From: Asterella californica
Taxonomy: Eukaryota; Streptophyta; Marchantiopsida; Marchantiales; Aytoniaceae
NCBI GenBank assembly: GCA_036924285.1
Contig: JAYKYS010000016.1
Span: 7,440,001 to 7,504,000 of the forward strand
Direction: 5' to 3'
DNA length: 64,000 nt
Shown here: piece by piece, positions 1-64,000 of the stretch
How the letters are laid out: every line of letters starts with the position of its first letter
Position numbering within the stretch: position 1 is the stretch's first letter
Program-made: the position numbers and the translations under genes
Notes under the pieces: generated by a model
Databases searched by the model: none
Told to the model about the DNA's origin: nothing
What the model saw: only the letters and a program-made list of their open reading frames with translations

Positions 1-471
1 GCTACTAGTTCTTAGCTATTGTTCTTAGCTACTAGTTCTTAGCTTTGGCTTTACCACTAGACGAAAACGGTGTCTTCTAAGAATACGTGCAAGTATTTAT
101 GGACTTGTTTGAGGTAGTAGGAGATCTTTTTGCACGTTCTTAGAGGAGTGGTAGGGCTACCCCATAATACTAGGAGGAAGTTTCCATTGCAGTAGTGTTT
201 GTTTATACCGTAGAGACGCGTATGAAGACAGTTGGTGACAGTTGTCTTGGGTGAGCTAGTAGAGCTACCACGTAGATACTTTTGGAGCTACTAGAGGTGT
301 GGACATCTAGTTAATGACCTTAGATACATGTTATGACAGTTGATCGTCATCTATTGTGCATGTGGTCATCGAAGAATATATAGGTGAGCTCAGTAGAAGC
401 GGGGTTAGGCAGATTGGTGTCACCTGTGGTGACGAGATTTTGACGATATGGTTAGAGCTTAGTGTTCGCAG

Positions 472-1341
472 TTGACACGGGTTGTCACCATTGAGGTCCA
501 CGGAGATTCTGACGGAGATTCAGCTGCAGTAAGCAGTGGGTCCACACGGAGTGGTGTGAGATACCAATCAGTAGCACCGGTCTCATCAGCGGAGAACACC
601 GAGTCAGACGAGGACGTGGTTGAAAGTACATATAGTGTGGTCATACCGTTGTTGTGGGACATGGACAAGATCTATGAGACCACGAAAAGACCTTGACGAT
701 ATTCAGATACGGTGGGTACCAATTGAGCTGGATGAATTCATACATGAGTTCGACCGTTGGTTCTATCTGTAGCAGATGCAAAACCCACAACTGTGTACAC
801 CCTTCATGACGTGGAAGGGTTCGTTTCAACACTTGGAGGGACCACCGATGGATGATTACCATGTGTTCAAGTGAGACTACAACGTGGAGACTGAGTTGTG
901 GAGACAACATTGATCTCCCAACTACGTTTCTATCACTATTGACGCAGTTTCGAGAGGCGTAGCATTTACGAGTTCGGGTGTCAGTAGATCCACCAGTGAC
1001 GGAGTATCTACTATCAGCGGTGCGTCCACTGGTAGTGGAGTAGGTGGTGGTATGAGCGAGATACCAGCAAGGTTTAACCTTGTGGTTCAGTTCTTCTAGT
1101 GTCTGAGGAAGAACTATCAGGGTGTGCGGACAGACAAGTTGAGGAGTTTGCAGGAGTTCCAACGGAAGACGAGAGAGAGCCTACGCGAGACGTTTACTCG
1201 CATGAGGCGGTTGATCAGTGTTACCCAAGGGGTATTGAAGCACAGGCGGTCTAGTTCTAGTATGGGATACTGGACTGAGAGATACGTAGGAGAATCAGAG
1301 ATGCGAATTCTCTCTAGAGACACCGCTCCGACGTTGACGGT
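472..1341 (+). pseudogene. gag fragment of element A (5' part)
   Basis: Decayed gag reading frame. Readable blocks include an acidic Ser-rich N-terminal stretch (472-696), the region matching the DDFIQEFD...WCDLQQMRNPQL block of element B gag (about 715-800), the block matching the WKGLFQHLEGP segment (about 810-850), a Ser/Gly/Thr-rich linker (about 960-1060), and the segment around LRSLQEFQ (1130-1210). Several stops and frameshifts interrupt it, for example TAG within the QFF segment near 1099. The family role would be capsid formation. Homology to the gag of elements B and C is direct; the function is inferred from position before protease in element B. It is broken at 1341 by the insertion of element B. 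Confidence 0.7.
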
Positions 1342-1958
1342 TGTCGTGCGCATACACATCGCTACACAACATACATCGTTGTCAGAGATACACCACACAT
1401 ACACATAACACATGGACGATGTCATACACATACACAAGTGTACCACAATAATCTGAATAGAGAAATTACCATATCCAACACTACAACAAAGATTACTCAC
1501 AAACGGTCAAGCCAAATCCACTCTAAGCACGAAGAGAATCCGGGTTACACTCAACTAGACTATCCACCATAGCCTGGAGCTTGAAGGCTCAACTCGAAGA
1601 ACTAAGGCCTCCAAGGCCTACCTGCGAAGTATACCCCAAGTGGGCTCTCTCACCAACTCGCCCCAACGGCACTAACGGCCTTACCGAGATGCGTCACTTC
1701 GCACTCGGTCAACCTAGCCGAGGTGCCAAACTGACGTGACAGCTGTCGTGCGCATACACATCGCTACACAACATACATCGCTGTCAGAGGTACACCACAC
1801 ATACACATAACACATGGACGCTGTCATACACATACACAAGTGTACCACAATCGTCCCCCTAACTGGCGATTAGGTCCCTCTAACTCCAGATAGCTCCATA
1901 TCCCAGTTACGTGATATACACCTTCATGGGTGTAAGGATCAGGAGGTCGAGTGCTACA
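1342..1958 (-). repeat. 3' LTR of element B, with internal repeated block
   Basis: On the minus strand it starts TGTAGCACTCGACC at 1958 and ends GCGCACGACA at 1342. It contains a module of about 290 bases (1450-1744), shared with 14512-14803, 15262-15548 and 40722-41024, flanked on both sides by copies of a block of about 105 bases (1342-1449 and 1746-1851). The whole arrangement is repeated in opposite orientation at 15058-15656. Which base truly starts the LTR is uncertain, because the other end of element B begins at the module itself. Confidence 0.65.
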
Positions 1959-3403
1959 TCGCTCCATCGTTAGTCGCCTATCTGCAATCCATACCACGCA
2001 AAGATCTAATCGGCTATCCCTGCTATATACATCGAGGACAAACCCACCGTCTAGTAGGAACGACATTGAGAGGTGGAGTCAAACATAACATGTGCCAACC
2101 TCTCGAACAACCATCACACACCAACATACGGGTTGCTCCACCAGCAGACCCACACAACATAAACCTCAAGCCCGCGCTGTCGGAGTGTGATCCGTCTACC
2201 TAGGAAAGCGCCGGGCTTCTGGCTGTGGTTGTTTACTCAAGAGGTTGGCTTTCAGGTCACAACAGGGGCTATAAACACTCACACATGTGTGTAGGATCCT
2301 CTAATATGCTCAAAAGCAAAATTTAGGTCTAACTAGCAGTAATAGATTTAAGCGGTGAACTTTGACACACAAAGAGAGGAAAACTATGAAGGTTTAGACT
2401 TCTAAACTTCCCCTACATGTAAATGAGGTACTACTGGACACACACACGAAGTTTCACCTTGAGATCAAATTCCAGCACTGAGATGTGGACAGAAAAGTTC
2501 TGAGTAAGAAAATTGTAGCAATTTTTGGTACCCAGATGGCTATTTCAACCTAGAACAGAAGATTGGCTCGATGAATTTCAAATATTCTCACAGTATTTGA
2601 AGTCTACAGGATGCTGAACATCCTTGTGAAGTTGGGACTCCTGAATGTACACAAAACTCCAGATCTCCTCCTCTGAAGTCGTTGCTCTAGATTAAGAGCT
2701 TTTCAGACCCCCTCAGCTTCAGCGGCCTCCTTGAATTACTCAGTCGCTCAATCGATATGAAACTTTTTGGGAAATCGTAGCCCTGCTGGCTGAGAACACA
2801 ACCTCAAAGTTTTGAAGCAATTTCCTCAAATCTGCTGCGAGTGACACTGAAAACCCTAAATCCAACAAAAGTGATTCAATTCTAGCACAATTCGAACTTC
2901 AAGTGGTCATAACTTCGTCTTTTTTACCTCAAATCGATCAAAAATTTCACTGGAAGTGCTTGGCATGACGAGCTCTATCTCCCTGTTTTCTCAGATTTCG
3001 AAGTTCTCTCCCCAATTGCTCGAAATCCACTCTAGAGCTCTGTTTCTAAACTTAGAGTTTTACAAAAGACAAAAATGAGAGTTCATAGCTCCACTTGACT
3101 GTCCTTTTGTGCCTTAAACTACCTGGTAACTTATCTACACTCATAAGCTACCACGTCAAGCCCCCTAGAGTGCCAGCGTAAAACTTAAACTACCTAAAAC
3201 GACATGCAGCCCCAAAAAATAACTTAAATCAGCTAGAAAGCGTGCATGGGTGACACGCAAATACAACCCATGAGCTTAAGCTCTATCAACATGATATATC
3301 AACCTACTAAGACTCAAAATAGTGTTAACATCGTATGCAAAGGTGTCAAACATATACATAAAGGACTAGAAGTAATATAAGCTAACTTCTAGAACTACTA
3401 AAC
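1959..3403 (-). other. 3' non-coding region of element B
   Basis: Lies between the integrase stop and the 3' LTR. I see no reading frame of note. It aligns with 36800-38200 inside element C over more than 1 kb, including the last integrase codons (about 3404-3450 against about 38150-38190). Directly next to the LTR the minus strand reads taacgatggagcga, only weakly purine-rich; the same bases precede the LTR at 15058, so this may be a decayed polypurine tract. Confidence 0.55.
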
Positions 3404-4550
3404 TCAAGCGTCGGAGTAGAAGTCAAGCATGTAGCCGCCAAGTAGCGCGACAGCGCGTACAACTGCTAAGCTTGGGTCAACGGTACCATCAATGTTAAGA
3501 AGATGACATGGCGTGCAATTACGCACATGGTCCTTCCACACAACACCATCACGGCCCTCTAACATGAGTACTCCAGAAGGTAACACCTCCCGCACTCGTA
3601 AACTAGTGCGTCTTGCGGTCACATCCAACGTCGTCAATGCGGTCTGCTGTAGATAGATATAATCGTCAGGATGAAACCTGCGAATCGACGGCCGATAACC
3701 TCCTCCTCGGATAGTCGCATATCGCAACGTGTCTCTATGCTGAGCAATCGCTAGGTTCTCAAAAGCCATAGGCATAACTCTCCGAAATGTCTCTGCTCGT
3801 TGAGAACATGCTCTCACCCACATATCCGGGTCATCAAGGTCCAACACCTCAGCAGAATCACGACGAATGACCGAAGGTAGATCTGGATCTCGACCATACA
3901 ATAGAAAGTATGGTGAGAAAGAAGCCAAAGACGCTTGCCGGTTAAAATGGTAACCCATAGCCAACCATGGTAATTGCACATCCCTGTCTCCCAAGTGACC
4001 CTTCTGCAAGCCATACTTGCGCAATCCTCTCTTCACCGTCTGAACTACCCTCTCCGCCAAACCATCCGCCTCAGGATGATCTCGAGATGTAGTCCGATGA
4101 TCAATCAGCGCTTGATCACACAAGGTCTGAAACTCACCAAGGAACTCTGTACCTTGGTCTGTCAGCACTTCAGCTGGTGCTCCAAAACGACTCAACACTT
4201 GATCTAAGAATGCGTACGCCGTCCCTTCACTCGTCTTGTCTGGTAATGCCACCAACTCAATCCACTTGGAGAAGTGCTCCACCATCACCAACACATACAT
4301 GTGGTGACCTAAGGTCAACAGTAAGGGTCCCGTAAAATCCAAACTCCAACGATAACCCAACCCCATAATCGGTAAGGGGTGTAACTATGGAGCAGGAGCA
4401 TTAAACGATGCTCGTACTCGATCACGAACCACACATCGTGCGACAAACTGTTGCACATCGACTTGCATGTCACGCCATCAATACTGTCTTTGGAGTAAGC
4501 TATGCGTACGCTTCACTCCAAAATGTCCCAACTCCTCATGGGCATGTCGT
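3404..4550 (-). pseudogene. Integrase of element B
   Basis: Retroviral-type integrase, which joins element cDNA to the host chromosome. The zinc-binding start is seen as H-A-H-E-E-L-G-H around 4505-4550, but the following CxxC reads CVVR (4424-4435), so one zinc ligand is lost. The catalytic core is clear in the 320-codon open stretch 3404-4366: SLDFTGPL gives the first Asp, VLTDQGTEF the second, and EADGLAERVV the Glu, with 34 residues between second Asp and Glu by my count. In-frame stops near 4475 and 4390 separate the zinc part from the core. The C-terminal part has the HVRNCTPCHL segment and ends at 3404 without a chromodomain or other added domain. Confidence 0.85.
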
Positions 4551-5365
4551 ACTAACTGTGCTCTCTGAGATGGATGTGGCACTATTCGTATCCTCGCATC
4601 ACCCCACACTCGAAGTACATGTCGTCCTTCTCGTCGAAATCTCTTCGCTCGTTGAAGGACACGACCTCGCTCCTTGGCACTTACTGTGCTTACTACCACA
4701 CCAGTACGTAGATACTCCATCACGGTCACATCATCATGGATATCTCGCTGGTCTGGAACACCATCTCCACCCTCAGGATCTGGAGACTCATCATCTATTC
4801 TCTGACCAGAGAAAGATACGACTTGGCCCTCCATACTAGAGTTAATGACCAACACACAAAGAAAGACAGTTGCATGCCACCCTGGCACTATCTCCTCATC
4901 AACCTCGTCATGCCATCGAGTCCCAGTCTGATCTTGCTGACTCGTGCACGGGTTGCGACTCAACCCATCGGCATCTAGGTTTGCAACTCCAGGTCTATGT
5001 ACTACCTGGAAGTCATACTCCTGTAAGATCAGAGCCCATCGTGCAAGCTTCCCTGTAAGCTTGTCGGACTCCATCAACCACTTGAGCGAATGGTGATCAG
5101 TGATGAGAGTAAAGGGGTTCTCAAACAGATAACATCGAAAGTGTGCAACAGCCCACACTGTCGTCAAGCACTCTCCCTCATACAAACTATACCTCACCTC
5201 CGTTGAATTGTTGGAGCGACTGACATACGCCACCATGAACTCCTTTTTCTCATCAGTATGCTGAGTCAGTACTGCTCCAAGTCTCAACATACTCCAATCG
5301 GTGTGCAGTTGGAAAGGACGCCCCCTAACGAGTCGCCTCAAGATGGGAGCTTTTGTAGAGCTCAA
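4551..5365 (-). pseudogene. RNase H and linker of element B
   Basis: Continues from the RT. Gypsy-type RNase H, which degrades RNA in RNA-DNA hybrids during reverse transcription. Visible motifs are HTDWSMLRLGAVLTQ (first catalytic Asp, around 5260-5302), YEGECL (catalytic Glu), TDHHSLKWL (second Asp) and the closing NLDADGLSR. A Glu-rich, poorly conserved linker follows, then the integrase zinc finger. The open frame runs 4478-5365 and overlaps the RT frame by 4 bases in another phase, so a frameshift lies at the RT/RNase H junction. Confidence 0.85.
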
Positions 5366-6448
5366 GGATAGGTTGACATCTGCTCCTGGTCCACCTTCAT
5401 CAGCTTGGTCAACGGCTTCGCAATTGCACTAAATCCCTTCACGTATCGACGATAAAAGTTCACCAAACTCACAAATGCTCGAACTCGACTCACATCTGTG
5501 GGACGTGAGATACGTGCAATAGCCTCAACCTTCATTTGTTGAACACCCAACCCACCTGGATAGATGGTGTGACCCAGATACTCTACCAACTCATGGAAGA
5601 ACTTACACTTCCCAACGTGTAACTTCAACCCATGAGCTCTCAACCGCTCAAACACATCCAATAAGTGTCTCTCGTGCTCCTCCACTGTAGCACTATAGAC
5701 TAAGATGTCGTCAATATAACATCTGACAAAATCCAATCTTGCTAGGATTCTGTCCATCACCCTTTGGAACTTAGCAGGGGCGTTCTTCAACCCAAATGGT
5801 AAGAACCGCCACTGATACAAACAATTCTTGCCGTGAGAGTCAATTCCTCAGAATGTTGTCTTGGACTTATCTTCTTCTCTCATTGACAACTGATGTACAA
5901 ACAATCCTTGCCGTGAGAGTCAATTCCTCAGAATGCTATCTTGGACTTATCTTCTTCTCTCACTAGCAACTGATGATACCCTGCTCGAAGATCCAAAGTA
6001 CTGAAGACCTTCACATGTCCCACTGCATCAAAGATCTTCTCAAGTGTCGGCATGGCATACTTATCGGACTTCGTCTGCCGATTGATAAGACGGTAGTCCC
6101 ACACATCCGTCTATCCGTGTAGTTGTCATACATATCCTTCTTGGCTGGCATAATTGTGGCAGATGCATACTCTCCATGCGACATCTCCACCAACCCAGCC
6201 TCCAACAAGTCTTGAGTTCGACTCTGCATCAAGGCTCTCTCCATGTCACTGTACCTGTAAGGACGTCGAAAGATTGACGTGTCATTAGCCAAGTCGATCC
6301 GTATACCAGGTCCTTTCAAGGTACCCAAATCTTTCATACTGAAGGCAAAACAATTCTTGTAGCTCTTCAATAATCTTTGGACTCTTCGTCTCTCCTCTCT
6401 TATAAGCTTGGGTCCAATCTCCGACTCCCAAGTATCCTCTGTCACCAT
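5362..6448 (-). pseudogene. Reverse transcriptase of element B
   Basis: Two pieces. The N-terminal piece (6011-6448) has the gypsy pre-motif and fingers region, with IRIDLANDTSIFRRPYRYS and EMSHGEYASATIMPAKKD, then runs out of frame near 6110. The C-terminal piece (5362-5820) has YQWRFLPFGLKNAPAKFQ, the catalytic YIDD (5707-5718) and the thumb with VEYLGHTIYPGG. Between them an 80-bp tandem duplication (5817-5976) shifts the frame, since 80 is not a multiple of three. The enzyme copies element RNA into DNA. It cannot be made as one protein from this copy. Confidence 0.85.
5817..5976. repeat. 80-bp tandem duplication inside the RT gene
   Basis: Two adjacent units of 80 bases, 5817-5896 and 5897-5976, differ at only a few positions (for example attcttg against atccttg). 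The duplication breaks the RT frame. Confidence 0.85.
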
Positions 6449-6449
6449 G

Positions 6450-6730
6450 CTAGAGGTAGAAGACGAAGTCGTTGACTGCTATCTTGCAGCCTCTGTGAGC
6501 AGTTTCCTTCTGCTCACCACCAACAACCTCCACCGCTACTGTGCGTAAAACTTTTGCAGTTCTAGCTGCAAGCTCCACACTCTTTCCTATGACATCCCAT
6601 GATGTCCAAGGATGACGAACTCCATGTGCCTCGCCCCCAGCCTTTGCCTCCACCGATCTGGTAGACACAGAGCTCAAGAGTGCTCGAGCAGTAATACTCG
6701 TCGATCGCATCCAACGCTGCTCAGCCAATC
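6450..6730 (-). other. Linker between methyltransferase and RT of element B
   Basis: An open frame of 92 codons with no motif I recognise (contains HPWTSWDVIGKSVELAART). It lies between the last methyltransferase motif and the start of the RT piece, so it probably belongs to the same polyprotein. Its end touches the RT frame at 6448. Confidence 0.5.
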
Positions 6731-7687
6731 CATGTCAAGCAATTCAAGTCCATTGCTTGACCCACTACTTGACGACGTGAAGCCTCCGACACCGAAGCTA
6801 CTGCCGTCGTACCCGTAGCGAAACCCATCGCTCGCTCTCTCTCATCGACATTGGACTCCACCAACTACCGTAATTGAGCATCCCATACAAGCCCAGGTCC
6901 TCCATCTCTGTAAGCATGTGACGCTGTAAAGCTTACCAAAGTAGGTAACGCTATCATGAGCCGTCCCACTAGGTTCACCACTGCCATGGGTGACTTATCA
7001 ACGACTCTCACTACTTGAGATTGTCGTCCTGCATCCAAGATGCTATCAATCGTGAGATGTGCTGGTCGTCTCACTCCATCGTGTGCTCGCTTAAGCACCT
7101 CTCTTGGTAACAAGTTCGTCCACCACAACCGTGGACGATGTGCACGAGATCCTACTCTTGCTGCATCCAACAACACTGCTGGTCCAACCCAAGACCGCAC
7201 TTGGTGCACACTCGTCATCATTTGTGTACGAGCATCACCCAACAAAAGAACGTTCTCCAAGATGTACGCTGGAGAATCCACCTGATGCATTTGGAGATGT
7301 CGTAAGATCCGTAACATCTCTCAGAACATCCTAGATCGCGGGTCATGTAAACCCTGACCTCTCCAAGCACGCATTGTCGTGTTGTGAGACGTCCCACATG
7401 TGAATTCAGTGTAGAACGGGTGTTGTGTTTTCTTTGTGTTCGGTGAACCTTTTGTGTAGTTCGCATAAGAGGGTATTAGGTGTCACGTTCACAGAGATCT
7501 GGATGTGAGATCGCACGATAACAAGATGTGTCGACTCAATGATCCGTGAACGTTCGCGTGAATGGCTCTTGTTGTCAAACATAGGTATAAGATAGTGGGT
7601 TGGGGGTTTGGGAGGCATTCTTCTTTGGGGTAGTTTTCATGAGTGTGTCTTACGTGATAATAAGAAGGAGCGGCAAGTGTTGTATTC

Positions 7688-7903
7688 ATGGATGGAGGAC
7701 TGAATCGAGTTCCAAATCTACCATTTCCGAACCCGTTTCATATCAAGCTTCACTTGATCCACCGCGATCACTTTCGACAGTGGTTCGTCGTCTACTTTGG
7801 AGAAGAGTTCATGGGAAGGATGATGGACTCGCCTACTCCGGTGATCTTACCAATCGTCACGTATGGAGAGGGCTGGGACTTGACAGTGTACATCTTACTT
7901 TGA
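7688..7903 (+). CDS. Small ORF, first FGEE repeat
   Basis: 71 codons starting MDGGLNRVPNLPFPNPFH. Not recognised. It contains W-F-V-V-Y-F-G-E-E-F followed by M-x-S-P-x-P and a hydrophobic end. The next small ORF (7913-8116) is in the same frame after TGA plus three codons and repeats the same pattern, so both may once have been one protein with two similar domains of about 60 residues, now cut by a stop. It lies in the block inserted into element B. It may be a retroelement protein; I assign no function. Confidence 0.4.
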   Translation: MDGGLNRVPNLPFPNPFHIKLHLIHRDHFRQWFVVYFGEEFMGRMMDSPTPVILPIVTYGEGWDLTVYILL

Positions 7904-7912
7904 CGAGGACCA

Positions 7913-8116
7913 ATGGACCTGAATTATCCAGCCAACATCCCTTTCAACGTATGGGTGGATGTTCGATGTCACTTTCGGCGGAAGATCAATCATCGTGCGT
8001 GGATCGCAAGGAACTTTGGGGAGGAGTACTGTAATCAAGTGATGGCTTCTCCATTTCCTTTTGTAGTACCTTTCATCGTAAATCGGTTCCAGGTCGTCAT
8101 CTTGACCTTGTACTGA
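7913..8116 (+). CDS. Small ORF, second FGEE repeat
   Basis: 67 codons starting MDLNYPANIPFNVW. It shares with the preceding ORF the pattern R-x-W-x4-F-G-E-E-[FY], then M-x-S-P-x-P and a Val/Ile-rich end. It has the same frame as 7688-7903, with nine bases between the stop of the first and this ATG. Not recognised. About 1.2 kb of non-coding sequence follows to the end of the insertion. Confidence 0.4.
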   Translation: MDLNYPANIPFNVWVDVRCHFRRKINHRAWIARNFGEEYCNQVMASPFPFVVPFIVNRFQVVILTLY

Positions 8117-10332
8117 ATCTTAAGTATTGAGTATGATCTCTATAGTTCGACGAATGTAATTAACCTAAGGTTGGGGCCGATGCCTTGAAGGCATGAGAGG
8201 ATAGTAAGGTTATAGTTGTTCTAGGGTACCAAGTAGAGGACAAAAGAGGTTTTCAGATCTGTTTTCTTATTGGTCTATTTTCGACCAATCAACGCCATTC
8301 CAGATCTGCAGACGGCTTTAGGGTTTTGGAGGTCTTCCCGAGGGGCATTTGAGGAGTGAGTGGTCTTGTTGGAAAGCTCTCGAGACGGGCTACACTCTGG
8401 AGACAAAGATCAGGCGATTTGGAATTCTGAGGAGAGAGTGATGGACGTTGAAAGTTAGGGGGGTCAAATCAGTACCCCGAGCCACGTTTTGGAGTTATCC
8501 GGGAGTTTGAGAGGTGATCTTTAGGAGCTGTCAAGGGGATCGAGTAGTTCACTCCGTGCTGGTTGTATTGATGTAAAACAATCATACATTTGGGTTGGAT
8601 TTGCTCCTGAAATGATCGATTGAAGTTGGCTGTTACAGTTGAGAGGTATGAGTAAAACCGCTTTCTTTGGATTCAAAGCTTGAGTTGCTCCGTGCACATG
8701 GGATTGGATCTCTGAGTGAAACTTTCCAGGATGAGAGTGTGCCCTATCAGCTAGTCACATGTGAAATTTCAGTTCAATTGGGTAAGAGAATGTGTGGAGA
8801 TCTAGGATTTTGGCCATCGAGATCTGTAAAGCTCAGAAGTTAGCACAGGCGGGTGGCTTGATTCATCGCGGACAGTTGAGGGTCAGATCTGAGACTGAAA
8901 TTTCATACAGTAGTAGAGAAGGGTCAGAGGGGGTGTCCTGTGAGGTTTGAGCCTGATTGGATAATCGAGGTGAAGGCACGAGATTGTCAAAGTTCAGTTT
9001 GCAGCGAGGCGAGAAAGACGTAGAGAGATTTTGCTTAAATCTCTTGGTTGGAGTTGAACAAAAACGACTTGAAGATGGGAGGTGTGCTTCTTGGAGGTGT
9101 CGTGTGGATGACAAGGAGGCTGTATTGTGAGATTGGTACGGCGATCACGCTCAGTGGAGGTGCCACGTCTTGCTGAAGCTGAGGTACCGTTATCCTCGGT
9201 ATCACGCCCCGAGTTTCTAGCTGTTTTGCTGCCGATATGTCTTGTATCGTTGGGAAGCTTGTGTAGTAGACGGTCCTTGCTGTGGACATCTTCCTGAGCA
9301 AACTCGTATCAGCGAACAATAGAAGGTCAGAGTCTACAATTAGGTAGTTTGTCGAGAAGAAGTAGTGAAGCGTATGTGGATGAGAGATTGTATGAAGAGT
9401 GCTTGGGATCTAAAGCAGACACGTACCGTGTATGAGCCTTGCCTTTATCTAGAGTGGAATCGAGCTCCGAGTCATTTGTGTGATGCACATGTGCTACACT
9501 CGGGTCAAGTTAGCTCGCTAGTAACCTACAAAAAAGACTGATAGATTAGATATTGAGAGCATAAGTTTTCATCGGTTAGGTCGTAGATCCAGTTGTATCT
9601 CTCTACAGCCAGATATCCCGTGTATTCCCAGACCATATTTCACGCCCTACGAACAGCGTGTGACCTTGACATGGCCATCCGGCTATCACCAAGTGTATCG
9701 TGCCCACAAACGTAAGATCCTGCGCCCCCAGCAGCGAAATATCCGACGATAATGCTTGCTGGTATCCTCTAACAGCTGATATGAGCAACAACTCAGAAAT
9801 CTCTGCACCAAACGTGCCACATGTTGCAATGAGATGCGTCTCGCAATCTCATCTCTCTCCACATACAAGTATCGCTGTACTTGTATACCTGCCTGCAATA
9901 TCGCAACCAAACTTGTGCTGATCTCTCCAAACAGCTCCAACACACATACACCCTCTTCTGGATACTGCCGCACAATGAGAGTCGTATCCAACGGTGATAA
10001 GGTCACAAGGCCAGTAGCAGGAACAACCCTTTGTTCCTCTACTGGTGGTACAAAGGCTTCACTCCAAGCCTACTGCACCAACTGATTAGCATACTGCTGC
10101 AACTCTCCACTCGAACTCCAGAGTGAAACATCCAAGGCAGATGGTACTAACGTAGACATGCTAGGCATGTCCTCCACCTCCTCAAAGATCAGAGCATCCT
10201 CCGCATGGACATTGCCCTCCAACAACTCGTCCGGCCAAGTGATCACCGAACTGAACCTTGCAATGGATGCCATCGTCCCTGGTGTAGACTCCGTCGTCCC
10301 AACTCTAGCACTGAATCGCACTGGTAAGCGGC

Positions 10333-10720
10333 TCACTCGTCCCTCATCGGAGTGCCAACCTGGTCTATAAGATGATGTTCCGTCCAATAGTCGATCACGA
10401 ACCCCATAGGGTATAACATAGCACCTCCAACCAATACATCATAAGACTCTGCGGCTGTAACGATGGTCTTGGCCCTCACCATAGAGCCATCCGTGGGATG
10501 ATCCGATCGAACTCTCACCGTCAACATCTCACGTGTCATGTGTAGAGCCGTACCTCCTGATCCCCCTAGAGATGTCTGCAATTGGAATGGACATCTCTCC
10601 ACCTCGGACTTCTTTAGACCCAAACCAATACACGTCGTCTTTTCCAACATCATCGCTTGGGCTCCAGAGTCTAACAAGACCTTCTGGTCGATACACTTTC
10701 CTTGAAGGTGTCACCAACCA
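10333..10720 (-). pseudogene. Aspartic protease of element B
   Basis: Retropepsin that would cut the gag-pol polyprotein. The active-site motif VLLDSGAQAMM lies near 10655-10685, with the catalytic Asp at 10669-10671. The family's second hydrophobic block is seen as YDVLVGGAMLYPMGFVIDYW (about 10395-10455). It follows a Ser/Ala-rich gag-pro linker (10720-11113) in another frame, and leads into the linker before the methyltransferase. The parallel copy in element C is at 35870-36180. Confidence 0.75.
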
Positions 10721-11129
10721 GAAGATACCACTTCTGTTGTCGAACAACACCACACCTGGTGCCAAACCAGCACGGTCAATCGCCGGCCTAGCTGGTAACT
10801 CATCTAACCTAGCAGCTGCCGTTTGCCAAGTACCACTGGTAGCTGTCCTGATCCTCGACTCCATGGACACGTCTACCGCCTCTCGTTGAACTACTTCAGC
10901 ACTAGAGGTAACTACATCCTCGCTCTCACTGAGCGTGGCCGCCAACTGGAACACTGGAGCCAAGTTGACTCCCAATGCCCTCATATCCGTGGCTGAGAAT
11001 AGTGAGGCTCGCAAAACTGCTGTAGCCGCCCCCAACATTGGGTTCGACGTCGCATCCACAGATGTCGAAGGTGGACTCACATCACAACCACTCCTGGATG
11101 TCGATGCCTCCAACTCTACTGCACCATCG

Positions 11130-12732
11130 GTAGGTCATTTAGGAACCATAGATGTGGTCCTCAACGCCTCCGATAACGTGAACGACTGGGGAAGCCTGGT
11201 CTGTCTACCAGCCTCCCCGTGTTGTAGATCCAACTCCACTGACGCACCTCGTGGCTCAGAGGCACGTACTGCACCTCTAGTCACTGCCGCAGATGTCTTA
11301 ATCTGCACCACACCAGCCATGAAGTCGAAGTCACTTCCTTCTCCTCCATAAGACGTGGAAGCCTCTGTTCCGCCTTATCTCCGCTGAGCCATAGCCATAC
11401 TAGCTATCCTCTGCTCCAACTGCTCAATCCGAGCAGCCATACCTGCTTCTGACGTCGTAACAGGCGGTGGACCGACCGGTCCTCTCCTAGGTGCTGGACC
11501 TCTACCTCCAGCTCGACCACCACGGCCTCCCTGAACTCCTCCGCCTCGTCCACGATCAGCCTTCCCTTGCCGCAACTCGAGATGGAGGTCAAAACTACGA
11601 TCACTACTGTGACCTGGTCGTCCGCAATGCTCACATTGCCTAGGTACTGCTTGAGACGTCCCTGACATCTCATAATCTCTCCTCTGTGGACAGTCCTTTT
11701 GCTGATGAGGACCATCACATGTCCAGCAAGGACCCGCTTGCTACTGACTAGAGAAAGACGGCATGGGCTTCTGCCCACCAGATCCTCCAACACCTCCCTG
11801 AGATCGTGACTGCTTCGCACGATCCTTACCACCACCACCACCACGCTATTGCGTAGCCTGTGATCCTCGAGAAGAGGTGGTCACTCCATGTGGTGTCTCC
11901 TTGCTGAACCCAGCAACCACCACCCTCTCTTCCACCATGTTAAGCTCAATACGCTCAGCCAGACCAAAGATAACCGTCAACGTCGGAACGATATCTCTAA
12001 GGAGAGTAGCATCTCTAACTCTCCTACGCAGCTCTCGGTCTAGTATCCCATATCAGAACTGGACTGCCTGTGCTTCCGTCACCCTTTGGGTAACGCTGAT
12101 CAACCACCTCGAGTAAACGCCTCGCGTAGGCTCTCTCCAGTCTTCTGCTGGAACTCTTGCAGACTCCTCAAATTGTCGGTCTGCACACCCTGATAGTTCT
12201 TCCTCAAACATTGGAAGAACTGAACCACAAGGTTAAACCCTGGTGGTATCCCGCTCACACTACCACCTGCTCCACTACTTGTGGACGCACCGCTGGTAGT
12301 AGGTACTCCGTCACCTGTGGATGTACCACTGCTACTGGCATCCGAACTCGCAGGTGCTACGCCTCTCGAAACTGCACCAGTAGTGATAAAAACGTAGTTG
12401 GGAGACCAATGTTGTCTCCACAACTCGATCTCAACACTGTAATCTCGTCTGAACTCATGATAATCGTCCACCAGCGGTCCCTCCAAGTGTTGGAACAAAC
12501 CCTTCCACGCCATGAAGGGTGTAAACAGCTGTGGGTTCCGCATCTGCTGCAGATCGCACCAACTGTCAAACTCCTGGATGAAGTCATCCAGCTCAATGAT
12601 ACCAACTGTACCCGAGTAACGTCGAGGCCCCTTCGTGGCTCCATAGATCTCGTCCATGTCCAACAACAATGACGACACTAGACTCACCATCAGAAAACGC
12701 GCTGTCTGCGTATGACTCGTCCTCTGAAACAA
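11130..12732 (-). pseudogene. gag of element B with two zinc knuckles
   Basis: Structural protein of the element. The N-terminal open stretch (12100-12732) contains IELDDFIQEFDSWCDLQQM and WKGLFQHLEGPLVDDYHEF, then a Ser/Thr/Gly linker and LRSLQEFQQKTGESLREAF. Downstream, in changing frames, come a first knuckle CWTCDGPHQQKDC (about 11690-11735), a second knuckle CEHCGRPGHSSDRS (about 11590-11635) whose last Cys has become Ser, an Arg/Gly-rich segment typical of nucleic-acid binding, and a short possible coiled coil around MAARIEQLEQRIASM (about 11400-11445). Stops interrupt it near 11850 and elsewhere. Homologous gag pieces lie at 472-1341, 14804-15036 and 38311-39000. Confidence 0.75.
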
Positions 12733-14511
12733 CCGACGGCAATGGTGTAGGTAGTCGATATCTCATTCCACTCCGTGTATACCTACTGTCCGAGAAGTCT
12801 CCATCAGAACCTCCCGAGAACTCCGTGATGAGAGAATCTCGCTAACACACTCCCCAACCGGAAGTCGCAATCTCCGTCACAACCGTAACCACCACTTGCC
12901 TAACCCCGCTCCTACTGAGCTCACCTATCCCCTACTAGGACAGTCAAGGTAAGGACAACTGTACCTGCCATCACCACAGGCAGCCTCTCACGGTCTGTTG
13001 GTCGTCACTCCAACCACACCGTGAGAGAGATAAAGATAGTCTGACTGGTCCGCAACTCCAGTCTCACTACCGACAGCACACTGGAGTGAACTCACTCCAG
13101 AAATCAAGCGCCAACACAAGCAAACGCGGCGCACAAACAGGAAGTAGAATATGGAGGGGTTCCAACCACAACAAGTCCAACGATAACCCTCCACACTCAA
13201 ACATTCACATAAAGAGAAACCCAGCCCCACTCGGACTGACGTCTCCTCGTCGGTGACCACATGCACAATATATGGTCACCAACTGTCATAACTGACACTG
13301 GAGGTCACTAACTAGATGTCCACACCTCTAGTAGTTCCAAAAACATCCACGTGGTAGCTCTACTAGCTCACCCAAGACAACTACCACCAATTGTCTCTAT
13401 ACACGTCTCTACGGTATACGCAAGCACTACCACAACTATAGCTTACCCCTAATACTATGAGGTCGTCCTACCACTCCTCTAGGAACGTGCGAGAAGATCT
13501 CCTACTATCTTATACAAGTCCATAAGTACTTGCACGCATCCCTGTAGGACACCAAGAGCTATTGGTCTAGTGGTAAAGCCAAAGTTAAGAGTCCAGGTCC
13601 AGGAATAGTGTTGGGATGGGTGACCAGCTGGTTTTACACTTCCCACACAACTGGATACCTCTCTCACGCACGCACGCCAGCAAGCTGGCTTGCGGCGGGC
13701 GCGGGCTCAGGCTCAGCTCCGCTCTGCCTCCGCACTCACGCACCTTTGCTCCTCGAAGCCTCTACACGCACTCCACACCTCGACACTCCCGTTCACTCTC
13801 CGCTCCGCTCCGCTTGCAGTAGAGTAGAACAGGTACAACACACCACAAGAGACTCGGTTCTTCCTCGAATTGCAGAAGATTGCACCAAAAGAGGCTCCAA
13901 AACAGCAAAAATAGCTTGCGGGTGCACACGGGTAACCAAAATCTGACGTAAAACAGCAAGAACACCCAAAGCCAACCCGAACACCACCACAACAGATTCA
14001 CAAATGCACCATACACACTTCGCGAATGCACACACAGACAAGACAACTCCTAACTCGAGTTTCCGCACGAAATTGCATCAAAATCTGACGTAACTAGCCT
14101 TTTTGTACTTTCGGGTGACACGGCAGCGAACTTCGACATGCCATAACTTCTTCAATCCTTGACCAAACTCCATGTAACTTAGTGCACTATAATTGTCTCT
14201 CCAATGCGCTTCCAAAGAGCCCACTCCGGCCTGACATTGACAAGTACTCCGTCTGCCACGCCCAAACACGCAATCCGGCTCCAACAAGTCACTTCAAGAA
14301 CATTCTGCAAAGTTTCTGCAGCGCTTCCGCATGACAGAAATCTCCACTCGACCCCAACAACAACAAATAGATCTGCGACCAGCAATTTAGCATGCGCCCA
14401 CACACCTCGAAGCTCCAAACAATCAAGCACGAACTGCAACGTCCGAAGATACCAGCGGACGATTTCAGATCAGCGGGTTCTTACTGACGATCTGCACTCA
14501 GTTCTTCGAGT
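12733..14511 (-). other. 5' leader of element B
   Basis: Non-coding, moderately GC-rich sequence between gag and the LTR-like end. It aligns with 39000-40720 in element C and partly with 1-471 in element A. 13640-13830 is rich in CGC/CTC. It holds the 5S rRNA-like segment. I find no standard methionine-tRNA primer site; the primer site is unresolved. Confidence 0.5.
13582..13631 (+). repeat. 5S rRNA-like internal promoter segment in element B
   Basis: Read on the plus strand (antisense to gag), AAGTTAAG...GGATGGGTGACC over 13582-13625 aligns with no gaps to the A-box-to-C-box part of plant 5S rRNA as I remember it, 32 of 44 positions by my count. The C-box core GGATGGGTGACC is exact. The 5' half of 5S rRNA is not recognisable. 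A related copy is at 39839-39888. 5S-derived promoters in retroelements are known from Cassandra TRIMs and SINE3; whether this one still drives Pol III is unknown. Confidence 0.65.
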
Positions 14512-14803
14512 AATCTGAATAGAGAAATTACCACCTCCAACACTACAACAAAGATTACTCACAAACGGTCAAGCCAAACCCACTCTAAGTACGAAGAGAA
14601 TCCAAGTTACACTCAACTAGACTATCCACCATAGCCTAGAGCTTGAAGGCTCAACTCGAAGAACTAAGACCTCCAAGCCCTACCTGCGAAGTATACCCCT
14701 AGTGAGCTCTCCCACCAACTCGTCCCAACGACACTAACGGTCTTACCGGGATGCGCTACTTCGCACTCAGTCAACCTAGCCGAGGTGCCAAACTGACGTC
14801 ACA
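14512..14803 (-). repeat. Terminal module at the 5' end of element B
   Basis: About 290 bases, starting on the minus strand TGTGACGTCAGTTTGGCACC at 14803 and ending near TTCTCTATTCAGATTA. Near-identical modules lie at 1450-1744 and 40722-41024 in the same orientation, and at 15262-15548 inverted. At its outer edge the gag of element A resumes. The inner flank differs from that of the 3' LTR. Confidence 0.7.
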
Positions 14804-15036
14804 CGGTTGTCTCTGGTCTAGCCGAGCGGATTGAGCTCAACATGGTGGAGGAGAAGGTGGTGACTGCTGGGTTCAGCAGGGAGGCACCACATGAGACGAC
14901 CATCTCTTTTTGAGGATCACAGGCTACGTAATAGCGTGATGGTGGTGGTGGTAGAGATCGTGTTGAACAGTCACGATCCCAAGGACGTGATGGACAGAAG
15001 CCCATGCCGTCTTTCTCTAGTCAGCAGCAAGCGAGT
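14804..15036 (+). pseudogene. gag fragment of element A (continuation)
   Basis: Picks up gag exactly where 1341 stopped. It matches, inverted, the element B gag at about 11745-11965 (plus-strand text ggtctagccgagcggattga against ggtctggctgagcgtattga). It runs through the His/Gly-coding GGTGGTGGTGG stretch and ends at ctttctctagtcagcagcaagcg, just before the first zinc knuckle. From 15037 it is joined to the sequence upstream of the LTR, which marks an internal deletion. Confidence 0.7.
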
Positions 15037-15057
15037 CTTTGCATAACGATGGGGCGA

Positions 15058-15656
15058 TGTAGCACCCGACCTCTTGATCCTTACACCCACGAAGGTGTAT
15101 AACATGTAGTTGGGATATGGTACTATCTGAGGTTAGAGGGACCTAACCATCAGTTAGGGGGGCGATTGTCATACACTTGTGTATGTGTATGACAACATCT
15201 ATGGTGTATCTTTGATAGTGATGTATGTTGTGTAGCGATGTGTATGCTCACGATAGATGTCACGTCAGTTTGGCACCTCGGCTAGGTTGGTCGAGTCTGG
15301 AGTGACTAATCCCCGTAAGGCCGTTAAGACGAGTTGTTGGGATAGCCCACTAGGGGTACACTTTGCAGGTAGAGCTTGGAGACCTTAGTTCTTCGAGTTG
15401 AGTCTTCAAGCTCTTGGCTATGGTGGATAGTCTTGTTGAGTGTAACTTGGATTCTATGCGAGCATAGAGTGGGTTTGGCTTGACCGTTTTGGGAGTAATC
15501 GTTGTTGCCGTGTTGACATTGTGGAGATGATGATTTCTCTATTGAGATTATTGTGGTATACTTGTGTATGTGCACGACAAAGTCCATGGTTATGTATATG
15601 TGTGGTGTATCTCTAATAGCGATGTATGTTGCATAGCAGGATGTATGCGCACGACA
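15058..15656 (+). repeat. 3' LTR of element A
   Basis: Starts TGTAGCACCCGACC and ends GCGCACGACA, 599 bases. It is the inverted counterpart of 1342-1958, including the module (15262-15548) with a flanking block on each side. Inside it, TGTCATACAC (15167-15176) and GTGTATGACA (15185-15194) form a perfect hairpin with an 8-base loop. The preceding bases taacgatggggcga match those before the element B LTR. Confidence 0.7.
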
Positions 15657-16284
15657 GTTGTGTAGGGATCAACAAGACGAGGAAGGCAAAGAATAAGTTG
15701 TGACCAGAGATGAAAACGAGACAGACAGTAGAGGAAAATGTGAACAATGGCTTCGTCAGAGTGTATAAATGCAAGAGGGGTCTTCGTGTCTTAAAAGTTT
15801 AACTCGAGTATTCGTTGTTGCGTCATGGATTGACTATGGTATTGAAAAAAGATCTTGAGAAAAATATTTTTCTCAAACTCAGTTCAGACGGCATTGGATA
15901 GATCTTGTAAACGAAATCAATATTGGTGCTTAAATCATCATAAATGAAGCAAAGACAAAAAGATTACGATGATTTTTAGTTTTACAAGTTTTGGACTAAG
16001 GATGTAATTGTCGGTGGAGCATGATAAATAACAATAAGTTGTTAGTTACGAAAGATTACCGACCGAATAAATGAGAAATGACAACAAGTTGTTATTTAAA
16101 AAGATTGTCGGTGAACTGATTATCAGCAAACAATGGATTGTCGGTAGATGCTGATAAATAACAGCGAGTTGTTATTTAGGGGGGATCGCTAGCAGATGGA
16201 CCGCCAACAAACAACAGATCGTGAACGAAATATGGAAAAATAACCATAAGTAGTTATGTATGATGGATAATAACCACATATATG
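15657..16284. repeat. Spacer with degenerate tandem repeats
   Basis: No gene seen. From about 15990 to 16270 a unit of roughly 50-60 bases recurs with much drift, marked by ataaataacaa/gagttgttattta and gattgtcggt. It is a decayed minisatellite or the end of an old element. Confidence 0.35.
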
Positions 16285-16750
16285 TTACTTCTCACCACTG
16301 TACTGATTCAATGTTAGTCTCTGTCTTGGGACAAATAGAATGATTGTGGCCTGATTCCTTGCATACTGTGCACCACAGGTTAAACCGTGTTGTCGTAGGA
16401 TCTCTCCTCTTGTCCTTAAGTCCAACAATCTTACCTTTATATCTTTCATCTCTTTGAGAAGCTCCTCATATTTGGAGTTCACTTTTGCTTATGAACTCCT
16501 CTACTTAGGTGATGAAGGTGGCATATCTCCATCACACCTACTCTCTTTTTCTTGTCTTTCTTCTTCTTTCCTTCTCGAACTCAGAAGAAGGCTCTGCACT
16601 TGAAGACGGTTCCTCATCAGACGTTGTACTCTTCTTATTTGATGACTTACTGCTGAAATCAGAAGAATCTTACTTCGTCTTCTTCTGAGATTTCTTGGAC
16701 TTCTCCCTTGTTGTCTGCTTATTGAGCATTGATGCTTCATACGCCTTCGC
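16285..16750 (-). pseudogene. Possible gag-like fragment
   Basis: On the minus strand a Ser/Lys/Glu-rich stretch (about 16510-16735, with SSDFSSKSSNKKSTTSDEEP) is followed by NSKYEELLKEMKDIKVRLLDL (16420-16485), which would form a short amphipathic helix. Stops break the frame. The make-up is like the charged tail of some plant retroelement gag proteins, but no zinc knuckle or pol follows. It could instead be an exon of an unknown charged protein. Confidence 0.25.
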
Positions 16751-17333
16751 TGTCGAGCAAGAGTTGCTTGGGAGAGACGGGACTCTCTAGTTGTGAAGCG
16801 ATATGTGCGTTGAGATACACACATGGAACGATCGAGCGATGCTAACACGACTCCTTTCAATGTCGAATTCGATCACAAATAAAAAGATGAACATTAAAAT
16901 GAAACACCTAGATATACGACCGGAACACAAAGTCACACGAGCGTATACTTTCCTAAATACAAATTTCAGAAGTTTTCTTCTCTCGATAAGGCTCACTTTA
17001 CTAGTATCGTATCCTCGAGCACATCAATTTTCTCAATTTTTCTCCTTCTCAGTGTTCTCAATATATGTATTCTCCTCAAACTACTCTTCACAGTTTCCTC
17101 GTGGTCAATATTACGAATGAGCTTCTCAAACCTCCTTTGTCCTCGTTGCTACGAGGTACGGCACGCAAAGTATCCACCGATATCAAACAAACAAATGAAA
17201 TCTAAAAATAGAGAATTATATGCGGATGTGCTTTATGACCATGATAGACGAGCAGCTTGCCTAAGACATTGATAGGTGAGCAGTTAGCCTAAGCTAAAAG
17301 AGACAGTGCGGCCTTGGTAGAAGAACATCTTGT

Positions 17334-17565
17334 CTAGTGTGAAGAAAAAGTAAAAAATAAAGTCAAAATATTGCGAGAAGCTCGTCTAGTGTGAAGAAAA
17401 ATAAAAAATAAAGTCAAAATTCAGAGATTTTACAACTTTTCTGCGCATAGTGTCTACCAGCTGCTGTTGGAGTCATGATCATATATAGTCATTTTGTTTC
17501 GAATCTATCAGTTGCAGATGGAGTCATGGTCATATACAGTCACTTTGTTTCGAGAACTTTAGAAT
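17334..17565. repeat. Two small tandem duplications
   Basis: First pair: tctagtgtgaagaaaaa...aaagtcaaaat at about 17334-17370 and 17389-17422. Second pair: gttggagtcatgatcatat...tcattttgtttcgaa at about 17466-17505 and gatggagtcatggtcatat... at 17517-17555. No gene is seen here. Confidence 0.6.
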
Positions 17566-17689
17566 GTTAGACTATGGGATCAACAATATACGGAGATGTC
17601 GTGTATACATGCTATGTTTAAGAGAGATGACATCTCTCATCTCTAAGTGCAACCGTAGTTACACCCTTCATAATCCCCTTTCCGTATGC

Positions 17690-17805
17690 AATGGTATCAT
17701 TTGCTCACGACTAGATTTGAACCTTGGACCTCTATCTTTGCAAGTTTCAATTTTTTTCCTTTTCAAGTAGCGGTCTAGCTTGCCCAAGGCACCAACTTAA
17801 CCTAA
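17690..17805 (-). repeat. tRNA-like SINE remnant (weak)
   Basis: On the minus strand TAGGTTAAGTTGGTGCC resembles a Pol III A box, and 81 bases on GAGGTCCAAGGTTCAAATC resembles a tRNA 3' half with its B box. The spacing is about 35 bases longer than in a tRNA, so this would be a tRNA-derived element with an internal insertion. It is not a functional tRNA. Confidence 0.3.
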
Positions 17806-17821
17806 GGTGTTATAAACCAAG

Positions 17822-19289
17822 GACCTAGCTTAAGCTAAGGGGCAGCTGTCTAAGAGTTCTACTTGCGTTCTAATCACATACCGCACACATTTTCTACACA
17901 CGAAATAGCTTGCAACACGACATTCACCCTCTCGAAGCATGCACATCCTCTGGTATGTACCAGTTCCTTTCCCTATTGATTTTAATTTTTTATGTTTATT
18001 TTTCAAATCAATCCATCTCCAACAAAAAGTGGTATAGGTGATTTCTTCATGCATTTCAAGATGCATTTGTATAGCTAATGAGGGGAATGAAATATATTCT
18101 CATATTCTCTTCTTTATTTTCATTGAGCTCACTTCTTTTTCCAATGCATAGAGGAAGTTTTGCACGTCAGAACTCAGGATAGTGGAAAAGAAACTTTTAT
18201 GTTTGATTATTAATCCTCTATGCACGTGAAAATATTTAGTGATGAATATACTTTTGGTAGAGTGAAGTCTGGAAATCTAGACAATTATATGGTAATGTCA
18301 TACCATTGTCTATATGTCGTTATTTTTAATTATCCATACTCCCTTTTAATGTCTGATTTCTCTATAGGACAAAATAAATGAGATATATTGTCTATTTTCT
18401 ACTTTTGACTTCAAATCCAACTTCAGTTTTACTCCAATGTCTCTTATATATTAACTTGCCTAATGCATAGCTTCATTTTGTTTTTGCCAAAACAGCACTT
18501 TGCTTTGTGCTTTCAGTTCTTCTTCACAATACCTTGCTTTCCTCTGAGTTATCTCACGTTCATACTTTCCTCGTCTCGCCAGCAATATCACTAGTCTTGT
18601 TTGCCTTTGCGACAAATCTACCTACTATGAAGATACACCGCGTGAGGCTAACAGCGAGTGACTGTAACGTAAGCAACATCCACTCGTACCCGTAGAATAC
18701 CTCCTCCTTTCTACCCTTTTATGGCGATTTATGGTCGTACAAACCTTTCGCATAAGCACGCTCGGCACTTGAGTACTTGGATGTCGTCTTATACTCCTCA
18801 AAAGAGCGTGAGAAACAAAATGACGACAATACTAAGAAGAGTCTTATGCTAATAAGGGCCTCTTTCCACTTAGAATGTTATTTCGCTTATGTGACTTGGC
18901 CGGATTAGCTGTGCTATCAAGATTTCTCAACATTATTTTGCCGGACCTCTTATAAAGTTCACCTCCTCTTCCTACTGCATTTGTTGTTCAGTTCGTTTTA
19001 TAACATGACATGTAGAACTTACATATAGAACAAGTCATGACTTGTCTGTTTGGTCGAAATCAAACATGGAGACCGGACAGAAGATAAAACAGGGTTTACT
19101 TGATACTCTCTATTTAACACGTGCTAATTTCTTAGCAAAAAAAGACCCGAAAAAAGCATAGAGGTAAGAGAGGGGAACCCTTGGACTAAAAACTTTTTAA
19201 TAGTAAAACGGAGGTTTTACTACTAAAAAACTTTAGAGAAATTAACTTTAAAACCATCTAGTGAGAAGAAAAGCTTATTGTCATATCTA
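17822..19289. other. AT-rich spacer without a recognised gene
   Basis: Only short reading frames on both strands and no domain I can name. A pair of near-inverted stretches (aaaaactttttaatagtaaaac and gttttactactaaaaaactt, about 19187-19232) forms a hairpin close to the SINE-like piece. Confidence 0.4.
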
Positions 19290-19505
19290 GAGGGTTAGAT
19301 GTCTCAGCTACCGAAGATCGATAGCTAAGATGGTTGAGTCCTAGACCTCTAAGCGAAGGTCTGGGGTTCAAACCCTCCTGCTCTCGATTGGAGGTGCAAC
19401 AAAGTCGATGTCATGTGAAATTGATCCAGGTACGCTGTGGTTACTCACAAAAGAAAGTCCGATGCCCCTTGAAGGGATAAACAGACAAGATTAAACATTT
19501 ACCAT
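19290..19505 (+). repeat. tRNA-derived SINE-like element
   Basis: TAGCTAAGATGG (A-box-like, near 19324) and GGTTCAAACCC (B box, near 19367) are 43 bases apart, the spacing of a tRNA gene. AGACC and GGTCT between them can pair, and the acceptor arm is only partly paired. A tRNA-unrelated body follows, with gtccgatgccccttgaaggg. I could not fix the ends or a target duplication. A decayed tRNA gene is the alternative. Confidence 0.45.
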
Positions 19506-22500
19506 AAGAGGAATAACTAACTCGTGAGAATTTTCGTAAGATCTCTTAGGTTGTAAACCATCGGTTGAAAATCTCATAAAATGCTTTTCGTTCTTACTAC
19601 CGCACAAGATATAATGCTGACAGTTTCAATATCGTCGTTCAAACTGTATCCATGGCCACAGCTGTCTGAACTCCATTCTCTTACAATAAAAAGACGTTTA
19701 GAACTACGGATTAGAAGATATGAAAAGATTCAAACAAACTAGACGGGAATCACATGGTTTTGCATCGAATGATTTACCTGGTAGTTCGAGTCTGTTTAAC
19801 TCCGCGAAAAGCAACTTTGTATCTCAACTTCTTCTCGTAATGTACTTCATCGACAATCATCCTTTGCTTTGTTCAATTCTTAACTTGTACAGATGTCTGG
19901 TCGTATTTATCAAAAGATTTTGGACCACTGTGTCATGCTTGAGCCATCCTTAACAATGTTGGAAAACCTGCTTCCACCATAATACTAGAAATACCAACAC
20001 TTCAGCCTGATTTAATGGTTAGAACTTTTCCATTTATTTCTAGAAAATCCTATACGCCAACTAGTGACATGGAGAACCACATTGTATCAACACCACTGGC
20101 ACGTTGTTTTGCTCTAAAAGATAATGGATGTGGTCCTTGTTTTGAAATCAACCGTATCGTTCCCTCGGTCATTTAAAATGAAGTCATCTAGAACTTGTTC
20201 ATTAAAATTTGATAACCTTCATTCCAGGTTTGATAAATTTGATAACCTTCCTTCAGTTAGCTTTCCATGCAGATCATTCGAGTTTTTGCGGTATCAATTT
20301 TATGCAAGTTAAAGCATGACAAGCAATGCAATTTGTTACATTTTTGGACACTCAAATGTGTTATTCATATAACTGGATACATATGCAGACCCTATCGGTA
20401 AAAAGTGACACTACGAAATGTCTAGGCAATCCTCCAGCTTATTGTTCTTCGCAATATGCAGAGAAATTTCAATGCTATAATGAATTTAAGATCCACTAGT
20501 ATTAGTTAATGCTCGAGGAAGTCACTCATCGTATATTAGATTCTCATGTATGACTTAATGAAGATATTAACATATACCTGATTTTTAAAATATTAGAATA
20601 TATATATAAATATTTAAACAGTTTTATTATATAAAATATATTTTATATTTTATATTTTATAAAGAAGTTTTAAAATATCAAAAAATTTACTTATATCACA
20701 CATGATGACGAGTGACTTCCCTGAGAGTTAGTGACTCAAGAACTCTGGTAATATCCGTTAGAGACTTGAACCTTCTCCTGCATAACCTGAAAATATGATA
20801 GGCTGTTGAAAATAAATAAACATTTTATTTATCTATAAGTCAAATATTCAGTAAAATTCACAAGGAACGAATCTAGTAACCATTGCTTCCAAATCTTAGG
20901 TGGTTAAGTTTCACTTCAGGCTAGCTCAGCAGACTTGAGATTGGCTATCCGACCAAACTTTGACAAAATAGAAGACTGCACTCAGAAAAGAAACTATCGA
21001 TTTATCGTACCTCACCTATTCTGAAAATTAGTATGTATAGTATAACGCACATGTACTCAAAAGAGGCCGGAAAAGGCAAAATATTTTGTAAATGAATAAA
21101 CGTTCAATTTACAAATCAATCTCTAAAGTTAAAGTTTATGCAATACGTTTAAGTGGTAATTACACTCACGGGTTCTCTAGAAGAATATGTAGATGTTAAG
21201 TTCATCGTAGAGATGTCGTTAGAATATTTAGATGTTAAGTTCGTAGAAAAGATGTCGTTATTACTCTGTGTCTAGTTAGTAGCTTTAGAGTTCCAATAAT
21301 TGAGATTTTGGTGCGAAGTACAACTTCAGACAATGATCTTCCGTTTGCAGTTTAGATGAATTGAATTACATTGTGGATTTTAAGATTCTTCATACAAAAG
21401 CTTTTGTATGTAAATTACTTTGTGAAACGAAAACCTTGAAGTACAGAAATGTAAAGCATTTTACTACGAGCTTATGCTTCCGTAATGTATCTCTTGCTTG
21501 TTTGAACAGATTCCAATTTGAAAACACGTGATCAAATACAAAACATTAGAAGTGAGTTAATCTGGAAGGTGTTTAAGTATCTTTTGAGATGCAGAAATGG
21601 ATCCAGCATCTTGTACTTGATATTTTAGAGGCAAATTTCACATTATAGCTCTTACTTTTCGGGTGGAATAGCAAACACCTCCAACTTCAAATTGACTAGC
21701 AGATCAGAATCAAAACGAACAGCATACAAAAACTAAGAAGCTAAAGCTTCGTAGTGCGTAGTATCTCTCTCTAGCTTAGCAACGGTGTGTTATCTTGAAT
21801 GAGGCATAGAGTGAGCATACAATCAATGCAACCACAAGACTCGCTTTGAGAATAAAACCAAAAGTAAATGAAGATCATTCACACACTTGAAACTACTTAA
21901 GACATCACTTTCAACATAGCATCTTTGCGTTTTTCAGCTTGTAAAAGTTTTCTAAGACAAAACCAATTCAAAGGAAACGTTCATGGGTTCCAGGATAGAT
22001 TTGATTACCATGGGATGCTAATGTTTCATTATAGTTTCCCTCCCCTAAGCCCTAAAAAGGCTTCAACATTATACACACAAATTCAGCAAGTTTATATTCT
22101 CCTATTATGTTTTTGTTGGAATACTCTCTTCTCATGTTGGATTTTCTTGAAGAAGATGTAGACTCTGAATCTCTCCCTGATCTTTCTTCCGAGTCAGCTA
22201 ATCTAATAAATCAACCGAATGAAAATCCTGTTTTAATTATGGTTTGAAGAGTTACATCCTTCTAATTAGTTGATTTCTACTTGAAGCAAACACAGAGCAT
22301 AGTGCAATAAAATAACGCTGAAATCCAGGAAGTGTTGCAATCTTTAATTTGATACTTTACTAGTTTTAGAAACGGGAAATGCATTAATCCCACACAGATG
22401 GTGGGGAAGGCATTCCTCGGAAGATTAGTACATTATATTGGTCAGACTAGAGATAGATTGGATCACATCCCATGACATGTGGTAAACTCCGACTGATTTG

Positions 22501-23301
22501 ATTGATGCAAAAGAAGATTCCACCATCCAAGGCTAATATAATATACATAAAAATATGAACTTCTGGAGAACTATTGTCCGTTTGTTATTACTGGAAAATA
22601 CATAAGTGTTATGAGAAAAATCTATATTAATTTGATGAGAAAGATCAAACTAGGTTTAAATATTAAATATTGAGCAGACGTGGGGACAGAAGAAGATCCC
22701 GACATAATTCATAGGGGAAGAGAAGACAGAAGCAATTCCGATAGTATAATTGTGAAAGGCTATAAGCAAAAAACCAAGCAGTTAATGAAGTATCTTAATT
22801 TTTACCTAAAAGGTTAGGTAAATAACTTGGAAGAGGGTGAATAATATACCTGAGTAGTTATGGTTTTCTGGTCCTTTGTCATCAACAGACCAACTGAATC
22901 ATCCCACAGCAAGCCTCATGCTATGGGATGAGCAGATGAATATCATACAAAAGTGCAAAAATCTGTTAATCTTTCGAAAGATTCGGAAATGCCTTCTATA
23001 CATGCTTGGCTGAACGGTAGAATGAGCAATGCATTATCAAAAAGGCCATAAGATTGGAATACTGTAAGGGAGTGCGAGAAAGAGAAAGGAGTGCTGCAAG
23101 TACCTGATGGACATCTTCTCTGATGAGTTGCCGTTTTCCAATCAATACTACATTCATCGATCGACGCTTCTAACGAGTCATTTTGTCACTTCACTTTTCT
23201 CTCCATCTTCCTTTCCCCTTTTCTGTTGGTTGAGTCCGCAGAAAAGAAAGCAATTAGGAAAAGTGACAAAGTTAATTGTTGATAAGAGTTATGTAGTTAA
23301 G
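19506..23301. other. AT-rich spacer without a recognised gene
   Basis: No coding region I can support. It holds a very AT-rich patch (20580-20690, ttttatatttta runs), a 40-odd-base tandem duplication (agaatatgtagatgttaagttc at about 21181 and agaatatttagatgttaagttc at about 21222), and the perfect palindrome catacaaaagcttttgtatg (about 21392-21411). 22555-22640 is related to 28286-28370. Confidence 0.4.
22555..22640. repeat. Dispersed repeat, copy 1
   Basis: Text gaacttctggagaactattg...tttgttattactgg...ataagtgttatgagaaaaatct aligns with gaacttctgggaactcttg...tttgttattatcg...ataagtgttaagcaaaaatct at about 28286-28370. Family unknown. Confidence 0.5.
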
Positions 23302-23313
23302 GTATTGAATGAA

Positions 23314-23670
23314 AGAAATTTGCTTGATCACACCCCCAGTAGGTTCCTTGAGCTTGATCACACCCCTCTTACGATCACAATGTCTGGCTTGATCACACCC
23401 CTGACTGGCTGGTTTGTGATGTTATTCACATGTGAGACTGCACATATTAAATTTCCGAGAATGTATAGTCTAACTATTTTGAATAATGTTAAATATTTTG
23501 AATTACAATGATATTTAGTCAAGGTTGGAAGTACTAAAATGATGAACCAAAAGATAAAATGACTGGTTCTACTGTCAATAACCCGTCAGGGTATGATCAA
23601 GCTTAAGGAACCTAAGAGGGGTATGATCAAGCTCAAGGAACCTACTGGGGGTGTGATCAAGCAAATTTCT
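23314..23670. mobile_element. 357-bp foldback element with 12-bp target duplication
   Basis: The outermost bases are perfect inverted repeats (AGAAATTTGCTTGATC at 23314 and its complement ending at 23670), and inverted identity continues for about 56-60 bases with one or two differences. The direct repeat GTATTGAATGAA flanks it exactly at 23302-23313 and 23671-23682, a perfect 12-bp target duplication. Inside the left arm GCTTGATCACACCCC recurs three times (about 23322, 23353, 23389), and related forms recur in the right arm. There is no coding capacity, so it is a MITE-like element moved by some other transposase; Mutator-like enzymes make duplications of about 9-11 bases and are the nearest fit. 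Confidence 0.85.
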
Positions 23671-23682
23671 GTATTGAATGAA

Positions 23683-24828
23683 CTATGTTTACAATGTTTC
23701 ATAACACAACAGACTAATCACTTGTTAATAAATCACCTGGCGTTGTGTTGAATTACCACGATTCTTGACATATATATGAAGCTGGCGATGCTGTTTTGAC
23801 GGTCCACCGCTTTCGTTCTTAAAGCTTCCATAGTAAGGGAGTCATTTATATGTTGCCTTTGATTTTAGACCCTGCGCTGATTGAAGTTGTCCATAACTAC
23901 GTCAGTCCGTAACTACGTAATTCGAGGGGGCATACGTTCCAATATAGTTTTCACTCTTCGCTCCCTCATACGTAATTCTCAACCCACAGCAAGTATTAAC
24001 TGTATTAAGTTTTCAATTAAGAAGAACTCTCCATATGAATAATTGGTGTACACAACATGTCTGAACAATCATCTTAATACTCATTTGACTGTTAACTCAT
24101 ATTTCATGAACTTTGTTCATCGCCCATTCCAAGAATTTCTGAACCAAGAAAACACCATTGTGAAGTACCTAAATAAAGTGAAAACGTACTTTTTCCAAAA
24201 TATGCATTTTCCAAGCTGAGCTTTCCATTATGAGGATATCAAATTTCTCCTCATTCTTCGAAATGCTTCAAGACTGTAACATCAATCTTAAATTACTAGA
24301 TATCCATGGACTGATTTCAGACACCAATGGCCACATTAGGGACACCTCAAGTGTAATGACATCCATCAGAACGCTTTCATACACCAATGGACTCTAGATG
24401 CGTTATTAGGTCCGCTTGAAGAGTACTTATTTCTAACATATGATACAACCTGCTTGATATAGTCACCCACACCAAATTATAGCATGCCTGGTTAAGCCCA
24501 TCTTCATAGGAAATAAGTAGATAAATTCCCTAACAACAACCTCCCACGCAAGTTCGAACTTCAATTTCATCACATAATAGGTTCTGATCACTACTAAACT
24601 CCATATCCTCATACCTGAACATTCAAGAGCACCTTCTGGACAATCTATAAACCTGCAGATCTGTTCAATCAATTGGAAAACCCTGTATAAGTAATGCTGA
24701 AGTTGCCTCTATAGATAGATTTTACACAGTTGAAAGAAAGTTACATTGTGTCGCTGTCTGGAATTCTAATGAAAACTGCACCTGCAGTCTAGAGTCCATT
24801 CATGGTAGAAACCCTTCATCTCAAATTC
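23683..24828. other. Spacer downstream of the SKP1-like gene
   Basis: No gene recognised. It may include the 3' untranslated region of the minus-strand SKP1-like gene that ends at 24829. Confidence 0.35.
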
Positions 24829-25404
24829 TCAAGACTGGGGACTTTGATATGGCCGTGGTGGACTTGTCTGGACAGCTTTACATTTTCTGGCCTCTTGGGC
24901 CAGCCAAGCTTCAACCTCTCTGGCCTCTCTCCTCTGCTTGAGGAAGGTCCACACGACCTCCCAGTAAGTGAGGTACTCTAAGCCAACGGTTTTAGCTGCT
25001 ACCACGCCCCATGGTTTTCGTTGTGTGGCATGGTTGCAACTCAGCTCCAAAAGGCTTTCAATTTGCAAGTAGGCAGCAGCCAAAACTAAATTATTGAACA
25101 TTCGGTCATCCAGCGAGGAGAACATTTCATATCCCCATGTTTCATGTGAGGATGGTGCGGAGGCCTTCTTCTTGTCAACGCTGTACTTACAGTAGCTGAG
25201 AACCTTCCCCAATGTTTCACTTTGAACGTTCAGAATGGGTATATACGCCGCATGCAAATATTCCTCGGTAAAGACTTTCATATAATATGCAAGTAGACAA
25301 GATTCAGCAGCTATATCCCTCTCCACCTCCACAAGCTCATCGAGGTCTGAGGCCTTTAACTTCAGCGTAAACTTGATCAAGCTATCACGAGCTGGATCCA
25401 CCAT
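24829..25404 (-). CDS. SKP1-like protein, divergent
   Basis: 191 codons, uninterrupted. The start ATG at 25404 is in good context (gtcaaaATGG). SKP1 is the adaptor that links cullin to F-box proteins in SCF ubiquitin ligases. The N-terminal BTB/POZ-like fold is seen in FTLKLKASDLDELVEVERDIAAES (about residues 12-35), IPILNVQSETLGKVLSYCKYSV (55-76) and NNLVLAAAYLQIESLLELSC (104-123), matching the family's IPLPNV...KVIEYC and LILAANYLNIKSLLDL blocks. The usual end, with the EIRKTFNI segment and the final WAFE that contacts F-box proteins, is missing. In its place is a charged helix-like stretch (TFLKQRREAREVEAWLAQEARKCK) and a Ser/Pro tail. It could be a specialised adaptor or a gene losing function. 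No intron is evident. Confidence 0.75.
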   Translation of the reverse strand: MVDPARDSLIKFTLKLKASDLDELVEVERDIAAESCLLAYYMKVFTEEYLHAAYIPILNVQSETLGKVLSYCKYSVDKKKASAPSSHETWGYEMFSSLDDRMFNNLVLAAAYLQIESLLELSCNHATQRKPWGVVAAKTVGLEYLTYWEVVWTFLKQRREAREVEAWLAQEARKCKAVQTSPPRPYQSPQS

Positions 25405-28285
25405 TTTGACTGGTGCGCCCAGTTCCTCCTAGCTAGAAAGACCTGGTCCAGTCGAGAAAAATTATCACAAAATATTACATCAAGCCTTCAAACAAGCGGA
25501 TCAAACAAGTGCTAGGAGGAATCACCATATGTAAATGACAAACTAAAAGACCTTTACCTATTTATCAATATACGACAGAGTCATGACAATGATACCTTCC
25601 GATGTGCATACGTTCAAAGGTTCAAAGTAACCATAAACACCCACCTGGTCCAAAGTTCATGCCGGAAAACATGAGAAAGCTATTTGGCAAGCGCGTGGTC
25701 TTGAGGAACGATCAGCATATCACATGTGAACACGAGAATGAGGACGAACAAAAGTTTCAAGTTTATAACTAATGAGGAAACACGATTCTCCGAGACTATC
25801 GCAGATACAATTCGGTCGCCTTGTTCGCGCGGATGCGAAGCCTTGCTTGGGAAGTTCAGTCAACAACAATAAATACGATCTCAAAAACTTTAGATGAACT
25901 CTATGCACCAAGAGACAGTTTACCACTTGACCACAGACGTATAATCAGCAAGCCGCAACTAAAGCATGCAAGGAGAGACTCAAACAGGGACGTCGAGCAC
26001 AGCTCAGCTCCTCTTTGATCGAAGTTCATCAACACCTTGCTTCCTGTAATGTCTTGTAGACGATTCTTCTGTTAGGTTATAGTGAAGGAAAGGTTGGGCA
26101 TTCAAACTGACGGCTGAATAGGGTTACGTATTTGATCACGCCTTAGACTACGCTTTGTGATTGTTCTCTAACACATATGTAACATCATCAGTTATCCAGG
26201 TCCAAAGAGAATTGACCCTCAAGTCAAGTTTCAAATTAAAGAGAAGTTTTACTTTGACTAGGAAGTAACTAACGGATTACAGTGTGGTGAAGAGATGACA
26301 GTTTAGCCTGCGGTGAAGTACCACGATTCGTTCTTACTGGCACGTGTCAGTTATCTGTTCGCATTTGCTTCTTGGCAATCGTTAGGTTGGCAATCCGGAT
26401 GTCATATTATGCAGTCAATGGGAGAAATGAAAATGTATGAACTACACAGCATATATATTTAATTAATCACTGGATGTTCCCTACCACTTATTGATTTTGA
26501 TTCCTGCTTGGTGCAAGTTTGTAGTTCCTTTCTCAATTTTTCCTTTACGTGATACACTTTAGGGTCCAAGAACTTTTTCAATGTACTGTCATAAAAGAGA
26601 TGTCAAACTCTCATAATAAGAGTATGATACATACAGGTAAAAAGTAATTGGTTCTGAAAATCTACAACCAAGCTTCTTTCAGTCCAAACCCTAATTCTGT
26701 CACTCAAACCAGTAAGCATTCCAAACTCAAATTCACTACTTCAAGTATTAGCAACAGGGTAGGAAACTAACCTCATGTTCTCATGATTTCGCGGTGGTTG
26801 AGTTAGGCTGGTTGTATTCCGATGACATGTTTCTGCACCTACCCACCTATTATTGCCTATCTAAGGAGCTATCTACTTTCGGGGCTTCCACATCATCGCA
26901 TGCCAGTTTCTACATAGTTTTACAAATACATTATTACTAAGAGTTTTTAAGTTCAAATAAATCTTAATACTACCATAATAAAATAAAGGGTTTTTTAACT
27001 TGATGGGTGAGTAAATACTCAAGGCGGTCTGGCAGTTTGCAATTAAATGAATCCTATTTCCTAGACATGTGATATTTTAACTAAGGACTAGTCTACCTTA
27101 GACGACTCTTGAACGTTATTTTATCTCAATAAAATTTTATTATAAATAAACCAATCAATTCTGGATTTTATTACCCAGTTGATTATTTGTCAAAGGTAAA
27201 TAGTGCAATTCTCCTGAATTTCTTTTCTCTTTATCCATGATAATATGCATGCTCGATCCACTTCAAGGAACTTTGCTCTCTGTATGATATCAGAAAAAAA
27301 TATGTATGGTAATCGTATCTTAAATTTATAGAATATTTTAAGTCTTCTTTCATTGTTATAGATTAGCTGGACCTACAGTTGTGAGAAGAGTCCGACTTAA
27401 CCCATAAGTGGAAGGAATCCAGAGGTTCTTTTGAGAATATAAGTGAGGCAGCATGTCAACCTCGCAATCACCTGTGTATATTCTTTTCTTCCAAACTTGA
27501 AAGAGGTGAATAATATGCATAGGTGTCTCATTTTTGGACCAAATTAAAGTGATAATCAACAGCTTTAATCCAGTAAACATAGATAAAGAAAGACCGTGTA
27601 TTACTTATGAGGTCTTCTCGTAAATCTATATCAGCTCTCCCACTTGGTATGGAGAGGAGAGATAGCGTCAAAAATATTTTTTCGTGGAAAGGTTGAGTTT
27701 TTGATAATTATCCATGCGTCACCTATATATGTGTATTCATCTCCATTTATCAGTTGTTCTCCGATTTAGTAATTTTAAATCCATCTGCATAGCTAACCTT
27801 CGATTCTACTCAAGTGAGAAAAAGACAAAAAGGGGAAGAGAAAGTGTGATATTTTTTGTGATTTCTAGGCACATATACTTTCAATTTGAAACCCAGGTGC
27901 ACTATATATATACTTGTAAACAGGAGAATTTCATTCTACAGATGGGCTGGCCAAGACAACAGAATCTAACATTTAATTTAATTTAACTTGCATCTAAATT
28001 TACTTTTGTTGATAAGATTTCTTTGCAAGAGCCAAATTTGTTGAAATTAAGATTTAAATCAAAGGTCTCTCATAACTTTACACTATGTGATTAATTAGCA
28101 TCTATTGAAAAATATTGAAAGATAGTGTCATAGTGTCTTTTTTTCCCACATGTTATACAGAAAGATTCAAGGTGATATTGGAAGACAAATGAATTCAATG
28201 AATTCCATGTTTGGAAGGAAAGAAAACGTGACAAAAATAACACTTAGAAATAACATAATTCATAAGGAAAAAATAATATGCATAC
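25405..28285. other. Spacer upstream of the SKP1-like gene
   Basis: No coding region supported. The part next to the gene (25405-25500) may be its 5' leader and promoter, but no clear TATA box or other site stands out. Confidence 0.35.
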
Positions 28286-28370
28286 AAGATGAACTTCTGG
28301 GAACTCTTGCTTGTTTGTTATTATCGATAAAATATATATAAGTGTTAAGCAAAAATCTTATATCAAGTTG
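28286..28370. repeat. Dispersed repeat, copy 2
   Basis: Diverged copy of 22555-22640, in the same orientation. Confidence 0.5.
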
Positions 28371-28890
28371 ATAAGAAAAATTAAAAATTTTATAAGTATC
28401 AACTATTAATCTAAACCTCAAAATACAAAAAGATCCGGACGTAAACCATAAGGGTAGCAGTGACAGACATGCTCCCAAAAGTACATAAGCAAGCTGTTGA
28501 TCGCCACTAATAGGTAATAAATTAATCTCCTGCATATTTGCCTCCATTGGAAGATGGAGAATGTGAAGAACCATACATTTGGAAAAGATAATATGCATTT
28601 CTTTGAGGAAAATATTGTACTCCTCAAAAAATGGATGATACACCAAACTAAAATAAATATCCTTCAAATAAGCATAAGAAGCTTGAATGTACCAATGGTT
28701 AATCCCTTACGGTAGTTCCACATTCTAATATGTCTAGAACTGAAACATGAAAGTGAGTATGATTTAACTTACGGTAGTTGCTTGGTGAATTTCTGCACCT
28801 CTTCTCGGTTTATCTTTTGTTTTTCTCGTCGTTGTTACTACACTGTATATTCACTTCATGGACACTTCGAAGTGTACATGAGGTTTAATA

Positions 28891-29360
28891 TATGTTCTAA
28901 CCCTTCCGGCGAGAAGGGTTAAGAACATAATTAATATCCTCGTTAAATGACGCGTATTGAGAATCTCAGTCCTGGACTTATATCCTCGGAACGCATCAGC
29001 CTGCTCTTCACTTATGGTTTCTATCCGGATCAGTTAGCTACTTCGAGAAGGGTTAACATATAATATTTATAAATAAATTAAAATTTTTTTAACTTATTAC
29101 TATATACTTTTATAACACTTACCTACTTTCTGGTAACAGAAAACTGAATTCAATCCCAGAGTGATGTGTATTGAGATGGTCAGTCGCGGACTTATACCCC
29201 CATGAACGCATCAGCTTGCTCTTCACTTATGGGTTCTATCTGGATTAGTTAACTACTCCGAGATGAATTAACATATAATATTTATAAATAAATTTAATTT
29301 TTATTATAGCTTATTAGTATATATTTTTATAACACTTACACGCTTTCTGATAAGAGAAAA
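28891..29360. repeat. Hairpin-headed dispersed repeat with tandem duplication
   Basis: Begins with an imperfect hairpin, TATGTTCTAACCCTTC, loop cggcga, GAAGGGTTAAGAACATA (28891-28929). Two tandem units of about 200 bases follow (about 28952-29150 and 29165-29360), each with acgcatcagc[ct]tgctcttcacttatgg and ttaacatataatatttataaat. The hairpin and following ataattaa recur at 29635-29675 and 60637-60680. Origin unknown; a non-autonomous DNA transposon is possible. Confidence 0.6.
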
Positions 29361-29634
29361 TGAAATTCACTGTACAAGGCTGTGGGGAAGAATATTGACA
29401 AGCAAGCATATCACCTTACTTACGAGCCGAAATGGCTGAGAAAGAAGGCAAGAGTGCAAATTAGTTAAATTAGTATTAATATATTCATTTTTTAGTGTCC
29501 AGTCAACTTTCCCTTACAAAAGAGAACCTTCTTTTTCTTTTTTGATTTAAGGTCAATGACAAGCTTCACTTCAGTGCTTGTTTTAAACTCTAGATCCATC
29601 TTGCCCAGTTCTTTCTAAGCATGCATATTTATCA

Positions 29635-29675
29635 CCTAATCCTTCCAGCGGGAAGAGTTAGGTCATAAATTAAAC
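29635..29675. repeat. Copy of the hairpin motif
   Basis: CCTAATCCTTCC, loop agc, GGGAAGAGTTAGG, then tcataaattaa. It matches the hairpin at 28891-28929 and 60637-60672 in structure and in the bases that follow. Confidence 0.6.
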
Positions 29676-29772
29676 CTGCAGTAATTATATGATGTTTTAT
29701 AATTGGATAGTGAGTTGTTTTTATTTATCCTCGAGCGTGGATTCACTTGTTTCCTTATAGGTTTACTCCTCT

Positions 29773-29832
29773 ACTTCTAGCATGTATGTAACACTTAACA
29801 AACATGCTAGAAGTGTTACATAGCATGTATGT
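29773..29832. repeat. Short inverted and direct repeat cluster
   Basis: ACTTCTAGCATGT (29773-29785) is the exact complement of ACATGCTAGAAGT (29802-29814). TAGCATGTATGT occurs directly at 29778-29789 and 29821-29832. It borders the copia remnant that starts near 29850. Confidence 0.7.
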
Positions 29833-29849
29833 TTCAAATGATCCTGGAA

Positions 29850-30862
29850 AATAAGTTCTCATAGTTATTGATAACTATGAAATCATCAAGATAGATGATG
29901 ATCACACTAATACGATCTCGTACTCTCAATAAATACAAGATAGAGTATGAACTACAGAGATGAAAACCAAGAGAACACAAGTAAGAATTGATCTTTGCAT
30001 GTTATGCTCTTGGTGCATGTTTCATACAATATAGAGCTTTTCATAACTTACACACACAAGAAAGAAACTTAAGATCCTCATAACCTGGAGGTTATTGCAT
30101 GTAGACCTCATCTTCAAGATCATCGTTAAGGAAGGCGTTCTTGAAATCCATCTGGTGCATCTTCTAATCTTTTTGAGTAGCAATTGCTATTGCGGTCGAA
30201 TAGTCATCATCTTCGCAACTAGAGCAAAAGTCTCTTCAAATTCCACTTAATGTTGCTCTCTTGACTACCAACCTGACCTTGTACGGACAAGCAATACAAT
30301 CCGAGTTGTGCTTGACCTTGAAGACATACCTGCAACCAGTTGCCTTCTTATCTCAAGTAAGTCCACAAACTCTCAAGTTTGTTGATGGTGTAGCGCAACA
30401 AGCTTAGCTTCCATAGCACTCACCCATTGGGCTTTGTGTATCGCCTCCTCAAGCGAACTAGATTCATGTTCCTGAAAAACATTACCATATATGCATGGTG
30501 TGCAACAAGAAAACCTTCATGTATATATCTACTCATTGGATGCTTTTGTAGTTCAGATCTGCGAGAGATAATCGGTGCACTAGTCACCTCCCCTTACAAC
30601 GGAAATGACATAGACGCCAAGGTCTAAGATAAAGTATCCAAGGGATGTGGAAGATCTGCATATCTGAACGAGCCAAACATGTCTTGTAATAGCACTCACT
30701 CGTCTTATGTAGAAACTACATTAGTCCCACTAGGCTGTGCTATGTGGACTCCAGCGTTAACAACAACTCTGTGTGCAATTGATCCTGATCTTGAATCAAT
30801 GATCTCTTGAGATCCTCCACTCAACGTACAATTATGGATATTACTATGGATTGACTCCTTGG
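29850..30862 (-). pseudogene. Ty1/copia reverse transcriptase remnant (copy C2)
   Basis: Minus-strand copia RT fragment. The catalytic box reads YLDD (29882-29893), and upstream parts include the region where copia RT has its W-x-x-A-M start (about 30400-30430). It aligns with 32000-32240 and 32340-32580 of the neighbouring copia copy. Stops are frequent. The match ends at 30862, where the LTR of copy C1 begins. Confidence 0.65.
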
Positions 30863-31093
30863 TGTAGAAAGATCGATACTTCTATGAAGACACTCCAAGA
30901 AGAGAGTGCGAGTAGACAAGAAAGTAAAATAGGAATAAGATGAGAGAGGCTTCGTTTCCCTATGTATATATAGTGGAGGTGAGTACAAAAGAAACCTTAA
31001 TGATGGGTTAGCCCTCTACTAACTATGCGTAATTATCTAAACCACTCGGGCTTATTAGTCGTCGATCTACTAGAGCTTGGGACTATATCAACA
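30863..31093 (-). repeat. 3' LTR of copia copy C1
   Basis: 231 bases beginning TGTTGATATAG at 31093 and ending TTTCTACA at 30863 on the minus strand. It contains a TATA-like CTATATATACATAG. The adjacent minus-strand CTTGAAGAAGATG (31094-31106) is a good polypurine tract, which fixes the orientation. The bases before it in copy C2 (CTTGG, 30858-30862) would be one copy of the target duplication. I find no 5' LTR. Confidence 0.65.
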
Positions 31094-32480
31094 CATCTTC
31101 TTCAAGTTCTACTCTACATCTTGTACTCCTAGACGATGTCTGAAAGCATCAAACTTGTCTCTAAGCAATGACTTAGAAAAGATATCGGCAACCTGATCTC
31201 ATGTGCTCACATAATTGAGCTCAATCTCTCTTGCAAGGACCTTCTCTCTACTGACATGATAGTGCATCTCAATGTGCTTTGTCCTAGCATGGAAAATAAG
31301 ATTACTAGCTAATTCATACTGCTAATGTTGTCAGTATATACAATGACAGGATATGTACATTCCACACAAATATCAGATAGCAGATATCGAAGCCAAATCA
31401 TTTCACATATTGTGTTCGTTGCTCCTCGATACTCTGCTTCTGTGGACGACAAAGCAACCGTAGGTTGTTTCTTAGAAGTCCAACTTATAGCAATACTTCC
31501 AAGTCCAAAAGCGTAACCTGACGTGGATCTCTCGTCGACACTCCAATCAACATCAGTGTAGTCATGTAACAACAATGGCCCACCGTATTGATAGTGAAGT
31601 CTGTACTACATCGAGAACTTCACGTAGCGGAGGATCCGCTTGACAACCTCCAAATGTGGTCTCCGTGATTATTGTATAAACTGAATGATCATACCGACGG
31701 CATAGCTCAAGTCTGGTCTGGTGATAGTCAAGTAGATAAGACTCCCAACCATCTATTTATACATGTGTGGATCATCAAGTAACTCATTATTCTCTGCTCA
31801 TAGCTTTATCCTTTGCTCTAATGATGTAGCAATGGATTTATAGTCAAGCATACCAAATCTCTCAAGCATACTGAGAGCATACTATCGTTGTACAAGCCAA
31901 ACATCATTCCCATCTCTAATGAATTTCATAGCAATGAAGTACTTGAGCTCTCCTAAGTCCATCATCTCGAACTCGAATTTCAAGTGATCTTTGATCTAGG
32001 AAATAAGCTCCTCATAGTTATTGATAATGATCAAGTCATCAACATAGATGGTTATCACAACAATCTAATCTCATATTTTTAATGAATACAAGGTAGAGTC
32101 TGAAATAGAAAGATGGGAACCAAGAGAGTGCAAGTAAGGAATTGATCTTTGCATACTATGCTCTTGGTGCCTGTTTCAGACCATAGAGGGTCTTTTGTAA
32201 CTTACACACACGAGAAGAGAACTTATGATCCTCATAACCTAGAGGTTATTGCATGTAGACCTCCTCCTCAAGATCGCCGTTGAGGAAGGTGTTTTTGAAG
32301 TCTATCTGATCCATCTTCCAACCTTTCTGAGTTTCTAAGACAAAGTATCCAAGAGATGTGGAAGATCCACATATGTGGACGAGTCAAACGTACGTTGTAA
32401 TAGCACTCGTTCGTCTTGTGTAGAAACTACACTAGTTCACTAGGTTGTGCTACGTGGACTACAACGTTAACAACAGCTCT
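31094..32480 (-). pseudogene. RT and RNase H of copia copy C1
   Basis: RNase H (31309-31575) is well kept: DYTDVDWSVDERSTSGYAF, AISWTSKKQPTVALSSTEAE and EMIWLRYLLSD are typical of Ty1/copia. Upstream the RT has the catalytic YVDD (32035-32046) and a block matching FLNGDLEEEVYM and LYGLKQ (about 32150-32300) in broken frames. The RT-RNase H order next to the 3' LTR is as expected for copia. Many stops and frameshifts make it inactive. Confidence 0.75.
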
Positions 32481-32599
32481 ATGTGAAACTGATTTTGATA
32501 TGAAATCAATGACTTCTCTAGATCCTCCACTCAATGTACAACTCTGAGATACTATAGTGGACTGACTCCTTGGTTCTACATTAGGTACAAAGATGACTA

Positions 32600-33530
32600 C
32601 GATAGGTGTAGGAGCAAACCAAGACTTTAGCTCATCAAAGACAACATCTCTATTGATACAAAACTACTTCGACGAAAGATTGAACATCTATATCTTTTTG
32701 TATCAGAAGCATATCCAAGCATATCCAAGCATCTTTCGGATCTAGTTTCTTACGTCTTTCATCAGATATGTGCACATAATAAATACATCCAAAAATATTA
32801 AGGAAAGAGTAATCAGGCTTACTGTCTGTGAAGATCTCCATCGGTGTCTAGTTGTGGACTGCCGTTGTAAGCATCTGATTCATCAGATACACCGCACATG
32901 AAACTGCTTCTCCAAACTATTTCTCCACCAACTTGCGAGAAGTTTGAAATGCAGACATTACTTCAGCAGAGGACTTGTTTCTCAACTAATAGATCCAAGT
33001 ATAACGCGAATGATCATCAATGAAGGACACAAATTACTAGAAACTGGTCATACTTGGCTGAGAAGCAATCCATACATCAGTGTGAACAAGCTCCAAGAGC
33101 TTGTTCGCTTTGTTACTTGATCCTTTAAAGGATTGTCTAGTTTGCTTGCCGAATTGACATGCTACACAGACTCAAGTGAGCTCAGTGGATTCTAATTTGG
33201 ACAGACCTATAACCAGGTCAGAACTAGGAAAGCTTTTCAGTCTCTAGAAGTTCACGTGCTCAATTCACTTGTGCTAGACATATCAGACACTATTGGATCA
33301 CTCTTTTTATACATGACAACATGTAACTTAGACGTAGAGACATTTGGTTTGAACAGCCTATCACTCTTACTACCTCGAGCTATGACAATGCTATTTCTAG
33401 TCAATGTGGGTACATGCAAGACATTCCATATATCAATGGAAGCAAGAATGTTGAAGCAAGAATTAATGTTGAAGCAAGAATGTCTAGCGAAATGGTACCT
33501 TTTTGCTGGATCTAGTGCTTGGTGTCATCG
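32600..33530 (-). pseudogene. Integrase of copia copy C1
   Basis: The zinc-binding tail and core start are readable as CVACQFGKQTRQSF and LLELVHTDVW (about 33060-33180), typical of copia, which puts integrase before RT. The core end is KPDYSFLNIFGCIYYVHISD (about 32755-32830). It is broken by stops throughout. Confidence 0.65.
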
Positions 33531-33599
33531 CTTGTCATCTTTTGCAAAAATATCTCCTTTTTCTACATCAATCATAAATTGAGGAGTCTCCACATGCTC

Positions 33600-34570
33600 G
33601 AGTGAATTAAACCACTCCCGATGAGATTTCATGTGATTGATGGCACCGGAGTCGGTCACTCAGTCAATCTGTGGCTTGAAAGCTGCATAACTTTGATGTG
33701 TTGTGATCAACAACTACTCCGAATAGACTTGCTCAGTTGCTGCATAGCCTTGCTAGTTGCTACTTCCTTGTTAGTTGTGTCGTATTGTCTTTGGTTGTTT
33801 TGTCGCTTGTAGCATTGATTTGCATTGTGGCCTTGCTTCTTGCAGTAGTTGCCAAAATCAAGTGCACGTTTCTGACTGTTGGAAGAACCAACCTGTTGTT
33901 GGTTCTACTGCTGTTGCGGTCCACGACCATGTCCACGACCAACACCTTTTCCACGACTCTTACCTCGAGATCATCCAGAACTTGCAAAATAGACAGATTC
34001 TTGCTGATCCATTGAAGTAGTACTCTCTAGTAGACGCACCCCTCTCCTAGCATCATAGGAACAAACTTATCAAACCGTGGAAGGGGTTCTCTGTTCAAAA
34101 TTGAATTAACAAACTGCTTGTACTCAGCAGTCTATCCCTGCAATGTGATCTCGATCAAGATAGTGAGATCAATCTCGACTTTGACAGAAGACAACTGATT
34201 TATGAGCTGTTTGACGTGGTTCACATAGTTGTTTATACACATCGATCCCTTCTTCACAATGTTAAACTACTTCAACAATTGCAGCTTCTACATCCCTGTT
34301 CTTGATTGAAACAGACGTGCGAGTGCATTTTAAGCTTTCTTGGACGTATCTACAATCTTGGATGTGATGGATCATCGATGTTGAAACCGTCAGCCCGATG
34401 TAGTGAATCTCCTAGTACGATCGCTTCTTCCATTCCTTGAATTTCACGTCAGAAGTAAGTTCAGACGCTTTCTCCTCCTCAGTGATAAGATCTCATAGAT
34501 CTTATCCCTGTAGGAAAGTCATCATCTAGAACTTCCACACTTGATAATGATTCTTGTCTAGTTTTAATGA
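33600..34570 (-). pseudogene. gag of copia copy C1
   Basis: Contains an Arg/Gly-rich run (RGRGRGRGP, about 33915-33950), a Gln/Asn-rich stretch, and a zinc knuckle NYCKKQGHNANQCYK (about 33800-33845). The first Cys of the CX2CX4HX4C knuckle is replaced by Gly, so zinc binding would be lost. Upstream gag is heavily decayed. 34570-35046 is AT-rich leader without an LTR; it ends abruptly at the methyltransferase remnant of element C. Confidence 0.55.
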
Positions 34571-35046
34571 TCAAAGACACGGACTCTGCCATAGTTGCAA
34601 TCGAGAAATTGCATTGTTCTGTATGCGGAAAACCTCACAGAACATCCATGAAACTCGTCCGTCCACACTTCGCGATCAAGATTTTGTCACAAGTCACAAC
34701 AACTGCAACTCGACGCACTCCTCTCGAGCGAGAATGAAGAAAGAACCTGTCCACGAACTGTAAGTGTACAAAACAAGGCGAAAATGTTGATAGAACTAAC
34801 TAAGAAAAGTCAAAACTAGACCAAACGAGATCAGAAATAGATGCGCAATATTTTGAAATTTTTGAAATTTTCAAAGTGTCAAGACCATCCTAATCTAACC
34901 AATATTTGTTTTGGACTCCTAAAACTTACACTTTTTTCAAAAAAGATCTGTTTGAAAATCTGTCGCTGGAAAGCTCTAAATCGGCTGAAACTTGATCAAG
35001 TACACAATTTGCACCTTTTGAACAAACAATCTTAATAAGATTGATC

Positions 35047-35560
35047 GACAAATTCACTTGATGCATCTGGAGATGTCATAAGATTCTTAACATCTCTCAA
35101 AACATACTAGATTGTGGATCATGTAAACCTTGACTTCTCCCAGCACGCGTGTGATCCTGACATGACCACTCGATTATAATCATGTGAATGATGTCAACAA
35201 TCGTGAGATCTTACGCCCTCAACAGCGAAATATTTGATTGTAATGCTTGTTGGTATCCTCTAACAGCTGATATGGACAATAACTCAAGATATCTCTGCAC
35301 CAAGCGTGTCATATGACGCAACGGATGCATCTCGTAATCTCATCTCTCTTCACATACAAGTATCGTTATTCTTGTATGCATGCCTGCAATACCGCAATCA
35401 AACCTGTGCTGATCTCTCCAAACAGCTCCAGCACACATACACCCTCCTCTGAATACTATCACACAATGAGAGTCGTATCCAACGATGATAAGGTCACAAG
35501 ACCAATAGCAGGAACAACCCTTGGTTCCTCTATTGACAGTACAAAAGCTTCACTCTAAGC
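35047..35560 (-). pseudogene. Methyltransferase remnant of element C
   Basis: Aligns with element B at 7280-7372 and then directly with 9656 onward, without the 2.28-kb block. It shows that the uninterrupted family sequence runs from the catalytic Cys motif straight into the next methyltransferase motif. In this copy the Pro codon before the catalytic Cys has changed (GGATGGCC in B, agtggtcatgtc here). Stops are frequent. It ends within the domain. Confidence 0.65.
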
Positions 35561-36180
35561 CTGCTGTACAAATCGATCAGCATACTATTGTAACTCTCCA
35601 CTCGAACTCCAGAGTAAAACATCCAAGACAGATTGTATTACCGTAGTCATGCTAGACATGTCCTCCACCTTCTCAAAGATCGGAGTATTCTCCGCATGGG
35701 CATTGTCCTCTAACAACTCGTCTGACCAAGTGATGACCGAACTGAACCCTACAACTGATGTCATCGTCTCCGGTGTAGGCTTCGTTGTCGCAACTCTAGC
35801 ACTGAACCGCACTAGTAAACGACTCACTCGTCCTTCATCGGACTGCCAACCTGGTCTGTAAGATTCTGTCCTCGTCCAATAATGGATCACGAACCCCATA
35901 AGGTATAACACAACACCTCCAATCAACACATCGTAAGACTCCACGGTCGTAATGATGACTTTGATCTTCACCATAGAGCCATCTGTGGGATGATCTGGTC
36001 GAACTCTCACTGTCAGCATCTTGCACGTCATGCGTAGAGTTGTACCCCCTAATCCTCCTAGAGATATCTGCAGCTCGAATGGACATCTCTCCACCTCGGA
36101 CTTCCTTTGATCCAAACCAATACACGTCGCCTTCTTCAACATCAATGGTTGAGCTCCAAATCTAACAAGACTTTCTGTAG
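35561..36180 (-). pseudogene. Linker and protease of element C
   Basis: The readable frame 35585-36145 contains KSEVERCPFELQISLGGLGG, a YDVLIGGVVLYLMGFVIHYW block like that of element B, and the linker with YRPGWQSDEGRVSRL and ITWSDELLEDN. The active-site region (about 36150-36180) is changed: the minus strand no longer reads a clean DSGA. It aligns with 10080-10700. Confidence 0.65.
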
Positions 36181-36765
36181 TCGATACACCTTCCTTGAAG
36201 GTGCCACCAAACAGAAGATACCACTTCTGTTGTCTAACAACACCACACCTCGTGCCAAATCAGCACGGTCAATCGTCGGCCTAGCTGGTAACTCATCTAA
36301 CATGGTAGTCGTCGCTTGTCAAGTACCACTGATAGTTGTCTTTGATCCTCGACTTCATGGACTAATCTATCGTCTCTCGCTGAACCACCCCAACACTAGA
36401 GATAACTACATCCTCGCTCTCACTGAGCGTGACTGCCAACTGAAACACTAGAGCCAAGCTTACTCCCAATGTCATCTTATCTATGGCTGAAAATAGTGGG
36501 ACTCAGAGAACTGCTATAGTCACCCTCAATTATCGAGTTTGACGTCGTATCTACAGACGTCGAGAGTTGACTTGCATCACTCCACTCCTGGATGTCGATA
36601 CTTCCAACTTCACTGCATCATCGGTAGATCGTTTAGGAGCCATAGACATTGTCCTCAACGCCTCCGATAGCGTGAATGACTGAAGAAGCCTGATCTGTCT
36701 ATCAGTCTCCTCGCGTTGTGGATCCAACTCCACCGACTCACCTCGTGGCTTAGAGACACGTTGTC
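36181..36765 (-). pseudogene. gag-protease linker of element C
   Basis: Aligns with 10700-11265 of element B (Ser/Ala-rich linker and gag end). No domain. It stops at 36765, at the border of the out-of-place block. Confidence 0.5.
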
Positions 36766-38310
36766 GAGGTGAGAGTTTCTTGAGAAGGGTGGAACCTTCT
36801 GGCTGTGATATGACTGTGAAGAATATATATGTCTACTGAAGGAAGCGTTGGGCTTCTAGTTGTGGTTGCTAACTCAAAGGGGTAGGCTTCATGTAACAAG
36901 GTGGCACTGTAAAACACTCATACAGGTCTCTTGGCTCCTTCTGATATGTTCAGGAAATGAAAAATCAAGTTGAACTAGTAATGATAAGATCAGACGGTGA
37001 ACTTTGACACTCAGGAATAAGAAATATGTGAAGGTTTAGACTTCTAAACTTCTCCTACATGTAAAAGAGGCTCCACTAGACACACACACTAAGTTTCAGC
37101 TTGAGATCAAATTCTAGCACCGAGATGTGGACAGAAAAGTTCTGAGTAAGAAAATTACGACAAATTTTAATACCCAGATAGCTATTTTGACCTAGAACAG
37201 AGAATTGGCTTGATCACTTTCGATGATTCTTACAAGATTTGGAGTCTACAGGATGATGAACGTCTCTGTGAAATTTGGCCTCCTGATTGTACACAGTTCT
37301 CTAGATCTCATTCTCTGAAGTTGCTGCTCTAGATTAAGAGTTTTTCAGACCCCCTCTGCTTCACCAGTCGCCTTGAATTACTCACTCACTCAAATGACTT
37401 GAAACTTTTTGGACAGTCGTAGCCCTGTTGACAGTGAACGCAACCACGAAGTTTTGAAGCGATTTCTTCAATTCTGCTGCAATTGACACTGAAAATCCTA
37501 AAATCAACAAAAGTGATGCAACTTTAGCACAATCCGAATTTCAATTTGGCATAACTCATTCTTTATTGCTCCAAATCGATCAATAATTTTATTGACAGTG
37601 ACAAGCACAACGAGCTCTATCTTCTTGTGCTCTCAAATTTTATAGTGTCCTCATCAAATGCTCGAACTCCTCTTTAGACAAAAGAGGAGTTCGAGCATAC
37701 ATAGTTCGAGCATGTTTTTCTACAAAAAACAAAAATGGATTAATGGGAGTTCATAGCTCCACTTGGTTGTCCTTTAGTGCCTTAAACCACGTGGTAACTT
37801 AACTTCACTTGGAAGCTACCACGTCAGCCCCCTAAAGTGTCAACGTAAATCTTAAACTATCTAAAACGACACGCAACCCTGAAAGATAACTTAAACCAGT
37901 TAGAAAGCGTGCATGGGCGATAAGTAAATACAACCCATGAGCTTAAACTCTATCAACATGGTAAACCTAAGTTATGTACTTTGAACATCAAAGACAAGTA
38001 TGAATTCACTTGCACAAGCGTACGAATGCTTCAACAAGATAAATAGCATACTATCAACCTACTAGGACTCAAAACATATAACACAACGGTGTTAACATAT
38101 GCATAAAGGACTAGGAGTAATATTAAGCTAACTTCTACGACTACTAACTCTCAAGTGTCGAAGTAGAAGCGTAACACGTAGCCGTCAATGCTCACAACCT
38201 CCAGAATCGACTTCTCTTACGTCTTAACTTCACCCGGAAAGACTAACTCCTGACAGAGAGATGAATTATTCACTATGTGAAATGATTCACATCACGTCAA
38301 AATATTGCAC
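36766..38310 (-). other. Integrase-end plus 3' region block inside element C
   Basis: Matches 2215-3450 of element B, that is, the last integrase codons and 3' non-coding region, yet lies between two adjacent parts of gag. Its minus-strand upstream end (38200-38310) and downstream end (36766-36830) have no match in B. A perfect 17-base inverted repeat (37659-37675 and 37681-37697, loop agaca) is extra compared with B. No clean target duplication is seen. Confidence 0.6.
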
Positions 38311-39000
38311 TCCGAGTCACTGCTGCAGATGTCTCAATCTACACCACACTAGTCATGAAGTCGAAGTCAACTCCTTCTCTTCCATAAGACGCGGAAGCCT
38401 CTGTTCTTGAATCATATCTCCGTTGAGCCATAGCCATACTAGTTAAGTTGAACTGGAAGAACTGAACTACAAGGTTGAACCATGGTGGTATCTCGCTCAT
38501 ACTACCACCTGCTCCACTACTAGTGGACGCACCGTTGATAGTAGATACTCCGTCACTCGTGGGTGTATCACTGTTACTGACATCCAAACTCGTAGGTGCT
38601 ATGCCTCCCGAAACTACGCCAGTTGTGATGGAAACGTAGTTGGCAGATCAATGTTGGCTCCACAACTCAATCTCCATGTTGTAGTCTCGTCTGAATTCAT
38701 GGTAATCGTTCATCGGTGGTCCTCCAAGTGTTGGAACAAACCATTTCAAGTCATGAAGGGTGTGAACAGCTATGGGTTTCGCATCTGCTGCAGATCGCAC
38801 CAATTGTCAAACTCTTGGATGAAGTCATCTAGCTCAATGATACCCACCGTATCCGAGTCTCGTCGAGGCTCCTTCGTGGTTCTATCGATCTCGTCCATGT
38901 CCAACAACAACGATGTGACGACACTAGACTCACCACCAGAAAACGCATTGTCTGCGTCTGACTCGTCTTTTGGAACAACCGATGACAATAGTGTATGTGG
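38311..39000 (-). pseudogene. gag of element C, internally deleted
   Basis: Contains DMDEIDRTTKEPRRDSDTVG, IELDDFIQEFDNWCDLQQM and the Gly/Ser linker with IPPWFNLVVQFFQ, as in element B. Near 38447 it jumps from the MAMAQRR segment to the VVQFFQ segment, about 800 bases of B being absent, which removes both zinc knuckles. Confidence 0.7.
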
Positions 39001-40721
39001 TCGATACCTCACCCCATCCCATGTATACCCACTGTCCAAAAAGTCTTCACGAGAACCTCTAAAGAACTCCGTGATGATAGAATCTCGTGAACACCCTCTC
39101 CAACCAGAACGGCAAAATCTCCGTCATCACCGTAACCACAACTTGCCTAACCCCGCTCCTACTGAACTCACCTATCCCCCTAGGACGGTCAAGGTAAGGA
39201 CAATATGTACTTGTCATCATCACATGCAACCTCTCACGATCTGTTGATCGTTAGTCCAATCTCACCGTGAGAGAAACAAAATTAGTCTGACTAGTCCGCA
39301 ACTCCAGCCTCACTACCGACAGCACACTAGAGTGAACTCACTCCGGAAATCAAGCGCCAATATAAACAAACGCGGCGCACAAACAGGAAGCATAATATAA
39401 AGAGGTTCCAATCACAAGAAGTCCAAACAATAACCCTCCACACCCAAACATTCACATAATGAGAAACCCAACCCCACCCGGACTGACTCTCAATTTTTTG
39501 ATAACCATATGCAGAATATATGACCACTGACAATCCTAAACTGTGCCTGGAGTCACTGTCTCAATGTTTAATTGGCTAGAAGCTCCTAGAATATCTTCCA
39601 AGATAGCTCTATTAGGTCACCACACCAAACATCCACCAGCAGTCTCCATACATCACATATCGCATGGAGATGCGGTATCACAACTGCAACTCTCTCTTAA
39701 TACTGTGAGGTCGTCGTACCATTCCTCTAGGAACGTGCGAACATGTCTCCTACTATCTTAAACAAGTCCATGAATACTTGCACGTATCTCTCGAAGACAC
39801 CAAGAGCTATCGATCTAGTGGTAAAGCTAAGAACTGCATAGTTAAGTGTGCAAGCTCAGAAATAGTGTTGAGATAGGTGACCTACTGGTTTACACCTCCC
39901 ACACAACTGAAAGCTTGCATACCTCTCTCACGCACGCCAGCAAGCTAGCATGCTGGCGGGCTCGAGCTCAGACTCAAGCTTCGCTCCGTCTCCGCACTCT
40001 CACACTCCGCTTCTCACGCCTCCGCACTCATGCATCTCTGCTCCTTGAAGCCTCGATGCCTCAAATTGCACCAAAAGAGGCTCGGCTACACCAAAATCTG
40101 ACATAAAACAGCTCGCGGGTGCACGCAGACGACCAAAAATATGACTATAAAATAACAAGAACACCCAAAGTCAATCCGAAAACACCACAACATGTTCACA
40201 CATGCACAATTCACACTTCATAACCAACCACCATTACAAGAAAACTCACAAACTCGAGTTTCTACACGAAATTGCACAAAAATCTGACGTGACTGGTCTT
40301 TTTGCACTTTCGGATGTACATGACAGCGAACTTCAACATGCCATAATTTCATCGATGCTCGACCAAACTCCATGAAACTTGGTGCACTAGAATGGTCTCT
40401 CCAACGCGCTTCCAGTTAGTCCAATCCGACCTGACATTGACAAGTATTTTGTTTCTCACGTCTAAATGCGCAATCCGTCCAAACAGATCACTTTAAGAAC
40501 ATTCTGCAAAATTTCTGCAGCGCTTTCGCATGACAAAAATTCCACACTCGACCCCACAACAGCAATCGATCTGCGAAAAACAAGGTACCATGCGTCCACA
40601 CACATCTCGATCGAAGATACCACTAATCAAATACTGACGACGACGCCCGAAGATACCAGCAGATGATTTCATATCAGCGAGTGCTTATTGAATTCCGCCT
40701 CGACCTACACTGAGTTCTTCA
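39001..40721 (-). other. Leader of element C
   Basis: Aligns with 12760-14511 of element B with many differences. Non-coding. Confidence 0.5.
39839..39888 (+). repeat. 5S rRNA-like segment in element C
   Basis: Corresponds to 13582-13631. 44 bases align without gaps to the same part of 5S rRNA as I remember it (29 of 44 by my count), with AGTTAAG and GATAGGTGACC still visible. Antisense to gag, as in element B. Confidence 0.6.
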
Positions 40722-41024
40722 AATAATCTCAACAGAGAAATTATCATCTCCACAATGCCCTCAAGGTGACAACGATTACTCACAAAACGGTCAAGCCAAA
40801 CCCACTCTATCTCCGTAGAGAATCCGGGTTACACTCAACAAGACTATCCACTATAGCCAGGAGCTTGAAGACTCAACTCGAAGAACTAAGGTCTCCAAGT
40901 CCGACCTGCGAAGTATACCCCCTAGTGGGCTATCTTAACAACTCGTCCTAACGGCACTAACGACTCTACCGGGATTAGCCACTCCGCACTCGATCAACCT
41001 AGCCGAGGTGCCAAACTGACGTGA
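40722..41024 (-). repeat. Terminal module of element C
   Basis: Minus strand starts TGTCACGTCAGTTTGGCACC at 41024. Same module as 14512-14803, with the same type of inner flank (ttgaagaactcagtg). The outer flank, from 41025, is unrelated sequence. Confidence 0.65.
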
Positions 41025-44000
41025 CAAGAAGTTCAATAACAGAGGCTTTCATACTTTCATCGGTATGATTGCCTGCTGCATGAAAGATAAATCTGACGAT
41101 ACGACATCGTTGTTGCATGAAGAATGTCACTGATATCATGTTTGTAGATAGAGACGAGTTGTTTATTCTTCTCGGTGCCGCAGACACAAAGAACAAGATC
41201 GGACTAAACTCCAACAATATATTACAACGACCTGGCAGTTCAACAAGTATAAAAGCTCTCATCCGCTGGACAGTACACTGCGAACTTCTCTGCGCTCAAT
41301 GATTCACTCCGGCAAGTACGCTCCGTCCTGCAAATGGTTGATGAGTAATTGCATACAAGGAGCGAGAATTGAGACGCTGTGGAAGTCTATCGTTCATCCG
41401 TAAACCATAACAATGAGAGATATAGATATAATATTTATCTCCAACCGTGAGGATCACAGATGATACTTCACGACTATCACTCCAGAAGAAGAGGAACGTT
41501 CAGTCTATCTCTCTTCTCCTGCGTCTGACGCCTCTCCACTGTTTGAAACGGTGCAAGTTTTTCCGGACTATATACCGCACGCAGGCCAGAATCCGGAATA
41601 ACATCAACGAGAAGAAAACACCACTTCAACTTTCGCTCATCCTCCGAGGGATTGCTGCTGTACCCTTTATCATTTTATATACTTTGCTGTTTGGTACAAG
41701 GGTGGACTTGTCGTGGTTACAGGCCGTAACTTCTGACGGCAATATCGAACTAAGGACAGATCGGCTAGTCTCTCTTTCGACTCACCGGCTACCTATGTAC
41801 AGCGGATAACTGCAGACTGTTCGCTGGAGTTGTATCACAGTTTTTCCGTTTTCTCAATGTGGCTACTACTTATCGACTACTACTTGTAGCAGCACCTCTT
41901 TCAACTGAGCTGCTACCCATTTACAGTAAAGACCTGCAGACCCTGTGTAAAGCAAATTTGCTTTTGTTTCCCGACGTATGTAAATTATAAATCTCGTTTT
42001 AAATAAATTACAGTATAAAAACGGCTTCCAGGCGCACAGTTTCTTTCACAAATCGTCATAATTTACGATTTTCAAATCCAAAACAAGTGCACAGAGCACA
42101 CACTTTACTTTTACGATTTTCTCATCTTTTACAAGTTACAAAACCCCGCACTTTGCGAGAGAACCATATTGATAATTTGAGTTGTATATGTTTTCTTTTT
42201 GTTATGTATCATATATGGAAGACGCCTGCAAGCATGAATAAGAATGTCCGCGATAGCTCAAAAACCGCTTAATTCTCGACTGACTGCGTTCGGTTTATAT
42301 CCTAGAATCTGCGAAGGACACTGAAATTGTCTTCAAAACAAGACTGCTGTAGTGCCAAGCGAGAGAAAAAATGCAAGCGATGAAAAAAACTGGGGCTCTG
42401 GTTTGACCTGCAGCGAATATAATATACAAGCGGCTTAGGAGTCTGGATGCGAATTTCTTGTATCCAAGGCTTGGAAAATCCGAACAAACTTCATCGTCAA
42501 ATATACTTCGTCTTACTTGTCTCAACTGAATGGAGAACAACCTAGGTGAATAAATAAACAAGCAAGTTAATAATGGAAGGAAGTCTAGCATGAATGACAT
42601 CCATATCTTCGTCTTTCTAAATAGCAGGTTACCAAAAGGATCAAAATATTTTCAAGGTTTTGATTTCCATAAAAAGCTTGTTATATACGGGAAACACGTC
42701 TCTTCACGTCTCTTCCCCACCAGCACGATCAGGGTTACCATCACGTCTAAGATCAGAGTTGGGTATCGACGGCACACCTCCCCTCGAGCACGCCATGCAC
42801 TTAAACTCTTTCCTGCTAGTAAAGACATGACTGCTTTCGCACACGGTGAAGGCTTCTGCGGCAGCTTCAGGCGTTATTTCCTGAAGAATTCAGTGCTGTA
42901 CTGGTCGTCACGTATAAGCTTTACGATGCTCACTCTGCAACAATTCGTCCTCCACATACTGGAATAATCATCTGTCTATCCTCACTACGGTATCATGTTC
43001 TCTAAACTGGGGTCTGAGTATAATGAGCTTCACAAATATCGGTTCTCATCGGTCACTTAAGATGCACAATCCAAAACTTTTGACTCGTCATCTCACTGCT
43101 CTGTTATATTGCTATCGGTGCAAGTTTCGACTCCCACGAGCAACGGCATCCCCTCATGTCGATCACGTTAGCTCACCTGTTTTAGACTAACCAACGGAGA
43201 CCTGAATGACAGTTTTCATGACTTTGCAGAAGGAATAGGTACAGTTACAGGACATGGCCACGTGACTGTGTGTGAGGCACGACAACGTTCCCCTTCACAC
43301 ACTGCTTCTTATACTGAATCAGAAGAGAACAGACCCTGGACGTAGTGATCCCTTATACCCCAGTTCAGATCCACAGACTTCTCATCCAAAATCCGCATCT
43401 TCGTCACTTGTCTTCTGCAGTGCCTTTTAATTCAGGACAAGTTCAGGGTGTCTCTGCTGGTACCGGCTCTGTGAGTCCGACACTCTGTTCAAAGAAACCA
43501 CCGAGAGACAAATGATTTGCATGAGATTCCACTGCAGTGATAGTAACTGAAAGAAGCTAGGAAGAGTTTAGAGTTCAGACTACAGTCGCCAAACCAGTCG
43601 GGATTACACGAAATGGAAAGATGTCGACATGCTTAAGTAGCGTGCGTACTCACCATCCCTTCGTGTTCAGGACCCAAAGCGAGCACGCAGCTTGTCCGAA
43701 TGCTGCAGCAGCACAGAGATCCATCAATAAGCTAACAGAGCAAGGCACGAACTCTTCAACCGACAAAATGTACTATTATGCTCCAGTGAGAGCACCTCAA
43801 CAACCTCTGACGAATAAATGGGCATCCACATGCACACCCAAGAAGCGATACCTTCCTTCTTGACCCAGAAGAGCAACTACTCTCTCAGGCTACAAAAGTC
43901 TCCGCCTTCATCAATTGGAGTAAAGGAGAGGTAGCTAACGTGTTGTTATGTAAGGATGCGTGAACGCAGCTGAACATTACCCGTGACATGCAAGAAGTGA

Positions 44001-45837
44001 GAGTCTTACTGCTTATCAATAGAGGATGGAGCAACTCCTCCTGTCTGAAGACGGAGTCTGAGAACCTCAGTTTCGTCATCGGTGCGACGAGGCATTTTAT
44101 CCAACCACTCAGTGGCTACTAGCACTGCGCAATTTCCCATGCAAACCTCAAGGCCTGCACGACATAGCGCAAGTCTTCTCTGTCAAACCCCTAGGGAACG
44201 AGGAATCCCCCTAGATGTTAGGGGTGCAGATTCAGACAGAAGATGATCCCAGAGCCTCAGGCATGTGACTATTCCTTACTAAGCAACTTCCCTGATAGGT
44301 CTGAAAGATCAAAACATATCGATGCAAACAAAGAACTTGTACCTCTTTCATGAACCACGCACGGGCAACCTGTATCAACTCCAGCTCGTTTTAACCCGTC
44401 CAGAAGTGTAAGTCCTTCTCCCCACATAGCTTTCATGTTATGTCTGCTCCCATCGATCGGACTGACTGCTCACAGAAACAGCATCGGAAGTCTCAGGGAT
44501 AAAACATACAGCCCTGTTGCAGCTCAAAATTTCAGGCCAGATGCGCACAAATGGAATGTTGTTTCTCTTTACCCTAAGTAGAAGTTGATCGTCATGTGAT
44601 GCATCCTCACCAAGGGTGACGTTAATAATTCTGTCGGAAACCTTTGGAACATGACATCCGTATCTCCTCTCCGGAGCTGCAGCCTGCGTGTAGGCTGTCC
44701 TCCTTCCAGTCATTTCATCTCGGAGGAAGTCTTTCCTCTGGGTACCCAACACTGATGATTCCCGCAAAATGGACCATCCGCCCAAGCTGGGAGAACACCG
44801 ACCCAGCTCTGTCGGGTGGGCAAATAATCGTCGAATAGCAGTTCTACGAGCCATCAGGAAAGCTGCAACCTCCTCCTCTCCGGAAATAAAATATAGCTTG
44901 AAGATTCAACAATTTCAAAACCTGTGAACCACAGTCAAAAGCGCCGTCTAAGTTCCTTTCACTTCAACCTCGACGTCGAAAGTTACACCTCTATGAACTG
45001 ACATGACAGTCCATTCGAAACTACGACATAAACTTACGAATCACTTCCTCCCTTCCCCTCCCCATAGAATATTCAGTATAAATAGACCAATCCAACGATC
45101 CTAACAGGATAAAAATGCGTCTTACACCAGGGTTAAAGACGCACTAAGCAGTCCATCCGCGTATCTAACCTCTCACAAACGGTGAAGTCGCAGGCAAATG
45201 TGGCCATACTGAATCACGGGTAGGTTTCTCTATCGAAGGGATTAGGTACAGTATGATCACCCCAACCCTCTAAGGAGCAGATACTTACGACCTGGAAACT
45301 ATTGGCAGTTTATCAGCCCGGAGCACACCAGAAGTTTTCACAAAAAAAACTCTCAACAGACTGACAGACTGATCTCACTCTGCTGGTAGAAAGAACTCTA
45401 CTTGTGCGTGCCTCCGCTCACAGACAGGAAACCACTGACTAGTCAGTGAAACGACTGTTTTGAAAAGTCCACAGATTCGCAAGTAGCCTTAAGCCCATTC
45501 TGCCCCATCTCATCGCTCTTGAAGAAAGATACAGACGCTGACTCACTCACACACGACACCAGTTATGAACAAAAAGCACGTGGTCGTTCCGCTGTCGTCT
45601 ATAAGTAACTTAGATTTTGTAAGATTTACCACGCAGACATTACACTATTATGAGAGCTCAAAGAGCGCAACCAATCGTCTTCCAACTTCCGCGTAGCTCC
45701 GCTATCCGAAGGAGATTATGCTGCTAGCAAAGAAAGAGACAGCCGCTCGACTCCTTTTGTCGTTGAAGAAATCCACCTCTGTGAATTTTCTGCTTCACAT
45801 GTGTGTACTCTTCGTGTGCGCTGTTTTGTCAATCGAG
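41025..45837. other. Anonymous region of higher GC, no gene supported
   Basis: Many short overlapping frames on both strands (longest about 138 codons at 44438-44854, minus), none with a motif I know. The base make-up is less AT-rich than the flanks. It may hold old retroelement LTRs or unrecognised exons. Confidence 0.35.
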
Positions 45838-45862
45838 AAAGAGAGAGAGAGAGAGAGAGATA
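45838..45862. repeat. GA microsatellite
   Basis: About ten GA units in a row. Confidence 0.9.
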
Positions 45863-46695
45863 GTTAGAATTGCTGAGCACTCAAATTCCTTACTGTGGTT
45901 CGGAAGAGAGTTCTTCTCTGCTTGCCATATCGACAGTCCACTTGTCCGATAGTCTGATGACCGGAGCACGTGGCCACCATGCTCCGCACCTTTCCTCGGA
46001 ACTGCCACCGTGGAAAGGACGCACAGTCATTACTGTACACGCCCTCCAATTTACCAATCCTCAGTAATTAGGCGAGACCTCCCAAGGCCAATCCACGATT
46101 CAGCATATATTATATTCACTTCCTCCATTTCTCATGAGCAGGCAATATGCAAAGAGTTTAATTTATAGCAAAACCTTGCTTGTGGAAGGGTTTAGTTATG
46201 AATTGTGATTTATTTTTCAAAGACTGATATATATATAGTGATTTGTTGAAACTTTTACGACATTTTCTTTATATGTTTTTGTTGTCATGCATAAATGGTA
46301 AGAGAAACCAACATGTGTCGTAAATCTTGAGAATCTTCTCAGTCCATCCATGTGCACTAAGTCTTGATAATATCGGACTATGCATTATGCTTAGAAACAC
46401 TAAATGCTGCACTTGCAATTTTCCGTCCGAATAAATGATAATCATATATGTAAATATTGGCACACATTATCCGTTTTGGTTCAAAAAGAAATGAAAAGAA
46501 ACTGTTCAGACTCTTGTTTATATTTTACAGCCGTTCCTCCCCAAAAGCACACGTTGCATGCATATTTTGTCCACTACCGTCTGGCAGCATGCTCAGTAAA
46601 TTTATTCCATATCCCTTCTAGTAGGACTAGTTTGGGTTTTTTATAGATGTGCCTTACTGCTCTGGAGGCGCAAATATGTTCACACGTAAAGCTTA

Positions 46696-46835
46696 CTCTG
46701 CAACTCTGAGCTGGATAACAATTCACACTTCAAAAAGGCTTATTCTCTAGTTTATAAATAACAGAGGTTAAAACCCGCCCAGTAAGTTATCTTCGGGACT
46801 CTGTGCAACTCTTAGCTGGATAACAGTTAACACTT
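46696..46835. repeat. Directly repeated 35-base motif
   Basis: ctctgcaactctgagctgga...acaattcacactt (46696-46730) recurs in diverged form at 46801-46835 and again at 60777-60810, each time near other copies of the hairpin repeat family. It is a transposon-type dispersed repeat. Confidence 0.5.
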
Positions 46836-47074
46836 GATATTCAGATTAGCTTAACACTTAGGTTCAGTCGAACATGCACACAATCATTGTTTCCTTTGAG
46901 AGACACGGCACGCATCATAACGAAGCACAGCCTCAAGTTTCCCAGAAAAGATTTTCACCCTATTCTAGCACCTATCGCCAGTGCGTCGAGTGCGTCGAGG
47001 ATGCATATCATATGGGTTTTTAGGTTTTCTGTTTCAGGTTTCTTCCAGTGTTTTCCTTGTCCGTAAAACATTTC

Positions 47075-47440
47075 GGAAATTCGCTTGATCGCATTTCCAG
47101 TAAGTTTATCGCGCTTGATCACACTACAATGAACCCTCATAGATAAATATGTATCACTTCATCATATTTTTGATTGGTTATCTACAATAAAATCGATTAT
47201 TTTACCATGTCATTTATCATTTCATTATTTTTGACGGTGACTAGATACCTCTTCCAGGTCAATAATACAAGTAAGACGATATATGCTTAGAAAGTTGATG
47301 TGTCTTACATATCACTAATATGAAACAATGACTGGTTTCACAATCCATAACCCATCAAGGGTGTGAATCAAACAATGCATCGTCAAGAGAGATGTGATAA
47401 AACTTAACAAACTTATTTGGGTATGATCAAGCAAATCTCT
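47075..47440. mobile_element. Degenerate second copy of the foldback element
   Basis: The left end GGAAATTCGCTTGATC and right end GATCAAGCAAATCTCT match the ends of 23314-23670, with a similar length (366 bases). CGCTTGATC-type iterons recur inside both arms. The arms have drifted and I see no clear target duplication, so it is an older insertion of the same family. Confidence 0.6.
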
Positions 47441-50400
47441 GCAAGTATTACTTGCTTCAGTCATCTAGGCATGTACGGCATCAAGCGATACCGTAGATGA
47501 GAACTGTTCGTGATCTCGGTTTTGGACGAAGTTGACGGAAATTAACTGATCCCGAAACGCAAGTTCCCCCGTGCCCTCACTTTCCGACCTTTTCTTTTGC
47601 CGGCAATTTACGGAGTTCCACTAAACTAGTTTAATTAGTCTACGTTCGGAAATTGGTCTTAATTTTTGAATACTATATCATATATTTTTGTCGTGAAAAG
47701 TTAGTTCAAGATTACATAACACTATTGATGTGAGCGAAATTCATATTTCAGTATCAACAGTTCAAACTAGTGATAGTTAGATGAAAATAAAGTTCAATAA
47801 TATTTGTAGTAAATTCAATTTGTTTGAAAATTGTATCTTAATACTGTGTACACTAATACAATATAAAACTTTAGATACTGTTATTCTGAATTAGGGTTTA
47901 CAAAAGATCCAAAGCGGAAAGATTAAATCAGCAACGCAGCGTTTTCTGCTAAATATTTAGTAATATCATATGGTGAAATTAACATAGTCAACAGAATACA
48001 CGAAACGGGAATTTTCACCGGGAATCGTGACCGGAAATTTCCATACAACCTGATTATTTTTACGGCACCTCTTGTCTGTACTAACATCGAACGCTTAAAA
48101 CTGTAAAAATTCCTAGCTGATTTGTCCAAGGCATTAAGAGGTAAAGCATTAAGAAAAACTCTTAAGCTAAATCGTATATATACAGGACGATGAATTTATT
48201 GAGTAAAATGTTAAAATCTCTTGAACTGGATGTTATTATTCAGTAGGACCAATCAATAATCTCCCCATAACAAAATTTACAGGATTAAGGTCAGAAGTGA
48301 TAAACCTCGAATTTCAAACGTATCAAGGAAGAAAGAATAGATACAAACATGTAACTGAAAAAATTTTAAACCTCGAGAATGAGTATAAAAGCATAAAAGT
48401 GAATATTTCTTTTTTCATCGTAATGTTTTTTTGAGTATGAAAATAATATTATGTTCAGCTCCAAGAAACCCGGACATATTCCTCTGTCAATACTAAGTAT
48501 CGTATCTCGAGGTCAGATTCTGCGAAAAATAATTATAAAAGGATAGAGTATGAAATTTTCAAAAACTTCAGAGATAAAATACTGAAACAAAGTAAATTCA
48601 GATGGTAAAGTGCCAAAATGCTAGTATATTTATGTTAACCAAGAAAAACATATACTCAATTTACTTTTATCTTTCTGTCATGTTTCTAAGACAAATATCA
48701 ATACTCTCTACTGCACATTGAGAAGAGTATATCGAACTTAGAATATAGAACAAAGAAATTACATGAGATTATGGTTTAATGGTTATGGTAAGATTTATTT
48801 AGCCACATCGGATGAATGGAATAGTGAAGTAGATAAGTAACCTAAATTCTCAACTCTCAACTCTCAGTAAGAGTAAGATAGAATCCAATGCCGAATTTTC
48901 TCAAACTATATTATCAATATGCTGGAAATGATGTCATTTCACTTGTCAAATACCGAACCTCATTTTGTCAAAATAAATAAATATTTGGCAAGCAGCTGCC
49001 GAATCTTCCCTCGAGTTAAGATAGTGTGCTTTGAGATGAATCATAGTGAATAGTTTTAATTTGATTCTTGTTTTATCATATTTCAAACTGAGATGAAGAA
49101 GCAATCATCATAATCATTTCTACAAAAAAGTTAAATTTTTTAGTTCTTTGAAAGCAAACCCACACAGAATAAAGTATTCTGGGTTACCTGGAGCACTTGT
49201 ATTCATACTCGGGGTTTTAAAATCATAAAGAATATAATTAAAGACATAAACCGCATGCGCAAATTCACGTAAATTTTCTATCGTACCACTTCTAAAAATA
49301 AAGTTAATAAATAAAATAAATAAAGTTAACGGGAGAAAACGTGTACACATTTTGACGAGAGTTAACGGAATGGTTTCAGCCAAGAATGGAGTGGTCTAAT
49401 GGATCACTAGGCTTTTTTATGTCACCAAAGATTTCTCAATATATGTTCGGAGAGCTTCCATTTCTACTTTTTGCTCTTCGTTGCCATAGATTAATTAAGA
49501 TGAGATTAATAAATCTTCTAAACTCAAATTTGTATGTTTCAACTCTATTGATCTCTAGAAACGAGTATTATATAATTCATATTTGTCACAACAACTGAAT
49601 ATATTCATCGACAGTACTTCCTCTGGAAAAAAGTTAAAAGACATCCAGTTGAGTGTATTGTAATGTGTTAATGAAGTAAAGTGTTTATGAATCAATGGTT
49701 ATCTTGGTGTTTTATTATTTGCTCATGATCACTTGGTGCTTATTTCTAACAAGACCCTCCTGGCTTTGTTAAAGACGATACAGTACCTGATACAATGTTT
49801 TTGAGATTTTGCACACTTTCTATTGTATATTTCCTTTTTTAAAATTAAATAATTGAATTATCTCAGATTTCGCTTATGACCTTTTGGTTCTATGCAGTTT
49901 TTGCTCATTGTTAATTGCTTCTTTCACTCATCCTTCGTTGACACAGCAAAACTCTAATGAGAAAAATGAGTTAACTGTATCGCACTGATGTGTACCCAAA
50001 ATAAACATGATTTGATAGTTCTATCCATATACTTTCTAAGACAACAAATTTGACATAATTTTTATGTTTACTTCTCCATCCTTCAGAAAGTATCAACAAA
50101 AGATAGAGATATAAACGGAGAAAATTCTGTTAATCTTATCAAAAAACAATGAAAGCGACTGTCTAATGATATCTTTCTTCTTAAATTCACCATCCTACAC
50201 AAAGATATTTTATTTTTATCTTAAGTTGGAAAGTGATTACTCATACATTTGTTACTTATCTCTTTTTGCTGGCAAATCCCATAATTCTTTCTCTACTATT
50301 CCTAAAATTCAAATCTTGGTGGTATCAAAAATCCTACTGTGAAAACTTTCCAACGATGTCAATTTTGACTTATTTGAGTTGCGTACTTTAAACTTTCCAA

Positions 50401-52006
50401 ATATTTCAATCTTATCTTGTCCAAGCCCAGTAGTCTAAATTGCACCGCTTAAACCCTTGAATTTATTTAACTTTCAATCCTCAGTAAACTGGCAAAATTT
50501 TGTAACCTCCACCAAGAAGTGATATTGATATCACTTTCCTATTTTATTTTTTGTAGTTTTGCCAAAAGAAGTAATACCAATATCGCTTCTCCACACCGGA
50601 AAACCTCATGCATTTTCTAGAAGTGCTATCATATCACTTCTCATCATCTCCACGAGCCAAACCTTGATGTCAATCACAAAAAGTTTCATCTCTACCTCGT
50701 CTTGAGAATTCAAATTAAAATGATGTACGGTTGTTGGAGTAAAAATTCTAAACCATAAAAAACTGATGAGTCTAAAAGAATCTAATCATCATTAAGTGGT
50801 ATCTAGAAGCGTGCCTACTTATCTACGATGTTATCTACGTGTGATAAGTAGTACATTGTCACGCATCATTCCATTCATGTCAACAAGTGACACGTCATAA
50901 CTTCATATATCAATAAATGGTGTTGTAGCTTTTGATGTCATGTCAGCACTAGAGACGTCATCATCCGCTAGAAATCTCTAAAAATTCACAAATCTCCATA
51001 ACTTCTATTCTATAACTCTATTTGGGATTATTTGAGGTTCCACAAAGTAATTTTGAGGCATGAAACAAATTGTACGTCATGATGAAGTGTAAAGTCTCTT
51101 TGCAACAAGTTCAACAAAATTTATTCTCTAGACGTTGGTTTCTCATTATAGTCTATCCATGACACAACAAAATAATGCAACTTCATCATTGTCACTTCTT
51201 CTCTCTCGTCGCTCCACTCTACTTTAAACTACTTGTTGGATCATTTTGTACACATACTACTCAAACTTCTAGATGTAAAAAATAGTGAAGTTTCTTATTA
51301 ATACGTCGAGACTCTCTTGTATGTGATCTATTGTTCATTGACTCCCCATGAAAGTGACGAGTACTGAAGCTACACGAATGAGTTGTAATCTAGTTCCATA
51401 AACTACCTTCTAGTATTTTTTTTGGATTCTGAAAACTCATTTCTAAATATCAATTTTGTTATGGCTAATACAAGCTAACAAATAGCTCCAGTACCTAACA
51501 GATAGCACCAAGAGACATAGATTAACCAGACCTTTTGAACCTCGCACACAACGTCCAACTCCAACAGCTAATCAAAAACATCATAAATGTGTTAAAATCC
51601 AAAAATAATTAATATATACTTTACTCTTTTCCAGTATTGCCAAATGACTCTTAAAGATAATCTGATATTTGGAAAGAGCTTAAACTAAGACCCATTAAGA
51701 CATGGCACCACACTCAATCCTAACCGTGGTATGTTAGCTTCTAGAGTCCAATTCAAACTACATCCACATCCGGATCACATTAGAAGATAAGATATGATTA
51801 TCCTCTATGGCTGAAGACTCATCTTGACTCAACACCAACGATGTATGGATAGATATCTCGCATCATGTTGACTGGATCTCAAACTCTTCATAGTTAAGCG
51901 GACCTTCTTCTGAATGGAGTTAATAATCTGTAGCATGCATTTTAGTTTTTTTGGTCTCTTAGATTTGATATGGATCACAGTCTGGTCCATTATCAAGATC
52001 CTCATT
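47441..52006. other. AT-rich spacer without a recognised gene
   Basis: Only short frames and no motif. Nothing I can name. Confidence 0.4.
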
Positions 52007-52047
52007 GCTCTGAGTGCAAGATATATATATTAACTTGCACTCAGAGC
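52007..52047. repeat. Perfect 14-base inverted repeat
   Basis: GCTCTGAGTGCAAG (52007-52020) and its exact complement (52034-52047) surround a 13-base AT loop. Confidence 0.85.
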
Positions 52048-55000
52048 ACCTGCATATGTGCTTCGTTTGGACCTACAGCTCCATCAAAAAAAATTTGAGG
52101 AGCTTGGACTATGTCTCCTCCTTCTGAAGGTCAATTTCTTGACTTATTATTCTATTGTGCTGCTTGTTGAGATTGACGGAGTTCTTTCTTCGAATCTTTT
52201 TTCTATTATTGTAATCCAACTATCATATGGAGATAAGTCTCCTTCTTCTCTATAAGTTGTAATATGAAAAATCCACAACTTGATGTTTAGATCATTCTCT
52301 CTCGTCTTGCAATCCGTTAAAAACTTTCGCCTCACATGTTTGTTTGATAGTAGGCTTGAAACATCCTCATTGAGATCCGAGATCTCATTGAAAAATAGAC
52401 GTCTCAGTACTACTACTATTCTGAACTGCATGCCCCTCCTCCTAATGTTCAGTATCGGTGTGAAGATAGAGTTCTCTCTTAGCTAACAAAGATCAACACC
52501 TATCTCCTACTCCTCTTTGTTCTCTTTGGAAGTTCAAGACGTTCCACACAAGTCTAAAGTCTCGAAGACCTCACTCCTTATAGATCTGAATTCTTCCTCA
52601 TTAGAAAAGTCTCCACCTAATCATCAACCTCAGCAATATCTTAACTCCCGTCTAGAAAGTGCCTGAACTACCTCCAAATCATCAACCTCCGCAATATCTC
52701 AACTCTCGGTAATCTCAATTCTAGAAAGTGGCTGTTTTGTGATATCTAAGTAGAAATGTACTAAGAGCGTCTCTACACTTGCTTTTTTCGTTATAGTTCA
52801 ATTTTACCCGACCCCAATCATAATTAAGATCACATTTCCGAATGATTGTCTCCGGCTAGCGCTCTAAAATTTCGTTACAGTTTAATGGTTTGACACTATT
52901 GGCATTACTTAGAATTATCTTGCTCGTGTGATCTTAATGAACCCTTTCTCCAATTCATTTTCTAACTACATTTTTCTGCTCTAACCCTCTTCGCATCTTC
53001 GAAACTGTAAACAACCCAAAATCGCCCAACAACAATGCCACTTATTACCAACCTTATCTCCCACGCGTCGAAACTCTTTTCTCCGTTTCAAAACTGCAGG
53101 TTCAAAGACACTCTTACCAGTGAACTATCCACCTTCCTCGTTTTACTCTTGGGTACAACTTAGGGATAGCTACTGAAGAATCTTCTCCAGTCTGTCATAT
53201 CTCTGGAAAATAATCCCCCAACTACAAATAAATGTCTTCTTCGCATGAAAGAAAAAAAACAACGTATGCCATACAGAAGACTCTCAACTTAGGATTTGAG
53301 GACACGAAGAATCCTCCGTCCATTCTAATGTGAGTTCTTGTCTAGAACAATCTGCGTCCACTGGTAATCCTCTTTGCCATAAGAACCTTGTCTCGAGAAA
53401 AATCTTCTATTTCGTCTCCCACTTGTAGAAAACACATATCCATCCGACACCTCAACCACAGAGCTGCAATCCAGATAGTGGAAGTCACTCTGAAACCTCC
53501 TCAAAGCGAATACTTCCGCGATACCTCCACACTAAATCTACTCGACAAACCAGCTCTCCCAACTTTCCTTCATCCTACGGATACATATTGGGCAGATTGT
53601 ACGATACTAGCAAGAAAGGTGCTACGACCACTCAAAAACGATCTGAGTTCTTCCTGACACAACAGTTCACAAACGATCTGAGCTGAATAAACGATCGGAT
53701 TATGTGACTCAAAAATGTGTACGTTGACCTCGGACAGTCGTAGGGGCACAGTTCCTCATGCAGCATTCTCCAGTCCACTCGCAGTTCCTCCTGACGCATA
53801 CTTCAAGACATTTCCTCCAACCTCTGCTCTATGCTTCACTCAATATGGTACTCTCTGCCTTAGGGAAGATAGATAGTCCCTGGGAACTCCACTCTTTTTC
53901 CTCAGGAACTAAAGAGAGGCCTCCTACCAAGCTTCGGCTCTCAGTAATTCTTGCTTACAGCCAGGAAATTTCCTATTCCGCATGGTATTTATATTTTACC
54001 ACTGATTTTACCTTTGACCCAAAACCAATAGGTAATCATCACCCAGTGAGAATATGCCGTTGGATCACTACACAAATAGAGAGACACGGTTTCTCACTAC
54101 TATGCAGAAAACTACGGCCGCTGAAGCATAATCAACGGAGACTTAACTGACTGTGTAACATTCAGTCGGGACTTCCCACATAGACGTGCTTGGCTGATGA
54201 TGCATGTGCAAAGATCCCACGTACTCTAGAGCGACGGACAAGAAGGGAGAAAGACTGAGAGACGTAACCAAGGAAGCAAAAGATCTCCAGCAACCTCCGA
54301 CCTGCTACAGATTACCAAATTTTCATACGCAAAAAGCAATTACAAGCTACCACAATATCTTTTCATAGCACGATAATGACAGCGTCGAAACCGCAAGGCA
54401 ATTCATCTCAACCTGTGCGGATAAATGAGCTCGCCAATAAAACGTCACGTTCCTGCATTTCTCGAGAAACCCCACGCAACTCTATTGAGAGCGCTTCTTG
54501 GATATTAATGAATGTCATCCCGTCCACCACCACCACTGCCCGAAATTTGGCGCCAAGTAATGGATAAGAGATCTGTTGTAGTTACTGTAGCTAGCACAGC
54601 TTCCTCACTCATCACTATTAAGTGTCGAGTTGTTACTAGACAAGGCCACTGTCATTTCACTACCACTGAGGCTACTAAATACGACCTTCCGAAGTTACAG
54701 TATCTTAACTATCAAAACACGTGACTGCTCACCGATCAACCCAGCTTACTCCAAGCTACCCTTTTAACCAGAAGGCGAAACACAATCAATCTTCTGAACC
54801 TCCTACACTTGAAGACCCATTTTGCACTGTCCATCAGCAAGAATGGTAAGGAACTTCCCCAATAACTATCAAAGGAGGAATCACATCCAACATTCGAAGA
54901 ATCTGCCGGAACACGGTCTCTCAGGACGAGAATGTACCTTCAGGGTCACCGGAGTTACAAAATTGAACGACGAGGACGTAAAGTCGTAGCTTGGAAACTG

Positions 55001-55480
55001 ATATATGTAACAGTCTATGCGTATAGCAGCACAAATGCAAAAGCTACCGACATACGTTTGAAGGTAACCAATGTTGTAGCTTTTGCAATTGGCATATATA
55101 AGAACCACAAGTCAAAGTTTCGCGATTGCGGATGGAAAGACAAGTAACGGCCCATCATATCCCAGAATCTGTAAATCACAAGTGGAAAAAGACTGTCATT
55201 CAATCTGAGCTCATGAAAAGATTCCTAACTTACAGCTGACATCCCCATATCCTTCGCAGACTTCGAAAGTGATAACCAGGTGCTCAGCTGTTCACGTTGC
55301 TTGTACATCATGATACATCATGAAATAGGAAGTAAACATCGGAACACCACAGCACGAGATACCGTAAGCCACCCACAGGACCTCCCACAACAAACGTCAA
55401 CCTACAGTGCCCTGCTAGCTGTGCAGTTGACACCTTCATCGATTGCAGTTTTCGCGAAGATGTTCAAAATTCCCGTCGTA
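52048..55480. other. Spacer downstream of the universal stress protein gene
   Basis: No gene supported. 52610-52735 holds a rough tandem repeat (atcatcaacctc[ac]gcaatatct...tctagaaagtg[cg]ctg twice). A 94-codon minus frame at 52147-52431 has no known motif. TTTGGCGCCAAGTAATGG near 54546-54563 resembles a retroelement primer site but has no partner LTR that I can see. Confidence 0.35.
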
Positions 55481-56736
55481 TCATTTTGAAGGTGACGATG
55501 CTACCGTTGCCTTTGGTGAACTTGGCAACTCAGCGTGAGGTGTGGGGCTAGGGGCCTGAACCTTCGGTGAACTTGGGGCGTGTGCGTTTGGCGGACTGGG
55601 AACGTGCACCTTTGGGGAGCTAGGGAACTGTGGTTCTGGTGTACCAACTCCACTTTCTAGTTTGCCACTACCTGTCTTCGCTTTAAGAGAGTTCGTCTTC
55701 GGTAATTGTGGTGCTGGTAACCCACCTGCTGCATCCCCCTCTTTCTCTTCGGGATATCTAACAACCACCACAGGGCAGTCACAGTGATGAACACAATAGT
55801 CACTTACACTGCCGAGACGCGCCTTCCGGGATCGCTTTGCAGCACCAAAACCACGACTTCCCATGATAACTGCGTACCGGCACACCCATGCCCAGCAAAA
55901 AAGTCAGATACGCGAATCAGGGCATGAAACATAGAGAGAGGACGAATATTACGGGAACAAGTTAGCTGAGTGTCAAGAGAATAAAAGTTGGTGCAACTTA
56001 TCATTTCAAGAATTTAAAACACAGGTGAGGCGTACTGATGCAAGTAAACTTCGCCTGCATTCGCAGTTTCCTTGTCGCCCGTACAAACGTTTAATTGTGG
56101 GTGTATGCGGGTACTGTGACTCGAACAACAGATCACAGTTAACAGAAACAAATAGTATGAAGGGGCTTACCAGCGTTGACCCCCAAGCGTTCTACCTCCA
56201 GGCAGATTCTTTCCTTCATGTCGTGGTCCTTGACAATGTGTATCTTGTAAGGAATACGTGCGTCTGAAAGCGGCCTTGACAAATCAGCGCTCTTGGCCTC
56301 TGTGAACGCATCATAGTCGTCTTCCAACTTTTGCTGCGCTTCTTTATCCGATTCAAGAATATGGTCTGAAGCGCCCCAGTCGGCGCCATATAGAACCCCT
56401 GTAGCTCTTACATGGAGAATGATCACCTACCCGAGGAGGCCAGCCACAGCATTAGAGAGGCGCGTGATTTATATCTTCAAGGGATGGAACCCAATTTCTT
56501 TAACAAACTATACAAGCTATGGGTATGTTTCGCACATATCTGCTGGTATGTGCGAAAAATTCGAAATCCACAAGTCTAAGAAGTTATGGCGTCATTACAG
56601 TTGGAGGCATGGTTACCTGATCTCCAGGACGCAAGTAATTAGCTACAGCCCACTTCACTGCATATGCACTTTCATCACTCAAGTCAACGGCAATGGCGAT
56701 CTTTCGATCCCCTGATTGCAACGACGACAGCGGCAT
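55481..56736 (-). CDS. Universal stress protein, PHOS32/34 type
   Basis: Three exons: 56736-56617, 56426-56171 and 55869-55481, with GT-AG introns (56616-56427 and 56170-55870), giving 254 residues in frame. Exon 1 has DRKIAIAVDLSDESAYAVKW and NYLRPGDQ, exon 2 has VIILHVRATGVLYGADWGA and IPYKIHIVKDHDMKERICLE, and exon 3 has VIMGSRGFGAAKRS...LGSVSDYCVHHCDCPVVVVRYP. These are the blocks of the plant PHOS32-like universal stress protein family, including the Gly-rich phosphate-binding loop; such proteins bind nucleotide and are phosphorylated after elicitor or stress signals. The C-terminus is unusual: about 80 residues rich in Pro, Ser and Lys with several SSPK repeats. The start at 56736 fits the family; an in-frame ATG at 56787 would add 17 residues. 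Confidence 0.9.
56528..56557. repeat. Perfect hairpin within intron 1 of the stress protein gene
   Basis: TTTCGCACATA (56528-56538) and its exact complement (56547-56557) with an 8-base loop, inside the 190-base first intron. Confidence 0.8.
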
Positions 56737-56789
56737 TCCTGGTCTGCATGATAGCGCAAAAAGACAACATCCGTGGATCAGGCTCACAG

Positions 56790-59260
56790 ATTCCGGGAAT
56801 CACCACAAAACATGGCCAATATTTAGTCTCACGAGCAAGCAGATCAAGAAGGACGAGAGAAGGACGATTGTTGAGTATTCCTCTCCAACAGTAAACGCAG
56901 CTCACCCACACTAACCGAAGGTAGTGATCGACTAAGCGAATCTAAAACGGCTGGCAACACCTGTGAAATGTGCACAGACTCAGGTCCTGTTACTTAGAAA
57001 CACTGAGAGAGACGAGAAATCACGGAAAATCTCACATGTAAGGTGAATGAACAGTTGGAGCTTGCAAGGGAGAGCTCTCCTCTCCTAGTTACCACCCAGG
57101 CAAAACAAGTTTACATTTACAACAAACGGACGAAGGTCCGAGGAGGTGACAGCGAACCCAAAAAGCGATTTCTCTGTACCGAAACACGAAAAAAAAATAC
57201 TTCGATAAAACTAAGGGAAGATTTCGCCCGAACGAATCCGAGCAGAGCAAACAGAGCTTGGGGCTTCAACGACGTGAAACGCAACTCTCTGCTGAAGAAA
57301 CCGAAACTGAACGTATGCAGCTGTTTAGTCCTAGCTTCCAGCACTGGTCTCCTTGACTAGATCTCCCGCACGCTCCAACTGTGGTAAAAGAAATAGGGCA
57401 ACGAGATGGGGAGGCAGTAAACGAAGCGGTACTTGCGAACATAGTACACTCGATATTTCACCTACAAAAGTTTGTCTATCAAAACATCTGAAACAAGTCA
57501 CGGGATAATTTGCTATTCTTTAGCAAAAGATGCGTAGTGACAGATCCACCTGCACTCAAAAGTCCCCCCTCCCTCCGTCGGTATCTACTCCAATGTCAAA
57601 CAGTACCCATCTCGGATACTTTAGAAAAGCGAACTCGCGACTCTTGCACAAGAGGATACCCCAATGGTACTAACTAGCCCCTACAAACCCAACCAGGCAC
57701 TTGTACTAGGGCATGTGGACGTCAAAGCTAACTCTAATGGTCGCAGGATCCAGCATCTAGGAAGTACCAAGACACATCTTCACTTACCTCCCAAGAAATG
57801 GTCGATTGGCGTGTTCCCTAATGCTAGAACTGTAACTGATATCTCTCTCCGACAGACGGCACCCACAAAACTGCCACTTCCCGGTTCTCGCTCTATCTCT
57901 CTCCTCTCTTTTCCTCTAGCGACCAGAGCACTAGCGCTTTCTGACGTATGCAGCCACCGCCTCCAGCCCCGAGTCCCTTTCTAAACAAAGTGACAAGTAG
58001 GCTGACAAGTAACAGACGAGACAGACTCACAAGTCTACTCAGCACCGCGCTAGGTCCAGTCGGCAATCAGGCGAAGACATACATTACACTTCCAGATCAC
58101 AATCTCGTCCACGACAGGACGATCTAAGTTCTGGTGAAAGAGGAATGCGAGAACTCGATACTGACTGAGCGACTGAATGGTATACCTTTAGAAATGTGAG
58201 TCGGCTGTCTGTCACAATCCCTACTCTTCCTCTCTAATCTTCCCCTCTTAGGAACGTTTCCCTCTCTGTTGATTAGTGTATCACGCACATCTCTTTCTCG
58301 CTCAATCGTCGTCCTCGTCTCGACTCGTCTACACTTTAACAGGTCTTCTAGGAATTTACTCAAAGATGACTACAGTAGTCCTCTCGCCTTTTTCTCTCTC
58401 CCTCTCGCGCGCGGGGAGTCCTACCACTGTCCCCCACCCACGTCCCACGCCCCACTCCACGCCAAGCCAAGCCCAGCCACACCAAGCCAAGCCAGCAGCG
58501 AATCAGACGAAAAGGGTTACTTTAGTTCAGAAATATACCCGGTAAAATCAGACAACCGTGAGGAGAGAAAGCGTGGCCAAGCTCGTCCCGCAGAAAGGTT
58601 TACAAACACAAGACTCGAGAGAGAGGAGAAAAGAGAAAAGTAGTTATCACATTACAACACATCCATCACCAACCTGTTCTTCCTTTGCTTGAAGGATCGA
58701 CTCTCAAGGCAAACAGCTTGGCTGCTCGTGTCATGCATTGATTGATCTTGATAGTTCCAAGCAACCTCCTAACACCACCACTTCTGAGGAAGGTAGGCAG
58801 GCCGGCAGGCAGTAAGTCGGTCAGTCCAGTCGAGTCGAGTCTTGGTTTTCTCCTCTCCTTTCCCGTCCCGGTGAAAGTAGCAGAGACTTCTCTTCTCCGC
58901 TACCTGGAGGAAGACGAGAGACTCTTTCTCCACTCCTCTAGAGGGAACGCAGATCGGGATGATCCCAAGTTAGTGTACAAAGTGGCTTTGTCTGAGGTTT
59001 TGTGTGTAGGTGTTGGGGCGGCGAGTCCACGCTGCAGCAGCACTCAATCCATCTTCTGGAGTTGGCGTCGGTACTCTCTCATCGGTCTGCCTCAAGCTAG
59101 AAATTCTCTTCTTTGTAAGCTAACACACAAGAGCTCTCTACAGCGCGCCCTAGTGAGGCTTCCGTTGCTCCGTTCTTCTTCCCTTGTTCTTCTTCACTTC
59201 TATGACTGACTTGGAGCACACTCTAATTTGCACAATCTCACATCCCCATAAGTGAAATAT
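56790..59260. promoter_or_regulatory. GA/CT-rich region upstream of the stress protein gene
   Basis: Likely 5' leader and promoter of the minus-strand gene, by position and by its CT-rich plus strand (for example 57890-57920, 58250-58430, 58840-58945). A 155-codon plus frame (58742-59209) is low in complexity and has no known motif. A separate divergent gene cannot be excluded. No transcription start can be fixed. Confidence 0.3.
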
Positions 59261-60636
59261 CAACAATGAGTTCTGTTCTTATGGGACCCACTACAATAGT
59301 CTATTGCACTTAAGATGTTATTTTGGCTGCTGCTAGGCTGGAGTCAACTACTATACCTCATCTCATCTAGAGCTCTCCACCATGATTCACCACCTTGTGA
59401 GTCATGGTGCTAATTTCTCCCTCATGTCGTAAGAAACCATACCATCTTGCCGCCGCCTCTTGCTACTCGCCTGCTTGATTCTAAAGCCCTGCCGTTTGCA
59501 AGAATCTTCTCGGCATCTAATCAAAGCGTTAGTCCTACTAGTGGTGAATACGAATGATCCGCAGAACAAACCTCCGTTTGTCCTTTACCTCTTCATAGAC
59601 GAAGCACCGTCCTAGCGTCGTTATTCTTGTTCCTTTGAGTTTTCGTTCGTGTATTTGGCCAATCCTGTCTATGATCGATGCACAAAGGCTGCATCTTCCA
59701 TCTCCTCAATCTTCGTCGGAACCTTCTGTTCTTTTCTTTTCCTTTCTTTGAGAGGGAAAGGGTGCTTAAAATAGTCCTATGAGTCATGACTCGACGCGAC
59801 CATACCTGATCTGTTATTTCTTGAAATTTCCACGTCTTTTACATCATCTGGATTTCATTTACGGTTACTGTACAGTGACCGCCTAGGACCTGGACTCGGT
59901 GTAATGTCAACCGGGAGATTTCTTTCAAAAGACAGAAAGTAGAGTAAAAGCCGGAATTGGAAAATTAGCTATTTACTAAGAAGACATCTGATCTGATTGA
60001 TAACGAGAACTTGCGAGGGGTGAATCGACATCTCACGCATATTTAATTTAATTTCCATTTAAACTGGTTAAAGCTAAAAATAATATTTTCACCACATGCA
60101 TGAGTATGCAAGAATAATAATTTATTCCTAGCATGGGGACCATTCCATTTTATACTTTAGATCAATACAGACTTATAAATCTTTGAAATATTTTTATATA
60201 TAAACATTTTTATCTTCTTAAATCTTTATGTCACGGTGTTAATATTTATCACATACCAAAAGCTCTATAGTGCTGAACATTTGACCTATCATATAACACA
60301 ACAGTATTCGAATGCATAAAGTCTATAAATCCACCCTAAGTATCCAAACGTGCCATTTTAGAACAACATGCCGCTCAAGCTAAACAGGAATAATAACGTT
60401 CTCGGATAATATTTCTGGTAAGTTTGAAATTATTGCCGTCAAACCTGAAACTTGTTGAAGATTGCTGTGATTTCTCTGTTTTCACATCCGTTCTGTATAT
60501 GATGAAAAGGTATATGTATATATGATAGAAAAGTACGTGACCAAGACACTGTGAAGAGTAAGAAAATCATTATTAGTAATGCTGAAGATTCTGTCTTCCA
60601 TCTTCTGAAAGATGAATGCAACATGTGTGATTAGTT
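59261..60636. other. Spacer, no gene recognised
   Basis: AT-rich from about 60000 on. Nothing I can name. Confidence 0.35.
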
Positions 60637-60810
60637 TATTCCCTTACTCTACTGGCAAGAAGAGTTAGAGAATAAATTAAAAGTTGAGTTTTTTCATTTC
60701 TGTTGTTAGAGGATCGCCCTTATAGTTCTGGAAGTGAGTGGTCAGTCACTATGTTTATGGATTATCCTTGGAACTCTTGCAACTCTGAGGTTGGTTAATA
60801 ATTAACACTT
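60637..60810. repeat. Third copy of the hairpin repeat family
   Basis: Imperfect hairpin TTATTCCCTTACTCT, loop, AAGAGTTAGAGAATAA (60637-60672), followed by attaa as at 28891 and 29635, then the gcaactctgag...taacactt motif (60777-60810) also seen at 46696 and 46801. Confidence 0.55.
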
Positions 60811-61339
60811 AAAGGAACTTTTATTTATTCATAATAGTTTGATTTTATTTATAACTCTAGATTTTCCAGATTTATAAATACATAAATCCGTATACACTAA
60901 GCTTTCCAGCAGCGTACAATCCACATTGGAGATAAAAGTAAACTCTCTTTTTGCACCCAAAAAAAAACTTTTTCCTCATCTCTTTATACTTACCCAGCGA
61001 AAACAATACACAGCCACCTCGTACTAAACTTCTCTACCTCGCTTGAGATGTAAATATTACTCAGTTAGAAAATGGACGTACTTGAACTAGAGACTTGTTG
61101 AAATTAGAAGAATGCTTTCGCTGCAAAATGTCAATTGAGAAACAAGAGCGATACGAAGACAATACATGAACTTTGAACATCATGAAAGTTGCACAAATCT
61201 AGACTCTATTCTCACAATATCTATAAAGTCAAGAGCTCACAAGAATACATACATGGGCTTAAAATGCTTACCAGTTTAGATCGATAAAGCTCCGGAATTC
61301 TTATTTACATAACTGGAAGAGACAAGAGAATGAATGTGA

Positions 61340-61376
61340 AATCCAGTTTGAAGTGAAATTCACTTCAAACTGGATT
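61340..61376. repeat. Perfect 18-base inverted repeat
   Basis: AATCCAGTTTGAAGTGAA (61340-61357), one base, then its exact complement (61359-61376). Confidence 0.9.
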
Positions 61377-61862
61377 CTTCCTAGAGTTTCTTATTTCTTC
61401 TCGTTTCATTCATCCTTAAACTTAGAATCAACGCTTCACATGTTAAATTTCACATTTCTTATTGTCTAAATAATTCAATATGACCTCTCCACTTCCAATT
61501 CTTCCATCTCATGTTATGTGATTTGCCATCTCTGTCCTTCTTTGTCCCTATGAAATATGAGATAAAGAGTCTAAGCAGTTTTTGACTTTCTCAGAAACGA
61601 AATCATGCATGAATAATGCAAAAGTAGAATACCAACTATAGTTCTTCTACCGAAACAACTTCTCCAAAGAATGCAAAAAGATCAAGATCTCATGTTCTTG
61701 CCTCTTATTGCATTCGTGATGGATATTCCAACTCGATAGATTAGAAGGAATTGCATTGGAATAAAGCAGATTTATTGTTGTCTGTGAGGTAGGAAAACAT
61801 AGGTCTATATTTTTCCAACAGCTCTCTTTACAAAGATCTAATTGGTTGTGTTGAGATAGGTT

Positions 61863-61898
61863 CGCTTTGAGGGCCTCATAGAAGAGGCCCTCAAAGCG
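61863..61898. repeat. Perfect 15-base inverted repeat
   Basis: CGCTTTGAGGGCCTC (61863-61877), loop atagaa, exact complement (61884-61898). Confidence 0.9.
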
Positions 61899-61991
61899 AT
61901 TACGTAATCATTTGCGACGACGTAACAATCTCTTGGCGTTTAACAAAACATATGTTACGAACAAGGTATTTTAATTGCAGAAATATTTGCA

Positions 61992-62345
61992 ATGCATCGA
62001 GAATGCTTATGGCTATGGTCAACGATGGAACATATGAAAAGTTATTATGGTCCCTTAGTTACATCGCAACCCACTATTATCTATGAAGGTAACGCAACAT
62101 GTGTTTATGAAATGAATAAAGAATTCATCAACAAGGATCCTACCAAACACATCACACCTAAAAATTTCTTCATTTTTCTTCATTCAAGAGCTTCATGGGA
62201 ATCTATGTTTAATCCATTATGTCCAATAGGAACCAAGAGGACATATTGACAAAGAGTCTACCTACTTCACAAGTTTAGAAAATTGTCCCACAATTGGATT
62301 TACTTAGTATTTGTAAGCTAAAACGGCAAGAATTAAGATGAGCAA
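61992..62345 (+). pseudogene. Copia RNase H end fragment
   Basis: TSQPTIIYEGNATCVYEMNK and DPTKHITPKNFFIF are the end of a Ty1/copia RNase H, and about 60 bases later, in another frame, TKSLPTSQV is the usual closing block. Stops and a frameshift separate them. No LTR or other pol part is seen next to it. Confidence 0.7.
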
Positions 62346-64000
62346 AACACTCCAATATCAAATGATGTACTATTTTTCCCTCTGTCGGATTTTCTTTAAT
62401 GTTTTTTTCTTTTAGTTCATGCTATACATATTTACATACATAAAGGTTAACGAGTTGCTACGCTTGCAATAACATTACCAAGTTATGCATTTACTTGAGA
62501 ATCATGTTACAATTCACATGTTATATTACAATAGAAACGACTCTCGTTTGTGAAAGAGGACAAAATACTTTCACTTAGTTTTCTAGGCTTTCTCTTGTTC
62601 TATACTCTACAAAATCAAAGATTAACTATGCAAATGCATAACAAATAACTTTTTGTGTGGATTCTCGCAAAATATTCAAATACTAGTTCCCGCAAGAATT
62701 ACTATAAACTTGTTTTGATTTTTCTGGGAAAGATTTCTGTACTTGAAATGAAATGCACCTTTCCGACACATGAATCTGATCTCATCTACTTATTGGAGGT
62801 AGGGAATTATACACAAATTGCAAATAGTATCCTGTTTTCTTCCAAAGTTCTTTATGAACTTAAACTTGATACCCTCAAAGTCAAGAATCGGGACTTTATA
62901 GTCACGGAGCATAGGAAAACAATAGTGTTAACAACTAAATAATGATTCTGATAATGAATTCTTTATTCAATCAGAGTGAAGAAGGTGAAAGTTAGTCACG
63001 AGCTTAGATTTTTTGATTTGTTTTCAAATTAATGTGGTTAGTAGTGACACAACTATACGGAGCTAAAAGTTGGATAGTTTCTTAGAAAAATAATGATCTT
63101 CTTAGTGATAAAAAAGAAATGCAGGAAAGAAGAAATATTAACTTTTATCTTTTTTATACCGATACTTGCGATTTAAATCTCGAGTGTGACCAAGTTCTGA
63201 TCATTTTCATCGGACAAGTTTGAGAACTAGAAAAGCATGATTAAAACAAAATAGTGTCTCCAGTTCACGCCTTTGTAAAATTTGGACGTCTAAGTTTCGT
63301 AATTTCTACTTTTAATATTTACACAAGCGTCTCCAGATAATCTTTATTTTAGTATAAAAATACATGATAAAAGATCTAAACGAGAAAAAACTTGATATTT
63401 TGAATACACCAATAATCAGAGATTTAGGTTACAGTTCAGTCAGAAGTCTTTGCTATGCGTTAGTATGGGAAAACAGGAAAGGAGAGATCTTTTTGTCGTG
63501 TACAGTATTTTGTCTTATTGATATCCAGTTAAATGGCGGAGAGTGCGGACGGAAGGCTCTGAAACATAAAAGGATCCGGATTTTGTTCCTCCTTTCATTC
63601 CAAATCAGTTACTTCCTCTTATTTATCTTATAGTGTCTTATATATCCACATCATATCTTTTACGTACGACCATATCCTGTCTTAACTGTCTTTTGCCGTT
63701 ATGTTGATACCAATGCCGATGTAAGATTTTGTCATCTTGGGTTCAGACTGTAGGTCTATTGAGCGCGCTCGTTTCAACCCTGGATCACAGAAAATGAAGT
63801 CAAATGACGTGACATAAAAAAATTGCCTGTTTTCATCTCTAACTCTCCTCGACTAAATATCCTTCCCAGTGAGTGTGGGAGCAAAGTGACACCAAAAGAC
63901 CAAAAAATATAGATTTGAATCTTTGAAGTGATTTGTTGTAGATGATCATTTTAGCAAAAAAAGTAAAAATCTTCCGTGCAGTAATCAGCCATGCGCAATG
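62346..64000. other. AT-rich sequence without a recognised gene
   Basis: Frames up to 95 codons (62655-62942, plus) show no motif. Nothing I can name. Confidence 0.4.

Follow-up and report, generated by a model that had tools for sequence, protein, structure and literature searches.

The window, a stretch of 64,000 nucleotides from Asterella californica, carries on its minus strand a dead Ty3/gypsy-type element with a built-in C5 methyltransferase. The element is flanked on both sides by CGGT (1338-1341 and 14804-14807) and encodes, in this order, Gag, protease, C5 methyltransferase, RT, RNase H, integrase and a PHD finger (Table 1); its insertion target was an internally deleted copy on the opposite strand. 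The copy is dead because one insert of 2283 bp splits the methyltransferase and another of 1275 bp severs the PHD finger. The former, which opens a gap downstream of AGWPCQGHT, is absent from the second family copy of the window (empty site 35147/35148) and also from the genomic copy serving as yardstick, and the larger part of the latter is similar to positions 36831-37963 of the window. The RT is damaged by an 80-nt tandem duplication (5816-5975) and a short inverted stretch (5347-5386). An Rfam scan of the window gave no match at gathering scores.

An earlier note, based on the sequence alone, had read positions 6700-10006 as a C5 methyltransferase between protease and RT, and this span does correspond to the methyltransferase region, the 2283-bp insert included. 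The minus-strand translation contains every motif quoted there, in the order given and on the strand that also encodes gag, protease, RT and integrase: LFGEISTS at ~9.93 kb, AGWPCQGH at 9.68 kb, ILENV at 7.26 kb, AHRPRLWWTNL at 7.14 kb, DERERAMGF at 6.85 kb and QAMDLNCLTWI at 6.76 kb. They are spread over three frames, with an extra stop in the last one, and form no single ORF. The loss of function of this copy, the UAG, the split repeats and the PHD finger described below go beyond that note.

Clear Pfam matches were obtained in the window pieces for rve, RT_RNaseH and RVT_1. For DNA_methylase the window pieces gave no match even at E ≤ 1; two open ORF1s of copies from the same genome matched PF00145 with 35.4 and 35.9 bits (cut-off 22), so that the lack of an HMM match, which the earlier note had named as a refutation, did not come about. 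Used alone as query, the central methyltransferase piece retrieved 189 proteins at E ≤ 1e-3, the best at 2.7e-63. In this genome's ORF1 neither Gag nor protease had a Pfam match, both calls resting on motifs and alignment; some relatives aligning with the focal protease stretch matched PF13650/PF13975. Locus L002 also matched PF00145, yet no clear gene was seen there.

Table 1. Features of the focal element and of related copies in the window
Feature	Position	Strand	Basis or remark
Focal element	1342..14803	minus	5' end 14803, 3' end 1342; repeats and direct reading
Repeat A1	14511..14803	minus	5' terminus; starts TGTGACGTCAG on the minus strand
gag open stretch	12103..12762	minus	alignment with ORF1 of genomic copies; without Pfam match
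Protease open stretch	10333..10677	minus	LLDSGAQ motif and alignment with relatives
Methyltransferase N-terminal piece, motif I region	9689..10006	minus	translation
Open stretch with IAGWPCQGH (motif IV)	9606..9698	minus	family homology stops at 9656
2283-bp insert splitting the methyltransferase	7373..9655	.	comparison with other copies
Methyltransferase central piece (ILENV, AHRPRLWW)	6868..7320	minus	translation and protein search
Methyltransferase C-terminal piece (DERERAMGF, QAMDLNCLTWI)	6724..6864	minus	translation
UAG, then CAG TCA	6479..6481	minus	between ORF1 (Gag-PR-MTase) and ORF2 (RT-RNH-IN-PHD)
RT region, broken	5365..6478	minus	Pfam and alignment
RNase H and integrase H2C2	4481..5428	minus	Pfam
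Integrase open stretch (rve)	3407..4384	minus	Pfam
1275-bp insert between integrase and PHD	2178..3452	.	comparison of copies
PHD finger, AGLRFMLCGSAGGATRMLVCDGCSRGWHMLC...	2026..2175	minus	alignment with PHD of genomic ORF2
Repeat B1	1744..1851	minus	repeat comparison
GC spacer, B1 to A2	1742..1743	minus	direct reading
Repeat A2	1449..1741	minus	repeat comparison
Repeat B2, 3' terminus	1342..1449	minus	repeat comparison
Second family copy, older and rearranged, without the 2283-bp insert	35051..41026	minus	alignment
Left part of the internally deleted opposite-strand copy	33..1345	plus	resumes 14804-15656

Copy number, selection and affinity of the methyltransferase

Genome-wide, 694 sites coding for AGWPCQGH and 692 exact B-GC-A element joints were counted, with no hit for the reversed-pattern control in either search, and these motif counts point to a family of hundreds of copies. 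On contig C1 the exact active-site DNA was found at 4.0-4.7 kb for 28 of the 69 joints and within 20 kb for 38 of them, so that many copies are without the exact motif, some by decay. Family members lacking the domain had been named as a possible refutation, which was not borne out: eight motif-less copies of C1, picked by eye for the UAG context ~3.4 kb before the joint and the absence of the exact motif, turned out to be decayed or interrupted. One of them is missing ~386 nt of the domain and two are broken by unrelated sequence; in the remaining five the domain persists, altered or carrying stops. On the basis of these eight copies a clean methyltransferase-free subfamily was rejected.

In ten copies picked for an open ORF1, which form non-independent pairs, dN/dS was 0.18 (0.15-0.18) for the methyltransferase, 0.16 for the protease and 0.22 for gag, with 0.43 for the neighbouring linker and 0.82 for the tail. 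This showed that in the sampled copies the methyltransferase is under purifying selection comparable to that on the protease. Their ORF1 encodes Gag, zinc knuckles, protease and methyltransferase; a PHD match in Pfam was obtained for one genomic ORF2, and the same PHD sequence occurs in five ORF2s and in the focal copy.

The C5-methyltransferase motifs I, IV (Cys), VI (ENV), VIII (RxR) and X are present in this order. The catalytic fold and motifs are shared with animal DNMT3A/DNMT3B and with plant DRM, whose motif order, however, is rearranged, unlike that of the element enzyme. Compared with DNMT1/CMT, DNMT2, DRM or bacterial enzymes, DNMT3 is the closest group, and the best solved relative is DNMT3A, by sequence and by fold. 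The enzyme is thus placed with DNMT3 on both grounds, with a putative de novo methylation activity. ADD and PWWP domains had no match in the two genomic ORF1s scanned.

Relatives and domain orders

The order protease-methyltransferase-RT was also found in Marchantia and Closterium, with Sphagnum as partial models; the arrangement proposed in the earlier note holds for the focal copy and is a family trait. Predicted proteins of Marchantia polymorpha (e.g. Mp_4g09160, Mp_6g11220) are likewise PR-MTase(-RT) polyproteins, with 74% identity across 99% of the 199 residues of the window used as query, and the Mp_6g11220 model is without the active-site Cys. They are named hypothetical protein in the source, and Uncharacterized, CCHC-type domain or DNA (cytosine-5...) in UniRef; the literature searched holds no description of them as an element. 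A second related group, which includes chlorophytes, has the order RT-MTase-integrase: Haematococcus lacustris, Monoraphidium neglectum and many metagenome proteins carry related methyltransferase, RT and integrase, often with a PHD finger, and in this group the methyltransferase follows RNase H, whereas here it follows the protease. Since related versions occur in both streptophytes and chlorophytes, the enzyme may have joined the element long ago.

In the methyltransferase tree, whose length filter removed five of 138 long proteins (Sphagnum P0140 is among those missing) and in which five of the other 133 belong to no order group, the copies of this genome group with Marchantia; the closest named relatives are from liverworts, and a land-plant affinity is likely. 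The different position of the enzyme, PR-MT-RT in one group and RT-MT-IN in the other, could also mean that related DNMT3 enzymes were captured twice independently rather than once with a later relocation, and the trees, which were quick ones with SH-aLRT support alone and a taxon set without a methyltransferase-free gypsy outgroup, leave room for it. Nevertheless, the methyltransferase and RT trees each separate the two orders on one branch (support 99 and 100), the distances of the two domains are correlated (r 0.95 for 12 elements and 0.51 for 83; 0/999 shuffles), and a PHD finger lies behind the integrase in both groups; we regard two captures as somewhat less likely than one.

The UAG stop and the split repeats

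ORF1 and ORF2 share one frame with a single UAG between them, and a frameshift was therefore rejected. The sequence UAG-CAG-UCA was present in all ten sampled copies with ORF2 in frame behind it, open through its end in five, and in the sampled copies the frame 3' of the UAG encodes RT, RNase H, integrase and the PHD finger. Among 100 sites listed of 944, the codon preceding the fixed CAGTCAACGAC was TAG in 95, TAA in four and AAG in one. UAG-CAR-YYA is a leaky stop context. The UAG would mostly terminate ribosomes and sometimes be read through, which would make Gag-PR-MTase the majority product and Gag-PR-MTase-Pol a minority; the enzyme would be packed into particles at Gag-like amounts and could methylate new cDNA before or during integration, and the PHD finger may direct the integrase to chromatin. 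Placing a methyltransferase before a leaky-type stop predicts a high dose in the particle. An enzyme placed in this way, upstream of a UAG together with Gag and followed by in-frame RT-IN, appears undescribed in the literature searched.

The large amount of enzyme expected from production on the Gag side would also suit a methyltransferase whose main substrate lies in trans, either host DNA or RNA (with a role in packaging or RNA stability), rather than element cDNA, and RNA methylation was raised as an option for a LINE enzyme (de Mendoza et al., PMC5890265). However, the DNA enzymes DNMT3A/3B stand closest among solved structures, DNMT2-type RNA enzymes having far lower scores, and we consider a main action in trans rather unlikely.

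The repeats are arranged as A-coding-B-GC-A-B, with A1 alone at the 5' side and B1-GC-A2-B2 at the 3' side, in six of ten fetched copies and in the focal one; two identical full LTRs around the coding part were not found. In these six, A1 and A2 are 98.6-100% identical; the A1/coding border is constant in six copies, and the A2|B2 joint is variable, its main form being common to 10 of 18 copies. A PPT-like TTAGGGGGGCG is near-constant upstream of B1 in seven copies, with one variant, GGGGAGCG. The element ends are TG...CA, the joint is the palindrome GACA-GC-TGTC, and among 21 copies examined the 4-bp target duplication was exact in 13 of the 14 with both ends found and agreed at three of four bases in the other. 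This combination of split repeats, TG...CA ends, 4-bp duplications and palindromic joint appears undescribed in the literature searched. No primer-binding site starting TGG was seen directly after A1, so that LTR-type priming is putative.

From these repeats and joints we infer LTR-type reverse transcription, circle joining and then an integrase cut within the repeat. The genomic RNA would run from part of A1 through the coding region, PPT, B1 and GC to part of A2 and would be reverse transcribed with B-GC-A as the repeat unit; circularisation would link the cDNA ends at an imprecise A|B joint, and the integrase would cut the palindrome inside one repeat and insert with a 4-bp duplication, the cut inside the repeat giving the split order. 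That this amounts to a distinct mode, in which LTR-type cDNA is circularised and integrated from an in-repeat palindrome rather than from LTR ends, each provirus is permuted and a Gag-level DNMT3 methylates its own circle, is put forward tentatively.

Split direct repeats of the A-coding-B-A-B type are the DIRS order, noted also for KnitGypsy-Dnmt3 (PMC5890265), and could reflect DIRS/PAT-like circular replication to which the DDE integrase is incidental. The RT-RNaseH-integrase order with rve is that of Ty3/gypsy, as are the short target duplications and TG...CA ends; the tyrosine recombinase without target duplication that marks DIRS elements was not found, the ORF2 part scanned (L028:3-2612) having rve and H2C2 and no tyrosine-recombinase match at E ≤ 0.01. 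A DIRS/PAT-like cycle is hence unlikely, and the pairing of a DDE integrase with split repeats offers a concrete model for the origin of a DIRS-like repeat order without a tyrosine recombinase.

Catalytic residues and known retroelement methyltransferases

Among 130 rows assigned to a domain order, two of them from the Asterella californica genome, the active-site Cys is present in 128 and the ENV Glu in all. The Pro of the PC motif is replaced by Glu in 11/40 and 65/90 rows of the two orders and PCQDH was seen in one of ten sampled copies, as might be expected of a catalytically idle protein kept as a structural or DNA-binding part; this is unlikely, given that Cys, ENV Glu and RxR are almost invariant across highly diverged elements and that dN/dS is as low as reported above. 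No match was found between viral contigs and P0143. That a host methyltransferase gene was inserted or captured by chance in a single copy, to which the broken window copy with foreign sequence in the domain might point, is hardly credible and was rejected, as the insert sits inside a methyltransferase that is itself at the same place in relatives, the active-site motif recurs at hundreds of sites, Marchantia and Closterium share the order, and the host DNMT3-like gene L001 stands apart from the element enzyme on a very long branch. As a whole, mechanism included, the best explanation, which we consider probable, is that the window copy belongs to a large, recently active Ty3/gypsy-type family with a DNMT3-type methyltransferase.

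DNA methylation normally targets retrotransposons. The present enzyme may methylate the element's own DNA; this could silence the element in a methylation-maintaining plant and so speaks against any simple gain for a selfish element.

The earlier note was correct in stating that retroelements with captured methyltransferases had been reported, and the kind is already known: KnitGypsy-Dnmt3 of Klebsormidium nitens is a Gypsy element with a non-rearranged, DNMT3-type methyltransferase, Gypsy domains in a DIRS-like repeat order and Ka/Ks < 0.2, whose enzyme gave no methylation in yeast, a result its authors judged inconclusive (de Mendoza et al. 2018, PMC5890265). The present family is a large variant of it, sharing the DNMT3 in Gypsy, the DIRS-like repeats and purifying selection; documented here are ~700 motif sites, the UAG between methyltransferase and RT, the PHD finger, the 4-bp duplications and the palindromic joint. 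The name K. nitens was absent among the matches listed (120 of 189; 30 of 30; 120 of 137). SymbioDIRS-Dnmt3 (PMC5890265) also combines a DNMT3 enzyme with A-coding-B-A-B repeats but has a tyrosine recombinase, in contrast to the DDE integrase and target duplications found here. The distribution suggests that the union of methyltransferase and element extends beyond the one charophyte example found in print, and the retention of a DNMT3 across many copies of one family allows a test, in relatives of a model liverwort, of why an element would methylate itself.

Layout and decay of the focal element

The focal element, a Ty3/gypsy-type copy on the minus strand at 1342-14803, opens at its 5′ end with A1 and a leader, followed by gag, a zinc-knuckle linker, protease and the methyltransferase; beyond the UAG come RT, RNase H, H2C2, integrase and a PHD finger, and B1-GC-A2-B2 closes the 3′ end, A and B being the split repeats. 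Pfam matches within the window identify RT, RNase H, H2C2 and integrase; gag and protease (LLDSGAQ) are putative assignments by motifs and alignment. Every methyltransferase motif quoted in the earlier note was found, in the order claimed, when reading the minus strand.

This copy is dead. Its RT also contains a short inverted stretch, and its identity to the genomic copy used as alignment reference, inserts and RT damage aside, is 93-95% over most of the length, falling to 88% in the 5′ kilobase. The second window copy and one genomic copy are uninterrupted at the site of the 2283-bp insert, which shows a flank duplication of at most about 2 nt and contains a 147-aa plus-strand open stretch with no Pfam match. 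By sequence similarity, one repeat seems to have inserted in both the focal and the second window copy.

Features of the focal element and of the second family copy, in window coordinates
Feature	Coordinates	Location or relation	Evidence
Insert, 2283 bp	7373-9655	After AGWPCQGHT in the methyltransferase	Alignment with other copies
Insert, 1275 bp	2178-3452	Parts integrase from PHD finger	
Tandem duplication, 80 nt	5816-5975	Within RT of the focal copy	
PHD finger	2026-2175	End of the integrase polyprotein; also in ORF2 of genomic copies (family locus L028:3-2612)	
Second family copy	35051-41026	Has a 1.5-kb interruption similar to 2194-3441	

The focal element splits an older family copy on the opposite strand into the plus-strand stretches 33-1345 and 14804-15042, which follow on from each other in that copy, and CGGT flanks the focal element on both sides. 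The element is thus nested (1338-15656) in a member of its own family that carries an internal deletion. Elsewhere in the window, minus-strand open stretches at 24832-25428 and 55484-55903 gave Skp1_POZ and Usp matches and are perhaps host gene exons.

Taking a young copy as the ancestral state, with no outgroup, C-to-T type changes in the focal copy were most frequent at CHG (9.7%), followed by CG (6.7%) and CHH (5.1%), with A/T transitions at 2.1%; two other window copies gave 22-25, 12-13 and 11-15% for CHG, CG and CHH, respectively. The CHG bias is compatible with CHG methylation of silenced copies by the host; the pattern shows no CG-dominated mark and gives no argument either way on whether a CG-specific enzyme acts on cDNA.

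Abundance, constraint and the UAG stop

The gypsy element with a built-in methyltransferase proposed from the window proved real and widespread. In the genome (516.7 Mb, 773 contigs, including the window), AGWPCQGH-coding DNA occurs at 694 sites, the exact B-GC-A joint at 692 and the stop-context pattern at 944, with 0 sites for each reversed-pattern control. A PF00145 profile search of the genome gave 123 scored matches among 1250 candidates, all over the cut-off; a few are host-like (e.g. L001), and 16 have open frames of 1367-1381 aa. The locus L001 (1267-2646) is a host DNMT3-like gene, probably of at least two exons (SLFDGMGG, GFPCQDLT, AENVASM). On one contig, exact active-site DNA lies at the expected distance for 28 of 69 joints and within 20 kb for 38; eight copies there lacking it were read, and the domain is kept with changes or stops in five, partly lost in one and interrupted in two.

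Ten copies were fetched for their long open frame, a non-random choice from which their open ORF1 (Gag-PR-MTase, 1367-1381 aa) follows. Nei-Gojobori counts pooled over pairs of these copies gave dN/dS of 0.22 for gag, 0.25 for the zinc-knuckle linker, 0.16 for protease, 0.43 for the PR-MTase linker, 0.18 for the methyltransferase and 0.82 for the tail. The constrained stretch coincides with the methyltransferase domain; over five copies, ORF2 gave 0.10 and the methyltransferase 0.15.

ORF1 ends in TAG followed by CAGTCA in all ten, RT continues in the same frame, and in five of them no further stop interrupts ORF2. UAG-CAR-YYA is a leaky-stop signal of tobacco mosaic virus. Among the 100 sites listed of the 944 with the stop context, the codon preceding CAGTCAACGAC is TAG in 95, TAA in 4 and AAG in 1, the search fixing CAGTCAACGAC itself, so that variation of CAGTCA is invisible to it. 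Among 23 related proteins having PR and MTase without RT, 19 end 80-175 aa past the methyltransferase, as read from proteins and not DNA (exceptions P0129, P0146, P0150 and P0213); PR-MTase is fused to RT in P0143, P0151 and P0184 of Closterium.

Split repeats and integration

Six of the ten fetched copies have the structure A1 (294 nt)-coding-B1 (108)-GC-A2 (294)-B2 (108), totalling 9.8-10.0 kb; A1 was not detected within the fetched stretch of the other four, one of which has B1 and B2. The termini are TGTCACGTCAG...GCGCACGACA, and GACAGCTGTC, at the internal joint, forms a palindrome of 10 bp. In a sample of 21 copies, made up of the focal element, the ten fetched and another ten located through their ends, both ends were present in 14, with an exact 4-bp target duplication in 13 and three of four bases in one. 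A purine-rich tract adjoins B1 in seven copies and the A1/coding border is invariant in six; a primer site was looked for and none was found. The A2/B2 joint is variable: among 18 copies, ten have the main form (one with a base change nearby), two an extra base, two filler, three with another A end have differing joins, and in one it is missing from the expected place. We infer that a linear (B-GC-A)-coding-(B-GC-A) molecule would have its ends joined imprecisely, giving the variable joint, and that integrase would then cut at CA/TG inside the repeat, a scheme matching the observed joints.

Relatives and novelty of the family

With the central methyltransferase piece as query, 189 proteins were retrieved, Calypogeia fissa and Marchantia paleacea being among the names in the 120 listed. 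Long-protein searches added Marchantia polymorpha and Sphagnum fallax and, in the best 120 of 137 matches of a further search, Closterium, Haematococcus lacustris, Monoraphidium neglectum and many metagenome proteins. P0149, a family polyprotein labelled as a Minisyncoccia bacterium MAG, clusters with Monoraphidium and is probably a binning contaminant.

In 138 long proteins, the methyltransferase stands before RT, or after PR only, in 42, and after RT in 90; six are unassigned. A single branch parts the two orders in each tree, that of the MTase (136 rows) with support 99 and that of RT (98 rows, no outgroup) with support 100; both are quick trees with SH-aLRT support only. The two rows of the Asterella californica genome cluster with Marchantia in the MTase tree (support 98-99). 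The active-site PC is mostly EC (GWECQ) in the RT-MTase-IN group (65 of 90), and 11 of 40 rows in the other group have EC as well. Two separate captures behind the two orders are conceivable, and we regard them with some doubt; MTase distances correlate with RT distances across elements, and both groups, like this genome, have a PHD finger 3′ of integrase, which is absent from P0184 and P0143. One capture and one relocation of the methyltransferase fits the two orders.

Passages of PMC5890265 describe Dnmt3 within a Klebsormidium nitens Gypsy element having DIRS-like repeats, and the word "Marchantia" is absent from its main text; passages of PMC12344493, which name Copia and DIRS, restate this for both streptophytes and dinoflagellates, and those of PMC9033089 and PMC9985172 hold nothing on methyltransferase-bearing elements. 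No report of bryophyte elements of this kind, nor of the UAG stop, was found in the open-licence literature searched. Dnmt3 in a Gypsy element with DIRS-like repeats is common to KnitGypsy-Dnmt3 and the present family, and the Asterella californica family is a variant of an already known kind of element. As far as the open-licence literature searched goes, three things would be new: the bryophyte-type family, a stop by which the enzyme falls on the Gag side, and split repeats combined with DDE integration.
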